Positions 1 through 64,000 of a DNA stretch of 64,000 nt are shown here, piece after piece. The DNA is taken from NCBI RefSeq assembly GCF_023375815.1, contig NZ_CP067412.1:1488001-1552000 (forward strand). The letters are read 5' to 3'. The number at the start of each line of letters is the position of its first letter. Positions within the stretch are counted from its first letter, which is position 1. The notes under the pieces are model-generated. The model was not told the origin of the DNA, made no database searches, and saw only the letters and a list, made by a program, of their open reading frames with translations. The position numbers and the translations under genes are program-made. This DNA comes from Pseudomonas sp. HS6 (GTDB lineage Bacteria; Pseudomonadota; Gammaproteobacteria; Pseudomonadales; Pseudomonadaceae).

Positions 1-177
1 GCCCGCGCCGATGCGTGGTTGCAGGGTCAGGATTTCGTTTCGCCGGACAACGTGCGCGCTGTGGTGCACCCGGTGCTGCGCCATCGCCTGCAACTGAGCT
101 ACGACGCAGTGGCCGATGGCGTCAGCGCCGATCAGGTGCTGGACCGGATTCTCGACAAGGTGGCGATTCCCGCCTGA
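1..177 (+). CDS. MoxR-type AAA+ ATPase, C-terminal fragment
   Basis: Frame 1 is open from the window edge to a TGA at 175-177 and gives 58 residues. They match the helical C-terminal lid of MoxR ATPases: a stretch 'FVSPDNVRAVVHPVLRHRL', then a helix ending in 'DRILDKVAIP'. MoxR proteins are AAA+ chaperones that act on VWA-domain partners. The next genes encode exactly the usual partners (DUF58, VWA proteins), separated by only 8 bases, so this is the first or an early gene of a Bat-type operon. The ATPase core lies outside the window. Confidence 0.85.
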   Translation, partial: ARADAWLQGQDFVSPDNVRAVVHPVLRHRLQLSYDAVADGVSADQVLDRILDKVAIPA

Positions 178-185
178 GGCCTGAT

Positions 186-1124
186 ATGGAAAGCACCGAC
201 GGGCTGGTCTATGTCTCTCTCGCACAGTTGATGGCGCTGGAGTTCAAGGCCCGTGATCTGAGTTTTCTGGCCCGCCAGCCCCAGGGCAGCATCCTCGCCG
301 GCAACCATGCCTCGCGCCTGCGTGGCCGAGGTTTGAACTTTGATGAACTGCGCCGCTATCAGCCCGGCGACGATTTACGTCACCTCGACTGGCGCGCCTC
401 GCTGCGCACTGGCAAACCGGTGGTGCGCACCTTCACCGAGGAACGCGATCGCCCGGCGCTGATCGTGGTCGACCAGCGCATGTCGATGTTTTTCGGCTCG
501 CAACGCAGCTTCAAATCCGCCGTCGCTGCGGAACTCGGAGCACTCGCGGCGTGGATGGTGTTCCATGCCGGGGATCGGGTCGGCGGGCTGGTGTTCAATG
601 ATCGGCGCATCGACTGCATCGCGCCGCTGCGCAGCCGTAAACGGGTCGAGGTCTTGCTCAGTCGCATCGCCGAGCAGAATCAGGCGCTGAACGCCGGCAA
701 CCCCGACGCCGAAGACGAGGACCAACTGGACAAGGCCTTGCAACGTTGCCTGGCGCTGGCCGGGCATGACCATCTGATCTGCATCGTCAGCGACTTTGCC
801 GGGGCCGGCGAGCGCACCTTGCAGTTGATGCGGCAACTTTCAGCGCACAACGATGTGATCGCGCTGCAAGTCTACGATCCGTTGGCGCTGAAGCTGCCGA
901 ACAACGGTCGACTGTTGGTGACCCAGGGCCAGTTGCAAGTGGAACTGGCGGTCGAGAAACGTAACGTGCATCAGCCGTTGGGGGATTTTCTCGGTGGCCG
1001 GCTCAAGGACGTCGCCACCCTGCTGCGCCGCAGTCAGGTGCCACTGATGATGTTCAGCACCGCCGAAGAAGCGCATCAGCAATTGCGCGCCGAGCTTGGC
1101 AAAAGCGCCGGACCCCGGCGGTGA
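186..1124 (+). CDS. DUF58 domain protein of MoxR/Bat operon
   Basis: 312 residues from the ATG at 186, eight bases after the moxR stop. An in-frame start at 15 would overlap moxR in another frame and is not believable. The DUF58 signature is seen near residues 40-75: 'RGRGLNFDELRRYQPGDDLRHLDW', followed by 'RASLRTGKPVVRTFTEERD'. The rest has a VWA-like fold with 'VVDQRMSMFFGS' in the MIDAS position, so the usual DxSxS is degenerate (DQRMS). Proteins of this family are cytoplasmic partners of MoxR ATPases. The stop overlaps the GTG of the next gene, which implies translational coupling. Confidence 0.9.
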   Translation: MESTDGLVYVSLAQLMALEFKARDLSFLARQPQGSILAGNHASRLRGRGLNFDELRRYQPGDDLRHLDWRASLRTGKPVVRTFTEERDRPALIVVDQRMSMFFGSQRSFKSAVAAELGALAAWMVFHAGDRVGGLVFNDRRIDCIAPLRSRKRVEVLLSRIAEQNQALNAGNPDAEDEDQLDKALQRCLALAGHDHLICIVSDFAGAGERTLQLMRQLSAHNDVIALQVYDPLALKLPNNGRLLVTQGQLQVELAVEKRNVHQPLGDFLGGRLKDVATLLRRSQVPLMMFSTAEEAHQQLRAELGKSAGPRR

Positions 1125-1723
1125 ACCCGAACATCCCGAGCATCGAACAACTCCAGGAGTTGGGCCTGCCCGCGCCGGTCAGCTACGCGCCGCAGACCTG
1201 GGGCTGGTGGGTGTTGCTGGCAGTCCTGCTGCTGACAGCACTGCTGATTGGGGTGCGGCGGTATTGGCAATGGCGGCGCGATCAGTATCGGCGTGAAGCA
1301 TTGGTGCGACTGGCGCAGTTGCGCGATCGCAGTGATGACCTGAGTGCGTTGCGCGAATTGCCGGAGTTGCTCAAGCGCGTGGCAATCTCGATGCCGATCT
1401 GCAATCCGCCCCCTGTGGGAGCGAACTTGCTCGCGATGGCGTCGGGGCAGCCAATAAATGTGTTGGATGGTGTTCCCTCATCGCGAGCAAGTCGAATCGT
1501 CGCACCGTCGCTCCCACAGGGTCCGGCAGCGCTGGAGGGGCTGGACTGGCAAGCTTTCTTGCAGCAACACAGCAAAAAACCGTTGCCCGCCGATTTCAGC
1601 CAGCAACTGGCCCGACTCGCCTACGCTCCCGACGACGTCCTGCGCTCCCTGCCCGCTTCGCAGCGGCTGGCGCTGTTCGACACCTGCCAACACTGGGTGG
1701 AGCAGCATCATGTGGCAGCTTGA
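1121..1723 (+). CDS. DUF4381 membrane protein carrying an in-frame REPIN
   Basis: 200 residues starting at a GTG that overlaps the upstream stop (GTGA). One transmembrane segment lies at about residues 26-45 (WWVLLAVLLLTALLIGV), followed by a basic cytoplasmic stretch. This is the usual form of DUF4381 proteins found between DUF58 and VWA genes in MoxR operons. Residues about 97-134 are encoded by a REPIN (1411-1521), 111 bases long, so the frame is kept. After it the family-like C-terminus resumes (GLDWQAFLQQH...). The stop lies 14 bases inside the next gene. Whether the protein still works with this insert cannot be judged from sequence. Confidence 0.85.
   Translation: MNPNIPSIEQLQELGLPAPVSYAPQTWGWWVLLAVLLLTALLIGVRRYWQWRRDQYRREALVRLAQLRDRSDDLSALRELPELLKRVAISMPICNPPPVGANLLAMASGQPINVLDGVPSSRASRIVAPSLPQGPAALEGLDWQAFLQQHSKKPLPADFSQQLARLAYAPDDVLRSLPASQRLALFDTCQHWVEQHHVAA
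1411..1521. repeat. REPIN inside the DUF4381 coding region
   Basis: Two REP units in inverted order: 1411-1440 (ccctgtgggagcgaacttgc then tcgcgatggc) and 1478-1521 (tcatcgcgagcaag ... cgctcccacaggg), with a spacer of about 37 bases. The right unit carries the extra 'tcgaatcgtcgcacc' segment also seen in the REPIN at 32491-32598. The whole element is 111 bases, a multiple of three, has no stop in the gene's frame, and is translated. Confidence 0.9.
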
Positions 1724-2702
1724 TTATCCGTGGCTGTTACTCCTGCTGCCGCTGCCCTGGCTGGCCTACCGTTACCTGCCCGCGTATCAGGAAGCCCGCA
1801 GCGCCGTGCGCGTGCCGTTCTTCAACGCCATGAGCCGCGCCGTCGGTGAAACACCCGGCACCGCCGGCAGCCGCCGCAACCACTGGCAACTGCTGCTCAA
1901 TTTCCTGGTGTGGGCCTTGTTGCTGTTGGCCGTCGCACGTCCGGTGTTCGTCGAAAAACCCATCGAGCGCCAGCAACCGGTGCGTGACTTGATGCTTGCG
2001 ATCGACATTTCGCAGTCGATGGAAACCGAAGACTTCACCAACGCCAGCGGCCAGAAAATCAATCGCCTCGCCGCCGTCAAAGATGTCGTCCAGGGTTTCA
2101 TCGACAAGCGCAAGGACGACCGCCTCGGGCTAATCGTGTTCGGCAGCGGCGCCTATCCGCAGGCGCCGTTGACCCTCGATCACGCCAGCCTGTCGCTGCT
2201 GCTGGCCGACACCGGGATCGGCATGGCCGGCCCGAACACCGCGATTGGCGATGCCATCGGTCTCAGTCTCAAGTTGCTGGACAAGGCCCATGAACAGGAA
2301 AAAGTCTTGATCCTGCTCACCGATGGCAACGACACCAGCAGCGCCATCACCCCGGACCATGCCGCCGAAATGGCCGCCGCCAAAGGCGTGGTGATTCACA
2401 CCATCGGCATCGGCGATCCAGGCGCCTCCGGTGAAGCCAAGGTCAATCTGCCGGGGCTGGAGCAAATCGCCAAAACCACCGGCGGCCAGTTCTTCCGCGC
2501 CGAAGATCGCAACGCGCTGGATCAGGTCTACAGCACCCTCGACCGCCTCACGCCACATCAGGTGAAAACCCTCAGTCATCAGCCGCAGCGCGAGTTGTTC
2601 TACTGGCCGTTGGGTGCAGCCCTGTTGTTGCTGACCCTGTATCACCTCGGCGCCCTGCTCCGTCCACGGCTGGCGGTTTCACGTCAGCGGCAGGAGGCCT
2701 GA
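1710..2702 (+). CDS. VWA domain membrane protein (BatA-like)
   Basis: 330 residues from the ATG at 1710, which overlaps the end of the previous gene by 14 bases. The order is a hydrophobic segment at about 7-20, a second at about 61-80, a von Willebrand A domain from about residue 93, and a C-terminal membrane segment near 290-312. The MIDAS motif DxSxS is intact (D99-I-S-Q-S103), with 'LLTDGNDT' for the later metal-site aspartate. This matches BatA, an inner-membrane protein with a metal-binding VWA domain, acting with MoxR and linked to aerotolerance or envelope stress in other bacteria. It lies one base before the next VWA gene. Confidence 0.9.
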   Translation: MWQLDYPWLLLLLPLPWLAYRYLPAYQEARSAVRVPFFNAMSRAVGETPGTAGSRRNHWQLLLNFLVWALLLLAVARPVFVEKPIERQQPVRDLMLAIDISQSMETEDFTNASGQKINRLAAVKDVVQGFIDKRKDDRLGLIVFGSGAYPQAPLTLDHASLSLLLADTGIGMAGPNTAIGDAIGLSLKLLDKAHEQEKVLILLTDGNDTSSAITPDHAAEMAAAKGVVIHTIGIGDPGASGEAKVNLPGLEQIAKTTGGQFFRAEDRNALDQVYSTLDRLTPHQVKTLSHQPQRELFYWPLGAALLLLTLYHLGALLRPRLAVSRQRQEA

Positions 2703-2703
2703 G

Positions 2704-4269
2704 ATGGAGATCAATCTCGGAGACTTCCACTTCCTGCGTCCGCTGTGGTTGCTGCTCGCGCTGTTCGGCGCCCTGCTGCCATGGCTCTGGCGACGTGGCC
2801 GTGACTTGCAAAGAAGGCTGCGCGGCAACATCGCCGGGCATCTGCTGCCACACCTGCTGGTCACCCCGCAGGATCACCAGCGCCTGCGCCCGGTGCACTG
2901 GCTGTGTGCACTGCTGATGCTTGGCGCGGTGGCGGCGGCCGGGCCGACCTGGGAGCAGGATCGTCCAGACTTCCTGGAGAATCGCGCACCGCTGATTGTG
3001 GCTGTCGATCTGTCGCCGTCGATGGATGCCAACGACGTTCAGCCCACTCGTCTTGAGGCCGCCAAACACAAACTGCACGATCTGATTCAGCGCCGGGCCG
3101 GTGCCCGCACCGCGTTAATTGCCTATGCCGGCAGCGCGCATCTGGTGCTGCCGCCAACCGATGATCCGGCGTTGCTCGACACGTTCATTCAAGCCTTGGG
3201 CACCGGGTTGATCGACAAACCGGGCAAGAACGTCAGCGCGGTGATCGATCAGGCCAGGCACTTGCTCAACGCCGAGAAGGTCCCCGGCAGCCTGTTATTG
3301 CTCACCGACGGCGCCGAAACCACGCCGATCAAAAATCCAGATGAACAGTTGCAAGTACTGGTGCTCGCAGTGGGCAATCAGGACGGCGGCATCATTCAAG
3401 ACACCAACGGCCAGCCGCGCATTGATGCCAACGGGCGTCCGACGCTGGGCAGTTTCGACCCGGCCGCGATCAAACAACTGGCTTCGGCGCTCGATGCGCC
3501 GCTCGGCAGCCTGACCCTGAATGACGACGATCTGGACTGGGTCGAACTGCACGCGCAGCAGCACTTCCAGAGCGCCAGCGCCGAACAGCGGGAATTGCAC
3601 TGGAAAGACGCCGGTTACTGGCTTTGCTGGCCGCTGGTGTTGCTTGCGCTGTTCAACGTGCGCAAGGGCTGGAGCGTCAACTGGATGCCGGTGCTGACAC
3701 TGGCCGTGGGCCTTGGCTGGCCAGCGGCACCGGCCCAGGCCAACGCCCTGACTGACGCCTTCTTCACCCGCGATCAGCAAGGACGCTGGGCCTTCGAGCA
3801 TGAGCATTTCCCGCAGGCGGCGGCGCTGTTTGTCGATCCGTACTGGAAAGGTGTGGCGGCCTACCACGCTGCCGACTATGACTTGGCGCTGGCAACCTTC
3901 GCGCAGCTCGACACGCCGCAAGCGTATTTCTATCTGGGCAACATCTACGTGCGCCGCTTCAAGTTCGACGAAGCCATCGCGGCGTACACCCAGGCTCTGA
4001 AGCTGCAAGCGCAATTCCCCGAAGCCACGGCCAATCTGGCGTTGGCGATCGCCTTGCAGAAAGACACCGCGAGCGCCGAACAGAATGCACCGCAAACCAA
4101 ACCGGACGAGGTCAAGTTCGACAAGGCACCGGGCAAGGGCCAGAGCAAAGCGGTCGAGACCGAACAAGCGGCGTCGGATGCGCTGTGGTTACAGAACCTC
4201 ACAACCTCCCCGGCGAAATTCCTCAAGCAGAAATTCAGCTTGCAGGATCAGGAGCGGGCCCGGCCATGA
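2704..4269 (+). CDS. VWA and TPR membrane protein (BatB-BatC fusion)
   Basis: 521 residues. Two N-terminal membrane segments (about 13-30 and 65-80) precede a VWA domain with an intact DxSxS (D102-L-S-P-S106) and 'LLTDGAET'. Further membrane segments lie near 305-345. The C-terminal part, about 355-450, has tetratricopeptide repeats (for example '[19 protein letters not shown]'), followed by a charged tail. This fuses the BatB (VWA) and BatC (TPR) functions that are separate genes in Bacteroides. Its stop overlaps the start of batD (ATGA at 4266-4269). Confidence 0.9.
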
Positions 4270-5711
4270 ATTTTCTAACGCTCGCTGCCGCCATCGCGGG
4301 CAAGCCCGCTCCCACAGGGTTTTGTGGTGCGAACACAAGTGAAGTGAACACAGTTGATCTCTGTGGGAGCGGGCTTGCCCGCGATGAGGTACGACCAGTC
4401 AATACAATAATCAATGCGTTGCTCCTGTTCAGTTTGATCAACTTGAATGCCTTTGCAGATGAACCCCAACTCAAGGTCCAGGCCCACCTGCAACCCGCCG
4501 AAGGCGCCATGGTCGGCGGCCTGCTGGAGCTGCAACTCGATGTTCTCACCGACACTTGGTTCACCAGTGCTCCCACCCTGCCCGACTTGAAGCTCGACGG
4601 CGCGTTGGTCATGCCACCGGACGGTCAGGCCCAGCACTTGAACCAGACTTTCGACGGCCAGAATTTCACGGGCCTGCGCTACAGCTATCTGATCACCCCG
4701 AACGTCGCCCGGAACTTCGACATTCCGGCATTGACCGTGCGCGCCAGCCCGGGCCAAGCCACCGCAGAAGTCAGCGCCCAGAGCCAGCCGCTACAGTTCA
4801 ACGCCGCCCAGCCGCCCGGTTTCAAACCGGGTGAAACGCCGCTGGTGGCCACCGGGCTGCGCTTCAATCAAACCCTCGACCACTCGGCAACGCCGTTGAA
4901 AGTCGGCGACAGCGTCACCCGCCAACTGACCCTGCAAGCGGACGGTGCACTCGCCATGGCCCTTCCCGTTACGACGCTGGTGGAGGTCAACGGACTGAGT
5001 CGCTACGTGAAGACCCCGCAGATCAGCAATCTGGACGACGGTCGCGGCGATATCCTCGGCGGTCAGCGCATCGACAGCGTCAGCTATCGCATCGACACGG
5101 CCGGCGCCCACACCCTGCCGGCCATCGAGGTGAAATGGTGGGATTCGCACGCGCAGCAAAGTCGCACCGCGCAAGTGCCTGCGGTCACTTTCGAGGCTGC
5201 CGTCAACAGCGCCTACAAGCCCGTGTTCTCGATCACCGAAGACCTCAAGCAACTCGGCCAGAACAACCGCCTGCACCTTTCCACCCATTGGCTGGCGTGG
5301 CTGGCCTTGCTCGTCGCACTGGCCATTGGCGGGTATCTGGGCAGGCCAGCGCTCAGCCGTGCCCGCCAGCAGTGGCAAACCCGCAAGCAAGCGAGGGCGC
5401 TGGCCTGGCAGCAATCAGCCGAAAGCGCATGGCAGCAAATCACCCCGCAACTCAACGCCAAACCTGCGCAATTGAGCGCTGTTTATCTGTGGCTGCGTCG
5501 CAGTGGGCTGGGTTTGAAACTGGTCGACTCAGGGCCACGCCTACAAGGACTGTTGCGAGGCCTTTACGGCCGCGAGCCGGCCACCGAACAAACACTGGGT
5601 CAACTGCGCGAATCGTTGACTACGCTTCACAGTCAGGCCGAACAACAGCAGGCCCTTTCGGCCCAAGCCTTGCGCCCGCTCAACCCCGTCCACGAGAAGG
5701 ATTTCCCATGA
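4266..5711 (+). CDS. BatD-like (oxygen tolerance) protein with REPIN in its N-terminus
   Basis: 481 residues from the ATG at 4266, which overlaps the previous stop as ATGA. The BatD fold is a set of periplasmic beta-sandwich domains, here from '[10 protein letters not shown]' at about residue 65, ending in one membrane segment ([16 protein letters not shown]) and a cytoplasmic tail. The expected signal-peptide core ([16 protein letters not shown]) starts only at about residue 48. The 40 or so residues before it are mostly encoded by a REPIN at 4291-4388. No ATG or GTG in frame lies between the REPIN and the signal core; a TTG at the core is possible. Start choice is therefore uncertain, but the gene end is firm. 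Confidence 0.82.
4291..4388. repeat. REPIN in the 5' end of batD
   Basis: Inverted REP pair: 4291-4319 (ccatcgcgggcaagcccgct then cccacaggg) and 4361-4388 (ctgtgggagcgggcttgccc then gcgatgag). About 41 bases separate them. It lies between the overlapping ATG of batD and the hydrophobic core of its signal peptide, and it is read through in frame. Confidence 0.92.
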
Positions 5712-6730
5712 CGAACCCGACACTGCACCGCCAACATTTGGGTCTGGCCCTGTTGTTCGGCCTCGCACTTCCGTTGCTGGCACAGGCCAGCGAACCGCTG
5801 CCGTCATGGAACGACGGGCCGGCGAAAAAGCACATCATCGAATTCGTCCAGGCGGTCACCGACCAGTCCGGCAAGGACTTCGTCAAACCTGCCGAACGCA
5901 TCGCCGTGTTCGACAATGACGGCACGCTGTGGAGCGAGCAACCGGCGTATTTCGAGTTGCTGTTCGCCTTCGACGAGGTCAAGCGCACCGCACCGCAGCA
6001 CCCGGAGTGGAAAACCACGCAACCGTTCAAGGCCGTGATCGAGAACGACCACAAGGCGCTGGCCGCCGCCGGCATGGACGGGATCCTGAAGATCTTCGCC
6101 GCCACCCACACCGGCATGACCACCGAAGCCTTCGATGACTACGCCAAAACCTGGCTGACCCAGGCCCGGCATCCGAAAACCGGCAAGCCGTACACCGAGA
6201 TGATCTTCCAGCCGATGCTGGAAATGCTCGACTACCTGCGCAGCCAGGACTTCAAGACCTACATCGTGTCCGGCGGCGACACGGCGTTCATGCGTGCCTT
6301 CGCCGAGAAGGTCTACGGCATCCCGCCGGAACAAGTGATCGGCACCACGTTCGTGACTGCGTTCAACTACAAGGACGGCAAGGCCTCGATCGTGCGCACC
6401 GCCAAACTGGCGCACAACGACGACGGCCCCGGCAAACCGGAAAGCATTGATGCAGTGATCGGTCGCCGGCCGATCCTCGCGTTCGGCAACTCCGACGGCG
6501 ACCTGCAAATGCTTCAGTGGACGGCGGCAGGCCCCGGCAAACGGTTCATGGGCCTGGTGCATCACACCGACGCCAAGCGCGAATGGGCCTATGACCGAAA
6601 GTCCGAGATCGGGCGCCTGGACAAGGCCCTCGACGAAGCGAATTCCCGTGGCTGGACCGTGGTGGACATGGCGAGCGACTGGCGCCGGATCTACCCGTTC
6701 GATCCTCCCGCCCCCGAGCAAGTGAAATAA
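5708..6730 (+). CDS. Secreted HAD-family phosphatase-like hydrolase
   Basis: 340 residues from the ATG at 5708, overlapping the batD stop (ATGA). A signal peptide covers about residues 1-28 ([15 protein letters not shown]). HAD motif I is intact: D69-N-D71-G-T. Motif II is 'YIVSGGD' and motif IV is '[10 protein letters not shown]'. The product is therefore a periplasmic haloacid-dehalogenase-superfamily phosphatase; its substrate is unknown. Overlap with batD makes it a member of the Bat operon here. A secreted sulfatase follows after 72 bases. Confidence 0.88.
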
Positions 6731-6802
6731 CAAAAGCGTGACGCAGGACTGCAAGAAACGTTTGACGCACCACACCACCCCCGCGCAAAAGGAGCAAGTC
6801 TG

Positions 6803-8389
6803 ATGACTCGCATACGCAAGTGGCTACCGAAACTCGCCCTCGTGGCAACGTCGGTGATGGCGCTGTCGGCAACTGCCACAGCGGCTGAAAAACCCAACAT
6901 TCTGGTGATCTTCGGCGATGACATCGGCCAGACCAACATCAGCGCCTACTCGATGGGCGTGGTCGGCTACAAGACGCCGAACATCGACCGGATCGCCAAG
7001 GAAGGCATGATGTTCACCGACTACTACGCGGAGAACAGCTGCACCGCAGGACGATCCTCCTTCATCACGGGCCAGACGCCGCTGCGTACCGGCCTGTCGA
7101 AAGTCGGCGCACCGGGCGCCACGGTCGGGCTGCAAAAGCGCGACATCACGATTGCCCAGGCACTCAAGTCCCAGGGCTACGCGACCGGCCAGTTCGGCAA
7201 GAACCACCTCGGTGACAAGGACGAATACCTGCCGACCAACCACGGCTTCGACGAGTTCTTTGGCAACCTCTATCACCTCAACGCCGAAGAAGAGCCGGAG
7301 CGTCCTTACTGGCCGAAAGACGATGCGGAGTTCGTCAAGGCCAACTCCCCGCGTGGCGTGATCCACAGCTTCGCCGACGGCAAGATCGAAGACACCGGCG
7401 CGCTGACCACCAAACGCATGGAAACCATCGACGACGAAACTACCGCCGCCGCCCAGGCGTTCATCGAGAAGCAAGCCAAGGCCGACAAGCCTTTCTTTGT
7501 CTGGATGAACACCACCCGCATGCACTTGTTCACCCACGTGCGTGACTCGATGAAGGGCCAGAGCGGCATGCCCGGCAACGAGTACGCGGACGGCATGGTC
7601 GAGCACGACGGCGATGTCGGCAAACTGCTGAAAACCCTCGACGACCTGAAAATCACCGACAACACCATCGTCGTCTACACCACCGATAACGGGCCGAACC
7701 AGTTCTCCTGGCCGGACGCGGCGACCACGCCGTTCCGCAACGAGAAGAACTCCAACTGGGAAGGCGCGTACCGCGTACCGGCGATGATCCGCTGGCCGGG
7801 CAAGGTCAAACCGGGTGAAGTTTCGAACGAGATGTTCTCCGGGCTCGACTGGTTCCCGACCTTGCTCGCGGCGGCCGGTGATACCGATGTGGCCAGCAAG
7901 CTGCTCAAAGGTTGGGCACCCACCAGTGGCGGCACCAACTTCAAGGTGCATCTGGACGGCTACAACCAGCTGCCTTACCTGACCGGCCAACAACCGAACG
8001 GTGCACGCAACGAGTTCTACTACTTCAACGACGACGGCATGCTGGTGTCGATGCGTTTCGGCAACTGGAAAGCCGTGTTCGCCGAGCAACGCGCGCCCGG
8101 TGGCTTCGCGGTGTGGAGCAACCCGTTCACTCCGTTGCGCGTACCGAAAATTTTCAATCTGAGAATGGACCCGTATGAGCGGGCCGACGTGGTGTCCGAT
8201 CAGTATTACGACTGGTCGACCAAGAACGTTTATCTGGTCGCCGTCGCCACCACCAAGGCAGCGCGTTTCCTCCAGACCTTCATCGAGTATCCGCCTAGCC
8301 AGAAACCGGCGAGCTTCAGCATCGACCAGATCCGTGCTGCGGTGGACGCGAAGATCGAAGAGAAAATGAAGAACCAGCCTGCACAGTAA
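6803..8389 (+). CDS. Secreted type I (formylglycine) arylsulfatase
   Basis: 528 residues, with 'aaaaggagcaagtctg' as the ribosome site before the ATG. The signal peptide is about 1-28 (LALVATSVMALSATATAA). The sulfatase signature C-T-A-G-R is at C80-R84, where the cysteine is converted to formylglycine by a maturase not present in this window. The paired metal-binding aspartates are D39-D40 (IFGDDIG), and 'TDNGPNQ' supplies the later metal site. It hydrolyses a sulfate ester or, as in some relatives, a phosphonate monoester; the substrate cannot be told. Export in an unfolded state fits the standard signal peptide. Confidence 0.92.
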   Translation: MTRIRKWLPKLALVATSVMALSATATAAEKPNILVIFGDDIGQTNISAYSMGVVGYKTPNIDRIAKEGMMFTDYYAENSCTAGRSSFITGQTPLRTGLSKVGAPGATVGLQKRDITIAQALKSQGYATGQFGKNHLGDKDEYLPTNHGFDEFFGNLYHLNAEEEPERPYWPKDDAEFVKANSPRGVIHSFADGKIEDTGALTTKRMETIDDETTAAAQAFIEKQAKADKPFFVWMNTTRMHLFTHVRDSMKGQSGMPGNEYADGMVEHDGDVGKLLKTLDDLKITDNTIVVYTTDNGPNQFSWPDAATTPFRNEKNSNWEGAYRVPAMIRWPGKVKPGEVSNEMFSGLDWFPTLLAAAGDTDVASKLLKGWAPTSGGTNFKVHLDGYNQLPYLTGQQPNGARNEFYYFNDDGMLVSMRFGNWKAVFAEQRAPGGFAVWSNPFTPLRVPKIFNLRMDPYERADVVSDQYYDWSTKNVYLVAVATTKAARFLQTFIEYPPSQKPASFSIDQIRAAVDAKIEEKMKNQPAQ

Positions 8390-8458
8390 GACCGCTGGAC
8401 CGCCGCTCGCCGTCCTCGACGAGCGGCACTGATTTCGGCTTGTGACCGTGTTGGCCCC

Positions 8459-8554
8459 AATCGCTGGCAAGCCAGCTCCCACAAGGTTCTCGGTCGTACA
8501 CAACATTTGTGTTCACTAGAGATCCCTGTGGGAGCTGGCTTGCCAGCGATGAGG
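8459..8554. repeat. REPIN between the sulfatase and the fusion-protein gene
   Basis: Inverted REP pair of the 'gctggcaagccagc' stem type: 8459-8486 and 8524-8554, with a spacer of about 37 bases. It lies in the gap between two plus-strand genes, and the downstream frame runs back into it from a spurious TTG. Confidence 0.9.
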
Positions 8555-8599
8555 CCCGCCCTGTCGCAGCAACTTTCAAACTGGAACAAGGCAGTCGCA

Positions 8600-11104
8600 A
8601 TGTCCTCACGTGTCGCCAGCAAGTCGTCGGCCCATCCCATCCCCCACACCGCCGCCCCGGCGTTGCTGATCCCCGCCCTGCTGCTGTGCATTTCCGGCGC
8701 GGCGGCGCTGGTGTATCAGGTGTTGTGGATCAAGCAGCTGTCGCTGGTGGTCGGTGTCGAGGTCTACGCGATCACCACCGGCATCAGCGCCTTCTTTGCC
8801 GGGCTGGCCATCGGTGGCTGGCTGTTCGGGCGCTGGGCGGATCGCCTGGCGCAACCGGTTCTGCTGTATGCCGGGCTGGAAGTGCTGGTGGCCGTGCTGG
8901 GCGTCGGTGCGACGTTTGCCATGAGCCTGGCGGCCAGTCCGTTTGCCTGGTTGCAGGAGCATGTCGGCCTGCTGGCCTGGGTGTTGCCGTTCATTCTGGT
9001 GGGCGTTCCGGCGGTGTTGATGGGCGGCACGCTGCCGGTGCTGGTGCGCTCGCTGGGCAGTGCGCCGGGCAAGGGCGGCGGCCAGTTGTATGCGGCGAAC
9101 ACCCTGGGAGCGATTGTCGGCACCCTGCTCGCCGCGTTCGTGTTGATCGCCACCCTCGGTGTACGCGGCAGTGCGTTGGCCGCAGCGATGCTCAATCTGC
9201 TGGCCGCCGCTGGCGCATTGGGTTGGCAGCGCCAGCATCCGATGCCGATAGAAGCGCCGCTCAAACATCACAGCGAAAAAGCCCCTGATCGCACCGCCCT
9301 CTGGCTGTATTCCATAGCCGGCGGGGTGGCCCTCGGCTACGAAGTGGTGTGGTCGCAATCGATCGTGCAGTTCATGAGTACCCGCACCTACGCGTTCGCC
9401 GTGGTGCTGGCGACCTACCTGACCGGGCTGTTTCTGGGCAGCGCCTTGCTCGCCCGTCGCGTCGAACGGATTCGCGATCCGTGGGGCGTGTTCGGGCTGC
9501 TGATCGCCGGCGCGGGACTGATTGCCCTGCTGGAAATCGCCCTGCTCGGGCGCTGGCTGGTGATCGCCCAGAGTCAGGCGGAAATCTGGCTCGTGACTCA
9601 AGGCGCCAGTGAACTGGCCGGCATGAGCGCACGTTTCGCTGTTGCGGCGTTGTGCATTGTGTTCCTGCCGACCTTGCTGCTGGGCGCAGCGTTTCCGTTG
9701 GCCCTGCGCTTGAGTGTCGGTCACGAGCATGTCGGCCGCGATGTCGGCGCGGTGGTAGCGTTCAACACGTTGGGCGGGATCATCGGGGTGATGCTCTGCG
9801 GTTTTCTGCTGATTCCATTGCTGGGGCTGGTGCGCACGCTGGGCTTGCTGGCGATCATCGCTGCCGGCATCGGCTGGTTCGCCGTGCGCAAGGGCCATGG
9901 TGTGAAGAAAGGCCGGCGCCAGGCAGTGGCCGCGTTGGGCTTGCTGTCCGTTGCACTGGCCGTGCTGACCCCGGTCGACAAACTCGCCAGCCTGCTCCCC
10001 GGAGCGCGCAACGGCGAGCTGGCCTTCTACGAGGAAGGACGCGGCGGCACGGTCGCGGTGGTCACTCAAGGCCGGGGCCAGAACGCATTTCAGCGCCTGT
10101 ACATCCAGGGCGTTTCGAACACCGGCGATGCCATGCCGTCGCTGCGCTACATGCGGATTCAGGCGCTGCTCCCACTGCTGATCCACAACGGCGAACCGCG
10201 CTCGGCGCTGGTGATCGGCTTCGGCACCGGCATCACTGCCGGCGCGTTGCTGCGCTATCCGGGGCTGGAACATCGGGTCGTGGCCGAACTGCTTCCGTCA
10301 GTGATCAAGGCTGCGCCGCTGTTCAAGGGCAACTTCAATGCCGCAAGCGATCCCGGCGTCGATGTGCGGCTGCGCGACGGTCGCCAGGAACTGCTGCGCA
10401 GCCCACAGACCTATGACCTGATCACTCTCGAACCGCCACCGCCCTCCGCGGCCGGCGTGGTGAATCTGTATTCCCGGGACTTCTATCAACTGGCCGCCAG
10501 CCGTCTGGAGAAACAGGGACTGGTCGCACAATGGTTGCCGCTGCCGACCCAGAACATCGACGACTCGCGGTCGTTGGTGCGCAGTTTTCTCGACGTGTTT
10601 CCGTACGCGACGCTGTGGACCAGCGAGTTCCACGAGATGCTGCTGGTGGGCTCGCTGACACCCATCGAACTGGATGCCGAAAAAATCACCCGACGCCTGC
10701 AACAGGACAGCGTACGCAGTACCTTGCAGGACGTCGGCATCGGTTCGGCGCCGGCGTTGCTGTCGACCTGGGTCACCGATCGCGCCGGCCTCGAACGTTT
10801 TGCGGCAGACGCACCGGCGGTGAGCGACGATCAGCCGCGCATCGAATACGCGCCGTGGGTGCGCACCAAGGAAATCACACGGGTGTTGCCGGCGCTGCTG
10901 GACCTTTATGTTGCGCCACCGTTGGTGAATGCCGATGCCGGGTTTGAAGAACGGATGCAGGGGCACAGACAGCGCCTGATGCAGTTCTACCGCGCAAGCC
11001 TGCACGCCTATGACGGGGATCGGGACGCGTGGGGACGGGATATTCGCGAGGTGATGCAGGGGGATGGCGGGAATCCATACTTTCGCTGGTTTGTCGGGCA
11101 GTGA
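8600..11104 (+). CDS. Polytopic membrane protein fused to spermidine-synthase-like domain
   Basis: 834 residues from the ATG at 8600 (acaaggcag upstream). The first 500 residues or so hold about 12-14 hydrophobic helices, arranged like the MFS-like domain often fused to spermine/spermidine synthase folds. The last 300 residues form a Rossmann methyltransferase-like domain: 'VIGFGTGITAGALL' is the nucleotide loop, then 'VRLRDGRQELL' and 'YDLITLEPPPPS'. The catalytic DxxD region of true aminopropyltransferases is not conserved (EPPPPS), so polyamine synthesis is doubtful. An upstream in-frame TTG at 8507 lies in the REPIN and was rejected. Confidence 0.85.
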   Translation: MSSRVASKSSAHPIPHTAAPALLIPALLLCISGAAALVYQVLWIKQLSLVVGVEVYAITTGISAFFAGLAIGGWLFGRWADRLAQPVLLYAGLEVLVAVLGVGATFAMSLAASPFAWLQEHVGLLAWVLPFILVGVPAVLMGGTLPVLVRSLGSAPGKGGGQLYAANTLGAIVGTLLAAFVLIATLGVRGSALAAAMLNLLAAAGALGWQRQHPMPIEAPLKHHSEKAPDRTALWLYSIAGGVALGYEVVWSQSIVQFMSTRTYAFAVVLATYLTGLFLGSALLARRVERIRDPWGVFGLLIAGAGLIALLEIALLGRWLVIAQSQAEIWLVTQGASELAGMSARFAVAALCIVFLPTLLLGAAFPLALRLSVGHEHVGRDVGAVVAFNTLGGIIGVMLCGFLLIPLLGLVRTLGLLAIIAAGIGWFAVRKGHGVKKGRRQAVAALGLLSVALAVLTPVDKLASLLPGARNGELAFYEEGRGGTVAVVTQGRGQNAFQRLYIQGVSNTGDAMPSLRYMRIQALLPLLIHNGEPRSALVIGFGTGITAGALLRYPGLEHRVVAELLPSVIKAAPLFKGNFNAASDPGVDVRLRDGRQELLRSPQTYDLITLEPPPPSAAGVVNLYSRDFYQLAASRLEKQGLVAQWLPLPTQNIDDSRSLVRSFLDVFPYATLWTSEFHEMLLVGSLTPIELDAEKITRRLQQDSVRSTLQDVGIGSAPALLSTWVTDRAGLERFAADAPAVSDDQPRIEYAPWVRTKEITRVLPALLDLYVAPPLVNADAGFEERMQGHRQRLMQFYRASLHAYDGDRDAWGRDIREVMQGDGGNPYFRWFVGQ

Positions 11105-11124
11105 TGTGGCGCCTGTTACATCGC

Positions 11125-11204
11125 AATCGCTAGCAAGCTAGCTCCCACAGGGGATTTGCAGTGTTCAGCAATCCAATGTGGGAGCTAGCTTGCTAGCGAT
11201 GAGG
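11125..11204. repeat. REPIN between convergent genes
   Basis: Inverted REP pair with stem type 'gctagcaagctagc': 11125-11152 and 11177-11204. It fills most of the 117-base gap between two convergent genes and may act as a bidirectional transcription stop. Confidence 0.88.
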
Positions 11205-11221
11205 CCATCAGCCCCGCTGCA

Positions 11222-11893
11222 TTATTTGGATTTGAGCTTGAGATACGACTGATGCATGTCCGATGCCCAGCCATCGATCACGGCTTTCACATCGGTGGCT
11301 TTCATCACCTGAGTGTCGTTTTCCAGCGGTTTGCCAGTGCCTTTACGGACAACCTGCGCGACCACTTTGTTGTTGCCGCCATCGAGGAACACCGCTTCGG
11401 TGGCCAGGGTGGTTTCCTGATCGCGACTGCCGCTGGCCGTGGTGACCGCTGCTGCCACCAGCGCGATCGGGATCACTTCATAGGCATGCAGGCCTTCGGT
11501 CTTGCTGCTCACAGCTGTGATCGCCGCCCGCACCACAATCACGCCAGGGCCAGGACCGTTGGCCAGTGGCAAGGATTTGCCCACTTCACGCTTGAGCGCC
11601 TGATCGTAGTAAGCGGTGATGCCGTTGAGGGTCTGTTGCGGAATCTTCACGGTTGGTTGAGGTTTCGGGTAAAGCTGCGTCGGCTCGATGTAGACGCTGG
11701 TGAATTTGTTGATATCAATCTTCGGATCGACCCAGCGCATCACCTCGGCGCCGGACGGGGACTTGGCCTCCTTGAGCTGGCTGTAGTCCTTGAGGAACCC
11801 GGAGTACTCTTCTGGAGCAACGGTTTTGCTGGAGCAACCCACCACTCCGAGAGTGGCAATGCACAGACTGCTCATCATCACGGCTAGCTTCAT
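11222..11893 (-). CDS. DUF3313 family lipoprotein
   Basis: 223 residues from the ATG at 11893, with AGGAG six bases upstream. A lipoprotein signal ends in 'LGVVGC', so Cys is acylated after about 19 residues. The mature part resembles DUF3313 proteins: 'YSGFLKDYSQLKE' near its start, then 'YIEPTQLYP' and 'VVVRAAITAV'. It is predicted to sit in the outer membrane facing the periplasm. Function is unknown. It is divergent from the octaheme cytochrome gene across 212 bases. Confidence 0.85.
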   Translation of the reverse strand: MKLAVMMSSLCIATLGVVGCSSKTVAPEEYSGFLKDYSQLKEAKSPSGAEVMRWVDPKIDINKFTSVYIEPTQLYPKPQPTVKIPQQTLNGITAYYDQALKREVGKSLPLANGPGPGVIVVRAAITAVSSKTEGLHAYEVIPIALVAAAVTTASGSRDQETTLATEAVFLDGGNNKVVAQVVRKGTGKPLENDTQVMKATDVKAVIDGWASDMHQSYLKLKSK

Positions 11894-12105
11894 GCTGTAA
11901 CTCCTGTCAGAAGGCCTGATTTGTTGGCTGGGGGAGTTACAGGTATAGCTAAAAACCCGCGAATTGCGATCAGAACACACAATATTCGCGCCACGTTGCC
12001 TACCGGCTCACAACGGTCATTTGACAGATGCAGGTCAGGCGGCAAAGCTGCATCGAGCTTGAACGCACGCCAGAAGGCAAACGCACCTGGACTACGGAAG
12101 TCGCA

Positions 12106-14454
12106 ATGCCCAAGCATAAGAATAAAGATGCACCGCGCCAGCCTGATGCTTCACCGACCTCGATTTCACGCTACCTGTTTCCTGCCACCATCGGCCTGCT
12201 GCTCGCGGCCGTGGCGGGGATCGGCTGGTTTCTGTTCAGCCCCGCTCCATCACCGGTCAAAGTCGTGCCGGTCAACACGCCTGTGGCGGTGGCGACCAAA
12301 CCTGCACCCACACTGCCCGCGTCCATGGTCGACGAGCAGCAATGCCAGGGCTGCCACCAGCAACAGTTCAAGGACTGGCAAGGCTCCCATCACCAATTGG
12401 CGATGCAACCGGCGAATGCCGAAACCATGCTCGGTGACTTCAACAATGTCACCTTCAAGGCTGAAAACGAAACCACCCGTTTCTCGCGCAAGGGCGATGA
12501 TTTCTGGGTCAATACGCCGGGTATCGACGGCAGGAATGCCGACTTCAAGGTCGCTTATACCTTCGGCATCGCGCCGCTTCAGCAATACCTGATCGAAGTC
12601 GGTGAAGGCCGGTTGCAGGCCCTTGGCATCGCGTGGGATACCGAGAAAAACCGCTGGTTTCACCTCTACCCCGGCCAGGGCGTGAATTTCAAGAACCCGC
12701 TGCACTGGAGCAAGCCGAGCCAGAACGCCAACTTCATGTGCGTCGAGTGCCACACCACCGGGTTCAAACGCAATTTCGACGCTGCGACCAACACCTTCGC
12801 CAGCCACTGGAACAGCCTCGGCGTCGGTTGCCAGGCCTGCCATGGGCCGGCGTCTAATCATCTGCAATGGACGGCGAGAAAAACCGACCTGATCCACGCC
12901 GGGTTCGACGTCGACCTCAAGAACAAGAACGTCACCGTCGAAATCGAAACCTGCGCCCGCTGCCATGCCCGTCGCGCACCGCTGGGCGATGGCTACACCG
13001 TCGGCAAACGGCTGATGGACGATTACCTGCCCAGCACCCTGACCCGCGAACTGTATGCGCTGGACGGCAAGATCAAGGACGAAGTGTTCGAACACGGGTC
13101 CTTCGCCCAGAGCAAAATGTTCGACAAGGGCGTGCGCTGCAGCAACTGCCACAACCCTCACAGCACCGAACTGAAAGCACCGGGCAACGCGGTGTGCCTG
13201 CAATGCCACAACACCGCCGGCAAGACCTCGGTCGAAGGCGTCGACGGCCAGGGCCTGCAAGCGAAAAACTACGACAGCGTCGAACACACCCGCCACACCA
13301 TGGGCCAACCCGGCTCGCAATGCGTGGATTGCCACATGCCCGGCAAGTTCTACATGGGCAACGACTTCCGGCATGACCACAGCTTCAGCATCCCCAACCC
13401 GGAGCGTGCGCAAAAACTCGGCACGCCTGACGCCTGCCTGACCTGTCACCAAGGCAAGGCCGGCGACAAAGTCACCGCACAATTCAAATTGTGGAGTGCC
13501 TCGACCGAACCTCAAGCGCCGCGTTACGACGAGAGCTTGTGGCTGATTCGCAACGGCCAGCCGGGCGCCGCGCAGGCGTTGTATGAGCAGTTGCAACGCA
13601 GCAATCTGCCGGCCATCCAACGAGCGACATTGCTCGCGGAACTGCCGCTCTATCCAAGTGAACAGGCGCTGAAACTGGCGACCACGGATCTGAAGAATCC
13701 GGCGCCACAGGTGCGCGAAAGCGCGGTGCGGGCGATCAGCGCGTTCCTGCCACCACCAGAGCGTTTGCCGCTGTTGACACCGTTGCTCGGTGATCCGGTG
13801 AAAGCAGTACGAATCGTCGCGGCGCGGGATCTGCTGAGTGTTGCCCGCAATGGACTGGGCCCGGCTCAGGCCAATTGGGAGGCGGCGATTGCCGAGTACG
13901 AAGCCGTGCAGAAGAGCCTCGCCGAACGTGCCGAGGCCAACCTGAATCTGGCGATGCTCTATCAGGCCAGCGGTCGAGGTACGGAGGTTGAAGGTCTGTT
14001 GCGAACAGCATTGAAACGCGATCCGGACTTCTACCCGGCGCTGGTGACGCTGGTGCAATGGCTGGAGGCCAATGGTCGTGGTCAGGAGGCGCAACAACTG
14101 CTCGATGCCAGCCTCAAGGAACACCCTGACGCGGCCCTGCTGCAACACACCCGAGGCCTGTCACTAATCCGCGCGGGCAAGACCGCCGAAGCCATGTCGG
14201 CCCTGAGCAAAGCGGCGCAACTGGAACCGCAGAACGCGCAGTACGGTTATGTGCTGGCGGTGGCATTGCATGACAGCGGCAAGGTGGATCAGGCGAGCGA
14301 GCAACTGGAGAAACTGCTCAAGGCACAGCCTGCAAACCGCAATGCGCGGTTGTCGCTGATTCAGTGGTATCTGGACAGTGGGCAGGAGCCGAAGGCGCAG
14401 GTGTTGTTGCAGGGGTGGAAGAGGATGAATGTGGGGGATCCGGCTTTGAAGTGA
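12106..14454 (+). CDS. Octaheme c-type cytochrome with HEAT/TPR repeats
   Basis: 782 residues from the ATG at 12106. A membrane anchor lies at about 23-44. Eight CxxCH heme motifs follow: CQGCH, CVECH, CQACH, CARCH, CSNCH, CLQCH, CVDCH and CLTCH, spread over residues 80 to about 450, in the manner of cytochrome c554/nitrite-reductase-like multiheme proteins. The C-terminal 300 residues change to HEAT-like and then TPR helices (for example 'EANLNLAMLYQASGRG'). The protein is predicted to be periplasmic and membrane-tethered, needing the cytochrome c maturation system. Its electron partner is not evident; no reductase subunit lies beside it. An upstream in-frame ATG at 12028 lacks a good ribosome site. 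Confidence 0.9.
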   Translation: MPKHKNKDAPRQPDASPTSISRYLFPATIGLLLAAVAGIGWFLFSPAPSPVKVVPVNTPVAVATKPAPTLPASMVDEQQCQGCHQQQFKDWQGSHHQLAMQPANAETMLGDFNNVTFKAENETTRFSRKGDDFWVNTPGIDGRNADFKVAYTFGIAPLQQYLIEVGEGRLQALGIAWDTEKNRWFHLYPGQGVNFKNPLHWSKPSQNANFMCVECHTTGFKRNFDAATNTFASHWNSLGVGCQACHGPASNHLQWTARKTDLIHAGFDVDLKNKNVTVEIETCARCHARRAPLGDGYTVGKRLMDDYLPSTLTRELYALDGKIKDEVFEHGSFAQSKMFDKGVRCSNCHNPHSTELKAPGNAVCLQCHNTAGKTSVEGVDGQGLQAKNYDSVEHTRHTMGQPGSQCVDCHMPGKFYMGNDFRHDHSFSIPNPERAQKLGTPDACLTCHQGKAGDKVTAQFKLWSASTEPQAPRYDESLWLIRNGQPGAAQALYEQLQRSNLPAIQRATLLAELPLYPSEQALKLATTDLKNPAPQVRESAVRAISAFLPPPERLPLLTPLLGDPVKAVRIVAARDLLSVARNGLGPAQANWEAAIAEYEAVQKSLAERAEANLNLAMLYQASGRGTEVEGLLRTALKRDPDFYPALVTLVQWLEANGRGQEAQQLLDASLKEHPDAALLQHTRGLSLIRAGKTAEAMSALSKAAQLEPQNAQYGYVLAVALHDSGKVDQASEQLEKLLKAQPANRNARLSLIQWYLDSGQEPKAQVLLQGWKRMNVGDPALK

Positions 14455-14496
14455 TCGGCTTCAGATTGCCAAGCCCTCATCGGAACGCCGCCCGCC

Positions 14497-14664
14497 TAAC
14501 CCTCTCCCAGAGGGAGAGGGAACCGATTGGGGGATATTTGAGAGATACACCGACTTGAACGATCTGCCCTGAATCCATAATCGACGCGATTTTTCAGGTC
14601 GATGTATGTAGTAGCACAACTCGGTCGGCTCCCTCTCCCTCCGGGAGAGGGCTGGGGTGAGGGG
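14497..14664. repeat. 'CTCTCCC' type inverted repeat element
   Basis: The left end (taaccctctcccagagggagaggg, 14497-14520) forms a hairpin. The right end (ccctctccctccgggagagggctggggtgaggg, about 14631-14664) forms another. The two ends are arranged as inverted copies around an AT-richer core. The same element type appears at 19958-20245. It separates the convergent cytochrome and membrane-protein genes. Confidence 0.75.
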
Positions 14665-14690
14665 CTTTTGACTTTAGCGCGGCACAAGCG

Positions 14691-15665
14691 CTACCAGGTC
14701 GAACTCTCCCCACTCCGCAACGCCATCTCCCGCCGGCTATTCAACCGCATCGCCTTGATCAACGAAACCGTACCCACCAGCAACAACGCCGCACCAAACA
14801 GGAAGTCGATGTTGTACAGCTGAAAATCCTGCACCGGTCCCACCAGCACGGTGCGCACCACGCCGATCCCCACCAGCGTGGCAAGGAAATCGATCCCCGG
14901 TTCATCGCGGTAGAACACCAGCAACAACGGCAGGCACAACACCAGCAGCATCAGCAGCACCACAACCTTGAACGCGCCTTTGCGCTCGACGCTGAACGCG
15001 CATTCGTGGTGGCCGTAGGCTTTGTAGTCTTCGTCGCGGACCATCACGTTTTTCTCGTTGATGTAGTCGGCGCGGTTGTACTTCTGGATGGGTGTGAAGG
15101 TGTTGGACATCTCCATCAGCGTGGTGATGTTCTTGAAGCGCAGGTCGACGCGCTCGTTGCCCTTGAGGTAATACAGGACTGGCTTGTAGCCGTAGCGATA
15201 GGTGTCGAACGGAAACTCGGTGACCCGGCCCTGAACGCCGATCGGGCGCGATTCGAGTTGGGCGAACGCACTCTTGTCGGTCGAGGCGAGGTTGCGACTC
15301 AGCGGCAGGACTTTCACTTGCTCAAGGAAGATCGGCGTGACGCCGTAGGACCACTGCAACGGTTCCAGGCGCAGACGCAGTTCGTTGCGGCCCAGGTCAT
15401 AGCGGTTGAAGGTGCGTTCGGACACCACCACCGCGCCGCTGAGCATGAACTCCCCGCGCAGGTTGTTGGTGATGCGCAAGGTCAACTGATCCTTGCCCAG
15501 CAGCGCCGCATCCGAGGATGGCGGCGTGCCGCACCACGCGGTGCTTTCGCCGACACCGCCGAGCTGACCGCCACGGCTTTCGTTGAATACGTAGATGTAA
15601 CCGGCCCACAACGTCAACATCAACAGCAACGCCGTCAGGCCCAAGATCTTCTTGCCCGCACTCAC
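14691..15665 (-). CDS. Unknown membrane protein with large periplasmic domain
   Basis: 324 residues from a GTG at 15665, chosen because AAGGGAG lies eight bases upstream and the residues that follow (VSAGKKILGLTALLLML) make a clean membrane start. A longer in-frame ATG at 15851 would overlap the DUF934 gene. There is one membrane segment at about 9-25, a soluble middle of about 200 residues, and three membrane segments in the last 100 (VVVLLMLLVLCLPLLLVF; ATLVGIGVVRTVLVG; FLFGAALLLVGTVSLI). The family was not recognised with certainty. Confidence 0.75.
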   Translation of the reverse strand: MSAGKKILGLTALLLMLTLWAGYIYVFNESRGGQLGGVGESTAWCGTPPSSDAALLGKDQLTLRITNNLRGEFMLSGAVVVSERTFNRYDLGRNELRLRLEPLQWSYGVTPIFLEQVKVLPLSRNLASTDKSAFAQLESRPIGVQGRVTEFPFDTYRYGYKPVLYYLKGNERVDLRFKNITTLMEMSNTFTPIQKYNRADYINEKNVMVRDEDYKAYGHHECAFSVERKGAFKVVVLLMLLVLCLPLLLVFYRDEPGIDFLATLVGIGVVRTVLVGPVQDFQLYNIDFLFGAALLLVGTVSLIKAMRLNSRREMALRSGESSTW

Positions 15666-15804
15666 AAACAGACTCCCTTCTTCGTTCCGTCGTCCAGCCG
15701 AAAACCCGCTGGCGACGGGGACTCTACCAAAAGGCCACCATCGACCCAAGAAAAAATCCCCGATTTGTAAGGGTTCTAAGGGTTTCCCCTGTGCGGGCCT
15801 CGCT

Positions 15805-16284
15805 TCAACGCCGACGGAACAACGGCCTCGGCTCGATGACCGAACGCCCATACAACACGCTCATCCCCGCCAACCCCTTGAGCGCATCCTCGGCGGATTT
15901 GTCCTCACGCACCGCGAAGCTGTCGAAACCGCACTGGCGCATGTGGCTCAGCTGATCGCGCAGTACATCGCCAATCGCCCGCAACTCGCCTTTCCAGCCG
16001 AAACGGCTGCGCAGCAAGTAGGCCTGGCTGTAGGCGCGGCCGTCGCGAAAGCTCGGGAAGTCGAGGGCGATCAGCGGCAGCGATGACAGCCATGGCAGCA
16101 GGCTTTCGACGCCGTCGTCCGGGCCCAGCCAGACTGCATGGGTCGAGGGTGATTCGAGCCAGTGGGCCAGCGGCAGAATCAACATCCCAACGCTGGACTC
16201 TGTTTCAGGTGAGCGGATCAGCGTCCACGGATCCTCCGGCACAATCCGCGCCCCGCTCGCCTCCATCCGCAGCAGGTTGTTCAT
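15805..16284 (-). CDS. DUF934 protein, partner of the nitrite/sulfite reductase
   Basis: 159 residues. The ATG at 16284 overlaps the stop of the reductase gene (ATGA), so the two are co-translated. DUF934 features are visible: 'LPLIALDFPSFRDGRAYSQAYLLRSRFGWKGELRAIGDVLRDQL' in separate pieces around residues 85-130, and 'GFDSFAVRE' after it. DUF934 proteins are regularly encoded directly after siroheme-type nitrite/sulfite reductases, and a role in reductase assembly or electron delivery is assumed but not proven. It corresponds in position to PA4129. Confidence 0.9.
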   Translation of the reverse strand: MNNLLRMEASGARIVPEDPWTLIRSPETESSVGMLILPLAHWLESPSTHAVWLGPDDGVESLLPWLSSLPLIALDFPSFRDGRAYSQAYLLRSRFGWKGELRAIGDVLRDQLSHMRQCGFDSFAVREDKSAEDALKGLAGMSVLYGRSVIEPRPLFRRR

Positions 16285-17954
16285 GCCAACACCTCCAGCG
16301 CTTTCGGGTAGACCCGTTCCTTGAACGGCTCCAGGCCGATGCGCGCCACGGTATCGACGAACAGTTCTTCGCTCTCGCGGTAGCGCACGAAGGTGCCGAT
16401 GATCCGCTCGATGACCTGCGGCACTTCGGCGGCGCTGAACGACGGGCCGATAACTTTGCCCAGTGCGCTGTTCTTGCCCTGAGACCCGCCGAGAGTGATC
16501 TGATACCACTCGCTGCCGTTTTTATCGACGCCAAGAATCCCGATGTTGCCGATGTGGTGATGGCCGCAGGCGTTCATGCAACCGGAGATGTTCAGGCTGA
16601 TGTCGCCCAGATCATGCAGGTAATCGAGGTTGTCGAAACGCGCCTGAATCGCCTGGGCGATCGGGATCGATTTGGCGTTGGCCAGCGCACAGAAGTCACC
16701 GCCGGGGCAGGCAATGATGTCGGTCAGCAGGCCGACGTTCGCAGCGCCCAGCCCCTGCTCTTTCGCCAGTTGCCACAGCGCATACAGATCGGATTTGGGC
16801 ACATCCGGCAAGACGATGTTCTGCTCGTGGGCGATACGAATCTCGCCGAAGCCGAAACGCTCGGACCAGTCGGCCACCGCCAGCATCTGTAAACCGGTCA
16901 CGTCCCCAGGCGGCGAAGCCAGGCCCGGTTTGGTCGACAGCACCACGCTGGTGTAGCCCGGCACTTTGTGCGGTTGCACATTACGCGCGACCCAACGGGC
17001 GAACGCCGGGTTGTCGGCCAGGTGCGTACCGAAATCCAGATCGGTGCCCGCCAGCGTGCGATAGCTCGGCGACACAAAGGCGTTGGCGACCCGCAGGTAT
17101 TCATCCTCAGTCAGTTGCGCCGGGCCGTCCTTGAGGTGTTGCCATTCTTCTTCGACTTCTTTGGCGAACGCCTCGATGCCCAGCGCCTTGACCAGAATCT
17201 TGATCCGCGCCTTGTACTTGTTGTCGCGCCGGCCGTGGCGGTTGTAGACCCGCAGCACCGCCTCGACGTAGGACAGCAAGTGCTGCCACGGCAGGCCATC
17301 GCGGATCTGCAAACCGAGGATCGGCGTGCGCCCCAGACCACCGCCGACGATCACCCGCAGCAGCATTTGCCCGCCACGACCTGGGTAAAGGTAGAGGCCA
17401 ATGTCGTGCATCATGATCGCCGCGCGATCCTGCTTCGCCGAGCAGATGGCGATCTTGAACTTGCGCGGCAGGAACAGGAATTCCGGGTTGATCGTCGACC
17501 ATTGCCGCAGGATCTCCGCCAGCGGGCGCGGGTCAATCAGCTCGTCCGCCGCGACCCCGGCGAAGGCTTCGGTGGTGATGTTGCGCACGCAGTTGCCCGA
17601 GGTCTGGATCGCATGCATGTTGACCTGCGCCAGACGTTCGAGGATGTCCGGCACCTCTTTCAGTTCGATCCAGTTGAACTGCATGTTCTGCCGCGTGGTG
17701 AAGTGGCCGTAGCCTCGATCGTAGTCACTGGCAATGCTCGCCAGTGTGCGCATCTGTTCGGCGCTCAAGGTGCCGTAGGGAATTGCCACCCGCAGCATGT
17801 AGGCGTGCTTTTGCATGTACAGGCCGTTTTGCAGGCGCAGCGGCAGGAACTCTTCTTCGCTCAACTGCCCGGCCATGAAGCGCTCGACCTGATCGCGAAA
17901 CTGCGCAACGCGCTCGAACACCAGCGCCCGGTCGTAATCGTCGTATTGATACAT
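16281..17954 (-). CDS. Siroheme nitrite/sulfite reductase (PA4130-like)
   Basis: 557 residues. The siroheme/4Fe-4S ligands are intact: C-x5-C in 'ACPGGDFC' and C-x3-C in 'GCMNAC', separated by about 40 residues. 'TSGNCVRN' and 'GGGLGRTP' are further conserved blocks of this family. The enzyme takes six electrons to reduce sulfite or nitrite in the cytoplasm. Sequence details (for example 'HFTTRQNMQFNW') differ from the housekeeping CysI of P. aeruginosa as I recall it, and the neighbouring orphan ccoN points to the PA4130 paralogue. It is transcribed away from ccoN. Confidence 0.9.
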   Translation of the reverse strand: MYQYDDYDRALVFERVAQFRDQVERFMAGQLSEEEFLPLRLQNGLYMQKHAYMLRVAIPYGTLSAEQMRTLASIASDYDRGYGHFTTRQNMQFNWIELKEVPDILERLAQVNMHAIQTSGNCVRNITTEAFAGVAADELIDPRPLAEILRQWSTINPEFLFLPRKFKIAICSAKQDRAAIMMHDIGLYLYPGRGGQMLLRVIVGGGLGRTPILGLQIRDGLPWQHLLSYVEAVLRVYNRHGRRDNKYKARIKILVKALGIEAFAKEVEEEWQHLKDGPAQLTEDEYLRVANAFVSPSYRTLAGTDLDFGTHLADNPAFARWVARNVQPHKVPGYTSVVLSTKPGLASPPGDVTGLQMLAVADWSERFGFGEIRIAHEQNIVLPDVPKSDLYALWQLAKEQGLGAANVGLLTDIIACPGGDFCALANAKSIPIAQAIQARFDNLDYLHDLGDISLNISGCMNACGHHHIGNIGILGVDKNGSEWYQITLGGSQGKNSALGKVIGPSFSAAEVPQVIERIIGTFVRYRESEELFVDTVARIGLEPFKERVYPKALEVLA

Positions 17955-17984
17955 CGGCTACCTCATCAGCACTCAGCACAACTC

Positions 17985-18050
17985 CTGTGGGAACGAGGCT
18001 TCTAGAGATTGCGCGATCTGGCGCAATCTCTAGAAGCCTCGTTCCCACAG
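17985..18050. repeat. Perfect 30-bp-arm palindrome in the reductase/ccoN divergent gap
   Basis: The arms at 17985-18014 and 18021-18050 are exact inverted copies over 30 bases, with the six-base loop gatctg. The outer part 'ctgtgggaacgaggct' belongs to the REP type of repeats. It lies 31 bases upstream of the reductase start on the minus strand. Confidence 0.95.
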
Positions 18051-18273
18051 ATTCCTGAAAGCACTATGACGTTGCAGCGCAGCCCGTTACAGATTCACCT
18101 GAACGCATAAAAACCGTATCAGGGCGCGGCAGATGGCCGCAGGCAGCGCTTCAATCTGATCCGCATAAATGAACAATTCCTGAGCCTGTTTTGTTTCCGG
18201 TGGGGTTTCTACAGTGCAGCTCGTGCCAGACCGGGTGGCCTGGCAAGACTTTGCAACCGTGGAAGAACTGACC

Positions 18274-19701
18274 ATGAGCACAGCAACAATCGGACAGGCT
18301 TATAACTACAAGGTCGTCCGCCAATTCGTCATCGCGACTGTTTTCTGGGGCGTCGTGGGCATGGCGATGGGGGTATGGATCGCCTCGCAACTGGTATGGC
18401 CGGACATGAATCTGGACTTGCCGTGGACCACCTTCGGCCGCTTGCGACCGTTGCACACCAGCCTGGTGATTTTCGGTTTCGCCGGCAGCGCGCAATTTGC
18501 CGCCAGTTACTACGCGGTGCAGCGGACCTGCCAGGTGCGGCTGTACTCGGACAAGCTCGCAGCCTTCACTTTCTGGGGCTGGCAATCGGTGATCGTGATC
18601 ATGCTGGTCACTCTGCCGATGGGTTACACCACCACCAAGGAATACGCCGAGATCGAATTCTCCGGCGCGGTGTGGATGGCGGTGGTCTGGGTCGCGTATG
18701 CCGTGGTGTTCTTCACCACCGTGGTACAGCGCAAGACCAAACACATCTACGTCGGCAACTGGTTCTTCGGCGCGTTCATCCTGGTGATCGCCATGCTGCA
18801 CGTGGTCAATCACCTGTCGATTCCGGTGGACTGGTTCAAGTCCTATCCGGTGTATTCCGGCGCCACCGACGCCATGGTGCAGTGGTGGTACGGGCACAAC
18901 GCGGTGGGGTTCTTCCTGACCACCGGGTTCCTCGGGATGATGTATTACTTCGTGCCGAAACAGGTCAATCGGCCGGTGTATTCGTACCGGTTGTCGATCG
19001 TGCATTTCTGGGCGCTGATCACCCTGTACATCTGGGCCGGCCCGCACCATTTGCACTACACCGCGCTGCCGGACTGGGCGCAGTCATTGGGCATGGCGAT
19101 GTCACTGATCCTGCTGGCACCGAGCTGGGGCGGGATGATCAACGGGATGATGACTTTGTCCGGCGCCTGGCATCAGTTGCGCACTGACCCGATCCTGCGC
19201 TTCCTGGTCTTGTCGCTGGCGTTCTACGGCATGTCGACCTTCGAAGGCCCGATGATGGCAATCAAGACCGTCAACGCCCTCTCCCACTACACCGACTGGA
19301 CCATCGGCCACGTACACGCTGGCGCTCTCGGCTGGGTGGCGATGATCACCTTCGGCGCGACCTATCACATGGTGCCCAAGGTCTTCGGCCGCGAACGGAT
19401 GCACAGCACGCCGCTGATCAACCTGCACTTCTGGCTGGCGACCATCGGCACGGTGCTGTACATCGCCTCGATGTGGGTCAACGGGATTACCCAGGGCCTG
19501 ATGTGGCGGGCGATCAACGAAGACGGCACGCTGACCTATTCGTTCGTCGAGGCGCTGCAGGCCAGTCATCCGGGGTTTGTGGTGCGCTTTGCCGGCGGGG
19601 TGTTCTTCCTGACGGGCATGCTCTTGATGGCCTACAACGTGTGGCGCACGGTGCGAGTGGCGGATGTTGCGATTGCCCACCGTGAAGCGCAGATCGCTTG
19701 A
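18274..19701 (+). CDS. ccoN: Orphan cbb3 cytochrome oxidase subunit I (CcoN4-like)
   Basis: 475 residues from the ATG at 18274. It has about 12 membrane helices and the heme/copper histidines expected of CcoN: '[11 protein letters not shown]', '[11 protein letters not shown]', 'PHHLHY' and '[10 protein letters not shown]'. No ccoO, ccoQ or ccoP follows, so it is an orphan catalytic subunit that must assemble with subunits encoded elsewhere. In P. aeruginosa the orphan CcoN4 (PA4133), beside a siroheme reductase, is induced by and helps tolerate cyanide. I saw no convincing Anr/Fnr box (TTGAT-N4-ATCAA) in the 220 bases upstream. Confidence 0.92.
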
Positions 19702-19716
19702 TCAAGGGAGCCGGTC

Positions 19717-19938
19717 ATGTTCGATATCGTTTTGAATGTGTTGGGCGTACTGTTTCTGTGGTTGTCGGTGGAGTACTGCTTGCGCCACGAAACGGCTGAG
19801 AGCCTGGATGATGCGAGTCTGACGCCGTTTGCGGATGATCCGGAGGTGGCGCGGCGGGTTGAGTTGGCTACGGGCAAGACTGTGAAGGCGGTGGCGCCGG
19901 AGGTGGCGAAGCCGGGGTGGGTCAATCTTGAGATGTGA
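19717..19938 (+). CDS. Small single-span membrane protein after ccoN
   Basis: 73 residues, starting 15 bases after the ccoN stop with 'aagggagccggtc' as ribosome site. One membrane helix lies at about 4-20 (IVLNVLGVLFLWLSVEY), then an acidic to neutral tail. Position and size recall CcoQ-like or PA4134-like proteins, so it may be an accessory subunit of the orphan CcoN. No direct homology is claimed. Confidence 0.75.
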   Translation: MFDIVLNVLGVLFLWLSVEYCLRHETAESLDDASLTPFADDPEVARRVELATGKTVKAVAPEVAKPGWVNLEM

Positions 19939-19957
19939 GGTGTGTCAGCCGAGCGGC

Positions 19958-20245
19958 CCTCACCCTAACCCTCTCCCGGAGGGAGAGGGGACTGACCGAG
20001 TTGCTCTTTCGAGTTACGCCGACCTGAAATGTCGAGCCGAACTCAAGCGCTGAAAAGCCCCGATCTGATCCCTTTCCGTCGAACTCAATATTGAAAACAA
20101 CAAAAATCTGCTCCCTTTTCCCCCTAGCTCTGGTTTGAAAACAACGCAGATCTGCTCCCTTTCCCCCCGAGCTCTGGTTTGAAAACAACGCAGATCTGCT
20201 CCCTTTCCCCCTCTCCCCTCTGGGGAGAGGGCTGGGGTGAGGGGT
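19958..20245. repeat. 'CTCTCCC' element with a tandem-repeat interior
   Basis: The left end (cctcaccctaaccctctccc then ggagggagagggg, from 19958) and the right end (ccctctcccctctggggaga then gggctggggtgagggg, to about 20245) are inverted copies like those of the element at 14497-14664. The interior is enlarged by tandem 44-base repeats. It fills the gap between convergent genes. Confidence 0.8.
20050..20217. repeat. 44-bp tandem repeat, three clear copies and one degenerate
   Basis: Copies start with ttgaaaacaac at 20091, 20135 and 20179, an exact period of 44. Each holds 'atctgctccctt' then a C-run and, in the first two, 'agctctgg'. A diverged copy starts at about 20050 (tgaaaagccccgatctgatc...). 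The repeats lie inside the CTCTCCC element. There are no variable spacers, so this is not a CRISPR array. Confidence 0.9.
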
Positions 20246-20256
20246 GGCTCTTGATC

Positions 20257-20748
20257 TTAGGTGCGGTCTCGAGGAATCAGGCTCTGCAGTTGCTGCGCAA
20301 GAAAATTCGCATCGAAGGCAAAGGTGTCGGGATCTTTCAACCCATTGGTCTTGCGCCACTGCCACTCCCCGCCCGGCAGCCCCACCAGCGAAATACTCCC
20401 GTAGCGCGCCGCCGTCAGCCCCATCACTGCCAACGAAATCTGCCCGCCACTGCCCATCACATCCGGCACGAACTCCACCGGTTTGCCGGCAATCAGGATG
20501 CTCAGCTTTTCAGTCTTGAAGGTCGATGTTTCCACGGGGATGCTCGGCCCGAACGCCACATACGCTTCGCGACTCACCTCCAGCAACCCCGGTGCCTGCA
20601 CCGGCTCCAGCCATTGCTGGATCTGCCCGAACAATTCGGTAATCCGTGTGGCCCAGGTCGCCGACTGTGTCTCGAACAATTGCTTCTTGTGCGCTTCGCT
20701 GTCGGCATAGTGGCGAAGCATTTCGCCCAGTTGCTGTACGTCGTCCAT
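20257..20748 (-). CDS. Unknown conserved-looking soluble protein, 163 residues
   Basis: 163 residues from the ATG at 20748, with AAGGAA seven bases upstream. It has no signal peptide or membrane segment. The N-terminal 60 residues look helical; the middle has 'VSREAYVAFGPSIPVETSTFKTEK' in pieces, and it ends 'LAQQLQSLIPRDRT'. I do not recognise the family. It stands alone between repeats and an acetyltransferase gene on the same strand 115 bases upstream. Confidence 0.7.
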   Translation of the reverse strand: MDDVQQLGEMLRHYADSEAHKKQLFETQSATWATRITELFGQIQQWLEPVQAPGLLEVSREAYVAFGPSIPVETSTFKTEKLSILIAGKPVEFVPDVMGSGGQISLAVMGLTAARYGSISLVGLPGGEWQWRKTNGLKDPDTFAFDANFLAQQLQSLIPRDRT

Positions 20749-20863
20749 TGCGGTGTTCCTTCAAGGAGCGGTGCTGCGGACTTTGAGCATGGCAGATGCC
20801 AAGGACGACCGTGCAAGTCATTTGCCTGCACGGCCGCCACTTCGGCCATGGACTGACAAAAGG

Positions 20864-21373
20864 TCAGCGCTTGCGCAGACGCGCCATGCTCAAGGTATCG
20901 ACCCATTGCCCGTCACGCACGGCGTAATCGCGAAACAGGCCCTCGTTTTCGAAGCCGAACTTGCGGTAGAGCCCGATGGCCGCCTCGTTGTCGGCGTACA
21001 CCGAAAGCTCGACCCGGTGCAGGTTCATCCAGTTGTCGGCAATGTCCAACGCTGCTGCCAACAGCTTCGAACCGACACCCTTGCCCTGCCACGCCACCGC
21101 AACGGCCATGCCGACACTGCCGGCATGACTGCGGCGAATTCGCGAAAAAGCCTCCAGCCCGAGATGCCCGATCACCGCACCTTGATGCAACACCACCAGT
21201 TTCACCATCCGTTCGTTTTCGGGCATCAGCCGTTGGCGCCAGATCTCGGCAGACTGAAACGGCATCTGCAACACCTGCCGGGTCACGGCCGGGTCGTTGT
21301 AAAGCGCGGTGACGCCTTCGACGTGGGACTCGCTGAAGCGTTCGAGGTGAATGGCGGGGTTGTGCTCAGGCAT
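20864..21373 (-). CDS. GNAT N-acetyltransferase, YhhY/AaaT-like
   Basis: 169 residues from the ATG at 21373, preceded by AGGAGGG. The acetyl-CoA loop is 'VAWQGKGVGSKLL' (V-x-x-x-x-G-x-G-x-G/A type), followed by 'VELSVYADNEAAIGLYRKFGFENEG', the usual GNAT C-terminal block, in two pieces. The order of features and phrases such as 'RRSHAG' and 'DNWMNLHRVELSVYADN' resemble E. coli YhhY (AaaT), an amino-acid N-acetyltransferase. Substrate here is an inference. Confidence 0.88.
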   Translation of the reverse strand: MPEHNPAIHLERFSESHVEGVTALYNDPAVTRQVLQMPFQSAEIWRQRLMPENERMVKLVVLHQGAVIGHLGLEAFSRIRRSHAGSVGMAVAVAWQGKGVGSKLLAAALDIADNWMNLHRVELSVYADNEAAIGLYRKFGFENEGLFRDYAVRDGQWVDTLSMARLRKR

Positions 21374-21544
21374 GAAAGATCCCTCCTGGATCAGTGCGTG
21401 GCCGGTCACTGTAAACCGCCTCTTCACGGATTCGCCATGCCTGTTTAATGCTGTTGACCGAAACGTCCGGCAAGCCACAACGGCTTGCGCCATTGCCTAC
21501 GCATCCGCCAGAATCCGCCGGCTTGTGCGCCTTGGGGGCCGGCT

Positions 21545-21753
21545 CTATCGTTTCCGGGTCGCTGATGAATCAGTGATCGGGTCTCGCAGCCCGCGATTTC
21601 TAGACGCACAACACCCTCCAGTTTTATGGCGGCTGTACGTGGGAGACCCTCGGGTCTGCCGGTTCTAGAGTCCCGGTCTGCGACCCGCGTATAGCTGCCA
21701 CCCCTTCGTATCGCAGCGAATCGTGGCGGCTCCATGACTCTGGAGATTCAATC
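21545..21753 (+). promoter_or_regulatory. Structured leader before the DUF6124 gene
   Basis: The 380-base gap before the DUF6124 gene holds several inverted repeats. 'agaccc tc gggtct' lies at 21644-21657. A nine-pair stem 21693-21701 / 21723-21731 (agctgccac with gtggcggct, one G-U) encloses an inner 'ttcg...cgaa'. A long-range pair links 'cgggtctcgcag' (21578-21589) with 'ctgcgacccg' (21678-21687). The last stem ends nine bases before the ribosome site ctggag (21740-21745). I recall similar leaders before DUF6124/DUF3077 genes in other pseudomonads. It looks like a cis-acting RNA; the ligand or regulator is unknown. The remainder of the gap (21374-21544) shows nothing I can name. Confidence 0.45.
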
Positions 21754-22125
21754 ATGATCAAACCAACGCCAAACCCACCCGAAACCGACCCGACCTCGCC
21801 CTACGAAACCCTCGACTCCAAGAAATTCCACGAAGCCGCCGACCGCGCCCTCGATCACTACCTCAATCCGTTCCACCCCAGAAAACCGCTGCTCAAACCC
21901 AACACCCGCTACCTCATCGCCCCCGGCATCCCCAACGAAGAACTGCTGGCCGACGCCTGCGAAACCCTGACCTCCGCCAAAACCATGGCCAGCGATTTCG
22001 CCGGGATGATCGATGCGCCGCAGCGGCATGTGCTGCTGGGCATCGGGCAACTGATCATGCTGGCGGAGCTGGCGGTGAATCGGGTGCTGGATAACCAGGA
22101 CGTGGCGGCAGAGCCTCGGCCCTGA
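21754..22125 (+). CDS. DUF6124 family protein
   Basis: 123 residues with 'ctggagattcaatc' before the ATG. The N-terminus 'IKPTPNPPETDPTSPYETLDSKK' (here given in part) and 'AADRALDHYL' are typical of DUF6124 proteins, which are short, abundant and often multi-copy in fluorescent pseudomonads. A predicted helical C-terminus carries 'LLGIGQLIMLAELAVNRVLD'. No function is established. It stands as a single gene between a structured leader and a terminator hairpin. Confidence 0.9.
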   Translation: MIKPTPNPPETDPTSPYETLDSKKFHEAADRALDHYLNPFHPRKPLLKPNTRYLIAPGIPNEELLADACETLTSAKTMASDFAGMIDAPQRHVLLGIGQLIMLAELAVNRVLDNQDVAAEPRP

Positions 22126-22137
22126 GTGATGAAACCA

Positions 22138-22160
22138 AAACGGCCCTGCATGGGCCGTTT
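22138..22160 (+). terminator. Terminator hairpin after DUF6124 gene
   Basis: 'aaacggccctgcatgggccgttt' is a near-perfect hairpin with A/T flanks, 13 bases after the stop. The convergent LysR gene ends 50 bases further, so it may work both ways. Confidence 0.75.
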
Positions 22161-22168
22161 CGTTCGAT

Positions 22169-22193
22169 CGCTCCCACGCTCTGCGTGGGAATG
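22169..22193. repeat. Short REP-like hairpin
   Basis: 'cgctcccacgctctgcgtgg' plus 'gaatg' is a compact hairpin of the common pseudomonad 'cgctcccacgc' type, between convergent genes. Confidence 0.6.
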
Positions 22194-22209
22194 ATCTCAA
22201 CCTACGTGG

Positions 22210-23187
22210 TTATTCGAACCACTCCTGTCGTTCATTGAACGTACGCTGAATCAACTCAACCAACACCTGCACCTCACCGACACTCTGCGATTCTCGGTTC
22301 ACCGCCAACCACGCCTGCAACCGCATCGCCTCGTCAAACAACCCCGGCAACGCCACCAACCCGCGATCGAACCGGCTCATGTACATCGGCAGCAAACCAA
22401 TGCATGCGCTGCACCGGATCATCTCCAGCATCAGCTCGTAGGACTGCATCTGCACCACCCCGGCCAAGCGCTGTTCGACCAGTTCATTCCACGGCCGGAA
22501 GCTGTCGATCTGCCGATCATGCTGCCATTGCACCAGCATGAAATCGGCAAGGTCGTCCGGACTTTCCGGGCGTGCAGTCACGCGGGAATAACGTTTGGCA
22601 ATGTGTGGCTGATACTCCAGTTGCGCGAGGCGTTGCGGTTCGCTGGTGGCGAAGGTCGGGCCCGGATGCGGGGTTTCGCCGTGGGCGAGCCAGAGCACGA
22701 TGTCGGCGCTGACGGCGCGCAGGGCCAGTTCGCTGTCGAGGGCGATGATCTCCAGGCGCACGCTGGCGTTGCGGCGCAGCAGTGCGATGAGGTCGCGGCC
22801 GAGGATGTCGTGCAGGATCGATTCGGCGACGGCCAGCCTGATCAAGGGCTGCTCGATCACCGGGAGTTTGCGTTCGTTGGCCAACGCGATCAGTTGCGCC
22901 TGCAATTGCTGGCCTTCGCGGGTCAGGCTGAGGGCGCTGCCCTGAAAGCTGAACAGCGCGCATTGCAGTTGCTGTTCGAGCTGCGCCAGTTGTTTGCGCA
23001 GCAAAGTCGAGCGCACGTTGAGGCTGCGGGCGGCCTGCATGAAGCAGCCGCAACGGGCGCTGACCAGAAAGTATTGCGCGACGTCGCCGTCGAGGGTCGC
23101 CGCTTGCGCCAGCCAGGGTTCGTCCTTGTCCTGGGGCCAGCGGAAATCGGCGCTGCTCTGTCGTGCTGCGGGTTCGGTGAATGACAT
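22210..23187 (-). CDS. LysR family transcriptional regulator
   Basis: 325 residues from the ATG at 23187, with AGGGAG eight bases before it; longer in-frame starts to 23226 lack such a site. The helix-turn-helix is shifted to residues about 38-95 by an N-terminal extension: 'YFLVSARCGCFMQAARSLNV...LRKQLAQLEQQL' in pieces, then 'LSLTREGQQL'. The rest is a LysR substrate-binding fold. It is not beside an obvious divergent target; the upstream neighbour is the end of the ppiC operon. Its effector cannot be predicted. Confidence 0.85.
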   Translation of the reverse strand: MSFTEPAARQSSADFRWPQDKDEPWLAQAATLDGDVAQYFLVSARCGCFMQAARSLNVRSTLLRKQLAQLEQQLQCALFSFQGSALSLTREGQQLQAQLIALANERKLPVIEQPLIRLAVAESILHDILGRDLIALLRRNASVRLEIIALDSELALRAVSADIVLWLAHGETPHPGPTFATSEPQRLAQLEYQPHIAKRYSRVTARPESPDDLADFMLVQWQHDRQIDSFRPWNELVEQRLAGVVQMQSYELMLEMIRCSACIGLLPMYMSRFDRGLVALPGLFDEAMRLQAWLAVNRESQSVGEVQVLVELIQRTFNERQEWFE

Positions 23188-23231
23188 CGATGACTCCCTG
23201 TCGATCTTTGTTGTTTGCCTTTGCACACATT

Positions 23232-23249
23232 CCCTGTGGGAGCTGCGGT
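23232..23249. repeat. Single REP half-site
   Basis: 'ccctgtgggagctgcggt' matches the outer part of the REP units in this window but has no partner nearby. It lies between the ppiC stop and the lysR start. Confidence 0.5.
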
Positions 23250-23258
23250 GGATCTGAA

Positions 23259-24206
23259 TTACAGCTTTTCCTCCAGCACCTTGTTGAGCTCGGCCCCGTC
23301 GATGCTCAGCGTTGCGGTGTTGAGCATGCCGTCCAGATAGGCCTGGGCGATCTGTTCCTGACGTTGTGCCCGCAAGGCCTGGGTCAGTTGATCTCGCAAC
23401 TCGTCAAGGGTCGCGGTGCGGGCCGGTTGTTGTTCGGTGAGTTTGATCACGTGGAAACCGGCGCTGCTTTGTACGGGATCGGAAACCGCGCCAACCTTGA
23501 GTCGCGCCACGGCGCCTCGCACTTCCGGCACCAATTGCTGCAACGGTTGCAGGCCAGTGTCACCGCCGCGCTCAGCAGTGAGCCGATCCTGGGAAAACTC
23601 TTTGGCCAACGCCGCGAATTCCGCTGGGGTCGACTGCGCTTTCTTGCTCAACTCCGCCGCCTGCTTGCGCACAGCTTCAAGATTCTGCGGCTCGTTCACC
23701 CCGAGGAAAATCTGGCTCACCCGATACAGCGCCGGTGTCTGCCAATTGGCCTTGCCCGCGTCATACGCCTGCTGCAACTCGGCAGCGCTCGGGTAATCCG
23801 CCGGTACTTTGCTCACCGACTGCAAATAGTCGCGGAACACGATCTGTTCGGTGGCCGCGCGGGTTTGCCGAACCACGTCCGGACGCTGTGCCCAGCCTTG
23901 GGCATCGGCCTGTTCCAGCACGGCTTTTTCAGCCAGGCGTGAACGAATCCAGCGCTCCAGCGCCTCACGATTGCCGCGCAACTGCTCGCGGGTCTGCGGT
24001 GGTACGGCCGCCAACAGTGCCTGCAATTCCTCAGGCGACACCTGCTGATTACCCAGCCGCGCCACCGCCGGCCCGGCATTCGCCGCGATCACCGGCGCCG
24101 GTTGCTGGGCGGCGACCGGGTCATTACCCGGCCGCACCACCAGCGCCACGGCCACCACCAACAGCGCCACCGCAGCGGCGCTGATTACCATGGCAGGTTT
24201 CGTCAC
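23259..24206 (-). CDS. Membrane-anchored PpiC/SurA-type peptidyl-prolyl isomerase
   Basis: 315 residues. The ATG overlaps the stop of the YbjN-like gene (ATGA at 24203-24206). A signal anchor lies at about 6-25 (VISAAAVALLVVAVALVV), so the rest is periplasmic. A SurA-like helical N-domain (about 50-145) precedes a parvulin domain (about 160-258): 'YRVSQIFLG', 'FAALAKEFSQD', 'GGDTG' and 'SSAGFHVIKL'. Such proteins chaperone outer-membrane or secreted proteins. As the last gene of an operon with a TpsB transporter and a porin, it is probably a dedicated folding factor for them. Confidence 0.88.
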   Translation of the reverse strand: MTKPAMVISAAAVALLVVAVALVVRPGNDPVAAQQPAPVIAANAGPAVARLGNQQVSPEELQALLAAVPPQTREQLRGNREALERWIRSRLAEKAVLEQADAQGWAQRPDVVRQTRAATEQIVFRDYLQSVSKVPADYPSAAELQQAYDAGKANWQTPALYRVSQIFLGVNEPQNLEAVRKQAAELSKKAQSTPAEFAALAKEFSQDRLTAERGGDTGLQPLQQLVPEVRGAVARLKVGAVSDPVQSSAGFHVIKLTEQQPARTATLDELRDQLTQALRAQRQEQIAQAYLDGMLNTATLSIDGAELNKVLEEKL

Positions 24207-24679
24207 AGCGCGACTTCCTCTTGCTCGGTCACGGCTGCTTTGGCGGTTTGCACAGCGGCACTGTTTTGCGTGAAGTCACGCAGGTACACGATGAATTCCT
24301 GAAGCAGGCGATCCCACAATTCCAGGTTGCCGCGCAAGTAATCGTTGCTGACGCCAGCGGCCACCACCACGTCCATTTCCATCACCAGAAATTCGCCCTG
24401 CAACGACAACCGGGCAAACCGGCGGGTCGCGTTCCACTGTTCGGCCACACCGGCCGGCAACTCACCCTGCACGCGCAAGGCGCAGCTGAAAGTGAAGTCG
24501 ACGTAGCTGCCCTGCTCCGCCACCGCCGGATTGCCGAAACGCACGGCATAACCGATGCCCTGGCTGGCGCTGAGCAACTGGACGATGCCGTTTTGCTCGG
24601 TCTGGTTGACGCGATAACCGGCGGCTTGCAGCACGTCGGTCAGGGATTGCGGGGATACGTGGGAGATCAATTGAGTCAT
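24203..24679 (-). CDS. YbjN-like protein
   Basis: 158 residues with AAGGAAG upstream of the ATG. The fold resembles the YbjN family (type III secretion chaperone-like): an N-terminal 'LTDVLQAAGYRV', a central beta-stretch 'YVDFTFSCALRV', and a C-terminal amphipathic helix 'LWDRLLQEFIVYLRDF'. There is no signal peptide, so it is cytoplasmic. It lies between the coiled-coil gene and ppiC and overlaps the latter. A chaperone-like role in the operon's export function is inference only. Confidence 0.75.
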   Translation of the reverse strand: MTQLISHVSPQSLTDVLQAAGYRVNQTEQNGIVQLLSASQGIGYAVRFGNPAVAEQGSYVDFTFSCALRVQGELPAGVAEQWNATRRFARLSLQGEFLVMEMDVVVAAGVSNDYLRGNLELWDRLLQEFIVYLRDFTQNSAAVQTAKAAVTEQEEVAL

Positions 24680-24708
24680 TACTTCTTCCTTGTTTATGAG
24701 TCTTTTAA

Positions 24709-25338
24709 TCAGTGCGCGATCGCGGCTTGCGGCGCATCGAATTGAGTCTTGTACAGCTCATCGCCGAAGCCCTGAGCCAGTTCATCGAACTTGACCCGGG
24801 CGCTGCCGGCGAAGGGCTGGCGGATTTTCATCACCTCGGCCACATCGATGTTTTCGTAGGCGGTGAGAATCTGCTTGGCCACGCCGTACATCTGCTGATT
24901 CTTGACCGAACATTGCTGCACTTGTGTGTCACGTTCGGCCAATTGCGCTTGAAGCTTAGACCGTTCTGCCTCTTTGGCACGGGCCATGGCCAACAACTCG
25001 TCATAGGCCTTCTTGAACTTGCCGACCTGCTCGTTGCTGGCTGCCACCTGCGCCTGAGCCTGGCTGTGCAGACTGTCTTGCTGCCCGGCCAGTTGCTCGG
25101 CGACGCCTTTGGCCTTGGCCAGCTCAGCAGTCAACTGTTTGATTTGCGCCTGCGCAGCCTTGGCTTCGTTCTGCGCCGCCAGTTGCGCGGCGCTGGCTTG
25201 AGCCTGCTGGCTTTGCAGGGTTTGCAGCTGCTGGGTGGTGCTGCGCAACTGGGTGCGCAGGCGTTCCTCCATGCCTTCGGCGCTCGCCCCGGTGGCGATC
25301 AACATCCCGAGTCCAAGCCATAAAAAGCGGATTTTCAT
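24709..25338 (-). CDS. Periplasmic coiled-coil protein
   Basis: 209 residues. The signal peptide is about 1-20 (FLWLGLGMLIATGASA). Residues about 25-145 are an almost uninterrupted Gln/Ala-rich coiled coil (for example 'LQTLQSQQAQASAAQLAAQN'), followed by a short globular end with 'QQMYGVAKQIL' and 'IRQPFAGSARVKF'. It sits between porin and ybjN in the TonB/ExbBD/TpsB operon. It may span the periplasm or link complex parts, which is inferred from shape only. Confidence 0.82.
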   Translation of the reverse strand: MKIRFLWLGLGMLIATGASAEGMEERLRTQLRSTTQQLQTLQSQQAQASAAQLAAQNEAKAAQAQIKQLTAELAKAKGVAEQLAGQQDSLHSQAQAQVAASNEQVGKFKKAYDELLAMARAKEAERSKLQAQLAERDTQVQQCSVKNQQMYGVAKQILTAYENIDVAEVMKIRQPFAGSARVKFDELAQGFGDELYKTQFDAPQAAIAH

Positions 25339-25355
25339 AACCCTCTCCCGGCGCC

Positions 25356-27053
25356 TTAGAAGCGCGTGTTGATCTCGAGCTGCAAGACGTCGATGTCGAA
25401 CGGCGCGCCATACACCGCTTCGGTGCTCATCCAGCGGCCGGTGGCGTAGACGTTCTTCGCCAGGCCGTAATTGCCGCCGAGGAAATAGCCCTTGGCGTTG
25501 GTGCCGCCGAGGTGGAACGACGAGTCGTTGAAGCCGTCAGGCAAGGCGTCCGGCTGGATGTACTTGTAGCCGGCGAACATATTCCAGTCGCCCTGCTTCT
25601 TCAGCTCCAGCGCACTGCCGAGGGTGAACTGGACCATCCATGCATTGGCGCCGCTTTCGATGTTGCCGCTGCTGTCGAGGTTGTTGGCCAGTTGCCCGGC
25701 CGCACGCTTGCGCATGTCGCCTTCGTCGTAGCCGAGGTTGTGGATGTAGTTGCCCTGGGTGCGCAGCTTGAAGTCTTCCGGCAGGTCGGCGTCCCACACG
25801 AGGTTCAGGTCCAGCAGATTGAACTCGGAGGCCAGGCCCACGAATTGCGGCTGCGGCGTTGTGCTCGGGTTGAGCGGGTTCGGCGTGATGTCACGCAGCA
25901 GGAACACGCTGTTGCCTTTCTGCATGAACGCGGCACGGGTGCCGTCGGTGTCGCAGCCCGGCGCGCCGGCCCAGGGTTCGCAAGGGCTGGAGCGCTGGCC
26001 TTCAATGTCGTCGAAGCGGTAGTAAGCCAACGCACCTTTCAAGCGGTTGTTGCTGTTGATCGCCCATTTGGCGCCGATTTGCGCGCCGTACAGCCATTTG
26101 TTGTCGCTTTCTTCCTTGTCGAAGCCGTTGCTGGTGGTGGTGTCGTTGGTGTAATCCACCGGGAACGCGCCGACGGTGCCGAACACGCCCCAGTCGTTGC
26201 TGAGTTTGTGGTCGAAAATCGCCGCCACGCCGTCGAAGTTCAGGTCGTTGGAATACAGCATGTCGGTGGACATGAACGGGTTGGCGAACCGGCCACCGGT
26301 CAGCGTCAGTTCATCCGACGGCTTCCAGGTCAGGTAACCCTGATCGAGCCAGATGTCTTTCTTGGCAAAACCGCCGCCGAGGTTCTGGGTGGTCGACACC
26401 GGGTTGTTGTCCGAGCCGGTGCCGATGCGGATGCCGGCGGTCCATTCCGGCGAAATCACCGCTTTCATGCCCAGTCGGGCGCGCAGGCGGAACAGGTTGG
26501 TACGGTCTTCACGGGTGTTGAGCAACGGCGGCAACGCGGTGCTGCTGTTGGGGTTCACGTCATACGGGCCGTTGTTGTTGAGCTTGGCGAAGTCGACGAT
26601 TTCGTTGCTGTTGCTGCCCGAGTAGTAGCGCGATTCGTCACGCAGGCGAATGTCGCCGTCGAAGCTGATGCGCGAAGCCCAGTCCGGGAAAGTGTTGGGC
26701 GCGGCCCAGTTTTCCTGCTTGGCGGTGGCCATGACTTCAGCCTTGACCTGATCGCGGATCTGGTCGCGTACCGCGGCCGGCACGTATTGCACCCGCACAT
26801 CGCCAGGGGCTGCGACCGGCCCGGCTGCCACAGCGGTAGACGCCGCAGCCTGCTTGGCCTGGGCCGCTTCGTTCTGGGCCTGGGCGATCAGCGCGTCGGC
26901 CTTGTCCTGTTTCAGAATGCCTTGCTCGACCAGCAAGCGGATCAGATTGATCGTGGCGTTCTCCGAGGGCGCAGGCGCTGCCGCGGCCTGACCGACCAGG
27001 GTCGCGATGACCATGCCGACCGCCAGGGACAATCGATTCACGTTGGAAATCAT
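25356..27053 (-). CDS. Large outer-membrane porin with N-terminal helical domain
   Basis: 565 residues from the ATG at 27053; AAAGGAG ten bases upstream overlaps an earlier in-frame ATG at 27074, which has no ribosome site of its own. The signal peptide is about 1-26 (LSLAVGMVIATLVGQAAA). A periplasmic helical segment ('LLVEQGILKQDKADALIAQAQ' in two parts) and an Ala/Gln coiled coil reach about residue 70. The remainder is beta-barrel with alternating aromatic strands and the C-terminal 'LEINTRF' ending in Phe. It fits the 'putative porin' family (Porin_5). Its place in an energised TonB/ExbBD operon suggests a partner barrel rather than a general porin. Confidence 0.88.
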   Translation of the reverse strand: MISNVNRLSLAVGMVIATLVGQAAAAPAPSENATINLIRLLVEQGILKQDKADALIAQAQNEAAQAKQAAASTAVAAGPVAAPGDVRVQYVPAAVRDQIRDQVKAEVMATAKQENWAAPNTFPDWASRISFDGDIRLRDESRYYSGSNSNEIVDFAKLNNNGPYDVNPNSSTALPPLLNTREDRTNLFRLRARLGMKAVISPEWTAGIRIGTGSDNNPVSTTQNLGGGFAKKDIWLDQGYLTWKPSDELTLTGGRFANPFMSTDMLYSNDLNFDGVAAIFDHKLSNDWGVFGTVGAFPVDYTNDTTTSNGFDKEESDNKWLYGAQIGAKWAINSNNRLKGALAYYRFDDIEGQRSSPCEPWAGAPGCDTDGTRAAFMQKGNSVFLLRDITPNPLNPSTTPQPQFVGLASEFNLLDLNLVWDADLPEDFKLRTQGNYIHNLGYDEGDMRKRAAGQLANNLDSSGNIESGANAWMVQFTLGSALELKKQGDWNMFAGYKYIQPDALPDGFNDSSFHLGGTNAKGYFLGGNYGLAKNVYATGRWMSTEAVYGAPFDIDVLQLEINTRF

Positions 27054-27092
27054 CTGCACACAACTCCTTTTCATACAGCTTTATGAATTCGG

Positions 27093-27797
27093 TTAACCCG
27101 GACGCCGCCCTTGCAGGGACATGCGCACAGGCAAGGTGATGGAGGCCGGTGGCCGTTCGCTCAGATGCGGCGCGTTACGCAAGGCGGCCAGCACCTGACT
27201 GTCGATCTCGGGGTTGCCACTGGACTTGATCAGCTCGACCCGGGTGATCTCGCCGACACTGCTCAGCCACACATCGGCCTGCAGCGAAAACGCGAGGTTG
27301 CGCAGGTCGGGGTTCTCGCGCAGCAGCTTCTGGAAGGTGAACGCGAGGAACTGGCTGTAGGTGCCGTTGCCCACTCGCCCACCGCCCGCGCCGGCCATGC
27401 CGCCGCCCTTGCCCGCGCCGATGTTGAAGGCGTCGTTGCCGCTCTGGGCGTCGCCGTCCATTTGCATCGGGTTGGCCAGATCGTCCGCCGGTGATGGCGG
27501 TGTTTCTTCCTCGGGCTTGACCTCTTGCGGCTCGGGCGTTGGCTCGGGCTCGACGATTTTTTCTTCCACCGGGGTTTCCGGCTCCGGCGGTTTTTCCGGC
27601 GGCGGAGGTGGCGGTGGCGGCAACGGAATGATCGTCGGCACCTTCGGCGCTTCCCGGCGGATGCCGCTCATGTCGTTGGCCCACTGCCACAGGAACCACG
27701 CGGCGAGTGCGGCGAGAATCAGCCCGGCGCCCCACTTCGCATAGCGCAAGGGCGACTTCTTCACCGGCAGCGGTTCGATCGGAAGTTGTGCGGTCAT
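27093..27797 (-). CDS. TonB-family energy transducer
   Basis: 234 residues, starting three bases after the exbD stop. One N-terminal membrane helix (about 22-40, WGAGLILAALAAWFLWQW) is followed by a Pro/Glu-rich stretch (about 50-105, with an eight-proline run) that can cross the periplasm. A glycine-rich hinge and a TonB-like C-terminal domain (about 145-230, 'RVELIKSSGNPEIDSQVLAALRNAP' in pieces) follow. It transmits proton-motive force from the adjacent ExbB/ExbD to an outer-membrane partner; no classical TonB-dependent receptor is in this operon. Confidence 0.9.
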   Translation of the reverse strand: MTAQLPIEPLPVKKSPLRYAKWGAGLILAALAAWFLWQWANDMSGIRREAPKVPTIIPLPPPPPPPPEKPPEPETPVEEKIVEPEPTPEPQEVKPEEETPPSPADDLANPMQMDGDAQSGNDAFNIGAGKGGGMAGAGGGRVGNGTYSQFLAFTFQKLLRENPDLRNLAFSLQADVWLSSVGEITRVELIKSSGNPEIDSQVLAALRNAPHLSERPPASITLPVRMSLQGRRPG

Positions 27798-27800
27798 GAC

Positions 27801-28226
27801 TCAGCCCTGGCTCGGTTTGCCGGTGACGAGACCGACCTGGGACAGTTCGAGCCGGCGCAGCAGATCCAGCACTTCGATGACCTTCTGGTACTGCACCGTG
27901 GCGTCGCCGCGCACGATCACCGGGAAGTCCGGGTTCTGCGCCTTCTCGATGCGCAGGCGTCCTTCCAGCTCCGGCAAGGTCACCGGGTAGGCGTCGAGGA
28001 ACACCTGCCCGCCATCGTTGACCGAAATCGCCTTGGTCTTGGCCTCGGACAGCGACACGGCGGCGCTGGCCTTGGGCAGGTTGATCTGGATTCCGGAGAC
28101 CTGCGCAGTAGCGGTGAGGATGAACATCACCAGCACCACCATCAGCACGTCCACCAGTGGCGTGATGTTGATGCTGTCCACCGCTGCATCTTCGTCATCG
28201 TCGTGGGAGGCATTTACGGACGCCAT
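27801..28226 (-). CDS. exbD: ExbD-type proton channel subunit
   Basis: 141 residues, with GAGGAG upstream. One membrane helix (about 20-42) carries the essential aspartate D26 in 'ITPLVDVLMVVLVMF'. The C-terminal periplasmic domain has 'VSGIQINLPKAS' and the conserved 'VIVRGDATVQYQKVIEVLDLL' in pieces. It forms the proton channel with the ExbB-like protein encoded 11 bases upstream and drives TonB encoded just downstream. Confidence 0.93.
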   Translation of the reverse strand: MASVNASHDDDEDAAVDSINITPLVDVLMVVLVMFILTATAQVSGIQINLPKASAAVSLSEAKTKAISVNDGGQVFLDAYPVTLPELEGRLRIEKAQNPDFPVIVRGDATVQYQKVIEVLDLLRRLELSQVGLVTGKPSQG

Positions 28227-28237
28227 GTCAGTGCTCC

Positions 28238-30037
28238 TCAGGCCGGTACGGAGTGGTTGGCGTGATGACCGCGCTGATGCGCCGCTTCACTGGACTGGCC
28301 TTCGCCGTGCATCTCCGCCAGACGGGTGATGAACTCGTCGACGAACACGCGCATGTCGGCGCTGACTTCCTTGTTGCGGGTAATCAGGCGGTTGTAGCCA
28401 AACAGCGCCGGGATCGCGACGAACAGGCCCATGGCGGTAGCCAGCAAGGCTGCGGCCATACCCGGCGCGATGGCGTTGATGTTGACGTCGCCGGCCATGG
28501 CGGTGCCGAGGAACACCACCATGATCCCCATCACCGTACCGAGCAGACCGATGTAGGGGCCGCCGGCGATGGCGTTAGACAAGGTCGAGAGTTTCGAACT
28601 CAGTTGCTGGTTTTCCCGGGTGCGCACGCCATCCATGGAGCAGCGGATGGCTTCGATGGTCGCCGCCGAAACCGACGAGGTATCGGCGCCTTGTTCGCGG
28701 CGAGTGCGGATCTCTTTCACCGCCACCTGATACAGACGCCACAGCGGCGAATGCCGCAAACGCTGGGCGAGTTGGGTGTCGTCGGCGAACATCTCCAGGC
28801 GAGTGCCGACCTTGGCGAATTGCACGCGGAAGTCTTCGTTGGCAGCGGTGACACGGCTGAGGGTGCGGTTCTTGCGCAGCATGATGATCCACGACTGGAA
28901 CATCATCAGCACCAGCACCGCGATGATCACCCAGGCATCGACCGGCACGGCGTTGAGCAGGAAACCGAGGCTGCCGAAACCGTAGCCGGACTGTTCTTCA
29001 TCGACGCCGTAAGCCACCAGTTTCGACTCGGCGCCTTGGGAAGTGGCATCGGCCAGCAGCAGCGGCGCCGGACGGGCGACTTTCGACAGGCGCAGTTCAT
29101 CGATGGCGCCCACGAACGGTTGGAAAGGACCTTCGTGCAGATCCGCACCGATGGCCATGACCGAATTGAACGCCGGCATTGCCTGAGCCAGTGCAGCGCT
29201 TTCGCGACCATTGATGTACAGCGTCACTTTCGCGCCTTCAGCGGTCAGCGCGACGTGTTGCCATTGGCCCGGATTCAGCGGTTGCGTGGCGACGGCGCGC
29301 TGGCCGTCGATCTCCACGAACGGTACACCCTGATTCACACCGACCAGCAAGCTGTTGGTGCCTTCGCGGCGGGCCAGGATCAGTTGCTCGCCGTTGGCCT
29401 GATCCAGACGCAGCCAGGCACTGAAGGTGAACGCGCTGCCAGCGTTGTGCTGCAATGACGGACTGGCCGGCAGCAACAATGGCTGGCCGCTGAACTGCAA
29501 GGCCCGCCCCACTACGCCGTCGATTGCCGCGCCAGTGGCGCTCTGCGCGGTGTTGCCGTAGGCAGTGGTGTCTTTCGCCGGGGTGCCGGTGGCGCCTTCG
29601 AAGTGATAGAGCGCGGTGTAATTCGGATCGAATGTGAGCTGACCGTTGCCGGTGGCCGGCGCCTTCTGGTTGCCGTAGTACATCCAGATGTCCTGACGCT
29701 GACCGCCCTCGACATTCGGCACATCGACCCAGATCAGCGCCATGCCCATCAGCGCATCGAAGCTTTCGATCTGGTGGTTGAGCACGGTCTTGTCATCGGC
29801 CGCGACGAAGCGCAGATCCGAGCCGTCCTCTTTCACGCCGTCAAAGGTGAAGTTGCCGGTGTGCAGGCGCACCAGCAGCGCGGTGCGGCCCAGAGCCTGA
29901 TTGATCCCGGCGCCTTGCGGCGTGGTGTCGACGGCGATCTGTTTGCGGTAATGCCAGTCGTCCTGCCACCAGGCCTGAGCCGTGGCCGGGAGCACGAAGC
30001 CCAGGCAGATCAACAACGAAAGGAAAAGGCGCTGCAT
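28238..30037 (-). CDS. ExbB/TolQ proton channel with periplasmic DUF2341 and LamG domains
   Basis: 599 residues from the ATG at 30037 (AAGGAG upstream). The signal peptide is about 1-22. DUF2341 starts at the mature end ('WWQDDWHYRKQI') and runs to about 120. A LamG/concanavalin-like jelly roll follows at about 140-320 ('ALYHFEG', 'FSAWLRLDQANG', 'WQHVALTAEG', 'LYINGRES'). Membrane segment one is at about 366-388. The MotA/TolQ/ExbB domain occupies about 430-560, with 'GLLGTVMGIMVVF' and 'ALLATAMGLFVAIPA'. The topology fits ExbB with its N-terminus in the periplasm, but the extension is much longer than in standard ExbB. It may sense or bind a glycan or protein ligand. Confidence 0.9.
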   Translation of the reverse strand: MQRLFLSLLICLGFVLPATAQAWWQDDWHYRKQIAVDTTPQGAGINQALGRTALLVRLHTGNFTFDGVKEDGSDLRFVAADDKTVLNHQIESFDALMGMALIWVDVPNVEGGQRQDIWMYYGNQKAPATGNGQLTFDPNYTALYHFEGATGTPAKDTTAYGNTAQSATGAAIDGVVGRALQFSGQPLLLPASPSLQHNAGSAFTFSAWLRLDQANGEQLILARREGTNSLLVGVNQGVPFVEIDGQRAVATQPLNPGQWQHVALTAEGAKVTLYINGRESAALAQAMPAFNSVMAIGADLHEGPFQPFVGAIDELRLSKVARPAPLLLADATSQGAESKLVAYGVDEEQSGYGFGSLGFLLNAVPVDAWVIIAVLVLMMFQSWIIMLRKNRTLSRVTAANEDFRVQFAKVGTRLEMFADDTQLAQRLRHSPLWRLYQVAVKEIRTRREQGADTSSVSAATIEAIRCSMDGVRTRENQQLSSKLSTLSNAIAGGPYIGLLGTVMGIMVVFLGTAMAGDVNINAIAPGMAAALLATAMGLFVAIPALFGYNRLITRNKEVSADMRVFVDEFITRLAEMHGEGQSSEAAHQRGHHANHSVPA

Positions 30038-30051
30038 GGAAGTGCTCCTTG

Positions 30052-31686
30052 TTAGAAAGTGGCCTGAAGGTTGAAGTGCAGGCGCGATTCCTGTTTCGAG
30101 GTGTTCGGCCCTTCGAGTAGCGGGTAGCCCCAGTCGACGCTGCCGGACAGCCATTTGCTCAGGCTGGCGCGGGTGCCGAGGCCGACACTGGCCAGGGCAT
30201 AACTGGCGTCCTGGTCCGGCAGTTCGTCGCGCAGGTAGAGTTGCGCGCCTTCGGCGAAGGCATAAAAGCGCCAGTCCTGCATCCAGGTGCCGGCGTACTT
30301 GGCCAGCGACGGCGTGCGGACTTCCTGACTGAGCAGCACGCCGTCATCACCGGTGCGTTCGGCCGCCAGATAACCGCGCACCGAGGTCGCGCCGCCTGCG
30401 GAGAATTGTTCGTTGGAAACCAGTGGCCCCGACGCCAGTTGGAACGCGGCTTTGCTTGCGCTTTGCCAGTCGCTGTCGAAAGTCCAGGTGAAATTGGTAT
30501 CGCCCTTGAGCACGGCGAAGCTCGGGTTGGCGCGGTAGCGTTTGTAGTCGAAGTCTTCGTCGGAACTGCCGTAGCCGAAGATGCTGCGGGTGGCCGCGAC
30601 CAGGCTCAGGCCGAGGCCGAGCTGGCTCTTTTCGGTGTAGCGATAGCCGTTGTAGGCAAACGTGAACGGCGCGTATTTCAGCGGCACCTTGTCGCTTTCA
30701 CCGGACAGGGTCAGGCGTTCGTCGAAGTCCTTGAAGTCAATGCCGGCCGACAGTGAGTTCGACCAACTGCCGCTGGACGGGATCGTGTAGATCGCCGACA
30801 CGCCGTAGGAATGCCCCTTGCCGAGCACGTTGCTGCCGCCGATGGTGGCGACGTTGCTGTCGGACTGGTAACCGGAGAACTGCACGCTCCAGCGCTCGGT
30901 CAGCGGCGCGGTGTAGGAACCGGACCAGACCTTGGCGTTGTCGGTGTCCTGCGGCGCGGTGAAGAACGTCAGGTTGACGCTGTGGCCGAGCTGCCAGAGG
31001 TTGTTGTAACCGAGGCTGGTGACGGCACGGAGTTTTTCGGTGTCGGCGCTGTAGTCGTTGTTCAGACCCACGCTGGCGGTCCACGGGTTCTGGTCTTCGA
31101 CCTGCAGATCCACGTCCATGGTGCCGGGGCGCTGGCCTTCGCGCACCAGCGGCATCACCTGCCGGCCCGGGGTCTTGTTGAGTTGCGCCAGTTCGCCCTG
31201 GACCTTGGCGAAGTCCGGCACTTCGCCTTCTTTCAGCGCCGGGACGTTGTCGCGGATGTCCAGCGGCGAATAGTGTTTGGCGCCGACCACCCGCACCCGG
31301 CCGACCTTGGTTTCGCTGACTTGCAGGTAGACGATGCCGTCGGCCACCGCTTGCTCCGGCAGTTCGACGAACACGGATTGGTAGCCGCGTTCCTGATAGG
31401 CCTTCTGCAAGGCATCCCGCGCGCCTTCAATGTCGCTCAAGGCTTTTTGCGGGCCGAGGAACGGGTACACCGCTTCTTCGATCGCCCGCGCATCGAGCAC
31501 CGTGTTGCCACGCACGAAGTATTCGTTGACGTCCACCAGACGCTGCGCCGCTGTGTTTTCGGCCTCATCGGCGAACGCCGGCTGCGCGCCGGCCGTCACC
31601 AGCAGCCAGCCCCACAGCGCCAGCCGTGACGTGAAAATCTGATCCACACTACCCCCTGAAATTCGCGATGACCTGTTGGCGCTCAT
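30052..31686 (-). CDS. TpsB outer-membrane transporter (ShlB/FhaC/HecB family)
   Basis: 544 residues. A signal peptide ends near 'GAQPAFA'. Two POTRA-like repeats lie at about 50-190 ('NEYFVRGNTVLDARAIEEAVYPFLG' in pieces; 'VRVVGAKHYSPLDIR'). The rest is a 16-strand type barrel with the Omp85/TpsB motif 'GGATSVRGY' and a C-terminal Phe (LQATF). A GTG at 31647 after AGGGGG would also give a clean signal peptide, so the start is not certain. Family members export one TpsA exoprotein in two-partner secretion, but no TpsA gene is in the window. It is 14 bases upstream of the ExbB-like gene. Confidence 0.9.
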   Translation of the reverse strand: MSANRSSRISGGSVDQIFTSRLALWGWLLVTAGAQPAFADEAENTAAQRLVDVNEYFVRGNTVLDARAIEEAVYPFLGPQKALSDIEGARDALQKAYQERGYQSVFVELPEQAVADGIVYLQVSETKVGRVRVVGAKHYSPLDIRDNVPALKEGEVPDFAKVQGELAQLNKTPGRQVMPLVREGQRPGTMDVDLQVEDQNPWTASVGLNNDYSADTEKLRAVTSLGYNNLWQLGHSVNLTFFTAPQDTDNAKVWSGSYTAPLTERWSVQFSGYQSDSNVATIGGSNVLGKGHSYGVSAIYTIPSSGSWSNSLSAGIDFKDFDERLTLSGESDKVPLKYAPFTFAYNGYRYTEKSQLGLGLSLVAATRSIFGYGSSDEDFDYKRYRANPSFAVLKGDTNFTWTFDSDWQSASKAAFQLASGPLVSNEQFSAGGATSVRGYLAAERTGDDGVLLSQEVRTPSLAKYAGTWMQDWRFYAFAEGAQLYLRDELPDQDASYALASVGLGTRASLSKWLSGSVDWGYPLLEGPNTSKQESRLHFNLQATF

Positions 31687-31702
31687 GCGCCTTGCGTGTG
31701 CG

Positions 31703-32329
31703 TCAGTTACTGGCGTTCTTGATTGCTGAAGTGCGGGGCCCGGTGTGTTTGCCCAGCCAGGTGTGCAGCAGCGCGAAGTTCAAGGAGAACTCGGGCATTT
31801 GCAGCAGCGCGCCGCAGAACACTTCACCGATGATTTTCTGGATGAGTTGCACCGCACGCGGCTCGTTGAGCAGCGTGGCGATGTCGCGACTGAGGACGTT
31901 GAAGCTCCAGACTTTCTGATTCAGGCCAAGGCCCACGAACCAGCGAAACAGCAGGTTATAATTGAGCTGTTCGTAGAGCTGCTGCTCGCTGGGCACCGAA
32001 TACAGCAGTTGCAGGAGCAGGATGTGCATGACCGTTTGCGCCGGGATCAGCATGCCGGGCTGGGCGTTGAGGTCGTGAAGGAGATCGCTGTGAGCGTCGA
32101 ACAGGTCGTCGATCTGCGGGCGCAGCAGCACCAGCGAATGCCCTGGCGGAATGTAGCTGGAGACCTCTTTCAAGGCGCCCTGCCAGTCATCCTGCGACAC
32201 GATCCAGACCCACGGCGCGCCGTAGCGATACACCGAAACCGGCTTCTTGCGCGCGGCTTCGACGATCTTCGACAGGCGTTGATCGAGTTCCTGCATGCCC
32301 ACTTTCGAGTAGCGTTCCATAGTCCCCAT
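31703..32329 (-). CDS. Phd-antitoxin-like domain fused to transposase N-terminal domain
   Basis: 208 residues from the ATG at 32329 (GGGAG seven bases upstream). Residues about 4-52 look like a Phd/YefM antitoxin fold: 'ELDQRLSKIVEAARKKPVSV', then 'YRYGAPWVWIVSQDDW'. Residues about 92-155 match the N-terminal domain of IS5-type transposases (DUF772): 'LLLQLLYSVPSEQQLYEQLN' and 'YNLLFRWFVGLGLNQKVW'. No DDE catalytic domain follows, so it cannot transpose. It is the first gene of the TpsB/ExbBD/TonB operon, 16 bases from tpsB. Both domains bind DNA in their families, so an autoregulator is likely. Confidence 0.82.
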   Translation of the reverse strand: MGTMERYSKVGMQELDQRLSKIVEAARKKPVSVYRYGAPWVWIVSQDDWQGALKEVSSYIPPGHSLVLLRPQIDDLFDAHSDLLHDLNAQPGMLIPAQTVMHILLLQLLYSVPSEQQLYEQLNYNLLFRWFVGLGLNQKVWSFNVLSRDIATLLNEPRAVQLIQKIIGEVFCGALLQMPEFSLNFALLHTWLGKHTGPRTSAIKNASN

Positions 32330-32490
32330 TGCCTCACTCCCGGCGTCCCGCCTCGGCTTGTGAAAAGCGCCCTGTTGGGCCCCTCAAGCGCGTTACATAG
32401 GCATGACCGGACTGGCGATGTGCTACCGAACTTTTGTCATAAAAGCTTCATTACAGAACTGGAGTGAGATCGATCGGGCACCACAAAAAA

Positions 32491-32598
32491 CTGTGGGAGC
32501 TGGCTTGCCAGCGATTGCGGTCTGTCAGCAAATAAATGGGTTGCTGACCCGACGCTATCGCTGGCAAGTCGAATCGTCGCACCGCAGCTCCCACAAGG
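32491..32598. repeat. REPIN upstream of the TpsB/TonB operon
   Basis: Inverted REP pair: 32491-32520 (ctgtgggagctggcttgcca gcgattgcgg) and 32553-32598 (gctatcgctggcaag ... gcagctcccacaagg), the right unit with the extra 'tcgaatcgtcgcacc'. The rest of the gap 32330-32627 holds the presumed promoter of the operon; I could not assign boxes with confidence. Confidence 0.9.
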
Positions 32599-32627
32599 TT
32601 TTGTGTAGTTTTTAAGAAGTCAGCAGA

Positions 32628-33911
32628 TCAGGTATAGACCGGCCAGGTATCGACAATCTTGCCGCCACGTACCGCCAGCAAGTCACCGAATTGCAGCAAC
32701 ACCGCTTCGGTCTGGGTCGGTCGCAGGAACACTTGATCCTCCACCGTCAGCCCCACGGCATTCGAACCATTGACCATCTCCTGATTTGAACTGCGCCCGT
32801 AAACACCATTGCTCTGCAATCCGGGCGGTGATTCGAACTCAGCCATCCAGTTGCCGCCGTAGATAAAAAAGGTCTGGCGCTGGTTGGCATCCCACCACGA
32901 AAACAGTTTCGACTTGTCGTCCAGCGCCGGAATGTTCACCGCCCCGGTGCTTTTCAACACCGGGGTGGCGATGTACGCGGCAGGCTCGTGTTCGACCAGC
33001 GACGGCAGATCGTAATGAGTCGGCTTGAGCATCGCCGTGCCCACCGACACTTCACTGCTCAGGGTTTCGTTCTCATGAATGCGATAACTCGGGCTGCCGG
33101 CGGTGTTCAGGCACAAGCCGTCATGCCACAGCGCCGGATATTGCTGCCGGGTGAAGTCGACGCAGCGCTGATAAGTCACCATCACCTTGGCGAACAATTC
33201 CTCGGGTGAACCGAGAATCCCCGGCACGCCCATGCCCACGAACGGGTCGTAGCCCATGAACCCGGCGAACGCCAGGTGCTGCGGGTTGGCGGAGATCAAC
33301 GCGAGCATCTGACCCAGCACGTTCACGTCACTGACGCCGCCACGGTGCAGGCCGACGTCGAGCTCGATGTTGATCCGCATTCGGGTGCCCAATCCCTGGG
33401 CCAGCGCGAGGTATTGCTGCAAGCGTTCGGGGTTGTCGATCAGCCATTGCAGTTGCTTCGTTGGGTCGAACGGACCTTTGTGGGTCTGGTAGAAAATCTC
33501 CGCCGAGCGTACCGGCAGGGGCTTGCCGAGCAGAATGTCGGACTGCGGGTAAACCTGTGCATCGTGATTGAGAAACGGCTGATGAAACGACATCAGTCGC
33601 TGCGTCCCTGCCCTTTGAGCGATGTAGCTGAGCAGTCCCGGCGATGGCAAGGACTTCTCCACCAGCCGCAGGTGTTTGCCGCTGCGCTTGACCGAGCGCA
33701 TCACCACGTCGATGTTGTGATCCAGACGATCCAGATCGATCAGCAACACCGGGCGCATCGGGCCTTTGGTCTTGAGTTCATTGTTCAGCGCCCGGAAATA
33801 TTCGCTGTACGGCCCGCCGCGATCCCCGGGACGCAGCCATGCCCCCACGCCCACCAGCAAGGCACCGACCCCCAACGTACCGAGCACGAAATTACGTCGA
33901 TTGACCGCCAT
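32628..33911 (-). CDS. Tat-exported DSD1-family PLP enzyme (alanine racemase-like fold)
   Basis: 427 residues. The ATG at 33911 overlaps the stop of the oxidase gene (ATGA). The N-terminus 'NRRNFVLGTLGVGALLVGVGAW' reads as a twin-arginine signal. The body has the PLP TIM-barrel of D-threonine aldolase/D-serine dehydratase-like proteins; 'LRLVEKSLPS' near K86 is the candidate PLP lysine, and 'IELDVGLHRGG' and 'GFMGYDP' are further family blocks. Tat export fits an enzyme that binds its cofactor before transport. It probably acts in the periplasm on a D-amino acid or beta-hydroxy amino acid; substrate unknown. Confidence 0.85.
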   Translation of the reverse strand: MAVNRRNFVLGTLGVGALLVGVGAWLRPGDRGGPYSEYFRALNNELKTKGPMRPVLLIDLDRLDHNIDVVMRSVKRSGKHLRLVEKSLPSPGLLSYIAQRAGTQRLMSFHQPFLNHDAQVYPQSDILLGKPLPVRSAEIFYQTHKGPFDPTKQLQWLIDNPERLQQYLALAQGLGTRMRINIELDVGLHRGGVSDVNVLGQMLALISANPQHLAFAGFMGYDPFVGMGVPGILGSPEELFAKVMVTYQRCVDFTRQQYPALWHDGLCLNTAGSPSYRIHENETLSSEVSVGTAMLKPTHYDLPSLVEHEPAAYIATPVLKSTGAVNIPALDDKSKLFSWWDANQRQTFFIYGGNWMAEFESPPGLQSNGVYGRSSNQEMVNGSNAVGLTVEDQVFLRPTQTEAVLLQFGDLLAVRGGKIVDTWPVYT

Positions 33912-35305
33912 CAGTTCACCCCCAGAATCGACGACAGATGCCCGTTGAGAAACTTGCCGCTCGGGTCCAGCGCCTGGCGTACCTGAATGAATTCCTGCCA
34001 GCGTGGGTACAACGTCTGCAACGTACGGGCGTTGAGCGTGTGCAATTTGCCCCAGTGCGGGCGGCCGTTGTACTTCCAGAAGATCGGCTCGACGGCGGCG
34101 AAGAAATTGTGATGGTCCATCTGGTAATGCTGGTGGACCGAGATCGAACAGCTGTCGCGACCCTCGAACATGCTCAGCGGAATGTCGTCGGCCTTGACGT
34201 AGCGGTACTCGATGGGAAACCAGGTGCGCAGGTCCTTGTCGCGGATCAGTTTGAGAATCTCGCGCAGGCACGCCGGGCCGTGTTCAGCGGGTACCGAGTA
34301 TTCCATCTCGTTGAAGCGCACGGTGCGCACGTTGGCGTAGATGTCGAACGAGTCGCCGACCCGATCATCGAAACTCGCCAGATGCCGCAGGCTGTTGAGC
34401 AGCGAACTGCGCAGGCTCGGGAAGTCGCTGCCGTACTTGTCGATCTTCTCGATCAGGGTCACGAACTCGTTACCGCCCTCCTCTTCAGGCGGGATCGGCG
34501 GCGTGGGCGGGTCGGTGGTTTCGTTGAGGGCGATCGACAAGGCGTAGTCGGAATGGGTGACCACGAGCATTTCCCAGTGCTGGTTTTCGCGGGTGTTCTT
34601 GTCCAGGTCTTCGAGCAGTTCTTCGGTCTTGGCGATCCACTGGGTTTCCCGCAGGCGATAGGCCGGGCGGTTTTGCAGGCGGATCTTGGTAGCAACGCCC
34701 AACGCGCCGAGGGACACACGGGCGGCGTTGAACACTTCGGGATGACGCTGGCTGTCGCAGTCCAGCACTTCGCCGCTGGCGGTCACCAGTTGCATCCCGC
34801 AGACGTGGGCCGAGTAGGACTGGAAGGTTTTGCCGGTGCCGTGAGTCGAGGTGGAAATCGCCCCGGCGAGGGTCTGGTAATCGATATCGGCCATGTTTTG
34901 CAGGGCCTGGCCGACGTCCTTGAGCGGCGTGCCCATACGCGACATCGGCGTGCCGGCGGCGAACTCGGCTTGCAGGGTTTTCGGGTCGTGATCGAGCAGA
35001 CCGCTGAAGTAGCTCAGCGACAACAACGTGCCGTCGGTAGGCACCAAAGCACTGAAGGAATGCGCCGAGCCGACCGGGCGAATTTTGCCCGGTGCCTGCT
35101 GGATCACTGTCGTCAGTTCATCCAGATTCTTCGGCGCCACCCGCGCTGCCGGCAGGCAACTTTGCCCGCCCGACCAGTTGCGCCAGGGAATCAGCCGCGG
35201 TGCCCGCATCAACTGGCCCAGCGCCGGATTGGAAGCCAGCGCGCTGAACGCCCCGACGATGCTTGCCCGTTGCAACAACTGTCGGCGTGTCAGATCTATC
35301 GGCAT
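33911..35305 (-). CDS. Tat-exported FAD oxidase, aldonolactone oxidase family
   Basis: 464 residues. A twin-arginine signal is at the N-terminus (LTRRQLLQRASIVGAFSALA). A PCMH-type FAD-binding domain covers about 45-215 ('GSAHSFSAL', 'STHGTGKTF', 'LGALGVATKIRLQNR'), and a D-arabinono-1,4-lactone oxidase-type C-terminal domain follows, ending 'DPSGKFLNGHL'. Relatives oxidise aldonolactones or alditols. With a cytochrome c encoded just upstream, electrons may go to the respiratory chain and not to oxygen. Confidence 0.88.
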   Translation of the reverse strand: MPIDLTRRQLLQRASIVGAFSALASNPALGQLMRAPRLIPWRNWSGGQSCLPAARVAPKNLDELTTVIQQAPGKIRPVGSAHSFSALVPTDGTLLSLSYFSGLLDHDPKTLQAEFAAGTPMSRMGTPLKDVGQALQNMADIDYQTLAGAISTSTHGTGKTFQSYSAHVCGMQLVTASGEVLDCDSQRHPEVFNAARVSLGALGVATKIRLQNRPAYRLRETQWIAKTEELLEDLDKNTRENQHWEMLVVTHSDYALSIALNETTDPPTPPIPPEEEGGNEFVTLIEKIDKYGSDFPSLRSSLLNSLRHLASFDDRVGDSFDIYANVRTVRFNEMEYSVPAEHGPACLREILKLIRDKDLRTWFPIEYRYVKADDIPLSMFEGRDSCSISVHQHYQMDHHNFFAAVEPIFWKYNGRPHWGKLHTLNARTLQTLYPRWQEFIQVRQALDPSGKFLNGHLSSILGVN

Positions 35306-35315
35306 GCCAGGATCC

Positions 35316-35669
35316 TTATTGTGGGAGCGGCTGATCGGCCATGAAACCGATCAACTGAAGAAATTGTTCTTCCGAGCACTCGACGCACTGGCCCATCGGC
35401 GGCATGCCGTTGTAGCCGTTGATGGCGTGGTCGAGCAGCGTGTCGGCGCCCTGCTGGATGCGCGGCTCCCAGGCCTTGCGGTCACCGGTCAACGGCGCAT
35501 TCGCGGCGGGGTTGGCGTGGCAGAGCTGGCAGCTATTGGCGTAGATCTGCGCCAGCGCCGGGTCTTTGGGCATGGCGTTGTTGGTGCTGGCCGGGGGTTT
35601 GGGGTCTTCGCCGCAGCCGGCCAGCGCAGCGGCCAGCATCAGCAACAACGTGATTCGGGATGCCCGCAT
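35316..35669 (-). CDS. Lipoprotein c-type cytochrome
   Basis: 117 residues from the ATG at 35669 (gcgagg upstream); a longer in-frame start at 35693 would spoil the signal. The lipobox is 'AALAGC'. One heme motif, C-Q-L-C-H, is seen, and 'GYNGMPPMGQCVECS' supplies the distal Met region and an extra cysteine pair, as in c5-type cytochromes. It is a membrane-tethered electron carrier and the first gene of an operon with the FAD oxidase (10-base gap) and the PLP enzyme, so it is the likely electron acceptor. Confidence 0.9.
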   Translation of the reverse strand: MRASRITLLLMLAAALAGCGEDPKPPASTNNAMPKDPALAQIYANSCQLCHANPAANAPLTGDRKAWEPRIQQGADTLLDHAINGYNGMPPMGQCVECSEEQFLQLIGFMADQPLPQ

Positions 35670-35936
35670 AACGATCCTCGCGTTGGGTGCCACTTATTGT
35701 TGTAAGCACACCTTAAGGCAGCGACGGCGGCGGGTTGAGGGCATTGCGGGCCAGTGAAGGGGGCAAACGGGGACAGTCGGGATACAACTCGGGATCGAAC
35801 AAAAGGAGGGAATCTTGCTGAGCCCTCTGCTCTGCGCCTTTGAGTGACATTCGCGTGACATTTGCGGGTTTAAATTGCAGCGCGTTCAGGCGTATAACCT
35901 GTACAGACTTTTTCAATTGGCAAGCAGGGTAGCGAC

Positions 35937-37562
35937 ATGACCACAGCAAACATCCTTGGCAACCTGTTCCCTTCTGTCAGCGACATCCCGGAAAAATACC
36001 GCCTCGACGGTCAGGTCGAGCAACGCGAATACCTGGTCGATGGCCAGTTGCGCCGCTGGGACGGCCCGCTCGCCACAGTACGCAGCCCGGTCTATCTGCA
36101 TGGCGAAAGCGGTGATGAACAAGTGATCCTCGGCAGTACGCCGCTGCTGGACGCCGAGACCGCCCTCACCGCCCTCGACGCCGCCGTCCGCGCCTACGAC
36201 CGGGGTCAGGGCCTGTGGCCGACCATGCGCGTGGCCGAGCGCATCCAGCACGTCGAAGCCTTCCTCGGGCGCATGCGCCAGCAGCGCGACGCCGTGGTGA
36301 AACTGCTGATGTGGGAAATCGGCAAAAACCTCAAAGACTCGGAAAAAGAGTTCGACCGCACCTGCGACTACATCGTCGACACCATCAATGCGCTAAAAGA
36401 ACTCGACCGTCGCTCCAGCCGTTTCGAGCTGGAACAGGACACCCTCGGCCAGATCCGTCGCGTACCGCTCGGTGTGGCGCTGTGCATGGGCCCTTACAAC
36501 TATCCGCTGAACGAGACGTTCACCACGCTGATTCCGGCGCTGATCATGGGCAACACCGTGGTGTTCAAACCGGCCAAGCTCGGCGTGCTGCTGATCCGTC
36601 CGCTGCTCGAAGCCTTCCGCGACAGTTTCCCGACCGGCGTGATCAACGTGATCTACGGCAGCGGCCGCGAGACCGTCAGTGCGCTGATGGCCAGCGGCAA
36701 GATCGACATCTTCGCCTTCATCGGCACCAACAAGGCCGCCAGCGACCTGAAGAAACTGCACCCGAAACCGCACCGTTTGCGCGCCGCATTGGGGCTGGAT
36801 GCGAAGAACCCCGGCATCGTCCTGCCGGAAGTCGATCTGGATAACGCGGTGAATGAAGCGGTTACCGGTTCGCTGTCGTTCAACGGCCAGCGCTGCACCG
36901 CGTTGAAAATCCTGTTTGTGCATGAAGATGTGGTGGATAGTTTCATCGAGAAATTCAACGCCAAACTGGCCACCCTCAAACCGGGCATGCCATGGGACAG
37001 CGGGGTTTCGCTGACACCGCTGCCAGAGTCGGGCAAGGTCGACTATCTGCACGGGTTGGTTGCCGATGCGCAAAGCAAAGGCGCCCAAGTGGTCAATCCG
37101 AATGGCGGCGAGTCGCGAGAGTCGTTCTTCTATCCGGCGGTGCTGTACCCGGTGACGCCGCAGATGCGCGTCTATCAGGAAGAGCAATTCGGCCCGGTGG
37201 TGCCGATCGTGCCGTACCGTCATCTCGACACCGTGATCGATTACGTATTGGAGTCGGATTTCGGACAGCAACTGAGCATCTTCGGCACTAACCCGGTGGC
37301 GGTCGGCCGCTTGGTCGACACCTTCGCCAACCAGGTCGGGCGGATCAACCTCAATGCCCAGTGCCAGCGCGGCCCGGACACTTATCCGTTCAACGGGCGC
37401 AAGAACTCCGCCGAAGGCACGCTGTCGGTACACGATGCGCTGCGGGTGTTTTCGATCCGTACGCTGGTGGCGACCAAGTTCCAGGAACCCAACAAGGATC
37501 TGATCAGCGAAATCATTCGCGGGCGAGATTCGAACTTCATCGCCACCGATTACATCTTCTAA
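35937..37562 (+). CDS. Aldehyde dehydrogenase, NADP-dependent GAPDH (GapN-like)
   Basis: 541 residues. The catalytic cysteine is C320 (FNGQRCTALK) and the oxyanion asparagine N188 (MGPYNYP). The general-base glutamate of the classic E-L-G-G-K motif is missing: the aligned stretch reads L-G-L-D-A-K-N-P, putting glycine (286) in that place. Plain phrase similarity is to proteins called non-phosphorylating NADP-dependent glyceraldehyde-3-phosphate dehydrogenase in pseudomonads. It is cytoplasmic. Its stop overlaps the ribosome site of the FUSC gene, so they are probably coupled. Upstream (35670-35936) I see no clear operator. Confidence 0.85.
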   Translation: MTTANILGNLFPSVSDIPEKYRLDGQVEQREYLVDGQLRRWDGPLATVRSPVYLHGESGDEQVILGSTPLLDAETALTALDAAVRAYDRGQGLWPTMRVAERIQHVEAFLGRMRQQRDAVVKLLMWEIGKNLKDSEKEFDRTCDYIVDTINALKELDRRSSRFELEQDTLGQIRRVPLGVALCMGPYNYPLNETFTTLIPALIMGNTVVFKPAKLGVLLIRPLLEAFRDSFPTGVINVIYGSGRETVSALMASGKIDIFAFIGTNKAASDLKKLHPKPHRLRAALGLDAKNPGIVLPEVDLDNAVNEAVTGSLSFNGQRCTALKILFVHEDVVDSFIEKFNAKLATLKPGMPWDSGVSLTPLPESGKVDYLHGLVADAQSKGAQVVNPNGGESRESFFYPAVLYPVTPQMRVYQEEQFGPVVPIVPYRHLDTVIDYVLESDFGQQLSIFGTNPVAVGRLVDTFANQVGRINLNAQCQRGPDTYPFNGRKNSAEGTLSVHDALRVFSIRTLVATKFQEPNKDLISEIIRGRDSNFIATDYIF

Positions 37563-37575
37563 GGAGGAATCACCG

Positions 37576-38649
37576 CTGAGCACTTTCAGCCCCCACCGCT
37601 GGCCGCCGCTGTTGCGGCGGATCCTGCGGCCGCTGCTGGACCCGTACCGTCGCTACCGCCACGCGCGGTTGATTCACGCGGTGCGGGTGGCGCTGGGATT
37701 GTTGGCGACGATCCTGCTGACCACCGGCATCAATCTGCCCCACGGCGAGTGGGCGTCGGTGACCATGCTGGTGGTCATCGGCGGCTTGCAACACCACGGC
37801 AACATCGGCAAGAAAGCCGCCGAACGCGCCACTGGCACTTTGATCGGTGCCGGCGTCGGTCTGTTGTTGGTGGCGCAACAGGCGTGGCTGGGAATGCCAT
37901 GGCTGACCTATTTCGCAATGGCGGTGGTGTGCGGATTTTTCTCGTATCACGCCATCGGCAAGGGCGGTTACACCGCCCTGCTCTCGGCCATCACTGTTTT
38001 TATCGTCGCCGGGCATGGCGACAATCCAATCACCGACGGGCTGTGGCGCGGGGTCGATATTCTGATCGGTATCGCCCTGGCCCTGGCTTTTTCCTTCGCC
38101 CTGCCGCTGTATGCGGTGTATTCGTGGCGCTACAACCTGGCCGATGCGTTGCGCGATTGCGCCACGGTGTACGGGCGGATCATCAGCGGTGAAGCGGTTT
38201 CGGCCGATGAACACTTGAAACTGATGGGCCGGCTGAACACGGTGATGGTGCAACTGCGTTCGCTGATGCCGTCGGTGTCCAAGGAAGTGAAGGTCTCGAT
38301 GACCGAACTGGATGCGATCCAGCGCAATTTGCGCATGTGCATCAGCACCCTGGAAATCCTCGGCAATACCCGGCCGGACACCAGCGATCCCGAAGCCATG
38401 GCGCACCTGCAATCGGCGTTGAAAGCCGAACACCGACAGATTCGCGTGCAACTGATCGGCATGGCCCGGGCCTTGAAAACCGGTGCGACCCAGCGCCTCG
38501 GGCGCCCCGTGGAATTGCCGGACGCCAGCCTCGATGCCCCGGTCTACAGCCCGTTGGACGGTTACCGTCTGCTGACCCGGCAACTGGCGTCCAACATCGG
38601 CGAAATGCGTCAGCGCCTGGCGAAAACCGCGCCGCGCTGGAACATCTGA
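37576..38649 (+). CDS. FUSC-family membrane protein, apparent CTG start
   Basis: 357 residues. The only strong ribosome site, AAGGAGG at 37561-37567, is placed eight bases before a CTG at 37576; the reading from there (M-S-T-F-S-P-H-R-W-P) is natural. The next usable codon is a TTG at 37612 without a ribosome site. Six or so membrane helices fill residues about 35-175 (for example 'LGLLATILLTTGINL', 'TYFAMAVVCGFFSY'), and a cytoplasmic helical half follows. This is one FUSC unit, of the aromatic-acid exporter/YccS type. Substrate unknown. Confidence 0.82.
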   Translation: MSTFSPHRWPPLLRRILRPLLDPYRRYRHARLIHAVRVALGLLATILLTTGINLPHGEWASVTMLVVIGGLQHHGNIGKKAAERATGTLIGAGVGLLLVAQQAWLGMPWLTYFAMAVVCGFFSYHAIGKGGYTALLSAITVFIVAGHGDNPITDGLWRGVDILIGIALALAFSFALPLYAVYSWRYNLADALRDCATVYGRIISGEAVSADEHLKLMGRLNTVMVQLRSLMPSVSKEVKVSMTELDAIQRNLRMCISTLEILGNTRPDTSDPEAMAHLQSALKAEHRQIRVQLIGMARALKTGATQRLGRPVELPDASLDAPVYSPLDGYRLLTRQLASNIGEMRQRLAKTAPRWNI

Positions 38650-38651
38650 GA

Positions 38652-39545
38652 CTACTGCGCCGCCAACCGCCTTGACTTGAAACCCCAGCCCTGTTGCATC
38701 CCGGCGGCGGCCAGCAGGATCGCCGCCACGCCCACCCATTGCAGGGTTTGCAGTTGATGGCCGAAGGCAAACCAGTCGACGAAAATAGCCGCAATCGGGT
38801 AAATGAACGACAGTGCGCCGGTCAGTGCAGTCGGCAGTTTCTGGATCGCGCCGTAAAGCAGCACGTACATCAGACCGGTGTGGAGAATGCCCAGCGTCAC
38901 CAGACTGGCCCAGGCACTGGGCGCTTGCGGCAGCGCGCTGAAGTGGGCGAACGGTGTCAGCATCAACACCCCGGTGCAGACCTGGATCAAGGCGATCAGG
39001 TGTGGCGGCGTACCGGTCAGGCGTTTGATGATCAACGCGGCGATGGCATACAGAAACGCTGCACCCAACGCCAGCGCGATCCCTGTGAGGTAATCATTGC
39101 CGCCCTCGCCCTGCCCGCCGTGGGCACTGACGATAGCCAACATTCCCGTAAAAGAAATCGCCAGCCAGAACAGCTTTTGCACGGTGATTTTCTCGCCGAG
39201 AAACAGCGCCGCCAATCCCACCAGCATGAACGGCTGCACGTTGTACACCGCCGTGCCGATGGCAATCGAGGCTCGGGAATACGAGGCGAACAGCAGCACC
39301 CAGTTGCCGACAATCGCCATGCCGCTGAGCACTGCCAGCAGGAACGTGGTGCGCGTCAAAATGCCTGGGCGCAAAAAGCCGAACGCGGCGCAGATCAGCA
39401 GCAAGGTGCCAGCGCCGAATACGCAGCGCCAGAACACCACGTCGAGCACCGGTTGGCCTGACACCAGCACGAACCAGCCGATCGTCCCGGATATCAGCAT
39501 GGCGGCGGTCATTTCGAATGAACCGCGACGGATTGTTTTGTCCAT
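38652..39545 (-). CDS. EamA/DMT-family transporter
   Basis: 297 residues from the second of two adjacent ATGs (39545), seven bases after GGAG; the first is at 39548. Ten membrane helices in two EamA repeats are visible ('FEMTAAMLISGTIGWFVLV', 'GTAVYNVQPFMLVGLAALFLGE' in pieces, 'ALSFIYPIAAIFVDWFAF'). DMT proteins of this kind export amino acids or metabolites. It is divergent from an Lrp-type regulator, its likely controller. It is convergent with the FUSC gene, with two bases between the stops. Confidence 0.88.
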   Translation of the reverse strand: MDKTIRRGSFEMTAAMLISGTIGWFVLVSGQPVLDVVFWRCVFGAGTLLLICAAFGFLRPGILTRTTFLLAVLSGMAIVGNWVLLFASYSRASIAIGTAVYNVQPFMLVGLAALFLGEKITVQKLFWLAISFTGMLAIVSAHGGQGEGGNDYLTGIALALGAAFLYAIAALIIKRLTGTPPHLIALIQVCTGVLMLTPFAHFSALPQAPSAWASLVTLGILHTGLMYVLLYGAIQKLPTALTGALSFIYPIAAIFVDWFAFGHQLQTLQWVGVAAILLAAAGMQQGWGFKSRRLAAQ

Positions 39546-39683
39546 CATCAATCTCCTTAATGTGTGGCAAAAGTATGCCAAGCGATCCCCGGGCTACTCC
39601 AGAGCAAAAAGCAGGCTAAAATCGATTTCTGCCTTTTTTATCAAGGGTGGTTTGTGTTATTCGCCTAATGCGGGAGTTTTTGT

Positions 39684-40121
39684 ATGACCGACGATATCGA
39701 CCAGATCCTGATCGGGGCCTTGATGGAGGATTCGCGGCGTTCGCTCAAGGCGCTGGCGCAGATCAGCGGCTTGTCTTCACCGAGCGTGGCCGAGCGCTTG
39801 CGGCGACTTGAGGAGCGCGGTGTGCTCAAAGGCTACACCGTGGAGATCGATCCGAAGTGTTTCGGCTACCAGTTGCAGGCGATTGTCCGGGTGCGGCCGT
39901 TGCCGGGGCAGCTGCAGGAGGTTGAGCGGCAAATAATGTCGATTCCCGAATTCACAGAATGTGACAAGGTCACTGGCGAGGACTGTTTTATCGCTCGCCT
40001 GCATGTGCGTTCGATGGAGCAACTGGATACTCTGCTCGACCGGTTGAATACGCTGGCAGAAACCAATACTGCGATCGTCAAGAAGACCCCGGTGAAACGG
40101 CGATTGCCGCCGATGGCATGA
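39684..40121 (+). CDS. Lrp/AsnC family transcriptional regulator
   Basis: 145 residues, GGGAG seven bases before the ATG. The N-terminal helix-turn-helix is about 1-60 ('LAQISGLSSPSVAERLRRLEERGVL' in pieces), then the RAM effector-binding domain (about 65-140, 'FTECDKVTGEDCFIARL'). It faces the DMT transporter across 138 bases, an arrangement seen for Lrp regulators that switch on an amino-acid exporter when the amino acid accumulates. Confidence 0.92.
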   Translation: MTDDIDQILIGALMEDSRRSLKALAQISGLSSPSVAERLRRLEERGVLKGYTVEIDPKCFGYQLQAIVRVRPLPGQLQEVERQIMSIPEFTECDKVTGEDCFIARLHVRSMEQLDTLLDRLNTLAETNTAIVKKTPVKRRLPPMA

Positions 40122-40160
40122 GCGGCGTAAATTGAGTTTTTCCGGCGAAGGATTGGCGGT

Positions 40161-40487
40161 ATGAGAACTCAGGCAATGATGCTGGCAGCGATGATGCTGG
40201 CAGGGTGCGGGACGGTGCAGACCGTGGCGTTCAGTGACAAGTTTTCTACCGACCAGTTGAAGGCTAAAAAATCTTACTGCGGCGCTGTACCACGCATTTA
40301 CAGCGGCGTGACGTACGACTTCTGCATGCTGCATGCCGAAAAGCCCGATGACGTCGATGCGTTCAACTACAAGAACGCTACACCGGGCCTGCTGGTCGAT
40401 GCGGCCGTGTCGGGAGTGCTCGATACGTTGCTGTTGCCCTACACGATCTACAAGCAACAGGCCGATGGCAGCATCGAGATCAATTGA
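40161..40487 (+). CDS. YceK/YidQ-type lipoprotein
   Basis: 108 residues. The lipobox is 'MMLAGC', cleaved after about 15 residues. The mature part has 'PRIYSGVTYDF' and 'LPYTIYKQ', as in YceK/YidQ proteins, small outer-membrane lipoproteins of unknown function. A terminator hairpin follows. Confidence 0.85.
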   Translation: MRTQAMMLAAMMLAGCGTVQTVAFSDKFSTDQLKAKKSYCGAVPRIYSGVTYDFCMLHAEKPDDVDAFNYKNATPGLLVDAAVSGVLDTLLLPYTIYKQQADGSIEIN

Positions 40488-40514
40488 ACGTCTGCCCCCT
40501 TTCCGAAGGCAACA

Positions 40515-40538
40515 AAAAACCCGCTTTCGCGGGTTTTT
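40515..40538. terminator. Bidirectional terminator between convergent genes
   Basis: 'aaaaacccgctttcgcgggt' plus 'tttt' is a GC stem flanked by A5 and T5. It can end both the YceK-like gene and the BI-1 family gene. Confidence 0.92.
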
Positions 40539-40559
40539 CGTTAATGCCGATTCAACCAA

Positions 40560-41231
40560 TCAGTCGTCGCGGCTCATGATGCCGAAGATCTGCAACAAAC
40601 TGATGAACAGGTTGTAGATCGATACATACAGGCTGATGGTCGCCATGATGTAGTTGCGCTCGCCGCCGTGGATGATGGCGCTAGTCTGGAACAGAATGCA
40701 GACCGACGAGAACAGTACGAAACCTGCGCTGATCGCCAGTTGCAGGCCGCTGATCTGGAAGAACATGCCCGCCAGGGTGGCACCCAGCAACACGAAGAAA
40801 CCGGCGGTGATGAAACCACCGAGGAAGCTCATGTCCTTGCGGGTGATCAGCACGTAGGCCGACAGACCACCGAAAACCAGTGCAGTCATCGCGAACGCGG
40901 AGCTGACCACTTCAGCGCCGCCCTGCATGCCCAGGTAACGGTTCAGGATCGGGCCGAGCAGGAAACCCATGAAACCGGTCAGGGCAAACGCGGACACCAG
41001 GCCCCAAGCCGAATCACGGAGTTTGTTGGTGAGGAAGAACAGCCCGTAGAAGCCGATCAGCACCACGAAAATATTTGGGTAGCCGACCCGCATCTGCTGG
41101 GCCACGAAAGCCATCACGCCGCTGAATGCGAGGGTCAGCGCCAGTAGGCCATAAGTGTTGCGCAGGACGCGGCTAACCTCTAGCTGCTCAGCCTGCACGC
41201 TGTTGTGAACTGCGTAATCCTGTTCGCGCAT
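40560..41231 (-). CDS. Bax inhibitor-1/YccA family membrane protein
   Basis: 223 residues with AGGAG eight bases before the ATG. Seven membrane helices follow a short N-terminal cytoplasmic stretch. The family pattern shows in 'NTYGLLALTLAFSGVMAFVAQ' (in pieces), 'GPILNRYL' and the last helix 'YVSIYNLFISLLQIFGI'. Bacterial members such as YccA bind FtsH or act as pH-dependent calcium leak channels; the role here is open. It is a single gene. Confidence 0.92.
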   Translation of the reverse strand: MREQDYAVHNSVQAEQLEVSRVLRNTYGLLALTLAFSGVMAFVAQQMRVGYPNIFVVLIGFYGLFFLTNKLRDSAWGLVSAFALTGFMGFLLGPILNRYLGMQGGAEVVSSAFAMTALVFGGLSAYVLITRKDMSFLGGFITAGFFVLLGATLAGMFFQISGLQLAISAGFVLFSSVCILFQTSAIIHGGERNYIMATISLYVSIYNLFISLLQIFGIMSRDD

Positions 41232-41308
41232 GGCGACACTCCTGTTGGTTTGAAACGTTCAGTCGCAAAGATCATAACAGACGCTCTGTAACAAGCCATG
41301 CACAGAGT

Positions 41309-41336
41309 TTGACAGTGTGTTTCATTCAGGTATTAT
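41309..41336 (+). promoter_or_regulatory. Sigma-70 promoter of tRNA-Ser
   Basis: TTGACA at 41309-41314 and TATTAT at 41331-41336 are separated by 16 bases, and the tRNA starts 18 bases after the -10 box. Confidence 0.8.
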
Positions 41337-41353
41337 GGCGCCCGCAACGCAAC

Positions 41354-41441
41354 GGAGGTGTGGCCGAGTGGTTTAAGGCAACGGTCTTGAAAACCGTCGA
41401 CTGTAACAGGTCCATGAGTTCGAATCCCATCGCCTCCGCCA
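41354..41441 (+). tRNA. tRNA-Ser (TGA anticodon)
   Basis: 88 bases including an encoded CCA. The acceptor stem is ggaggtg with cgcctcc. The anticodon stem is acggt/accgt with loop cttgaaa, anticodon TGA at 41388-41390. A long variable arm (cgactgtaacaggtc...) marks the class II serine tRNA, and the T arm is 'gttcgaatc'. It reads UCN codons. Confidence 0.97.
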
Positions 41442-41450
41442 TATTTGATA

Positions 41451-41485
41451 CGACAAAGCCCTGATTATTCAGGGCTTTGTCGTTT
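41451..41485 (+). terminator. Terminator after tRNA-Ser
   Basis: A 14-bp stem 'cgacaaagccctga' with 'tcagggctttgtcg' encloses a short loop and is followed by a T run; it begins ten bases after the tRNA end. Confidence 0.9.
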
Positions 41486-41638
41486 CTGGTGTTCTGAAAA
41501 TATTTCGCTTCTCATCACGGCGTTCTGCCGACTGAACACCACCCAGTTTCCTGCAACACCAGACACCCCTTTATTATCTGCCCAGCCTAACCAACAGATA
41601 AACATCTGCCGAATCAAGCGGCATACGGAACAACACGG

Positions 41639-41860
41639 ATGACCTCTTTCAGAAATCTTGGATTCTGGGGCAAAGTCTGGGCCTGTGCCTGGATAGCGTT
41701 CCTGCTGCTTATTTCCGGCGATTCAGGCACTAACTGGATGGATATAAGCTCATCCGACCGCAAGCGTGTCTTCAGCCCTGGCTTTCTCGTGTTGTGCGTT
41801 TTTGTAGCGGTGGTTGAGCTGATACTACTCAACCACTTCTATGGTGCGCGAATGGAGTGA
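41639..41860 (+). CDS. Small two-span membrane protein, unknown
   Basis: 73 residues. Two hydrophobic helices lie at about 9-27 (FWGKVWACAWIAFLLLI) and 48-66 (FLVLCVFVAVVELILLNHF), joined by a hydrophilic loop. The ribosome site is weak. I do not recognise a family. It lies in the patch of small accessory genes after tRNA-Ser. Confidence 0.55.
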   Translation: MTSFRNLGFWGKVWACAWIAFLLLISGDSGTNWMDISSSDRKRVFSPGFLVLCVFVAVVELILLNHFYGARME

Positions 41861-41997
41861 AGGCGAGGCAGATCGCGTGGTGCCGGCTTCCTTGCCCTGC
41901 AGAGTTATAAGGCTTGTGTTCTTCCTGTTTTCACAGCAGCGTGAAAAACTGCGTGTTCTTCGCCACTCATTTTTTGTCTGTTTTGATGGAACTACCG

Positions 41998-42798
41998 ATG
42001 GACATCATGGATACCCAGCAAGAAAACACCCTCGAAAAGTCACTCAGACTGGCGGCGGATGAGCCAGACCACCGACCTGATTTTTTCAAGACGCTGCTGA
42101 ATTCGGATATCTACGTCCTCGGCACTGCCGGCACTGGCGAAGGGCAAGTCAACCTTGAGGCAGGCAGCAACATCAGCATTGCGCACTGGCAAAAGCCCGA
42201 CGGCTCAGCTGTCATCCCGTTTTTCACTTCGTTGCAAACGCTACAAAAATCCATAAACAGCGAAGAGTCCTACATAGCGATCCCGGCCAGATCCCTGTTT
42301 GAAATCACGCTGGGCACTCCTCTTTTCCTCAATCCAAAGTCTCCCTACGGGAAAGAGTTTTTCCCGGAGGAAGTGCGCTACCTGCTCTCCGATGAGATCG
42401 GCCAAAGACCGGTTCAGCGCACGATCGAAAAGGACACTCAGGTGCTGCTCGGACAGCCGGCGCAATACCCCTCGAAGATGGTCAATTCGCTCACTCAATT
42501 ACTCGCCAGACATCGCAATGTGAAGCGCGCGTTTCTGGCATTGATGCATGACGCATCGTCTGACCAAAAGCCTCATCTGATCATCGGGATCGAAGCTGAC
42601 GGCGATTTTGAACGGGTCATGCGCGAAGCGGGCAGCGTTGCCGGGGACACTGCTCCGGATGGCGAACCCGTTGACCTGTACCGCGTTCATGACGGAGATT
42701 CAGGCCTTAGCGATTACTTCCTCAAACAAACCGCCCCCTTCTATAAGCGGAAGTCGGCAGGCTGGCTGCGTTCATGGTTTGGTTTTAGAAAAGCGTGA
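41998..42798 (+). CDS. SseB-like protein
   Basis: 266 residues from the ATG at 41998 (42007 is also possible). The N-terminal half has 'DFFKTLLNSDIYVLG' and 'IPFFTSLQTLQKS', as in the SseB (enhanced serine sensitivity) N-domain. The C-terminal half has 'VKRAFLALMHD' and 'PHLIIGIEADGDFERVM', as in the SseB C-domain. The protein is cytoplasmic; the biochemical role of SseB is not known. Confidence 0.8.
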   Translation: MDIMDTQQENTLEKSLRLAADEPDHRPDFFKTLLNSDIYVLGTAGTGEGQVNLEAGSNISIAHWQKPDGSAVIPFFTSLQTLQKSINSEESYIAIPARSLFEITLGTPLFLNPKSPYGKEFFPEEVRYLLSDEIGQRPVQRTIEKDTQVLLGQPAQYPSKMVNSLTQLLARHRNVKRAFLALMHDASSDQKPHLIIGIEADGDFERVMREAGSVAGDTAPDGEPVDLYRVHDGDSGLSDYFLKQTAPFYKRKSAGWLRSWFGFRKA

Positions 42799-42813
42799 CA
42801 ACGCACAGCAGAC

Positions 42814-42878
42814 TGGGGACGGATTCAGACCAGAATGAGAAAATAAATCGGTCCCCAATAGATAGTCCCCAATAGATA
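42814..42878. repeat. Inverted repeat with a 14-bp tandem duplication
   Basis: 'tggggacggatt' near 42813-42824 and 'aaatcggtcccca' near 42845-42857 form an imperfect inverted repeat. 'gtccccaatagata' is then present twice in direct tandem (42851-42864, 42865-42878). It lies between the SseB-like and NADAR genes. No transposase gene is near. Confidence 0.7.
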
Positions 42879-42965
42879 AAAAGTCGCTTAACGTCGATCA
42901 GGCAGTTTTCGTGTACGTCGTGGTAAAACTGTCGCTTCAAAGACCAATTGCCAAGGAAGCATTCA

Positions 42966-43511
42966 TTGCACGACTCAAAATATCTGGAAAACCTCCGCTC
43001 CCGCTTCAACTCAGGAGAGGAGCTTGAATTCATGTTTTTCTGGGGACACCAGCGAAGCAAGCACGGCGTCACAGCGTCGTGCTTCAGCCAGTGGTTCGAA
43101 GCCGAGTTCGTTGTCGACGGGCAACGCTACGCAACGGCCGAACATTTCATGATGGCCGAGAAAGCAGCCTTGTTCGGCGATCAGGACATTCGCGCTCAAG
43201 TGCTCCAGGCACCTACACCCAACGCAGCCAAAGCGCTTGGCCGTAAGGTGAGCGGATTCAACGAACACGATTGGCTGCAACATCGATATGAGATTGTCGT
43301 CCGGGCCAACCGAGCCAAGTTCTCGCAAAACCCGCAATTGAATGAATTTCTCAGGGAAACCGGCTCCAGCATCATCGTCGAGGCAAGCCCGGTTGACAGC
43401 ATCTGGGGCATCGGGCTCGCTCAGGATCACGAAAACGCGAGCAACCCCAACCTGTGGCAAGGCTTGAATCTGCTGGGGTTCGCGCTGATGCAGATTCGCG
43501 ACGAAAAATGA
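42966..43511 (+). CDS. NADAR-family N-glycosidase
   Basis: 181 residues from a TTG at 42966, chosen because AAGGAAG lies six bases upstream; the first ATG (43032) would cut into the family core 'FMFFWGH'. NADAR blocks are clear: 'FFWGHQ', 'ATAEHFMMAEKAALFGD' and 'DSIWGIGLAQD'. NADAR proteins cleave N-glycosidic bonds of ADP-ribose conjugates or riboflavin-pathway intermediates. It is cytoplasmic. Which substrate it takes is unknown. Nearby SseB-like and NTF2-like genes give no pathway. Confidence 0.87.
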   Translation: MHDSKYLENLRSRFNSGEELEFMFFWGHQRSKHGVTASCFSQWFEAEFVVDGQRYATAEHFMMAEKAALFGDQDIRAQVLQAPTPNAAKALGRKVSGFNEHDWLQHRYEIVVRANRAKFSQNPQLNEFLRETGSSIIVEASPVDSIWGIGLAQDHENASNPNLWQGLNLLGFALMQIRDEK

Positions 43512-43569
43512 TTCGCCCAGGTCGCGGCGATAGACACCGCGACCGGCGCACAGAAACGAAATCGGAAAA

Positions 43570-44010
43570 CTACGCGGCCGCCCTCTCATGCTCGCTTTCG
43601 TGGACATAGATCCACGAGATGCCCGAGGGTGAGTTTTCATCAAGACGCATGAGCGCCGAGTCGACTTTCTTCTTGGTGATCCCGTCCTTGACCAGATCGA
43701 ATACGGTCAGGAACAAGTCACCGGGAAGTGGCGTGATCGACAGATTGGTGATGTGCGATTCGGGGCTTCCAGCACGCTTCCCGTGCAGACCCCAAAGTCG
43801 TTCCCAGTAGTCGGCCCGTTCCATGATCTGACCATCCGTGAGCACCACGCGAAAATCGCTTGCCAGCGCGTCGTACAAGGGTTTTATGGCGCCTTCCGAT
43901 TGGGAAGACATACCGCGTGACCATGGAAAAAAGAGGTTGTACCAACGGTACACCTCGGCCTCGACGAGCGCAGTTTTAGCGGATGTTTCGAGTACTTCGC
44001 TGATTGCCAT
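43570..44010 (-). CDS. NTF2/SnoaL-like protein
   Basis: 146 residues from the ATG at 44010 with AAGGAG upstream. The cone-shaped NTF2-like pattern shows in 'VYRWYNLFF', 'PLYDALASDFRVVLTDGQIM' and 'RADYWERLWGLHG', then beta strands to the end. No catalytic residues are evident. The gene is convergent with the NADAR gene. Confidence 0.72.
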   Translation of the reverse strand: MAISEVLETSAKTALVEAEVYRWYNLFFPWSRGMSSQSEGAIKPLYDALASDFRVVLTDGQIMERADYWERLWGLHGKRAGSPESHITNLSITPLPGDLFLTVFDLVKDGITKKKVDSALMRLDENSPSGISWIYVHESEHERAAA

Positions 44011-44186
44011 CTGTGTTCTCCTTAACAAGCAAAAAGGCGCGTGTGGTCCGCAGAGCCTCTAACCTGTTGGATAGTATTGAGAACCGGCCAGCGGACAAAG
44101 ACGACCGAGCGATCGTTGTCCTCCTATCCGGGGCCAGCGACGAAACTGGCATACTCCCCCTGAATTTGATCATTTCGGAGACCCCT

Positions 44187-46046
44187 ATGCTTCGCGTGTT
44201 TGAACGCAGGCTCGACCCCTTCCCCCCCGACGAGGCGCCGCCGCCACCGGTTGGCCTGATGCGATTCCTGTGGGCCTGCACCCGCGGCGCCCGTGGCTAC
44301 GTCCTTGCGCTTGCGTTGCTGAGTGCCAGCGTGTCGATCTATGAAGCTTGGTTGTTTTCGTTTCTCGGACAAGTGGTGGACTTGCTCTCGACCTGGCAGG
44401 CCGGTGGCGAAGTGAGCGGGCAGGAAAGTCGAGTGCTGTGGGGCATCGCCATCGTGCTGCTCACCAGCATCGGCCTGGTGGCGTTGCGCACGATGGTGCA
44501 GCACCAGATTCTGGCGATCAATCTGCCGCTGCGGCTACGCTGGGACTTCCATCGTCTGATGCTGCGGCAAAGTCTTTCGTTTTTCTCCGATGAGTTCTCC
44601 GGCCGGGTCACGACCAAAGTGATGCAGACCGCGCTGGCCGTGCGCGAAGTGCTGTTCACCCTCATCGAAATCGCTCCCGGCATCGGCGTTTACTTTATTG
44701 CGATCATCGCGTTGGCCGGTGGCTTTGCCCTGAAACTCATGCTGCCCTTTCTTGCCTGGGTCGCGCTGTTCGGGTTGGCAATGCTGTACTTCGTGCCGCG
44801 CCTGGGGCAAGTCGGACAGGAACAGGCCCATGCGCGCTCCTCGATGACGGGGCGTATTTCCGACGCCTACACCAATATCACCACCGTCAAACTGTTCTCG
44901 CACTCCAACCGTGAAGCGCACTTCGCGCGCGCGGCCATGGAAGATTTCAAGCAGACCGGTTTTCGTCAGATGCGCCTGGTCAGCCAGTTCGAAATCGTCA
45001 ATCAGGCGCTGGTGGTCGGATTGATCCTTGGCGCAGGCGGCTATGCCCTCTGGCTCTGGCATCAGGGCCAGGTCGGTGCGGGCGCTGTGGCGGCGATCAC
45101 CGCGATGGCGCTGCGGATCAATGGCATGTCGCACTGGATCATGTGGCAAATGACGTCGCTGTTCGAAAACATCGGCACCGTGCAGGACGGCATGGCGACC
45201 CTGACCCGAGGTCCGAAGGTGCAGGATGCGCCGGACGCCGGCGTGCTGGTGCCGTCCGGCGGTGCCGTGACCTTTGACAACGTGCACTTCAACTACAACG
45301 GTGAACGTCAGGTGCTCGACGGGCTGAGCCTGCAGATCCGCGCGGGCGAAAAAATCGGCCTGGTGGGCCGCTCCGGAGCCGGCAAATCCACGCTGATCAA
45401 TCTGCTGTTGCGGTTCTATGACGTCGACAGCGGCGAGATTCGCATCGACGGGCAAAACATCGCGCAGGTAACCCAAGACAGTCTGCGCAGCGCCATCGGC
45501 ATGGTCACCCAGGATACGTCGCTGCTGCACCGCTCGATTCGCGACAACATCGCGTACGGCCGCCCGGACGCCAGCGATGCGCAAGTGCGCAGCGCCGCAG
45601 TCAATGCTCAGGCCGATGGTTTCATCAGCCAACTGAGTGATCGGCAAGGTCACACGGGCTATGACACGCTGGTGGGCGAGCGCGGCATCAAGCTTTCGGG
45701 TGGCCAGCGCCAACGTGTCGCCATCGCCCGGGTGATGCTCAAGAACGCGCCGATCCTGCTGCTCGACGAGGCCACCAGTGCTCTGGATTCCGAGGTAGAA
45801 GTCGCCATCCAGGAAAGTCTCGATGAAATGATGCAAGGCAAGACCGTCATCGCCATCGCCCATCGGTTGTCGACGATCGCGGCCATGGATCGGCTGATTG
45901 TCATGGATGAGGGCCGCATCATCGAACAAGGCACCCACGCCGAACTGCTGGAAAGAAACGGCACCTACGCACGACTCTGGCAGCATCAGAGCGGTGGTTT
46001 TCTGGGTGAGGATCAAAGGCTGGATGAGGCGATGGACCGGGCGTGA
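44187..46046 (+). CDS. ABC exporter, fused membrane and ATPase domains
   Basis: 619 residues from the ATG at 44187 (cggag upstream). The membrane half has six helices (about 30-340). The ATPase half has Walker A 'GRSGAGKST', signature 'LSGGQRQRVAIAR', Walker B 'ILLLDEATSALD' and switch histidine 'IAHRLST'. It forms a homodimer or heterodimer that exports a lipid, drug or peptide. No partner half-transporter is adjacent. The gap 44011-44186 holds its promoter region and no other gene. Confidence 0.92.
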   Translation: MLRVFERRLDPFPPDEAPPPPVGLMRFLWACTRGARGYVLALALLSASVSIYEAWLFSFLGQVVDLLSTWQAGGEVSGQESRVLWGIAIVLLTSIGLVALRTMVQHQILAINLPLRLRWDFHRLMLRQSLSFFSDEFSGRVTTKVMQTALAVREVLFTLIEIAPGIGVYFIAIIALAGGFALKLMLPFLAWVALFGLAMLYFVPRLGQVGQEQAHARSSMTGRISDAYTNITTVKLFSHSNREAHFARAAMEDFKQTGFRQMRLVSQFEIVNQALVVGLILGAGGYALWLWHQGQVGAGAVAAITAMALRINGMSHWIMWQMTSLFENIGTVQDGMATLTRGPKVQDAPDAGVLVPSGGAVTFDNVHFNYNGERQVLDGLSLQIRAGEKIGLVGRSGAGKSTLINLLLRFYDVDSGEIRIDGQNIAQVTQDSLRSAIGMVTQDTSLLHRSIRDNIAYGRPDASDAQVRSAAVNAQADGFISQLSDRQGHTGYDTLVGERGIKLSGGQRQRVAIARVMLKNAPILLLDEATSALDSEVEVAIQESLDEMMQGKTVIAIAHRLSTIAAMDRLIVMDEGRIIEQGTHAELLERNGTYARLWQHQSGGFLGEDQRLDEAMDRA

Positions 46047-46095
46047 GCCATCCCGCTGCACTTCCCCGCAGAACACTGACACTTTGAGGTATTGA

Positions 46096-47160
46096 ATGGT
46101 ATTTGCAAACACCTGGCGAGCGCTTGCCGCCCTGACAGTCTGCCTGTCCGGCGCCCAATACGCCGAGGCCGACGCGCCGCTGCTGTACACCCTGAGCGCT
46201 GCCAAGGCGTTGCCCGGTGACGGCCACAGTTGGGGCTTTGCCGCGTTGCAACCGCAAGGCTCACAACTGTTCGTGGCCCGTCGGGAAAATGGTTTGTCAG
46301 TCTTCGATGTCGACCAGCAAAAAATGCTGAAGACACTCGACAACTCCACCGGCGCCAACGCCGTCGCCTTCGTGCCTGAGCGCAATCGGGCGTATGTCGC
46401 CAACATGGATGGAACGCTGGGGATCGTGGCGCTGGATCGCCTGCAAGTCCTGCAACGGCTGAAGCTCGACTCAGGCAACCTCAACAACCTGCTTTACGAC
46501 GCCAGCCGTGATCGGTTGATCGTCACCAGTGGCCGGCGCGGCGATCACTCGACGTTGTATCTGATCGATGCGAAAACCGATCGACTGACCGATGCTGTGG
46601 ATGTGCCGGCGCAAAAACTCGACGGCCCGGTGATCCTTGAAAACGGCACCTTCATTGTCCCCATGCGCGACGAAGATAAAATCGCAGTGCTTTCAGGGGC
46701 GAAGCTCGAAGCTCGGCAGTTCTGGACATTCAAAGGCTGCAGCAAGCCCAGCGCACTGGCCGTGGACGAACCGCGTCAACGGCTGTTCGTGGCTTGCCGA
46801 GGCGACGATCCCACTCTGATCATCGCGGACCTGACCACGGGCAAAGCCTTGGGCACCCTGCCCATCGGCCGCGCCGTGAATGCACTGGCTTACGATCCCG
46901 TGAAAGACCAATTGCTGGTACCCAGCGGCGCCGACGCCAGCCTGGCGATTGTCCAGCGCAACGACCAAGGGCAGTACCAATTGCGCGGCACCGTCGGGAC
47001 CCGGCCATGGGCGCACAACATGGTGCTGGACGCCAAACGCGGACAGGCCTACCTGTTCACCGCCGACTTCACCCAGCCGGCACCGAGCCGGGAACAACCC
47101 AAGCCCGACCCGGAGTTTCATCCCGGCACCTTCACGGTTCTGACCTTCAAGTCGCAGTAA
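46096..47160 (+). CDS. Secreted beta-propeller (YncE-like) protein
   Basis: 354 residues, signal peptide about 1-26 (ALTVCLSGAQYAEA). Repeated blades are visible, each with a 'LFVARRENGLSVFD' or 'AYVANMDGTLGIVAL'-type strand pair, about seven in all. This is the YncE/WD40-like propeller seen in periplasmic binding or scaffold proteins. It may form a unit with the ABC exporter 49 bases upstream. Ligand unknown. Confidence 0.82.
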   Translation: MVFANTWRALAALTVCLSGAQYAEADAPLLYTLSAAKALPGDGHSWGFAALQPQGSQLFVARRENGLSVFDVDQQKMLKTLDNSTGANAVAFVPERNRAYVANMDGTLGIVALDRLQVLQRLKLDSGNLNNLLYDASRDRLIVTSGRRGDHSTLYLIDAKTDRLTDAVDVPAQKLDGPVILENGTFIVPMRDEDKIAVLSGAKLEARQFWTFKGCSKPSALAVDEPRQRLFVACRGDDPTLIIADLTTGKALGTLPIGRAVNALAYDPVKDQLLVPSGADASLAIVQRNDQGQYQLRGTVGTRPWAHNMVLDAKRGQAYLFTADFTQPAPSREQPKPDPEFHPGTFTVLTFKSQ

Positions 47161-47163
47161 AAC

Positions 47164-50100
47164 TCAGGATGCCTCAATGATCCCGGCGGCCTCAGCCTGC
47201 ACCTTGCGCCGCCGACGCTCGAACCACAGGTACACCACCGGCGTGGTGTAGAGCGTCAGGATCTGCGAAACCGCCAGACCACCGACAATCGCGATGCCCA
47301 ACGGCTGACGCAACTCCGAGCCGGCGCCGTGCCCGAACGCCAGTGGCACGGCCCCGAGCAAGGCGGCCAGCGAGGTCATCAGGATCGGCCGCAAGCGCAA
47401 CAGGCACCCTTCCCTCACCGCTTCACGCGGCGACAACCCACGTTGCTGCGCCTGCAAGGTGAAGTCGACAATCATGATCGCGTTCTTTTTGACGATGCCG
47501 ATCAGCAGAATGATCCCGATCATCCCCAGCACCGACAGATCCTGCCCGCACAGCATCAAGGCCAGCAGCGCGCCGAAACCGGCGGACGGCAAGGTCGAGA
47601 TGATCGTCAGCGGGTGGATCGCGTTTTCATACAACACCCCGAGCACGATGTAGACCGTCAGGATCGCTGCCAGAATCAGCCACGGTTGCGACTTCAGCGA
47701 ATCCTGAAACGCCTGGGCAGTGCCCTGGAAACTACCCACCACCGTGTCGGGCATCGCGACCGCCAGCGACGCCTGATTGATCGCGCTGACCGCTTCGCTC
47801 AAGGCGTGCCCCGGCGCGAGGTCGAACGACAGGGTAATGGCCGGAAACACGCCCTGATGGTTGATGATGATCGGCACCTGCTCGGTCTTGATGCTGGCCA
47901 GCAGGTTCAGCGGCACCAAGGCTCCTGAGCTGGCGCGAACGAACAGATGCTCAAGCGTCGCGGTAGACGTCTGCCAGCTTGGGTCCAGCTCCAGAATCAC
48001 ATGGTTCTGATCCAGTTGAGTGAACATCGTCGCGATCTGCCGCTGACCGAATGCGTCATACAGCACGTCATCAATCGCCTGAACGGTCACGCCCAGACGC
48101 GCAGCGGTCGGACGGTCGATCACCAAGGTCGACTGGGCGATCGCCTGTTGCTGGTCAGAGGTGACGTGTTGCAGTTGCGGCAAGGTCTTTAGTTTGGCCA
48201 GCAGCACCCCGCTCCAGTGATCCAGCTCGACACTGTCCGGGTCCTGCAAGGTGTACTGATACTGCGTCTTGCTGGCCCGGCCACCGATCTGGATATCCTG
48301 GTTGGCCTGCATGAACACCTTGACCCCGGACAACTCGTCCAGCGCCGGTTGCAGGCGCCGGATGACCTCGGCCGCACTCGCCGTGCGCTCACTGAACGGC
48401 TTGAGGTTGATCATCACCTTGCCCTGGCTGACCGTCGGGTTCGGGCCGATCCAGAAATACACCCGCGCCACCGCCGGATCCTGCCCGATGATCTCCGCCG
48501 CACGGTTGACCTGTGCACGCATGGCGATCGGCGAAATGTCCGCCGCCGCTTCCGCGACACCCTGAATCAGACCGTTGTCCTGCTGCGGGAAGAACCCCTT
48601 GGGAATGCTGACATACAGCACCGCCGTGGCTGCCAGCGTGGCAATCGCCACCGCCATGGTCAGGCGTTGATGATCCAGCACCCAATCCAGACTGCGTCGA
48701 TAGCCGTTGTGCAGTTGGTCGAACACCTGCTCGCAGGCCCGGGCAAAGCGCCCCTCCTCCTGATCGGCATGAGGTTTGAGCAGCCACGCGCACAGCATCG
48801 GCGTAATGGTCAGGGAGACGATGCCGGACATGATGATCGCCACGCTGACGGTCACCGCGAATTCACGCATCAAGCGCCCGACGATGCCGGACATCAACAG
48901 GATCGGCAGGAACACCGCGATCAGCGACACCGTCATCGAGATGATGGTGAAGCCGACTTCGCGCAAGCCATCGACCGCCGATTGCAGACGCGACTTGCCC
49001 ATTTCCAGATGCCGGACGATGTTTTCCATCACTACGATGGCGTCGTCCACCACGAACCCGACGGCAATCGCCAAGCCCATGATCGACAGGTTGTCGAGGC
49101 TGTAGCCGAGCAGATACATGACGCCGAACGTCGCCACCAGCGATAGCGGAATCGTCAGACTGGGAATCAGCGTGGCGGTGGCCTTGCGAAGGAACACGAA
49201 GATCACCACGACCACCAGCGCAATCGACAACAGCAAGGTGAACTGCATGTCATTGACCGACGCTTCGATAGTCTGGGTGCGGTCGCCCACCACTTGCACC
49301 TGCACGTCGCGGGGCAAGGACGCGGTCAGCTCGGGCAACTTGGCCTTGATCGTGGCGATGGTCGACAACAGGTTGAAACCCGGTTGCTTGTGGATGTCGA
49401 CGATGACCGTGGGTTCGCCGCCCAATTGCGCGGCTTGCTGGGTGTCCTCGGCCCCGGCGATGACCCGGCCCAGATCGCCGAGTTTGATCGGCATGCCGTT
49501 TTTATAGGCCACGACCTGATCGCGATAGTGCTGCGGATCGAGCAACTGGTCAGTCGCGCCAAGGGTGATCGAGCGACTCTGGCCATCGAGCGTGCCCTTG
49601 GGCTGATCGAGCGTGCTGACGCCGATCACGCTGCGCACATCTTCCAGCGTCAGGCCCCGTGCGGCCAGCGCATCAGGATCGATCTGCACGCGAACCGCCG
49701 GTTTCTGCTCGCCATGGAAATCCACCAGGCCGACGCCGGGCATTTGCGACAGGCGCTGGGCGATGTAGTTGTCGGCGTAGCGATCCAGCTCCGGCAGCGT
49801 GCGGGTCGGCGACGTCACCGCCAGCGACAGCACGGTGCCTTCGGCCGGGTTGACCTTGTTGAAGGTCGGCGCACTGGACATGGTCTTGGGCAGGTTCGGG
49901 GTGGCGGTGTTGATCGCCGTTTGCACGTCCTGTGCAGCGCCGTCGATGTCCCGCGACAGATCGAATTGCAACACGACCTGGGTCTTGCCGGCTGCGCTGG
50001 ACGAGGTCATCGAAGTGACCTGCGGTACGGCGGCGAAGGCCCGCTCCAGCGGCGTTGCCACCGACGAGGCCATGGTTTCTGCGCTCGCCCCCGAGAGTTT

Positions 50101-50247
50101 CGCGGTGACCTGAATGGTCGGGAAATCCACCGTCGGCAGCGGCGCTACCGGCAGCTGGAAGTATGCGAAAGCCCCCAGCAGCATGACGCCCAGCGCCAGA
50201 AGACTCAGCCCCACACGCCGTTGAATCAGCCCGGCCAGCGCATTCAT
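47164..50247 (-). CDS. RND efflux permease (HAE1, MdtC-like)
   Basis: 1027 residues. Twelve membrane helices and two large periplasmic loops. The N-terminus 'FAYFQLPVAPLPTVDFPTI' and proton-relay region 'GFVVDDAIVVMENI' are intact. Phrases resemble the MdtC/MuxC branch more than AcrB. It exports drugs or other amphiphiles using proton-motive force. The ATG overlaps the stop of the adaptor gene. It is the last gene of the operon: regulator, outer-membrane factor, adaptor, permease. Confidence 0.93.
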   Translation of the reverse strand: MNALAGLIQRRVGLSLLALGVMLLGAFAYFQLPVAPLPTVDFPTIQVTAKLSGASAETMASSVATPLERAFAAVPQVTSMTSSSAAGKTQVVLQFDLSRDIDGAAQDVQTAINTATPNLPKTMSSAPTFNKVNPAEGTVLSLAVTSPTRTLPELDRYADNYIAQRLSQMPGVGLVDFHGEQKPAVRVQIDPDALAARGLTLEDVRSVIGVSTLDQPKGTLDGQSRSITLGATDQLLDPQHYRDQVVAYKNGMPIKLGDLGRVIAGAEDTQQAAQLGGEPTVIVDIHKQPGFNLLSTIATIKAKLPELTASLPRDVQVQVVGDRTQTIEASVNDMQFTLLLSIALVVVVIFVFLRKATATLIPSLTIPLSLVATFGVMYLLGYSLDNLSIMGLAIAVGFVVDDAIVVMENIVRHLEMGKSRLQSAVDGLREVGFTIISMTVSLIAVFLPILLMSGIVGRLMREFAVTVSVAIIMSGIVSLTITPMLCAWLLKPHADQEEGRFARACEQVFDQLHNGYRRSLDWVLDHQRLTMAVAIATLAATAVLYVSIPKGFFPQQDNGLIQGVAEAAADISPIAMRAQVNRAAEIIGQDPAVARVYFWIGPNPTVSQGKVMINLKPFSERTASAAEVIRRLQPALDELSGVKVFMQANQDIQIGGRASKTQYQYTLQDPDSVELDHWSGVLLAKLKTLPQLQHVTSDQQQAIAQSTLVIDRPTAARLGVTVQAIDDVLYDAFGQRQIATMFTQLDQNHVILELDPSWQTSTATLEHLFVRASSGALVPLNLLASIKTEQVPIIINHQGVFPAITLSFDLAPGHALSEAVSAINQASLAVAMPDTVVGSFQGTAQAFQDSLKSQPWLILAAILTVYIVLGVLYENAIHPLTIISTLPSAGFGALLALMLCGQDLSVLGMIGIILLIGIVKKNAIMIVDFTLQAQQRGLSPREAVREGCLLRLRPILMTSLAALLGAVPLAFGHGAGSELRQPLGIAIVGGLAVSQILTLYTTPVVYLWFERRRRKVQAEAAGIIEAS

Positions 50248-51410
50248 TGGGCGGCCTCCGCCAAGTCGGCGGTGGTGTCAGTCTTTACCGGCATCACCTT
50301 CAACCCCGGTACCACCCGCGACTGGCCCTGCACCACAACGGTTTCACCTGCATTCAGGCCTTGGCGAATCCACTGCTTGCCGTCCACCACATTGGCGGCG
50401 TCCACCAGACGCGGTTGTACCCGCTGATCGGCATCGACCACGTAGACGAAACTGCCCTGACGCCCCAATTGCACGGCATCGGCCGGGACAACGGCCACAT
50501 CACGATGGGTCTGCACCAGCAACCGCGCACTGACCAATTCGCCCGGCCAGAGTTTGGCGTCGGCGTTGTCGAACTGCGCCTTGAGCTGGATCTGCCCGCT
50601 GGCCGCCGTCACCTGGCTGTCGATGAAACTCAGATGCCCCTGGGCGATTTCCTGTTGGCCGTCGCGGGTCATCGCGACCACTTGCAGGGCGCCTTTGGTG
50701 TTCTCTTCGAGGATCTCCGCCAGTTCGTCCTGGGACACGGCGAACGCGACGGAGATCGGATTCATCTGGGTGATCGTCACCAGCCCCGTCGCCTCGGCAC
50801 CGTGAGCAATCGCGCCGACATCCAGCAGACGCTGGCCCGTGCGGCCGGTCAGCGGCGCCTTGACCTGGGTGAACTCCAATTGCAGACGCGCCGCGTCCAG
50901 CGCCGCTTGATCGGCTTGCACCGTAGCCTGTTGCGCTGCCAGTTGGGCGCGGTAAGTGTCGACGTCCTGAGTCGGGCCGGCCTTGGCCGCCGCGAGTTTG
51001 CTGGCCCGGTCGAGGTTGACTCTGAGGTTTGCCAGTTGCGCCTGATCCTTGGCCAGCAACGCCTGAGCCTGGGCGACCTGAGCCTGATAAACCCGCGGAT
51101 CGATCACCGCCAACAGGCTGCCGGCGGTAACGCTCTGCCCTTCGTTGAACAAGACTTTCTGCAACTCGCCGTCCACCCTCACCCGCACATTCACGCTGTT
51201 GAGCGCCTGCACGTTGCCGATGGCACTGATCCACACCGGCAGATCCTGACGGCTGACCTGCGTCATCTGCACCGGGATCGCGCCGGCATCACTTTTTAAC
51301 GGAGCGGCCTGAGCGTGTTTTATCCATTGAAAACCGCCGACGGCCAGCGCCAGCGAAAGTGCCGCGACGCCCAGGAAAACGGCGCGACGACGTGGGTGCA
51401 GGACAGTCAT
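50244..51410 (-). CDS. RND periplasmic adaptor (membrane fusion protein)
   Basis: 388 residues. An N-terminal signal anchor (about 10-35), a lipoyl-like half (VRVRVDGELQKVLFNEGQSV in pieces), an alpha-hairpin ('YQAQVAQAQALLAKDQAQL'), the second lipoyl half ('LTGRTGQRLLDVGAIA') and beta-barrel domains follow in the usual order. It joins the permease to the outer-membrane factor. Stops and starts overlap by ATGA with both neighbours. Confidence 0.92.
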   Translation of the reverse strand: MTVLHPRRRAVFLGVAALSLALAVGGFQWIKHAQAAPLKSDAGAIPVQMTQVSRQDLPVWISAIGNVQALNSVNVRVRVDGELQKVLFNEGQSVTAGSLLAVIDPRVYQAQVAQAQALLAKDQAQLANLRVNLDRASKLAAAKAGPTQDVDTYRAQLAAQQATVQADQAALDAARLQLEFTQVKAPLTGRTGQRLLDVGAIAHGAEATGLVTITQMNPISVAFAVSQDELAEILEENTKGALQVVAMTRDGQQEIAQGHLSFIDSQVTAASGQIQLKAQFDNADAKLWPGELVSARLLVQTHRDVAVVPADAVQLGRQGSFVYVVDADQRVQPRLVDAANVVDGKQWIRQGLNAGETVVVQGQSRVVPGLKVMPVKTDTTADLAEAAQ

Positions 51411-52825
51411 GGGTGAGTCACCTGAGCAGAAGAATTGAGAGCGAGGGCATCAGCGGAAAAGTCCCCGCCCAGGGCCCGGAACAGGCCGACCGCCGCTTGA
51501 AGGTGTTGCAGACGCACCTGCAGCAGCGTGTCTTCGGCCTGATATTGCGTGCGTTCGACGATCAGCAGCGTCTGGAAGTCGGTGGAGCCGAGGCGGTAGC
51601 GAACCTGCGCCAGACGCGCCGCTTCCCGCGCCGAATCCACCGCCGAAGCGTTCAACGCGTAGCTCTTGTCGAGTTCACGGGCGGCGCTGATCTGGGTTTC
51701 GACGTCTTGCAGGGCTTCGACGATCGACTCGCGGTAATTCGCGGCCAGTTCCTGCACGTGGGCCTGATCGAAATGCAGCTGGCCCTTGAGCTGGCCACCG
51801 GCAAACACCGGCTGGCCAAGCGTGCCGATGACGCTCCAGATCTGCCCGCCGGCGAGGGTGTCGATCCCGCCGAGCAGGTCCAGCGACAGATTCGGCAGGA
51901 ACGCGGCGCGGGCGACACCAACGTCGAAGTTGGCGGATTTCAGCCGCGCTTCGGCGGCCTGGATGTCTGGCCGCTGACGCAGCAGGCCGATCGGCAGACC
52001 AGTCGCCGGTTGCGGCACTCGCAAGGCAGCGAGGCCGTCGCCCTGCAAATGGAAGCCTTCGGGCGGTGCGCCGACCAGCACCGCCAGTTGATACAGCGCC
52101 TGATCGCGCTGCTGACGCAACGGCGGCATCGCGGCTTCGAAGGTCTGCATGGCATTGCGCTGCTGGGCGACTTCAAGGTTGGAAACCGCGCCCTGACTGG
52201 CCTGGATCTCTACCAGATCAAGCACCTGACGGGCATCGTCAGCAATGGACTGTGCCAGACGCAGACGCTCTTCCAGCGACAGCACCTGAAAGTAGCTGTC
52301 GGCGATGCTCGCGCTCAGGCTCATGCGCAGGGTCTGTGCATCGAATGCCGTTGCATTGGCCAACGCATCGGCCGAATCGGCGGCGGCGCGCTGCTTGCCC
52401 CAGAAATCCACTTCATAGGTGGCTTCGGCAAACACGCTGCGTTTTTGCGTGGTGCCGTAATTGTTCTGGCGCTGATAGTTGCCGCCCAGATTCAGCGCCG
52501 GATATTGCCCGGCACCGGTGACCTGCGCCGACGCCCGCGCCTCGTCGATACGGCTGATTGCAGCTTTGAGGGTGAAGTTAGAGGCCAGCCCGCGCTCGAT
52601 CAACTGATCCAGCTCGGCGCTGTGAAACTCACGCCACCATTGCCCACCCGCCGCCGATTGACTGCCAGACGCCTCGTTCCACTGCTGGGCCAAGGGCAGC
52701 TCGGGTTGCCGATACTCGGGCACCATCGAACAGCCGCCGAGCGTCAGAACGCCCAACAGGATCAACGTCGCTGATGATTGAAATGCAACGCGCCGTCTGC
52801 GCGCATTCGCCATTGAAACCGACAT
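51407..52825 (-). CDS. RND outer-membrane factor lipoprotein (NodT/OprM family)
   Basis: 472 residues from the ATG at 52825; a TTG two codons earlier (52831) is also possible. The lipobox is 'LTLGGC', so the protein is acylated. Two OEP repeats of long helices follow ('IDEARASAQVTGAGQYPALNLGG' in pieces; 'GLPIGLLRQRPDIQAAEARL'). It forms the trimeric exit duct for the adaptor/permease encoded downstream. Confidence 0.92.
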   Translation of the reverse strand: MSVSMANARRRRVAFQSSATLILLGVLTLGGCSMVPEYRQPELPLAQQWNEASGSQSAAGGQWWREFHSAELDQLIERGLASNFTLKAAISRIDEARASAQVTGAGQYPALNLGGNYQRQNNYGTTQKRSVFAEATYEVDFWGKQRAAADSADALANATAFDAQTLRMSLSASIADSYFQVLSLEERLRLAQSIADDARQVLDLVEIQASQGAVSNLEVAQQRNAMQTFEAAMPPLRQQRDQALYQLAVLVGAPPEGFHLQGDGLAALRVPQPATGLPIGLLRQRPDIQAAEARLKSANFDVGVARAAFLPNLSLDLLGGIDTLAGGQIWSVIGTLGQPVFAGGQLKGQLHFDQAHVQELAANYRESIVEALQDVETQISAARELDKSYALNASAVDSAREAARLAQVRYRLGSTDFQTLLIVERTQYQAEDTLLQVRLQHLQAAVGLFRALGGDFSADALALNSSAQVTHP

Positions 52826-52930
52826 GAGCAAGCTGTCTCCCCCGCTTGAGCCTTTGTGGAGCGATCCACGAATGCGGCGAAGATAGCGAGGGGTGCCTGC
52901 CAGAGCGTTCCCCGGCAGATAAACTTTTGT

Positions 52931-53620
52931 TTAGCCTTGCCCGGGCGTCGTCTGGAAGCTGTAACCGGCGCCGGGAATGGTTCTGATCAGCGAATAGTCG
53001 AAACCGTCATCGAGTTTGCGCCGCAAGCGATGGATGTGTTTGTCGATGACGTTGTTGTTGGGGTCGAATTCGTAGTCCCAGGCACTGTCGAGCAGCATGT
53101 CGCGGGTGACGATCTGGCCGCTGTGGCGCATGAGTTTTTCCAGCAACAGGGCTTCGCGATGCTGCAAGGCAATGACCTTGCCCCGCCGCACCGCCGTGCG
53201 CGTGGCGCAATCCAGCTGCAACTCGCCGACCACCAGTTGCCGCGCCGGCCCCGCGACCTGATCGCGCCCGCGCAGCAAGGCTTCGAGCCGCGCCAGCACT
53301 TCGGCGAACGCATAAGGCTTGGCCAGGTAATCGTCACAACCGGCCTGCAAACCTTCGACTTTCTGCTCGGTCGATGCCTGGGCACTGAGCATCAAAATCG
53401 GCACCCGCACCTGCCGGGCGCGCAAGGCCTTGATCAGGCCGATGCCGTCGAGTCCGGGCAGGCGTCGGTCGACGATCAGCACGTCGTGAATCGCTTCCAG
53501 CGCCATGTCCAGACCGCTGTTGCCATCGCCGGCGACATCGACCACATGCCCGCTTTCGCTCAAGCCGCGCAGCAGGTATGCGGCGGTCTGGGCGTCGTCT
53601 TCAACCACGAGAATGCGCAA
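52931..53620 (-). CDS. OmpR-family response regulator of the RND operon
   Basis: 229 residues from a TTG at 53620; GGAG lies eight bases before it and the reading starts M-R-I-L-V-V-E-D-D, the usual receiver start. The phospho-acceptor aspartate is in 'LIVDRRLPGLDG' and the receiver lysine in 'LAKPYAFAE'. The C-terminal winged helix ends 'LIRTIPGAGYSF'. It precedes the efflux genes by about 105 bases on the same strand, so it probably regulates them. No kinase gene is in the same unit. Confidence 0.9.
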   Translation of the reverse strand: MRILVVEDDAQTAAYLLRGLSESGHVVDVAGDGNSGLDMALEAIHDVLIVDRRLPGLDGIGLIKALRARQVRVPILMLSAQASTEQKVEGLQAGCDDYLAKPYAFAEVLARLEALLRGRDQVAGPARQLVVGELQLDCATRTAVRRGKVIALQHREALLLEKLMRHSGQIVTRDMLLDSAWDYEFDPNNNVIDKHIHRLRRKLDDGFDYSLIRTIPGAGYSFQTTPGQG

Positions 53621-53737
53621 GGCACCTACTCCATCAAGCCAACCTGAACTTTTATTTATCCGGCGGGAACGTGGCGCGACCGCAGGCTTTGCCACACTAT
53701 GCCATCTCTGCCTGATGATGTGAGTGGTTCAAAAGCC

Positions 53738-54430
53738 ATGACCCATGTTCTGGTCGTCGAGGACGACTTGCCCACCCGCCGCGAAATCGAAGCGGCCCTC
53801 ACCGACCACGGTTTCACCGTGAGCAGTGTCGACAATGGCCGCGAGGGCCTGCTCAAAGCCCTTGGCGAGCCGTTCGACCTGATCGTTTTGGACCGCATGC
53901 TGCCCGGTGGCCTCGATGGACTGGGCGTGCTCACCGCGTTGCGCGCAGCCAGTGTGAACACGCCGGTGCTGATTCTCAGCGCCTTGAGCGCGCTCGATGA
54001 GCGGGTACGCGGCTTGCGTGCGGGCGGCGACGACTACCTGACCAAACCGTTCGAATTCATCGAATTGACGGCTCGCCTGGATGCCCTGAACCGGCGTCGC
54101 GCCGAACCGGTCTCCCAGGCTCAGGAAACCCGTTTGCGAGTCGGCAGTCTGGAAGTTGATCTGCTGAGCCGCACCGTGCGCCGCGGCGAGCGCACCATCG
54201 ATCTGGTGCCTCGGGAATACGCATTGCTCGAACATCTGGTGCGCAATGTCGATCAGGTGGTCACCCGCACTATGCTGTTCGAAGCCGTGTGGAATTACAG
54301 CTACGACGAGCGCACCAACGTCATCGAAGTGCACATGAGCCGACTGCGCCGCAAGGTCGACGGCGACGGCGAACCGCCGATGATCCATACCATTCGTGGA
54401 GCCGGGTATGTTCTCCGTTCACCTGAGTGA
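53738..54430 (+). CDS. OmpR-family response regulator
   Basis: 230 residues from the ATG at 53738, where the receiver begins directly (THVLVVEDD). Aspartate site 'LIVLDRMLPGGLDG', lysine 'LTKPFEFIE', winged helix ending 'MIHTIRGAGYVLR'. It overlaps the histidine-kinase gene by 23 bases, so the two are a pair. It is divergent from the efflux-linked regulator across 117 bases. Confidence 0.92.
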   Translation: MTHVLVVEDDLPTRREIEAALTDHGFTVSSVDNGREGLLKALGEPFDLIVLDRMLPGGLDGLGVLTALRAASVNTPVLILSALSALDERVRGLRAGGDDYLTKPFEFIELTARLDALNRRRAEPVSQAQETRLRVGSLEVDLLSRTVRRGERTIDLVPREYALLEHLVRNVDQVVTRTMLFEAVWNYSYDERTNVIEVHMSRLRRKVDGDGEPPMIHTIRGAGYVLRSPE

Positions 54431-55787
54431 GATTCCGCGCACCATCAGTTTTCGCACGGCGCTGCTTTTTCTGGGACTGTTCGGTTGTTCGTTTCTGGCG
54501 TTGTTCGGTTACGTCTACTGGCAAACCGCGTTCTACCTGAAGACCGAAGCCGACACCGCCCTCTATCGACAGGTGGAAAACCGCAGCGCCCAGCCGCCGG
54601 AACTGCAATTGCAGGAAATCCGCAAACACGCCTTGCAGGACGTCGAAGCACGCCTGCCCCACAGCCTGTTCGACGCCGACGGCAAGTTCATTGCCGGCGT
54701 GATCAAGCAACTGCCGCCCTTCTCTGCCTATGACAAGCCGCAGGAATTTCGCTGGCTCAAGTCCAATGGGCATCACCGGCCGGTGCGGTTCATCGTTCAT
54801 AAACTGGCCGACGGCAAAACCCTGCTGGTCGCCCAGGATGTCCACGACATCCGCGAATTCGACGAGTTGCTGATCAACGCGCTGATCTCGGGCGGCCTGC
54901 TGCTGTTGCTGGTCGGCCTGCTCGGCGCCGTGGTGCTGGGTTACTCGGCGCACCGACGGCTGGATAAAGTCAGCCGTTCCATCAAAGGCATCATCGAGGG
55001 CGACCTGACCGGACGTCTGCCGGTTCAGGGCAACAACGACGACATCGACCGGCTCGCCTCGGTGGTCAACGGCATGCTGGATGAACTGGAACGTTTGATG
55101 AGTGAAGTCAAAGGCGTGTGCGACGACATCGCCCACGACCTGCGCACCCCGCTGACCCGCTTGATCGCCGGCCTTGAACGCACACAGCGCCGGGGCCTGG
55201 ATGAAGCGCAATACGCCGCCAGCATCGACGCGGCGCTGGCGGAGGCCAAGGCCTTGTTGCTGACTTTCAAGGCCCTGCTGCGCATCTCGGAAATCGAAAA
55301 CAGCGCCCGGCGCAGTCACTTCGCCCCGCTGGACTTGAACCTGATCAGCGCCGACGCCGCCGAGCTGTACGAGCCATTGGCCGAAGAACGCGACATCAGC
55401 CTGACCATCGAAAACAGTCAGGCCCCTGCGATCATGGCGGGCGACGCACAACTGCTGTTCGACGCCCTGTGCAACCTGCTCGACAACGCCATCAAATTCT
55501 CGCCCGACCACAGCCAGGTGCGACTGAGCGTGATCGCCGATCAGGACAGCGTCGGGATCCGCGTCACCGACAACGGACCGGGCATTCCCCCGGCCGAGCA
55601 CGAAGCGGTCTTGCGCCGGTTGTACCGTGCCGAGTCCAGCCGCCACACCCCGGGTAACGGGTTGGGCTTGAGCATGGTGTCGGCGGTCGCGCGCCTGCAT
55701 GACATGCGGGTGACAGTGAGCGATGCAGCGCCAGGTTGCCGGATTGATTTGCTGGGCAAGGCAACACTGGCAAACACTCACGCTTAA
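54408..55787 (+). CDS. Sensor histidine kinase with HAMP domain
   Basis: 459 residues from the ATG at 54408, seven bases after GGAG; an in-frame GTG at 54396 has a poorer site. Membrane helices at about 17-38 and 155-180 enclose a periplasmic sensor of some 115 residues, followed by HAMP. The phospho-histidine is in 'DIAHDLRTPLTRL'. ATP-binding boxes: 'NLLDNAIKFS', 'DNGPGIP' and 'GNGLGLSMV'. It pairs with the regulator that overlaps it and may also serve the orphan regulator of the efflux operon. Confidence 0.92.
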   Translation: MFSVHLSEIPRTISFRTALLFLGLFGCSFLALFGYVYWQTAFYLKTEADTALYRQVENRSAQPPELQLQEIRKHALQDVEARLPHSLFDADGKFIAGVIKQLPPFSAYDKPQEFRWLKSNGHHRPVRFIVHKLADGKTLLVAQDVHDIREFDELLINALISGGLLLLLVGLLGAVVLGYSAHRRLDKVSRSIKGIIEGDLTGRLPVQGNNDDIDRLASVVNGMLDELERLMSEVKGVCDDIAHDLRTPLTRLIAGLERTQRRGLDEAQYAASIDAALAEAKALLLTFKALLRISEIENSARRSHFAPLDLNLISADAAELYEPLAEERDISLTIENSQAPAIMAGDAQLLFDALCNLLDNAIKFSPDHSQVRLSVIADQDSVGIRVTDNGPGIPPAEHEAVLRRLYRAESSRHTPGNGLGLSMVSAVARLHDMRVTVSDAAPGCRIDLLGKATLANTHA

Positions 55788-55850
55788 AGAATGGGCAGCC
55801 CGGCAGATTAGCGATAGTCTCTGTGCGAAATCATTTTTGAAGCCTTGCCC

Positions 55851-57044
55851 ATGATCAGCCCCGAGTTTTCACACGACGTTGAAGCGATCCACAGCATCGA
55901 TTCGGTGCCGGTCATCCTGAGCATGGTCAAGCACCTGACCGGCATGCGTTTCGCCGCGGTCGCCAGGGTCACCGACAAGCACTGGGTCGCGTGCGCCGTT
56001 GATGATTCGATCGACTTCGGGCTCAAGCCCGGCGGTGAGCTGGTTCTTGAATCAACGATTTGCCACGAAATCCGACAACACCAACAACCGGTCATTTTTG
56101 GCCACGCCAGTACGCACCCGATCTTTTCGCAGCATCACACGCCCAGGACCTATGGGCTGGAAAGCTACATTTCGATTCCCATCGTCAAAGCCAATGGCGA
56201 TTTTTTCGGGACGCTCTGCGCCATCGACTCCGTCCCGGCGAATCTGGACGAGCCGGCCATCGCGAAAACCCTGACCCTTTTCGCGCAATTGATCGCGATG
56301 AGCCTCGATACTCAGAGTCATCTGCTGGCCACCAAAGCCGAGCTGAACAACGCCAATGAACTTGGCAGGCTGCGCGAGCAATTCATCGCTGTATTGGGGC
56401 ATGACCTGCGAACGCCACTGAGCGCCGTTCGCATGAGCGCCGATCTGCTGGAAACCAGAACCGACGATAAACGCTCCCTCAATCTGGTTTCGGCAATACG
56501 CAACAGCTCAATCCGCATGGGCGTGCTGATCGAAAACATCCTGGACTTCGCTCGGGGGCGATTGGGCAACGGAATTCCGGTTCAGCGCAAGCTCGTGGAT
56601 GACTTGCAACAAACACTGGCCATGACCCTTGAAGAGATCCGGGTCGCTCATCCGCATGCGACGTTCATCCATTCGCTGGACCTGCCGGCCGGCGTCTATT
56701 GCGACTCGCTGCGTATCAGCCAACTGCTGTCCAATCTGCTGGGCAACGCAGCGACCCACGGCTCGACCGCTGAACCGATTACTCTGAAGGTCTGGTCGGA
56801 GAACGACGAAATCGTGATCTCGTTAACCAATCAGGGCGCGCCGATTCCTCCTGATTTGATACCGCTACTGTTCGAGCCGTTTTCCCGGGCCGAAGCAGGA
56901 CAACGTAACGAAGGGTTGGGCCTGGGGCTATACATCGCCTCGCAAATTGCGACGGCACACAATGGGACGTTGAGCGTTTCCTCGAGCGTCGAATCGGGAA
57001 CCTGTTTCGTTGCAAGGTTCCCGGCGCAATTCAAGTGGGTGTGA
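55851..57044 (+). CDS. GAF-domain histidine kinase
   Basis: 397 residues from the ATG at 55851; a TTG at 55845 is an alternative. There are no membrane helices. The GAF domain is about 15-160 ('FAAVARVTDKHWVACAVDD' and 'LESYISIPIVKANGDFFGTLCAID' in pieces). The phospho-histidine is in 'VLGHDLRTPLSAV', with 'NLLGNAATHG' and 'EGLGLGLYIASQI' as ATP-binding boxes. It is a soluble sensor without an adjacent regulator. Its 3' end overlaps the convergent permease gene by 14 bases. Confidence 0.9.
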   Translation: MISPEFSHDVEAIHSIDSVPVILSMVKHLTGMRFAAVARVTDKHWVACAVDDSIDFGLKPGGELVLESTICHEIRQHQQPVIFGHASTHPIFSQHHTPRTYGLESYISIPIVKANGDFFGTLCAIDSVPANLDEPAIAKTLTLFAQLIAMSLDTQSHLLATKAELNNANELGRLREQFIAVLGHDLRTPLSAVRMSADLLETRTDDKRSLNLVSAIRNSSIRMGVLIENILDFARGRLGNGIPVQRKLVDDLQQTLAMTLEEIRVAHPHATFIHSLDLPAGVYCDSLRISQLLSNLLGNAATHGSTAEPITLKVWSENDEIVISLTNQGAPIPPDLIPLLFEPFSRAEAGQRNEGLGLGLYIASQIATAHNGTLSVSSSVESGTCFVARFPAQFKWV

Positions 57045-58431
57045 CTGAAGCGCTCGCCGGCCCGTGCTGACGCGTGGTCACCAGCCCGATAAAGGAAATC
57101 ACCAGCGCCAGGCCAATGGTCGATGACACCTCCAGACGATGCTCCGGCGTCAGCATCATCACCGCGAGCGCGGCGCAGATGAAGGCGATCACCAGATACG
57201 TCAGCCACGGAAACAGCCACATGCGAAAGGTCAGCTCGACGTTTTGCCGGCGCAGCATTCGGCGCATGCGCAGTTGCGAAACCGCAATCACCAGATACAC
57301 CAGCAACGCGATGGCGCCGGAACTGGCGAGCAGGAATTGAAACAGGCCGGCAGGCATGAAGTAGCTGAGCAGCGTCACCCCGGCCCCAATGACGCTGCTG
57401 GCAATCACCGCCGCTCTCGGCACGCCCGCAGCGGACGTCTTCTTCAAGGCGTGCGGCGCATCACCCCGACGCCCCAGCGAAAACAGCATTCGCGAAGCGA
57501 TATAGATCGACGAGTTCATGCAACTGGCCACGGCGATCAACACCACCATATCGACCATGAATTTCGCGTGGGGAATGTTCATCAACTCCAGGGCTCGCTG
57601 ATAGGAACCGACGGAAGCCAGCAGCGGGTCGTTCCAGGGCACCACGGAGATGACCACGAAAATCGACAACAAGTAGAACACGCCGATGCGCCAGATCACC
57701 GAACGTGTGGCTTTGGCGATGTTTTGCGCCGGATTGTCCGATTCGGCGGCGGCGATGGTCACCGCCTCGGTGCCGATGAAGCTGAACATGATGGTGATGA
57801 AGGCGCCGACCACCGCCGACAGACCATTGGGGGCGAACCCGCCATGTTCTTCCATCAAACGGCTGAGGCCGCTGGCTTCACGCTCGGGAATCCAGCCCAT
57901 CAACACCGCAAAACCGACACCGATGAAACCGATGATCGCCACGACCTTGGCCATGGCGAACCAGAACTCGAACTCGCCGTACTTGGAGACACTGAACAGG
58001 TTGGTCACCACCAACAGGACGATCGACACCAGCGCAAACAGCCACGCATCGACCTGGGGAAACCACTGATTCAAGACATGCCCGGCCGCCAATGCTTCGA
58101 TGGGGATGACCAGCACCCAGAACCACCAGTAGAGCCAGCCGATGGTGAAGCCCGCCCAACGACCGATGGCCTGATCGGCATAGGTGGAAAACGATCCCGT
58201 GTCCGGGCGCGCCACTGCCATTTCACCCAGCATGCGCATGACCAGCACGACCAACAGGCCGGAAAACAGATACGCCAGCAACACAGCCGGCCCCGCTGCC
58301 GCGATGGCGTGTCCGGAGCCAACGAACAACCCCGCGCCAATGATTCCCGCAATTGACAACATGGTCACATGACGCGGCTTGAAACCCTGCGCCAACTGAC
58401 CGCTCGATTCCTTCGAATTCAGGCTGTTCAT
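57031..58431 (-). CDS. Amino-acid permease (APC superfamily, GabP/AnsP type)
   Basis: 466 residues with 12 membrane helices. The family start 'HVTMLSIAGIIGAGLFVGSG', then 'PDTGSFSTYADQAIGRWAGF' (in pieces) and 'FSFIGTEAVTIAAAES' are typical of the proton-coupled amino-acid/GABA transporters. Substrate not predictable; no catabolic genes lie beside it. Confidence 0.9.
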   Translation of the reverse strand: MNSLNSKESSGQLAQGFKPRHVTMLSIAGIIGAGLFVGSGHAIAAAGPAVLLAYLFSGLLVVLVMRMLGEMAVARPDTGSFSTYADQAIGRWAGFTIGWLYWWFWVLVIPIEALAAGHVLNQWFPQVDAWLFALVSIVLLVVTNLFSVSKYGEFEFWFAMAKVVAIIGFIGVGFAVLMGWIPEREASGLSRLMEEHGGFAPNGLSAVVGAFITIMFSFIGTEAVTIAAAESDNPAQNIAKATRSVIWRIGVFYLLSIFVVISVVPWNDPLLASVGSYQRALELMNIPHAKFMVDMVVLIAVASCMNSSIYIASRMLFSLGRRGDAPHALKKTSAAGVPRAAVIASSVIGAGVTLLSYFMPAGLFQFLLASSGAIALLVYLVIAVSQLRMRRMLRRQNVELTFRMWLFPWLTYLVIAFICAALAVMMLTPEHRLEVSSTIGLALVISFIGLVTTRQHGPASASVTPT

Positions 58432-58539
58432 TGTTTTTGTTGTTCTCTGATGGACGCTTCACCTTACGTGGCCGGTGTTGAACGCAAATAGCTCGAATGC
58501 GGCATGCCGATGCCTGATTTCGACATGCCTGGGTGACAA

Positions 58540-58998
58540 TCAGCGTGAACCGGCGAGTGTCTTGCGCATGAAAACCCGGGCAAATCCATCCTCGGTGGCG
58601 CGATGGGTTTCCACAAAACCGAGCCTTTCATAGATGGCGATGTTCTCGGTCATCCGCTCGTGGGTATACAGGCGCACCGCTTCACAACCGAGACTCAGCG
58701 CATGTTCTTCGTAGAACGACATCAGTACTTTTCCGAGCCCCTTTCCTTTGTGCCGGGGTGAAACCGCGACGTTGATCAACAGCAGCTCTTGGCCTTCCCG
58801 GCTCATCACCAGCACACCGAGGAGTTCATCGTTGTCGGTCAGCACGAACGTATCGGTTTCGCGCAGCACTTGCTCGTAGTCATCGAGCATGGGCGCGGGT
58901 TTGCGGCCGATTCGGGCGATGTAGGGGGTGTAGGCCTCAGTGACCAGTGTGGCGATGGGCGTGGCATCTTCGGGTCGGGCGCGACGAAGGGTCTGCAA
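58540..58998 (-). CDS. GNAT N-acetyltransferase
   Basis: 152 residues from a TTG at 58998 (gagg upstream). The acetyl-CoA loop is 'VSPRHKGKGLGKVLM'. The block 'AVRLYTHERMTENIAIYERLGFVET' (in pieces) closes the fold. The product is small, cytoplasmic and of unknown substrate. The region 58999-59207 shows no further gene. Confidence 0.88.
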   Translation of the reverse strand: MQTLRRARPEDATPIATLVTEAYTPYIARIGRKPAPMLDDYEQVLRETDTFVLTDNDELLGVLVMSREGQELLLINVAVSPRHKGKGLGKVLMSFYEEHALSLGCEAVRLYTHERMTENIAIYERLGFVETHRATEDGFARVFMRKTLAGSR

Positions 58999-59207
58999 GG
59001 GGAGCCTCTTCAGTGGTGGTGAAAGGGGCGTTCAGCATGCGATGGATGGCGTTCGTTGCCAACGAATGGCTGGCGATCCTGAAGCAGATCCACCGCCTCC
59101 CCGTAGCACAATCGAAGCGCCCGAGGATGAACATACGTTCACCAAAAACATCGCCGGATGCGTCTAGTCTGCGGGTTCCAACATAGTGACTACAGGAGTA
59201 ACCCACC

Positions 59208-59369
59208 ATGTTCTCGCACGAAAGCGTCCCGCTGATCATCCTTTTCATCATCCTGCTGCTTGGCGTGCTGACGGCCGTTCTGCATCCGGTGCATGCGTTT
59301 TTCAGCTGGCTGCAGAGGCGCAGGCAAGGATCGTCCACCAAGGTAGTGAAAGAGGTGGATGCGCGTTGA
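59208..59369 (+). CDS. Small membrane protein, 53 residues
   Basis: ATG at 59208, AGGAG nine bases upstream, stop TGA at 59367-59369, then a terminator hairpin. One strong membrane helix at about 8-26 (LIILFIILLLGVLTAVL), followed by an amphipathic stretch with 'FFSWLQRRRQG' and a charged tail. Codon use looks normal for the genome. I do not recognise a family, but ribosome site plus terminator favour a real gene. Confidence 0.7.
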   Translation: MFSHESVPLIILFIILLLGVLTAVLHPVHAFFSWLQRRRQGSSTKVVKEVDAR

Positions 59370-59380
59370 AATTCTTTACC

Positions 59381-59404
59381 AGCCCGGCAAGGTCCGGGCT
59401 TTTT
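59381..59404 (+). terminator. Terminator after the 53-residue protein gene
   Basis: 'agcccgg caagg tccgggct' followed by TTTTT, 12 bases after the stop: a standard intrinsic terminator. Confidence 0.92.
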
Positions 59405-59490
59405 CTGGCCTGTACGAATCCTCAGTAACGCCGTGCACATTCAAAGTAGTAGCTTTCGGCTATCAATCTTGCCGATTTCAGGGAAAGAAC

Positions 59491-59934
59491 ATGGCGAAGC
59501 GAGTCTCAAAGGCCGAGAAGGAATTAACTGGATGGCTGTTCCTGCTTGCGATAGTTGTCGGGCTGCCGGTCTACCTGTTTGACAAAATGAACAAGTCAAT
59601 CGGCTGGCAGATCCCTGCTTTGGTGGTTGGCGGAATTCTTTTGCTGCTGATACTCAATAGCTGGTCTAAAAAGCGCGCACGACTGAGATACCTGAGAGAC
59701 AAATACCAGAGCGAAGATATCGTTCAAAACATCCTCGGACGAAGAGTCTGGATCGGCCAAACCTCCGAGCAACTGATTGACTCCCTAGGCCAACCGGCAG
59801 CAACTGATCACAAACTTTTAAAAACAAAAACCAGAGACATCTGGAAGTATCGACACCAAGGCGCGAACAGATACGGTCTTCGCATCACTGTCGAGAATGG
59901 TCAAGTCGCTGGCTGGGACTCCAAATCAGGTTAA
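59491..59934 (+). CDS. Membrane protein with SmpA/OmlA-like C-terminal domain
   Basis: 147 residues from the ATG at 59491 (agggaaagaac upstream). Two membrane helices lie at about 14-30 and 40-58. The soluble C-terminus has 'VWIGQTSEQLIDSLGQPAAT', 'DIWKYRHQG' and 'RITVENGQVAGWD', the pattern of the small SmpA/OmlA (BamE-like) fold used for protein contacts. Function unknown. It is richer in A/T than its left-hand neighbours. Confidence 0.72.
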   Translation: MAKRVSKAEKELTGWLFLLAIVVGLPVYLFDKMNKSIGWQIPALVVGGILLLLILNSWSKKRARLRYLRDKYQSEDIVQNILGRRVWIGQTSEQLIDSLGQPAATDHKLLKTKTRDIWKYRHQGANRYGLRITVENGQVAGWDSKSG

Positions 59935-60037
59935 GACCTGTTACGCGTGCGACCCACTCTCACCAGCCTTTTTCTGCAAGACCCACACCACGCCCATAAA
60001 GTGACTTGTGTGGGCAAATATTTCATACACCCTCTGA

Positions 60038-60313
60038 TCCGTCCGGCACCATGGGATTGAGTTTGAACATGGCTACACAAGGTATGGATTCAAGGCAGGT
60101 CGACACCTGACTGCAGGTATCTTTGAGTCAGTCTATAGTGCTGAGTCATCGATTAAGTACACAAAGCTCTATAAGGAAACAGGAAGTCGCTCTACAACAA
60201 ACGTCAAAGCGACCGTGCGAATCAAGAAACTATCAACCAAACCATACCGAAACTATTTTACCGCTTTCATTCAACTCAATATTACAACGCTGAGGAATCC
60301 AGTCTCGCGTTAG
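60038..60313 (+). pseudogene. Possible 3' remnant of a lost protein gene
   Basis: After a TGA at 60035-60037 this frame is open for 91 codons and reads like protein (for example 'YGFKAGRHLTAGIFESVYSA'), but it has no ATG or GTG start or ribosome site and ends antisense to the next gene. It may be the tail of a deleted gene. No family recognised; the stretch 59935-60232 holds nothing else I can support. Confidence 0.25.
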
Positions 60314-60706
60314 ACCGTCACCTGTTTTATATACTCTAAGAGGATGCCCTACCAGTTGAGAAATCGTCTGAGGCTGAGAGGATACTAGCGACCCTATAAG
60401 TTGTCCGACGCTGACGTCCTCAGCTGACTTCACGGCATTTCCTTCCAACAAATTAAAACCACAGGGCCCTGCAATTCCTCTGCTTAACAATATCCAACCT
60501 TCCTCAGTAATCTCAAAAGCATTGAAGGTACCTTCCGGCAACCCGCATAAAGATGGAAAAATCCGACTCCCGGTTTTTTCACCCAGTATCTGCGCCCCCC
60601 CTATCAATCCAGATAACTCCTTGCGCGCTTCGGCAAGCGTGGTTTTCCGTACTTCCGGGTGGCACTGGACGGCGCCATCAAGCTTATATACCCATACGTT
60701 AGACAT
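60233..60706 (-). CDS. Unknown soluble protein, 157 residues
   Basis: ATG at 60706 with AAGGAG eight bases upstream. The reading starts 'SNVWVYKLDGAVQC' and has no signal or membrane segment. 'FNAFEITEEGWILLSRGIAGPCGFNL' (in pieces) lies in the middle, and the C-terminus has 'WIPQRCNIELNESGKIVSVWF'. The overall look is a two-domain beta-rich protein. I cannot name the family. It lies in the lower-GC patch. Confidence 0.7.
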   Translation of the reverse strand: MSNVWVYKLDGAVQCHPEVRKTTLAEARKELSGLIGGAQILGEKTGSRIFPSLCGLPEGTFNAFEITEEGWILLSRGIAGPCGFNLLEGNAVKSAEDVSVGQLIGSLVSSQPQTISQLVGHPLRVYKTGDGLTRDWIPQRCNIELNESGKIVSVWFG

Positions 60707-60841
60707 ATTATTCTCCTTGTTCAAATCAGCTCTATTCACAAGAGCACCACCCAAATAGCAAACTGCTTAGGTAGCCAACTAAAAAAACAATACCTCTGCA
60801 TGCTGTTTGGTGAAAAAAAAGGATAGTCCAGGAAAAACCAG

Positions 60842-60867
60842 ATGAAGAGATTTATTATTCTCTTCAT
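60842..60867. terminator. AT-rich hairpin
   Basis: 'atgaagaga' (60842-60850) and 'tctcttcat' (60859-60867) are perfect inverted copies around 'tttattat', followed by TTTT on the plus strand and 'ctggttttt' on the minus strand. It may end a minus-strand transcript whose frame stops at 60864. The plus-strand reading of it as a 20-codon signal-peptide-like frame is probably chance. Confidence 0.45.
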
Positions 60868-61130
60868 TTTGGCTGTCTCAGCCACTTTACAACTCGAAAG
60901 GTAATCGATCCTTTTGTCATCTGATGAATCGAATCAGTTTTATTGAATGCCACAACGGCGTCACTACCGTTCGGCATCTGTATGAAAAAGTACCTTGCAC
61001 GTAAAGCAGCGCAGACTATGCTCCCACCAGCCGAGTTAATGGCCATTGGCCTTGACCTGACCGAATTCCGGTTTTGCTGTCCGGACATCGCAACGCTGAT
61101 TAGCAGAATGCTATACACCTGACGACGCAC
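60864..61130 (-). CDS. Possible small protein of 88 residues
   Basis: The frame runs from an ATG at 61130 to a TGA at the hairpin 60842-60867. The N-terminus 'RRQVYSILLISVAMSG' is mildly hydrophobic, and the C-terminal half 'ARYFFIQMPNGSDAVVAFNK' looks protein-like. No strong ribosome site. It could equally be non-coding. Confidence 0.35.
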   Translation of the reverse strand: MRRQVYSILLISVAMSGQQNRNSVRSRPMAINSAGGSIVCAALRARYFFIQMPNGSDAVVAFNKTDSIHQMTKGSITFRVVKWLRQPK

Positions 61131-61492
61131 GCACGTTAACTGTAGTCACGGTGTTGCCCAGGAGGGAATCATGCCTGCACCCGGACTGTACGTGAACGCA
61201 ATCCAGGCCTGCGATGGCGCGGAATTGTCAGAAGGTCCCCTTGTGGACTGCTCAACGGGAAAGTCCGGATCACGCTCCGGCTCAACCTCCCGATTCCGTT
61301 TTCCTTTGACTCCCCTGCTTTCTCCTGATCATCGGCTGACACCGCAGAGACCGAGTGCATCAGTGCCACCGGTCCACGCGTAATTCCTGCTACCGCAGGA
61401 CCTCGGAAGCCGGACCTTTAGTGATGAAGTACGGCCTCTCCCCCTGACAAACGTCAGATCGACATCACTGAACAGCAACGGAGGGAGATTTC
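61131..61492. other. Gap before the tyrosinase operon
   Basis: This holds the presumed promoter and leader of the tyrosinase operon. An ATG at 61171 follows a perfect AGGAGGG six bases earlier and opens 70 codons, but the second half of that reading is Ser/Pro/Arg-rich and not convincing. Imperfect inverted stretches (for example 'gtccggatcacgctccgg') are present. No other structure is supported. Confidence 0.4.
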
Positions 61493-62956
61493 ATGACTAC
61501 TTTTCGCCAGGATGTTGCAACACTGGGTTCAGGATGGAACAAGACATTACTGAACTACGCACTGGCCATGCGAGCGCTGGACGAACAGCCGATAGAGGAC
61601 CGCAATAGCTGGAAATTCCTCGGCGCCATGCATGGATTCCATCCGCAATTATGGGTCAACGAGCGCCTGATCAAAACGGGTGCGCCGATTCCAGTGGATT
61701 TGACCAACAACACATTCGGCAATCAGTGTCAGCACGGCAGCTGGTATTTCGTTTCCTGGCACCGTGCCTATCTGTTTGCGTTCGAGAGCATCGTCGCGGC
61801 CAAGGTGAAGGAACTGACGGGCGACGACTGGCTGCTCCCATATTGGAACTACCTCAACAGCAACAACCCGAAAGCGTTGTATCTGCCAGATGCCTTTGTG
61901 GCAAAAACGTTACCCGACGGCAGCCCGAATCCCCTTTGCAAATACCCTCGCCGGCCCGGGATCACCAAACTACAGCCTCACGGCGGATTCAGCCTTGAAG
62001 CGATGGACGAGAATGACTTTACCGTAGGCAATGGGACGCTGGGCTTCGGCGGTGGGATCACGGGCGATTTCGTCCAGTTCGACGGGATAGCCGGCGAACT
62101 GGAAGTCAACCCGCACAACACGGTCCATGGTCTCGTCGGAGGCTATATGGGGAATGCCTTGCTCGCGGGTCTTGACCCGATCTTCTGGCTGCACCATTGC
62201 AATATCGACCGGTTATGGGAAGCGTGGATGAACACGCCAGGCAAGACGATGGTCAAGGATCCGCGGTGGTCCAACGGCCCGGCAGACCGCAGCTTCATCA
62301 TGCCAGTACCCGGTGATAACGCACCTGGAGTAACGTTCACCAGTAAGGACACGTTGAAGGGTGGCAAATTTTATCGGCCCTACGATGATTTGGTCAGCGG
62401 TACGGGTGTAACGCCGGGAGCGATTGCTGTGGCACGGGTCAATATGGGTTCGCCCACTCAACAAACCGTTCTGCCCATTGGCGCCAATACAACGGCCGTC
62501 AAGGTCGGGGGCGCGTCGGTCGACACCCACATCGATCTCGAACCGACAGCCGCCGCCAAGAGCATCGCCACCATGGGTGCGAATACTCTGGGCAAGGAAG
62601 TGGCCCGACTCTATCTTTCCCTGGAGTCGGTGCGCGGTTCCGCACCGTCACCGCTTCTGGATGTGTACGTCAACCTGCCCGACGGTGCCGACCCGGCACT
62701 GAATGCTGACCGCCTGGCCGGCAGCCTGACGCTTTTCGGGCTCAACGTTGCCTCGCAAACGGACGGCCACCACGCTGGCACCGGGCTTGGCTACACGATC
62801 GACATCACCGACCTGGCCCAGCGACTGACGGACGCCGGCGACTTTGATCCGAATCATCTGCGGGTAACGCTTGTACCTGGAGAGCAGATATCGGATGAAG
62901 AACCGGTAACGGTCGAACGCATCAGCGTTCTCAAGCGAAGCGGTGTCGTGAGCTGA
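61493..62956 (+). CDS. Tyrosinase/polyphenol-oxidase family protein
   Basis: 487 residues, 'ggagggagatttc' before the ATG. Both copper sites of the type 3 centre are visible. CuA: H47 (AMHGFH), H81 (QHGSW), H90 (SWHRAYLF). CuB: H208 and H212 (NPHNTVHG) and H235 (WLHHCNIDRLW). The last 200 residues form a beta-rich C-terminal domain like that of plant polyphenol oxidases, which can cap the active site. There is no signal peptide. It would oxidise mono- or diphenols to quinones once copper is loaded. A putative copper-chaperone membrane protein follows 11 bases on. Confidence 0.92.
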   Translation: MTTFRQDVATLGSGWNKTLLNYALAMRALDEQPIEDRNSWKFLGAMHGFHPQLWVNERLIKTGAPIPVDLTNNTFGNQCQHGSWYFVSWHRAYLFAFESIVAAKVKELTGDDWLLPYWNYLNSNNPKALYLPDAFVAKTLPDGSPNPLCKYPRRPGITKLQPHGGFSLEAMDENDFTVGNGTLGFGGGITGDFVQFDGIAGELEVNPHNTVHGLVGGYMGNALLAGLDPIFWLHHCNIDRLWEAWMNTPGKTMVKDPRWSNGPADRSFIMPVPGDNAPGVTFTSKDTLKGGKFYRPYDDLVSGTGVTPGAIAVARVNMGSPTQQTVLPIGANTTAVKVGGASVDTHIDLEPTAAAKSIATMGANTLGKEVARLYLSLESVRGSAPSPLLDVYVNLPDGADPALNADRLAGSLTLFGLNVASQTDGHHAGTGLGYTIDITDLAQRLTDAGDFDPNHLRVTLVPGEQISDEEPVTVERISVLKRSGVVS

Positions 62957-62967
62957 GGGTCGACATC

Positions 62968-63744
62968 ATGCGACCAGGCCTGGTTCTACGCAGCTTCACT
63001 TACGCTCCCTGGCCATTGCTGTTGGCCACGGCGGGGCTCGGCCTGGCGCTGTCCCTTTACAACGATGTGAGTACCGAAGGCCCGGCCTTCTGCGTGGCGG
63101 TGAATGGCCTGTCGATCATCACCAGTTGGCCCGCTGCGCTGCAAGCGGAGCTGGCATTGAATCCACTTCACCGCATTCTGGCGGGTTGGTTCCTGATGCT
63201 GCTGGCCATGATGCCGCCCCTGTTGGCGATGCCGCTCATGCATGTCTGGCGCTCCAGCCTGCCCAGCAGGCGAATACGGGCGTCAGTCATGTTTCTGCTC
63301 GGCTACTGCGCGCTATGGATGGCCGTCGGCCCGCTTCTGTTGGCAGTGGCGTTGCTGCTGCAGATCACTGCGGGAAAAGGCGCGCTGGCCGTGGCAATAC
63401 TCATCGCCATGCTATGGCGTGCGGGCCCGTGGCACCGCGTGGCGCTCATCCGGGGCCATCAACCCCGGCGAATCGGTCTGTTCGGCTGGGCCGCCGACAG
63501 GGACTGTCTGGCCTTCGGCATGGTCCACGGTCTGTTTTGTATTGTTTCGTGTTGGGCATGGATGTTGGTGCCGCTGGTCAGCGGGGCCTGGCACATTCCG
63601 GTGATGCTATCAGCGAGCCTCATCATAATGGTTGAGCGACTCACACTATCTGGTCCCTTACGCAGGCAGTGGCAGCCTCTTTCTTTATCCATTCGCCTTT
63701 ATACCTTCCTCACCAAACTCAATATGGAGCGTCCTCATGGGTAG
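62968..63744 (+). CDS. DUF2182 membrane protein, possible copper chaperone
   Basis: 258 residues with gaggg upstream of the ATG. About six to seven membrane helices, with 'FLMLLAMMPPLLAMPLMHVWR' (in pieces) and a later 'CLAFGMVHGLFCIVSCWAWMLV' (in pieces) holding the Met, His and Cys residues typical of DUF2182 proteins, which are listed as predicted metal-binding or copper chaperones. Next to a copper-dependent tyrosinase this supports a copper-delivery role. Its stop overlaps the next start by eight bases. Confidence 0.82.
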   Translation: MRPGLVLRSFTYAPWPLLLATAGLGLALSLYNDVSTEGPAFCVAVNGLSIITSWPAALQAELALNPLHRILAGWFLMLLAMMPPLLAMPLMHVWRSSLPSRRIRASVMFLLGYCALWMAVGPLLLAVALLLQITAGKGALAVAILIAMLWRAGPWHRVALIRGHQPRRIGLFGWAADRDCLAFGMVHGLFCIVSCWAWMLVPLVSGAWHIPVMLSASLIIMVERLTLSGPLRRQWQPLSLSIRLYTFLTKLNMERPHG

Positions 63745-64000
63745 GCGTGCTTGTTTGGCAATCGGGGTAAGTACGGTGACGGCTGCTACGAACGAAGGGC
63801 TGAGTTTTGCCTATCTGGACGGTGCCATTTTCGCAGCTCGCTCAATGGGTGAATGGGCACTGCGTTCGGGCTTCGGTGCCGATAATGTAAGAGTCGTTGA
63901 CGACGGTGATACCAAGGGCGTCGTGAATCCAGTCACGAAAGAACGTGTTCAGAAGGCAGTCGATGAGTTGTTTCCCGCAGGTGCAGAGGTCGTTGATCAA
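63737..64000 (+). CDS. Caspase-like (peptidase C14) protein, N-terminal fragment
   Basis: Open from the ATG at 63737 (ggag eight bases upstream) to the window edge, 88 codons. The start 'RRACLAIGVSTVT', then 'LSFAYLDGAIFAARSMGEWAL' (in pieces) and 'NVRVVDDGD' recall the first strand and helix of caspase/metacaspase p20 domains (LxIGxxxY...L.GA..DA). The catalytic His and Cys would lie beyond the window, so the call is by pattern only. It is translationally coupled to the DUF2182 gene. Confidence 0.6.
   Translation, partial: MGRRACLAIGVSTVTAATNEGLSFAYLDGAIFAARSMGEWALRSGFGADNVRVVDDGDTKGVVNPVTKERVQKAVDELFPAGAEVVDQ

Follow-up and report, generated by a model that had tools for sequence, protein, structure and literature searches.

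Type V translocation, in the textbook view, uses no external energy source. What, then, does a complete ExbB-ExbD-TonB-type motor do in an operon that also encodes the transporter of a two-partner secretion (TPS) system? Such an operon lies in Pseudomonas sp. HS6, within a 64,000-nucleotide stretch of contig NZ_CP067412.1 (positions 1,488,001 to 1,552,000; the window, from whose first letter positions are counted below). An ORF map places nine genes, all on the minus strand, between 32329 and 23259, with gaps of 3–39 bp or a 4-bp overlap. This agrees with the initial annotation, to which the map adds a tenth co-directional gene, 32 bp past the ninth, and a revised start for the ExbB gene.

The first gene, phdA (31703..32329, PA0691 type, 208 amino acids), has a DUF772 match and corresponds to the first gene of a published operon. 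It is followed by a TpsB of the PdtB type (30052..31686, 544 amino acids) with a signal peptide, two POTRA domains and an Omp85-type barrel (POTRA_2, 2e-17; ShlB, 6e-20). The third gene (28238..30037) encodes an ExbB/TolQ-like channel protein (MotA_ExbB, 3.5e-27) with a periplasmic N-terminus made of DUF2341 and laminin-G-like domains. Its start is better set at 30037, which gives a protein of 599 residues with a signal peptide and leaves an AAGGAG just upstream; the matches of many relatives start near this position, and the overlap with the TpsB gene thereby disappears. An ExbD/TolR-like protein (27801..28226, 141 amino acids; ExbD, 1.7e-29) precedes a TonB-like protein (27093..27797, 234 amino acids; tonB_Cterm, 3.3e-7), in which a conserved Gly-rich block sits between the Pro-rich part and the C-terminus. 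Next come a Porin_5 outer-membrane protein of the PA0696 type (25356..27074, likely start 27053; Porin_5, 1.8e-209) and a periplasmic coiled-coil protein of the PA0697 type (24709..25338, 209 amino acids), which has a conserved C-terminal block and matched no Pfam family. The set ends with a YbjN family protein (24203..24679, PA0698 type, 158 amino acids; YbjN, 4.9e-11), a PpiC-type peptidyl-prolyl isomerase (23259..24206, PA0699 type, 315 amino acids; rotamase, 1.6e-20), whose hydrophobic N-terminus is, as judged by eye, probably a membrane anchor, and the added LysR-type regulator (22210..23226, PA0701 type), identified by a profile match and likewise present in the published operon. The Pfam/NCBIfam matches thus uphold the family assignments made at the outset for TpsB, ExbB, ExbD, TonB, the porin, the YbjN-like protein and PpiC. 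A sequence search found no solved relatives of the porin or of YbjN, and a structure model of the porin, built from 31 close sequences, was discarded (mean pLDDT 42.8).

The genes are conserved as a unit. Neighborhood analysis, which the initial annotation had proposed as a check, found all nine in 71 of 80 named Pseudomonas loci (the best 80 of 161), 70 of which also have the LysR gene; among the remainder, PhdA is the only gene absent from five and PpiC the only one absent from another, and three come from short contigs. Internal promoters with unrelated regulation had been named as a sign against a single unit; no sigma-70-like promoter was found in 22100-32700, where terminator-like sites are at chance level (11 versus 11.4 expected) and all on the plus strand.

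Gene for gene, this operon is the environmental (fluorescens-group) Pseudomonas version of the P. aeruginosa PA0691-PA0701 cluster. The earlier statement that it could not be matched to any described system was wrong: PMC2729926 and PMC4971064 report the same operon, an existing description of the kind that had been named as refuting the idea of an undescribed locus, and we dropped that idea. PMC2729926 (Llamas et al. 2009) lists PA0690 (tpsA), PA0691, PA0692 (tpsB), PA0693 (exbB2), PA0694 (exbD2), the tonB homologue PA0695, PA0696-PA0698 and the PpiC gene PA0699, and states that TPS, ExbBD and PA0696 homologues occur together in several species. According to PMC4971064 (Quesada et al. 2016), a single promoter dependent on PhoB and sigma-VreI serves phdA, pdtB, exbB2D2, tonB4 and PA0696-PA0701. 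Compared with these published lists of the PUMA3/VreI-PhoB regulon (PA0690-PA0701), HS6 has the same genes in the same order and a similar promoter logic; no counterpart of PA0700 was identified in its operon. Over 91% of its length, the HS6 TpsB shares 73% identity with a P. aeruginosa TpsB, which from the shared gene map is presumably PdtB.

In P. aeruginosa, PdtA and PdtB are reported to form a functional TPS system controlled by PhoB and sigma-VreI, and in a proteomic study (PMC9769906) PdtA, PA0696 and PA0698 rank with the most strongly enriched proteins when phosphate is limiting. Another paper reports that FadD1 binds the PA0692 promoter. PMC7035377 (Otero-Asman et al. 2020) describes the tonB4 TonB system as uncharacterised and the functions of PA0696-PA0700 as unknown, and PMC2729926 reports that, in zebrafish and under VreI overexpression, transposon mutants in PA0695 (tonB), tpsA, tpsB and PA0696 were as virulent as wild type.

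The operon itself has no TpsA gene. A profile search of the HS6 genome located two TpsA (PF05860) and three TpsB (PF03865) loci, and we accordingly rejected the notion that the operon TpsB has no possible TpsA. One TpsA adjoins its own TpsB. The other is a 4,189-residue open frame with an N-terminal TPS domain (PF05860, 1.6e-28) and a C-terminal DUF3739 domain, and no TpsB was found in the 40 kb read around it. It had been overlooked in the first reading because it lies megabases from the operon, 4.4 Mb when counted linearly, or 2.1 Mb should the contig be circular. Immediately ahead of its gene are a type II secretion cluster (GspL, GspD) and a gene for a PstS-like phosphate-binding protein, a neighborhood that recalls the hxc-lapA-pdtA order of P. 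aeruginosa; in spite of the distance from the operon, which sets HS6 apart from P. aeruginosa, the TpsA gene is still beside a type II secretion cluster. The protein is probably PdtA-like and probably the substrate of the operon TpsB. The third TpsB has no PF05860 TpsA beside it either, within its 3.4-kb locus, and the pairing of the operon TpsB with the unlinked TpsA therefore rests on co-inheritance and on a shared promoter.

In 199 Pseudomonas genomes, HS6 included, the DUF2341-ExbB motor and a PdtA-like TpsA occur both together (62 genomes) or not at all (137), and never one without the other. Full-length DUF2341-ExbB was taken as E 1.8e-278 or better, with at most six candidates scored per genome, and every other match among those listed scores no better than 5e-27 and starts no earlier than residue 312; the TpsA cut-off was E ≤ 1e-60. 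The TpsA frame measures at least 3,959 residues in 60 of the 62 carriers, is split over two frames in one and has 829 residues in another. Motor and TpsA genes are no more than 30 kb apart in 24 carriers; 19 have them on a single contig but 46 kb to 4.4 Mb apart, and another 19 on separate contigs. The sampled genomes are related, and carrier counts are thus not independent events, nor can the value of a Fisher test on them be read as a probability of such events. We find the same pairing in a class-wide sample of 369 genomes, HS6 included (at most three motor and 12 DUF3739 candidates scored per genome), in which 22 have a full-length motor gene, matched in two pieces in one of them, and 23 a DUF3739 match over the cut-off. 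Leaving HS6 aside, 20 genomes have both, one the motor only (G302), two DUF3739 only (G299 and G398) and 345 neither; in all three discordant genomes, no more than about 600 bases separate the start of the match from the end of a contig. A DUF3739 match below the cut-off (25 bits, G421) and a partial DUF2341-type match in G299 were left uncounted. Nine families contain carriers and non-carriers side by side, and in each the two traits move together.

The second line of evidence is a motif upstream of phdA. On the minus strand at 32425..32451 lies a conserved, pho-box-like ATGAAGCTTTTATGACA followed by GTTCGGT, a presumed -35 element, and TGACA-N4-TTCGG-N16-CNGYC (32405..32439, minus strand) is the presumed -35/-10 core of an ECF (VreI-type) promoter. 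By analogy with the promoter described in PMC4971064, the motif would be a sigma-VreI/PhoB promoter. Its pattern ATGAA-N2-TT-N3-TGACA-N3-GTTCGGT, searched with two mismatches allowed, matches the 6.55-Mb genome only twice, each time perfectly: upstream of phdA and upstream of the TpsA gene. The backward pattern, run as a control, has no match. Among 83 Pseudomonas loci whose retrieved sequence reaches far enough, 80 have TGACA-N-GTTCGG upstream of phdA; two more carry a variant of it, and in the remaining locus the region is masked. With the presumed -10 included, the core pattern is present in 62 of 62 carrier and eight of 137 non-carrier Pseudomonas genomes, at 116 sites in total versus eight for the backward control across the 199 genomes. 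Among the carriers it is near the operon in 60, near TpsA in 42 and at both in 40, an exact site at TpsA being absent in 20; 14 sites lie elsewhere, five of them in carriers. From co-inheritance and promoter we infer that the operon TpsB serves the unlinked TpsA.

Gene order in distant relatives links the same components physically. We read 30 motor loci from 27 other genomes, whose clusters contain ExbB in 30, ExbD and TonB in 28 each, the porin in 25 and the coiled-coil family in 21. A giant protein related to the HS6 TpsA is encoded in 19 of the 30 (a twentieth, a short and weak member, was dropped), and TpsB in 24, of which 13 were in the first stretch and 11 more emerged after 20 further stretches, a count over 30 loci that includes six without extended sequence. 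In nine of these loci the order is TpsB-TpsA-ExbB-ExbD-TonB-porin-coiled coil, with PpiC also in two; TpsB comes immediately before the part encoding the TpsA N-terminus, and the motor genes lie beyond the part encoding its C-terminus. In one of the 24 loci with TpsB, some 13 kb separate it from the start of TpsA, and in another it is about 7 kb away from the motor. The TpsA C-termini that we read terminate in a conserved block, VDLIAP-G-(V/I)NAG-AGI ... GVPV ... V-V-GFG.

So strict a pairing points to a single function for motor, porin and TpsA, and we conclude that the operon is a dedicated, motor-associated variant of two-partner secretion. The original idea of a dedicated system stands in that the TpsB has its own motor, the unit is conserved and it is co-inherited with one type of TpsA; its claim to be undescribed does not. 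The co-occurrence of motor and TpsA is itself in no paper of the non-subscription literature searched, where we also found no paper on DUF3739 and, judging by titles and abstract openings, none on this system among those on TPS combined with TonB, proton motive force and ExbD; a paper on stator evolution names DUF2341 as a domain of unknown function.

An uptake role of the motor would explain the co-inheritance just as well. TpsA, exported by TpsB unaided, would bind a phosphorus ligand outside the cell, and the TonB motor would drive uptake through the Porin_5 barrel. The phosphate-starvation control reported for P. aeruginosa and the precedent of HxuCBA make this uptake of a captured ligand the main rival, and the position of the HS6 TpsA gene behind a type II secretion cluster and a PstS-like gene speaks for it too. 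HxuA-HxuB-HxuC of Haemophilus influenzae, which handles haem-haemopexin, is a TPS operon with a TonB-linked outer-membrane partner; that partner, HxuC, is a TonB-dependent transporter, and the published text consulted mentions no private motor, whereas HS6 encodes both motor and TonB and its second barrel is a Porin_5. The HS6 porin is specific to the operon. In 63 hand-chosen genomes (HS6, a second Pseudomonas carrier, 18 of the remaining 21 motor carriers of the class sample and 43 non-carriers), a full-length or near-full-length Porin_5 match (E 1e-152 or better) is present in 20 of 20 carriers and in none of the 43 non-carriers. Partial matches in eight non-carriers lack, in all but one case, the N-terminal part of the profile, and in this region, mostly absent from non-operon Porin_5 matches, the operon porin has a conserved stretch, VRV-YVP, which also is in keeping with a role in uptake. 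Against it, none of the ten genes matched a TonB-dependent receptor or plug family, the chaperone-like genes (PpiC and coiled coil) fit export better, and the ligand is hypothetical. Such a division of labor is a rather unlikely explanation, though the most probable of the rivals.

The motor itself belongs to the MotA/TolQ/ExbB and ExbD/TolR families, as do Tol-Pal and TonB-ExbB-ExbD; all 26 aligned ExbD sequences keep the membrane Asp. The TolQ (153 bits) and TolR (91 bits) models fit HS6 ExbB and ExbD better than the ExbB and ExbD models do, and the best PDB matches of ExbB are TolQ. The HS6 motor differs from both known motors in the fusion of ExbB to DUF2341 and LamG-like domains and in a TonB that lacks a conserved membrane His. 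This residue matters in E. coli TonB. Across 26 aligned sequences no such His is conserved (two have a His at the membrane end, a third just after it, and a fourth is truncated), which argues against a simple equation with the E. coli protein. The four membrane-anchored TonB/TolA proteins of the HS6 genome do have a membrane His, as judged by eye, because an SxxxH pattern missed all four and matched once, in a fifth PF03544 protein. This fifth match looks like a soluble exported protein.

A TolQR-like motor could also act on the envelope, where, together with the lectin-like domain and the coiled coil, it would remodel peptidoglycan or hold the envelope at the TpsA exit, and transport would not be energised. 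The TolQ/TolR scores and PDB matches are consistent with this, as is the periplasmic coiled-coil partner, for which TolQRA with CpoB offers a parallel. The third protein has a TonB-type C-terminus, however, and none of the ten genes matched a Pal or TolB family, making a purely mechanical role quite improbable. That motor and TPS are separate functions which merely share phosphate-starvation control, as the Pho/sigma-VreI regulon of P. aeruginosa contains other functions too, is very improbable, and is already made unlikely by the co-occurrence data (0 of 199 Pseudomonas genomes discordant, and joint presence where carriers and non-carriers sit side by side) and by distant lineages in which the motor genes come straight after TpsA.

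The transporter offers a further clue in favor of energised export. Of the type Vb features, a TpsB with POTRA_2 and a ShlB/FhaC barrel and a TpsA with a TPS domain are present, and a fold search with TpsB ranks CdiB and FhaC first. The plug helix H1 and linker as in FhaC are not found: an alignment and a single structure model suggest that TpsB proteins of this class have no plug helix at the N-terminus. Its shortest members have about 8–15 mature residues before POTRA1 (signal peptides assigned by eye), and the HS6 model contains no helix between signal peptide and POTRA1, with residues 28-48 at pLDDT under 50. FhaB/FhaC and CdiA/CdiB thus share with HS6 the TPS-domain TpsA and the POTRA-plus-Omp85-barrel TpsB, and HS6 differs from them in that no H1 plug helix or linker region is seen, in its co-inherited TolQR-like motor, TonB, porin and coiled coil, and in the DUF3739 domain of its TpsA.

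Adjacency of TpsA and motor in distant lineages, the apparently plug-less TpsB and the chaperone-like partners favor a role in export or surface assembly. We give a probability of roughly 0.55 to the reading that the PdtB operon is a dedicated machine for one giant DUF3739 TpsA encoded megabases away, with the motor delivering proton-motive force for export. The TpsA of about 4,200 residues would be kept unfolded in the cytoplasm by YbjN, which we take to have a chaperone-like fold, and in the periplasm by PpiC and the coiled-coil protein, and would cross the outer membrane through the plug-less TpsB. The TolQR-like ExbB/ExbD motor and its own TonB would bring proton-motive force to the outer-membrane side, where TpsB, the porin or the TpsA C-terminus may be the target, and energy transfer may initiate export, complete it or anchor its product. 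Which way this energy flows, what it acts on and the chaperone roles are inferred. Counting against energised export, a review (PMC5422565) states that reconstituted type V translocation works without added energy. On the same side stand the TonB without a conserved membrane His, a TpsB in which no TonB box was noticed by eye, and the wild-type virulence of the P. aeruginosa mutants in zebrafish.

By extension, and more tentatively, secretion by a widespread class of systems with a DUF3739 TpsA and a plug-less TpsB may draw on proton-motive force that a private TolQR-like motor and its TonB deliver. All 199 Pseudomonas genomes obey the pairing of a complete motor with one class of giant TpsA, and the pattern recurs across many gammaproteobacterial families. 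Either the motor energises some two-partner secretion, or these giant TpsA proteins work with a private uptake motor. Taken together, our findings place the uncharacterised tonB4, exbB2 and exbD2 of P. aeruginosa and the DUF3739, DUF2341-ExbB and PA0697-type families in a common context.

Genes resembling PhdA are found some 10 kb from the TpsA gene, away from TpsB, in three related genomes (loci L167, L168 and L172), and PhdA is the only component missing from five of 80 loci in named Pseudomonas (the best 80 of 161). The machine itself may not include PhdA. Some genomes contain two copies of the DUF2341-ExbB motor each (locus pairs L107/L108, L111/L118 and L125/L126), as does genome G317 (L117). 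Neither porin nor coiled coil was found within the stretches read around copies L108, L117 and L118, unlike the stretch read around L126.

Upstream, the operon is adjoined on its own strand by genes for an alanine-racemase-like protein, a sugar-lactone oxidase (ALO) and a small c-type cytochrome (window 32628-35693), which probably form a separate cluster. Between this cluster and the phdA promoter, at about 32480-32600, we located an imperfect inverted repeat (arms GGGAGCTG and CAGCTCCC), which resembles a Pseudomonas REP element; one arm sequence recurs near window position 8526. Toward the window end (60001-64000), GC drops to 0.50 at 60-62 kb, and this lower-GC stretch is followed by genes for a DUF7868-bearing tyrosinase and a copper chaperone, PpoB2.

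The unlinked TpsA gene of HS6 (L086, L087) is preceded by a type II secretion cluster (GspL/GspD) and a gene for a PstS-like phosphate-binding protein, an arrangement that may reflect a single ancestral phosphate-starvation locus, split later. The same genome encodes a second two-partner system (L088), with a TpsB of 575 amino acids adjoining a TpsA of 1,489. No motor gene was seen among the large frames read beside this pair, which makes it a useful contrast to the operon inside one genome.
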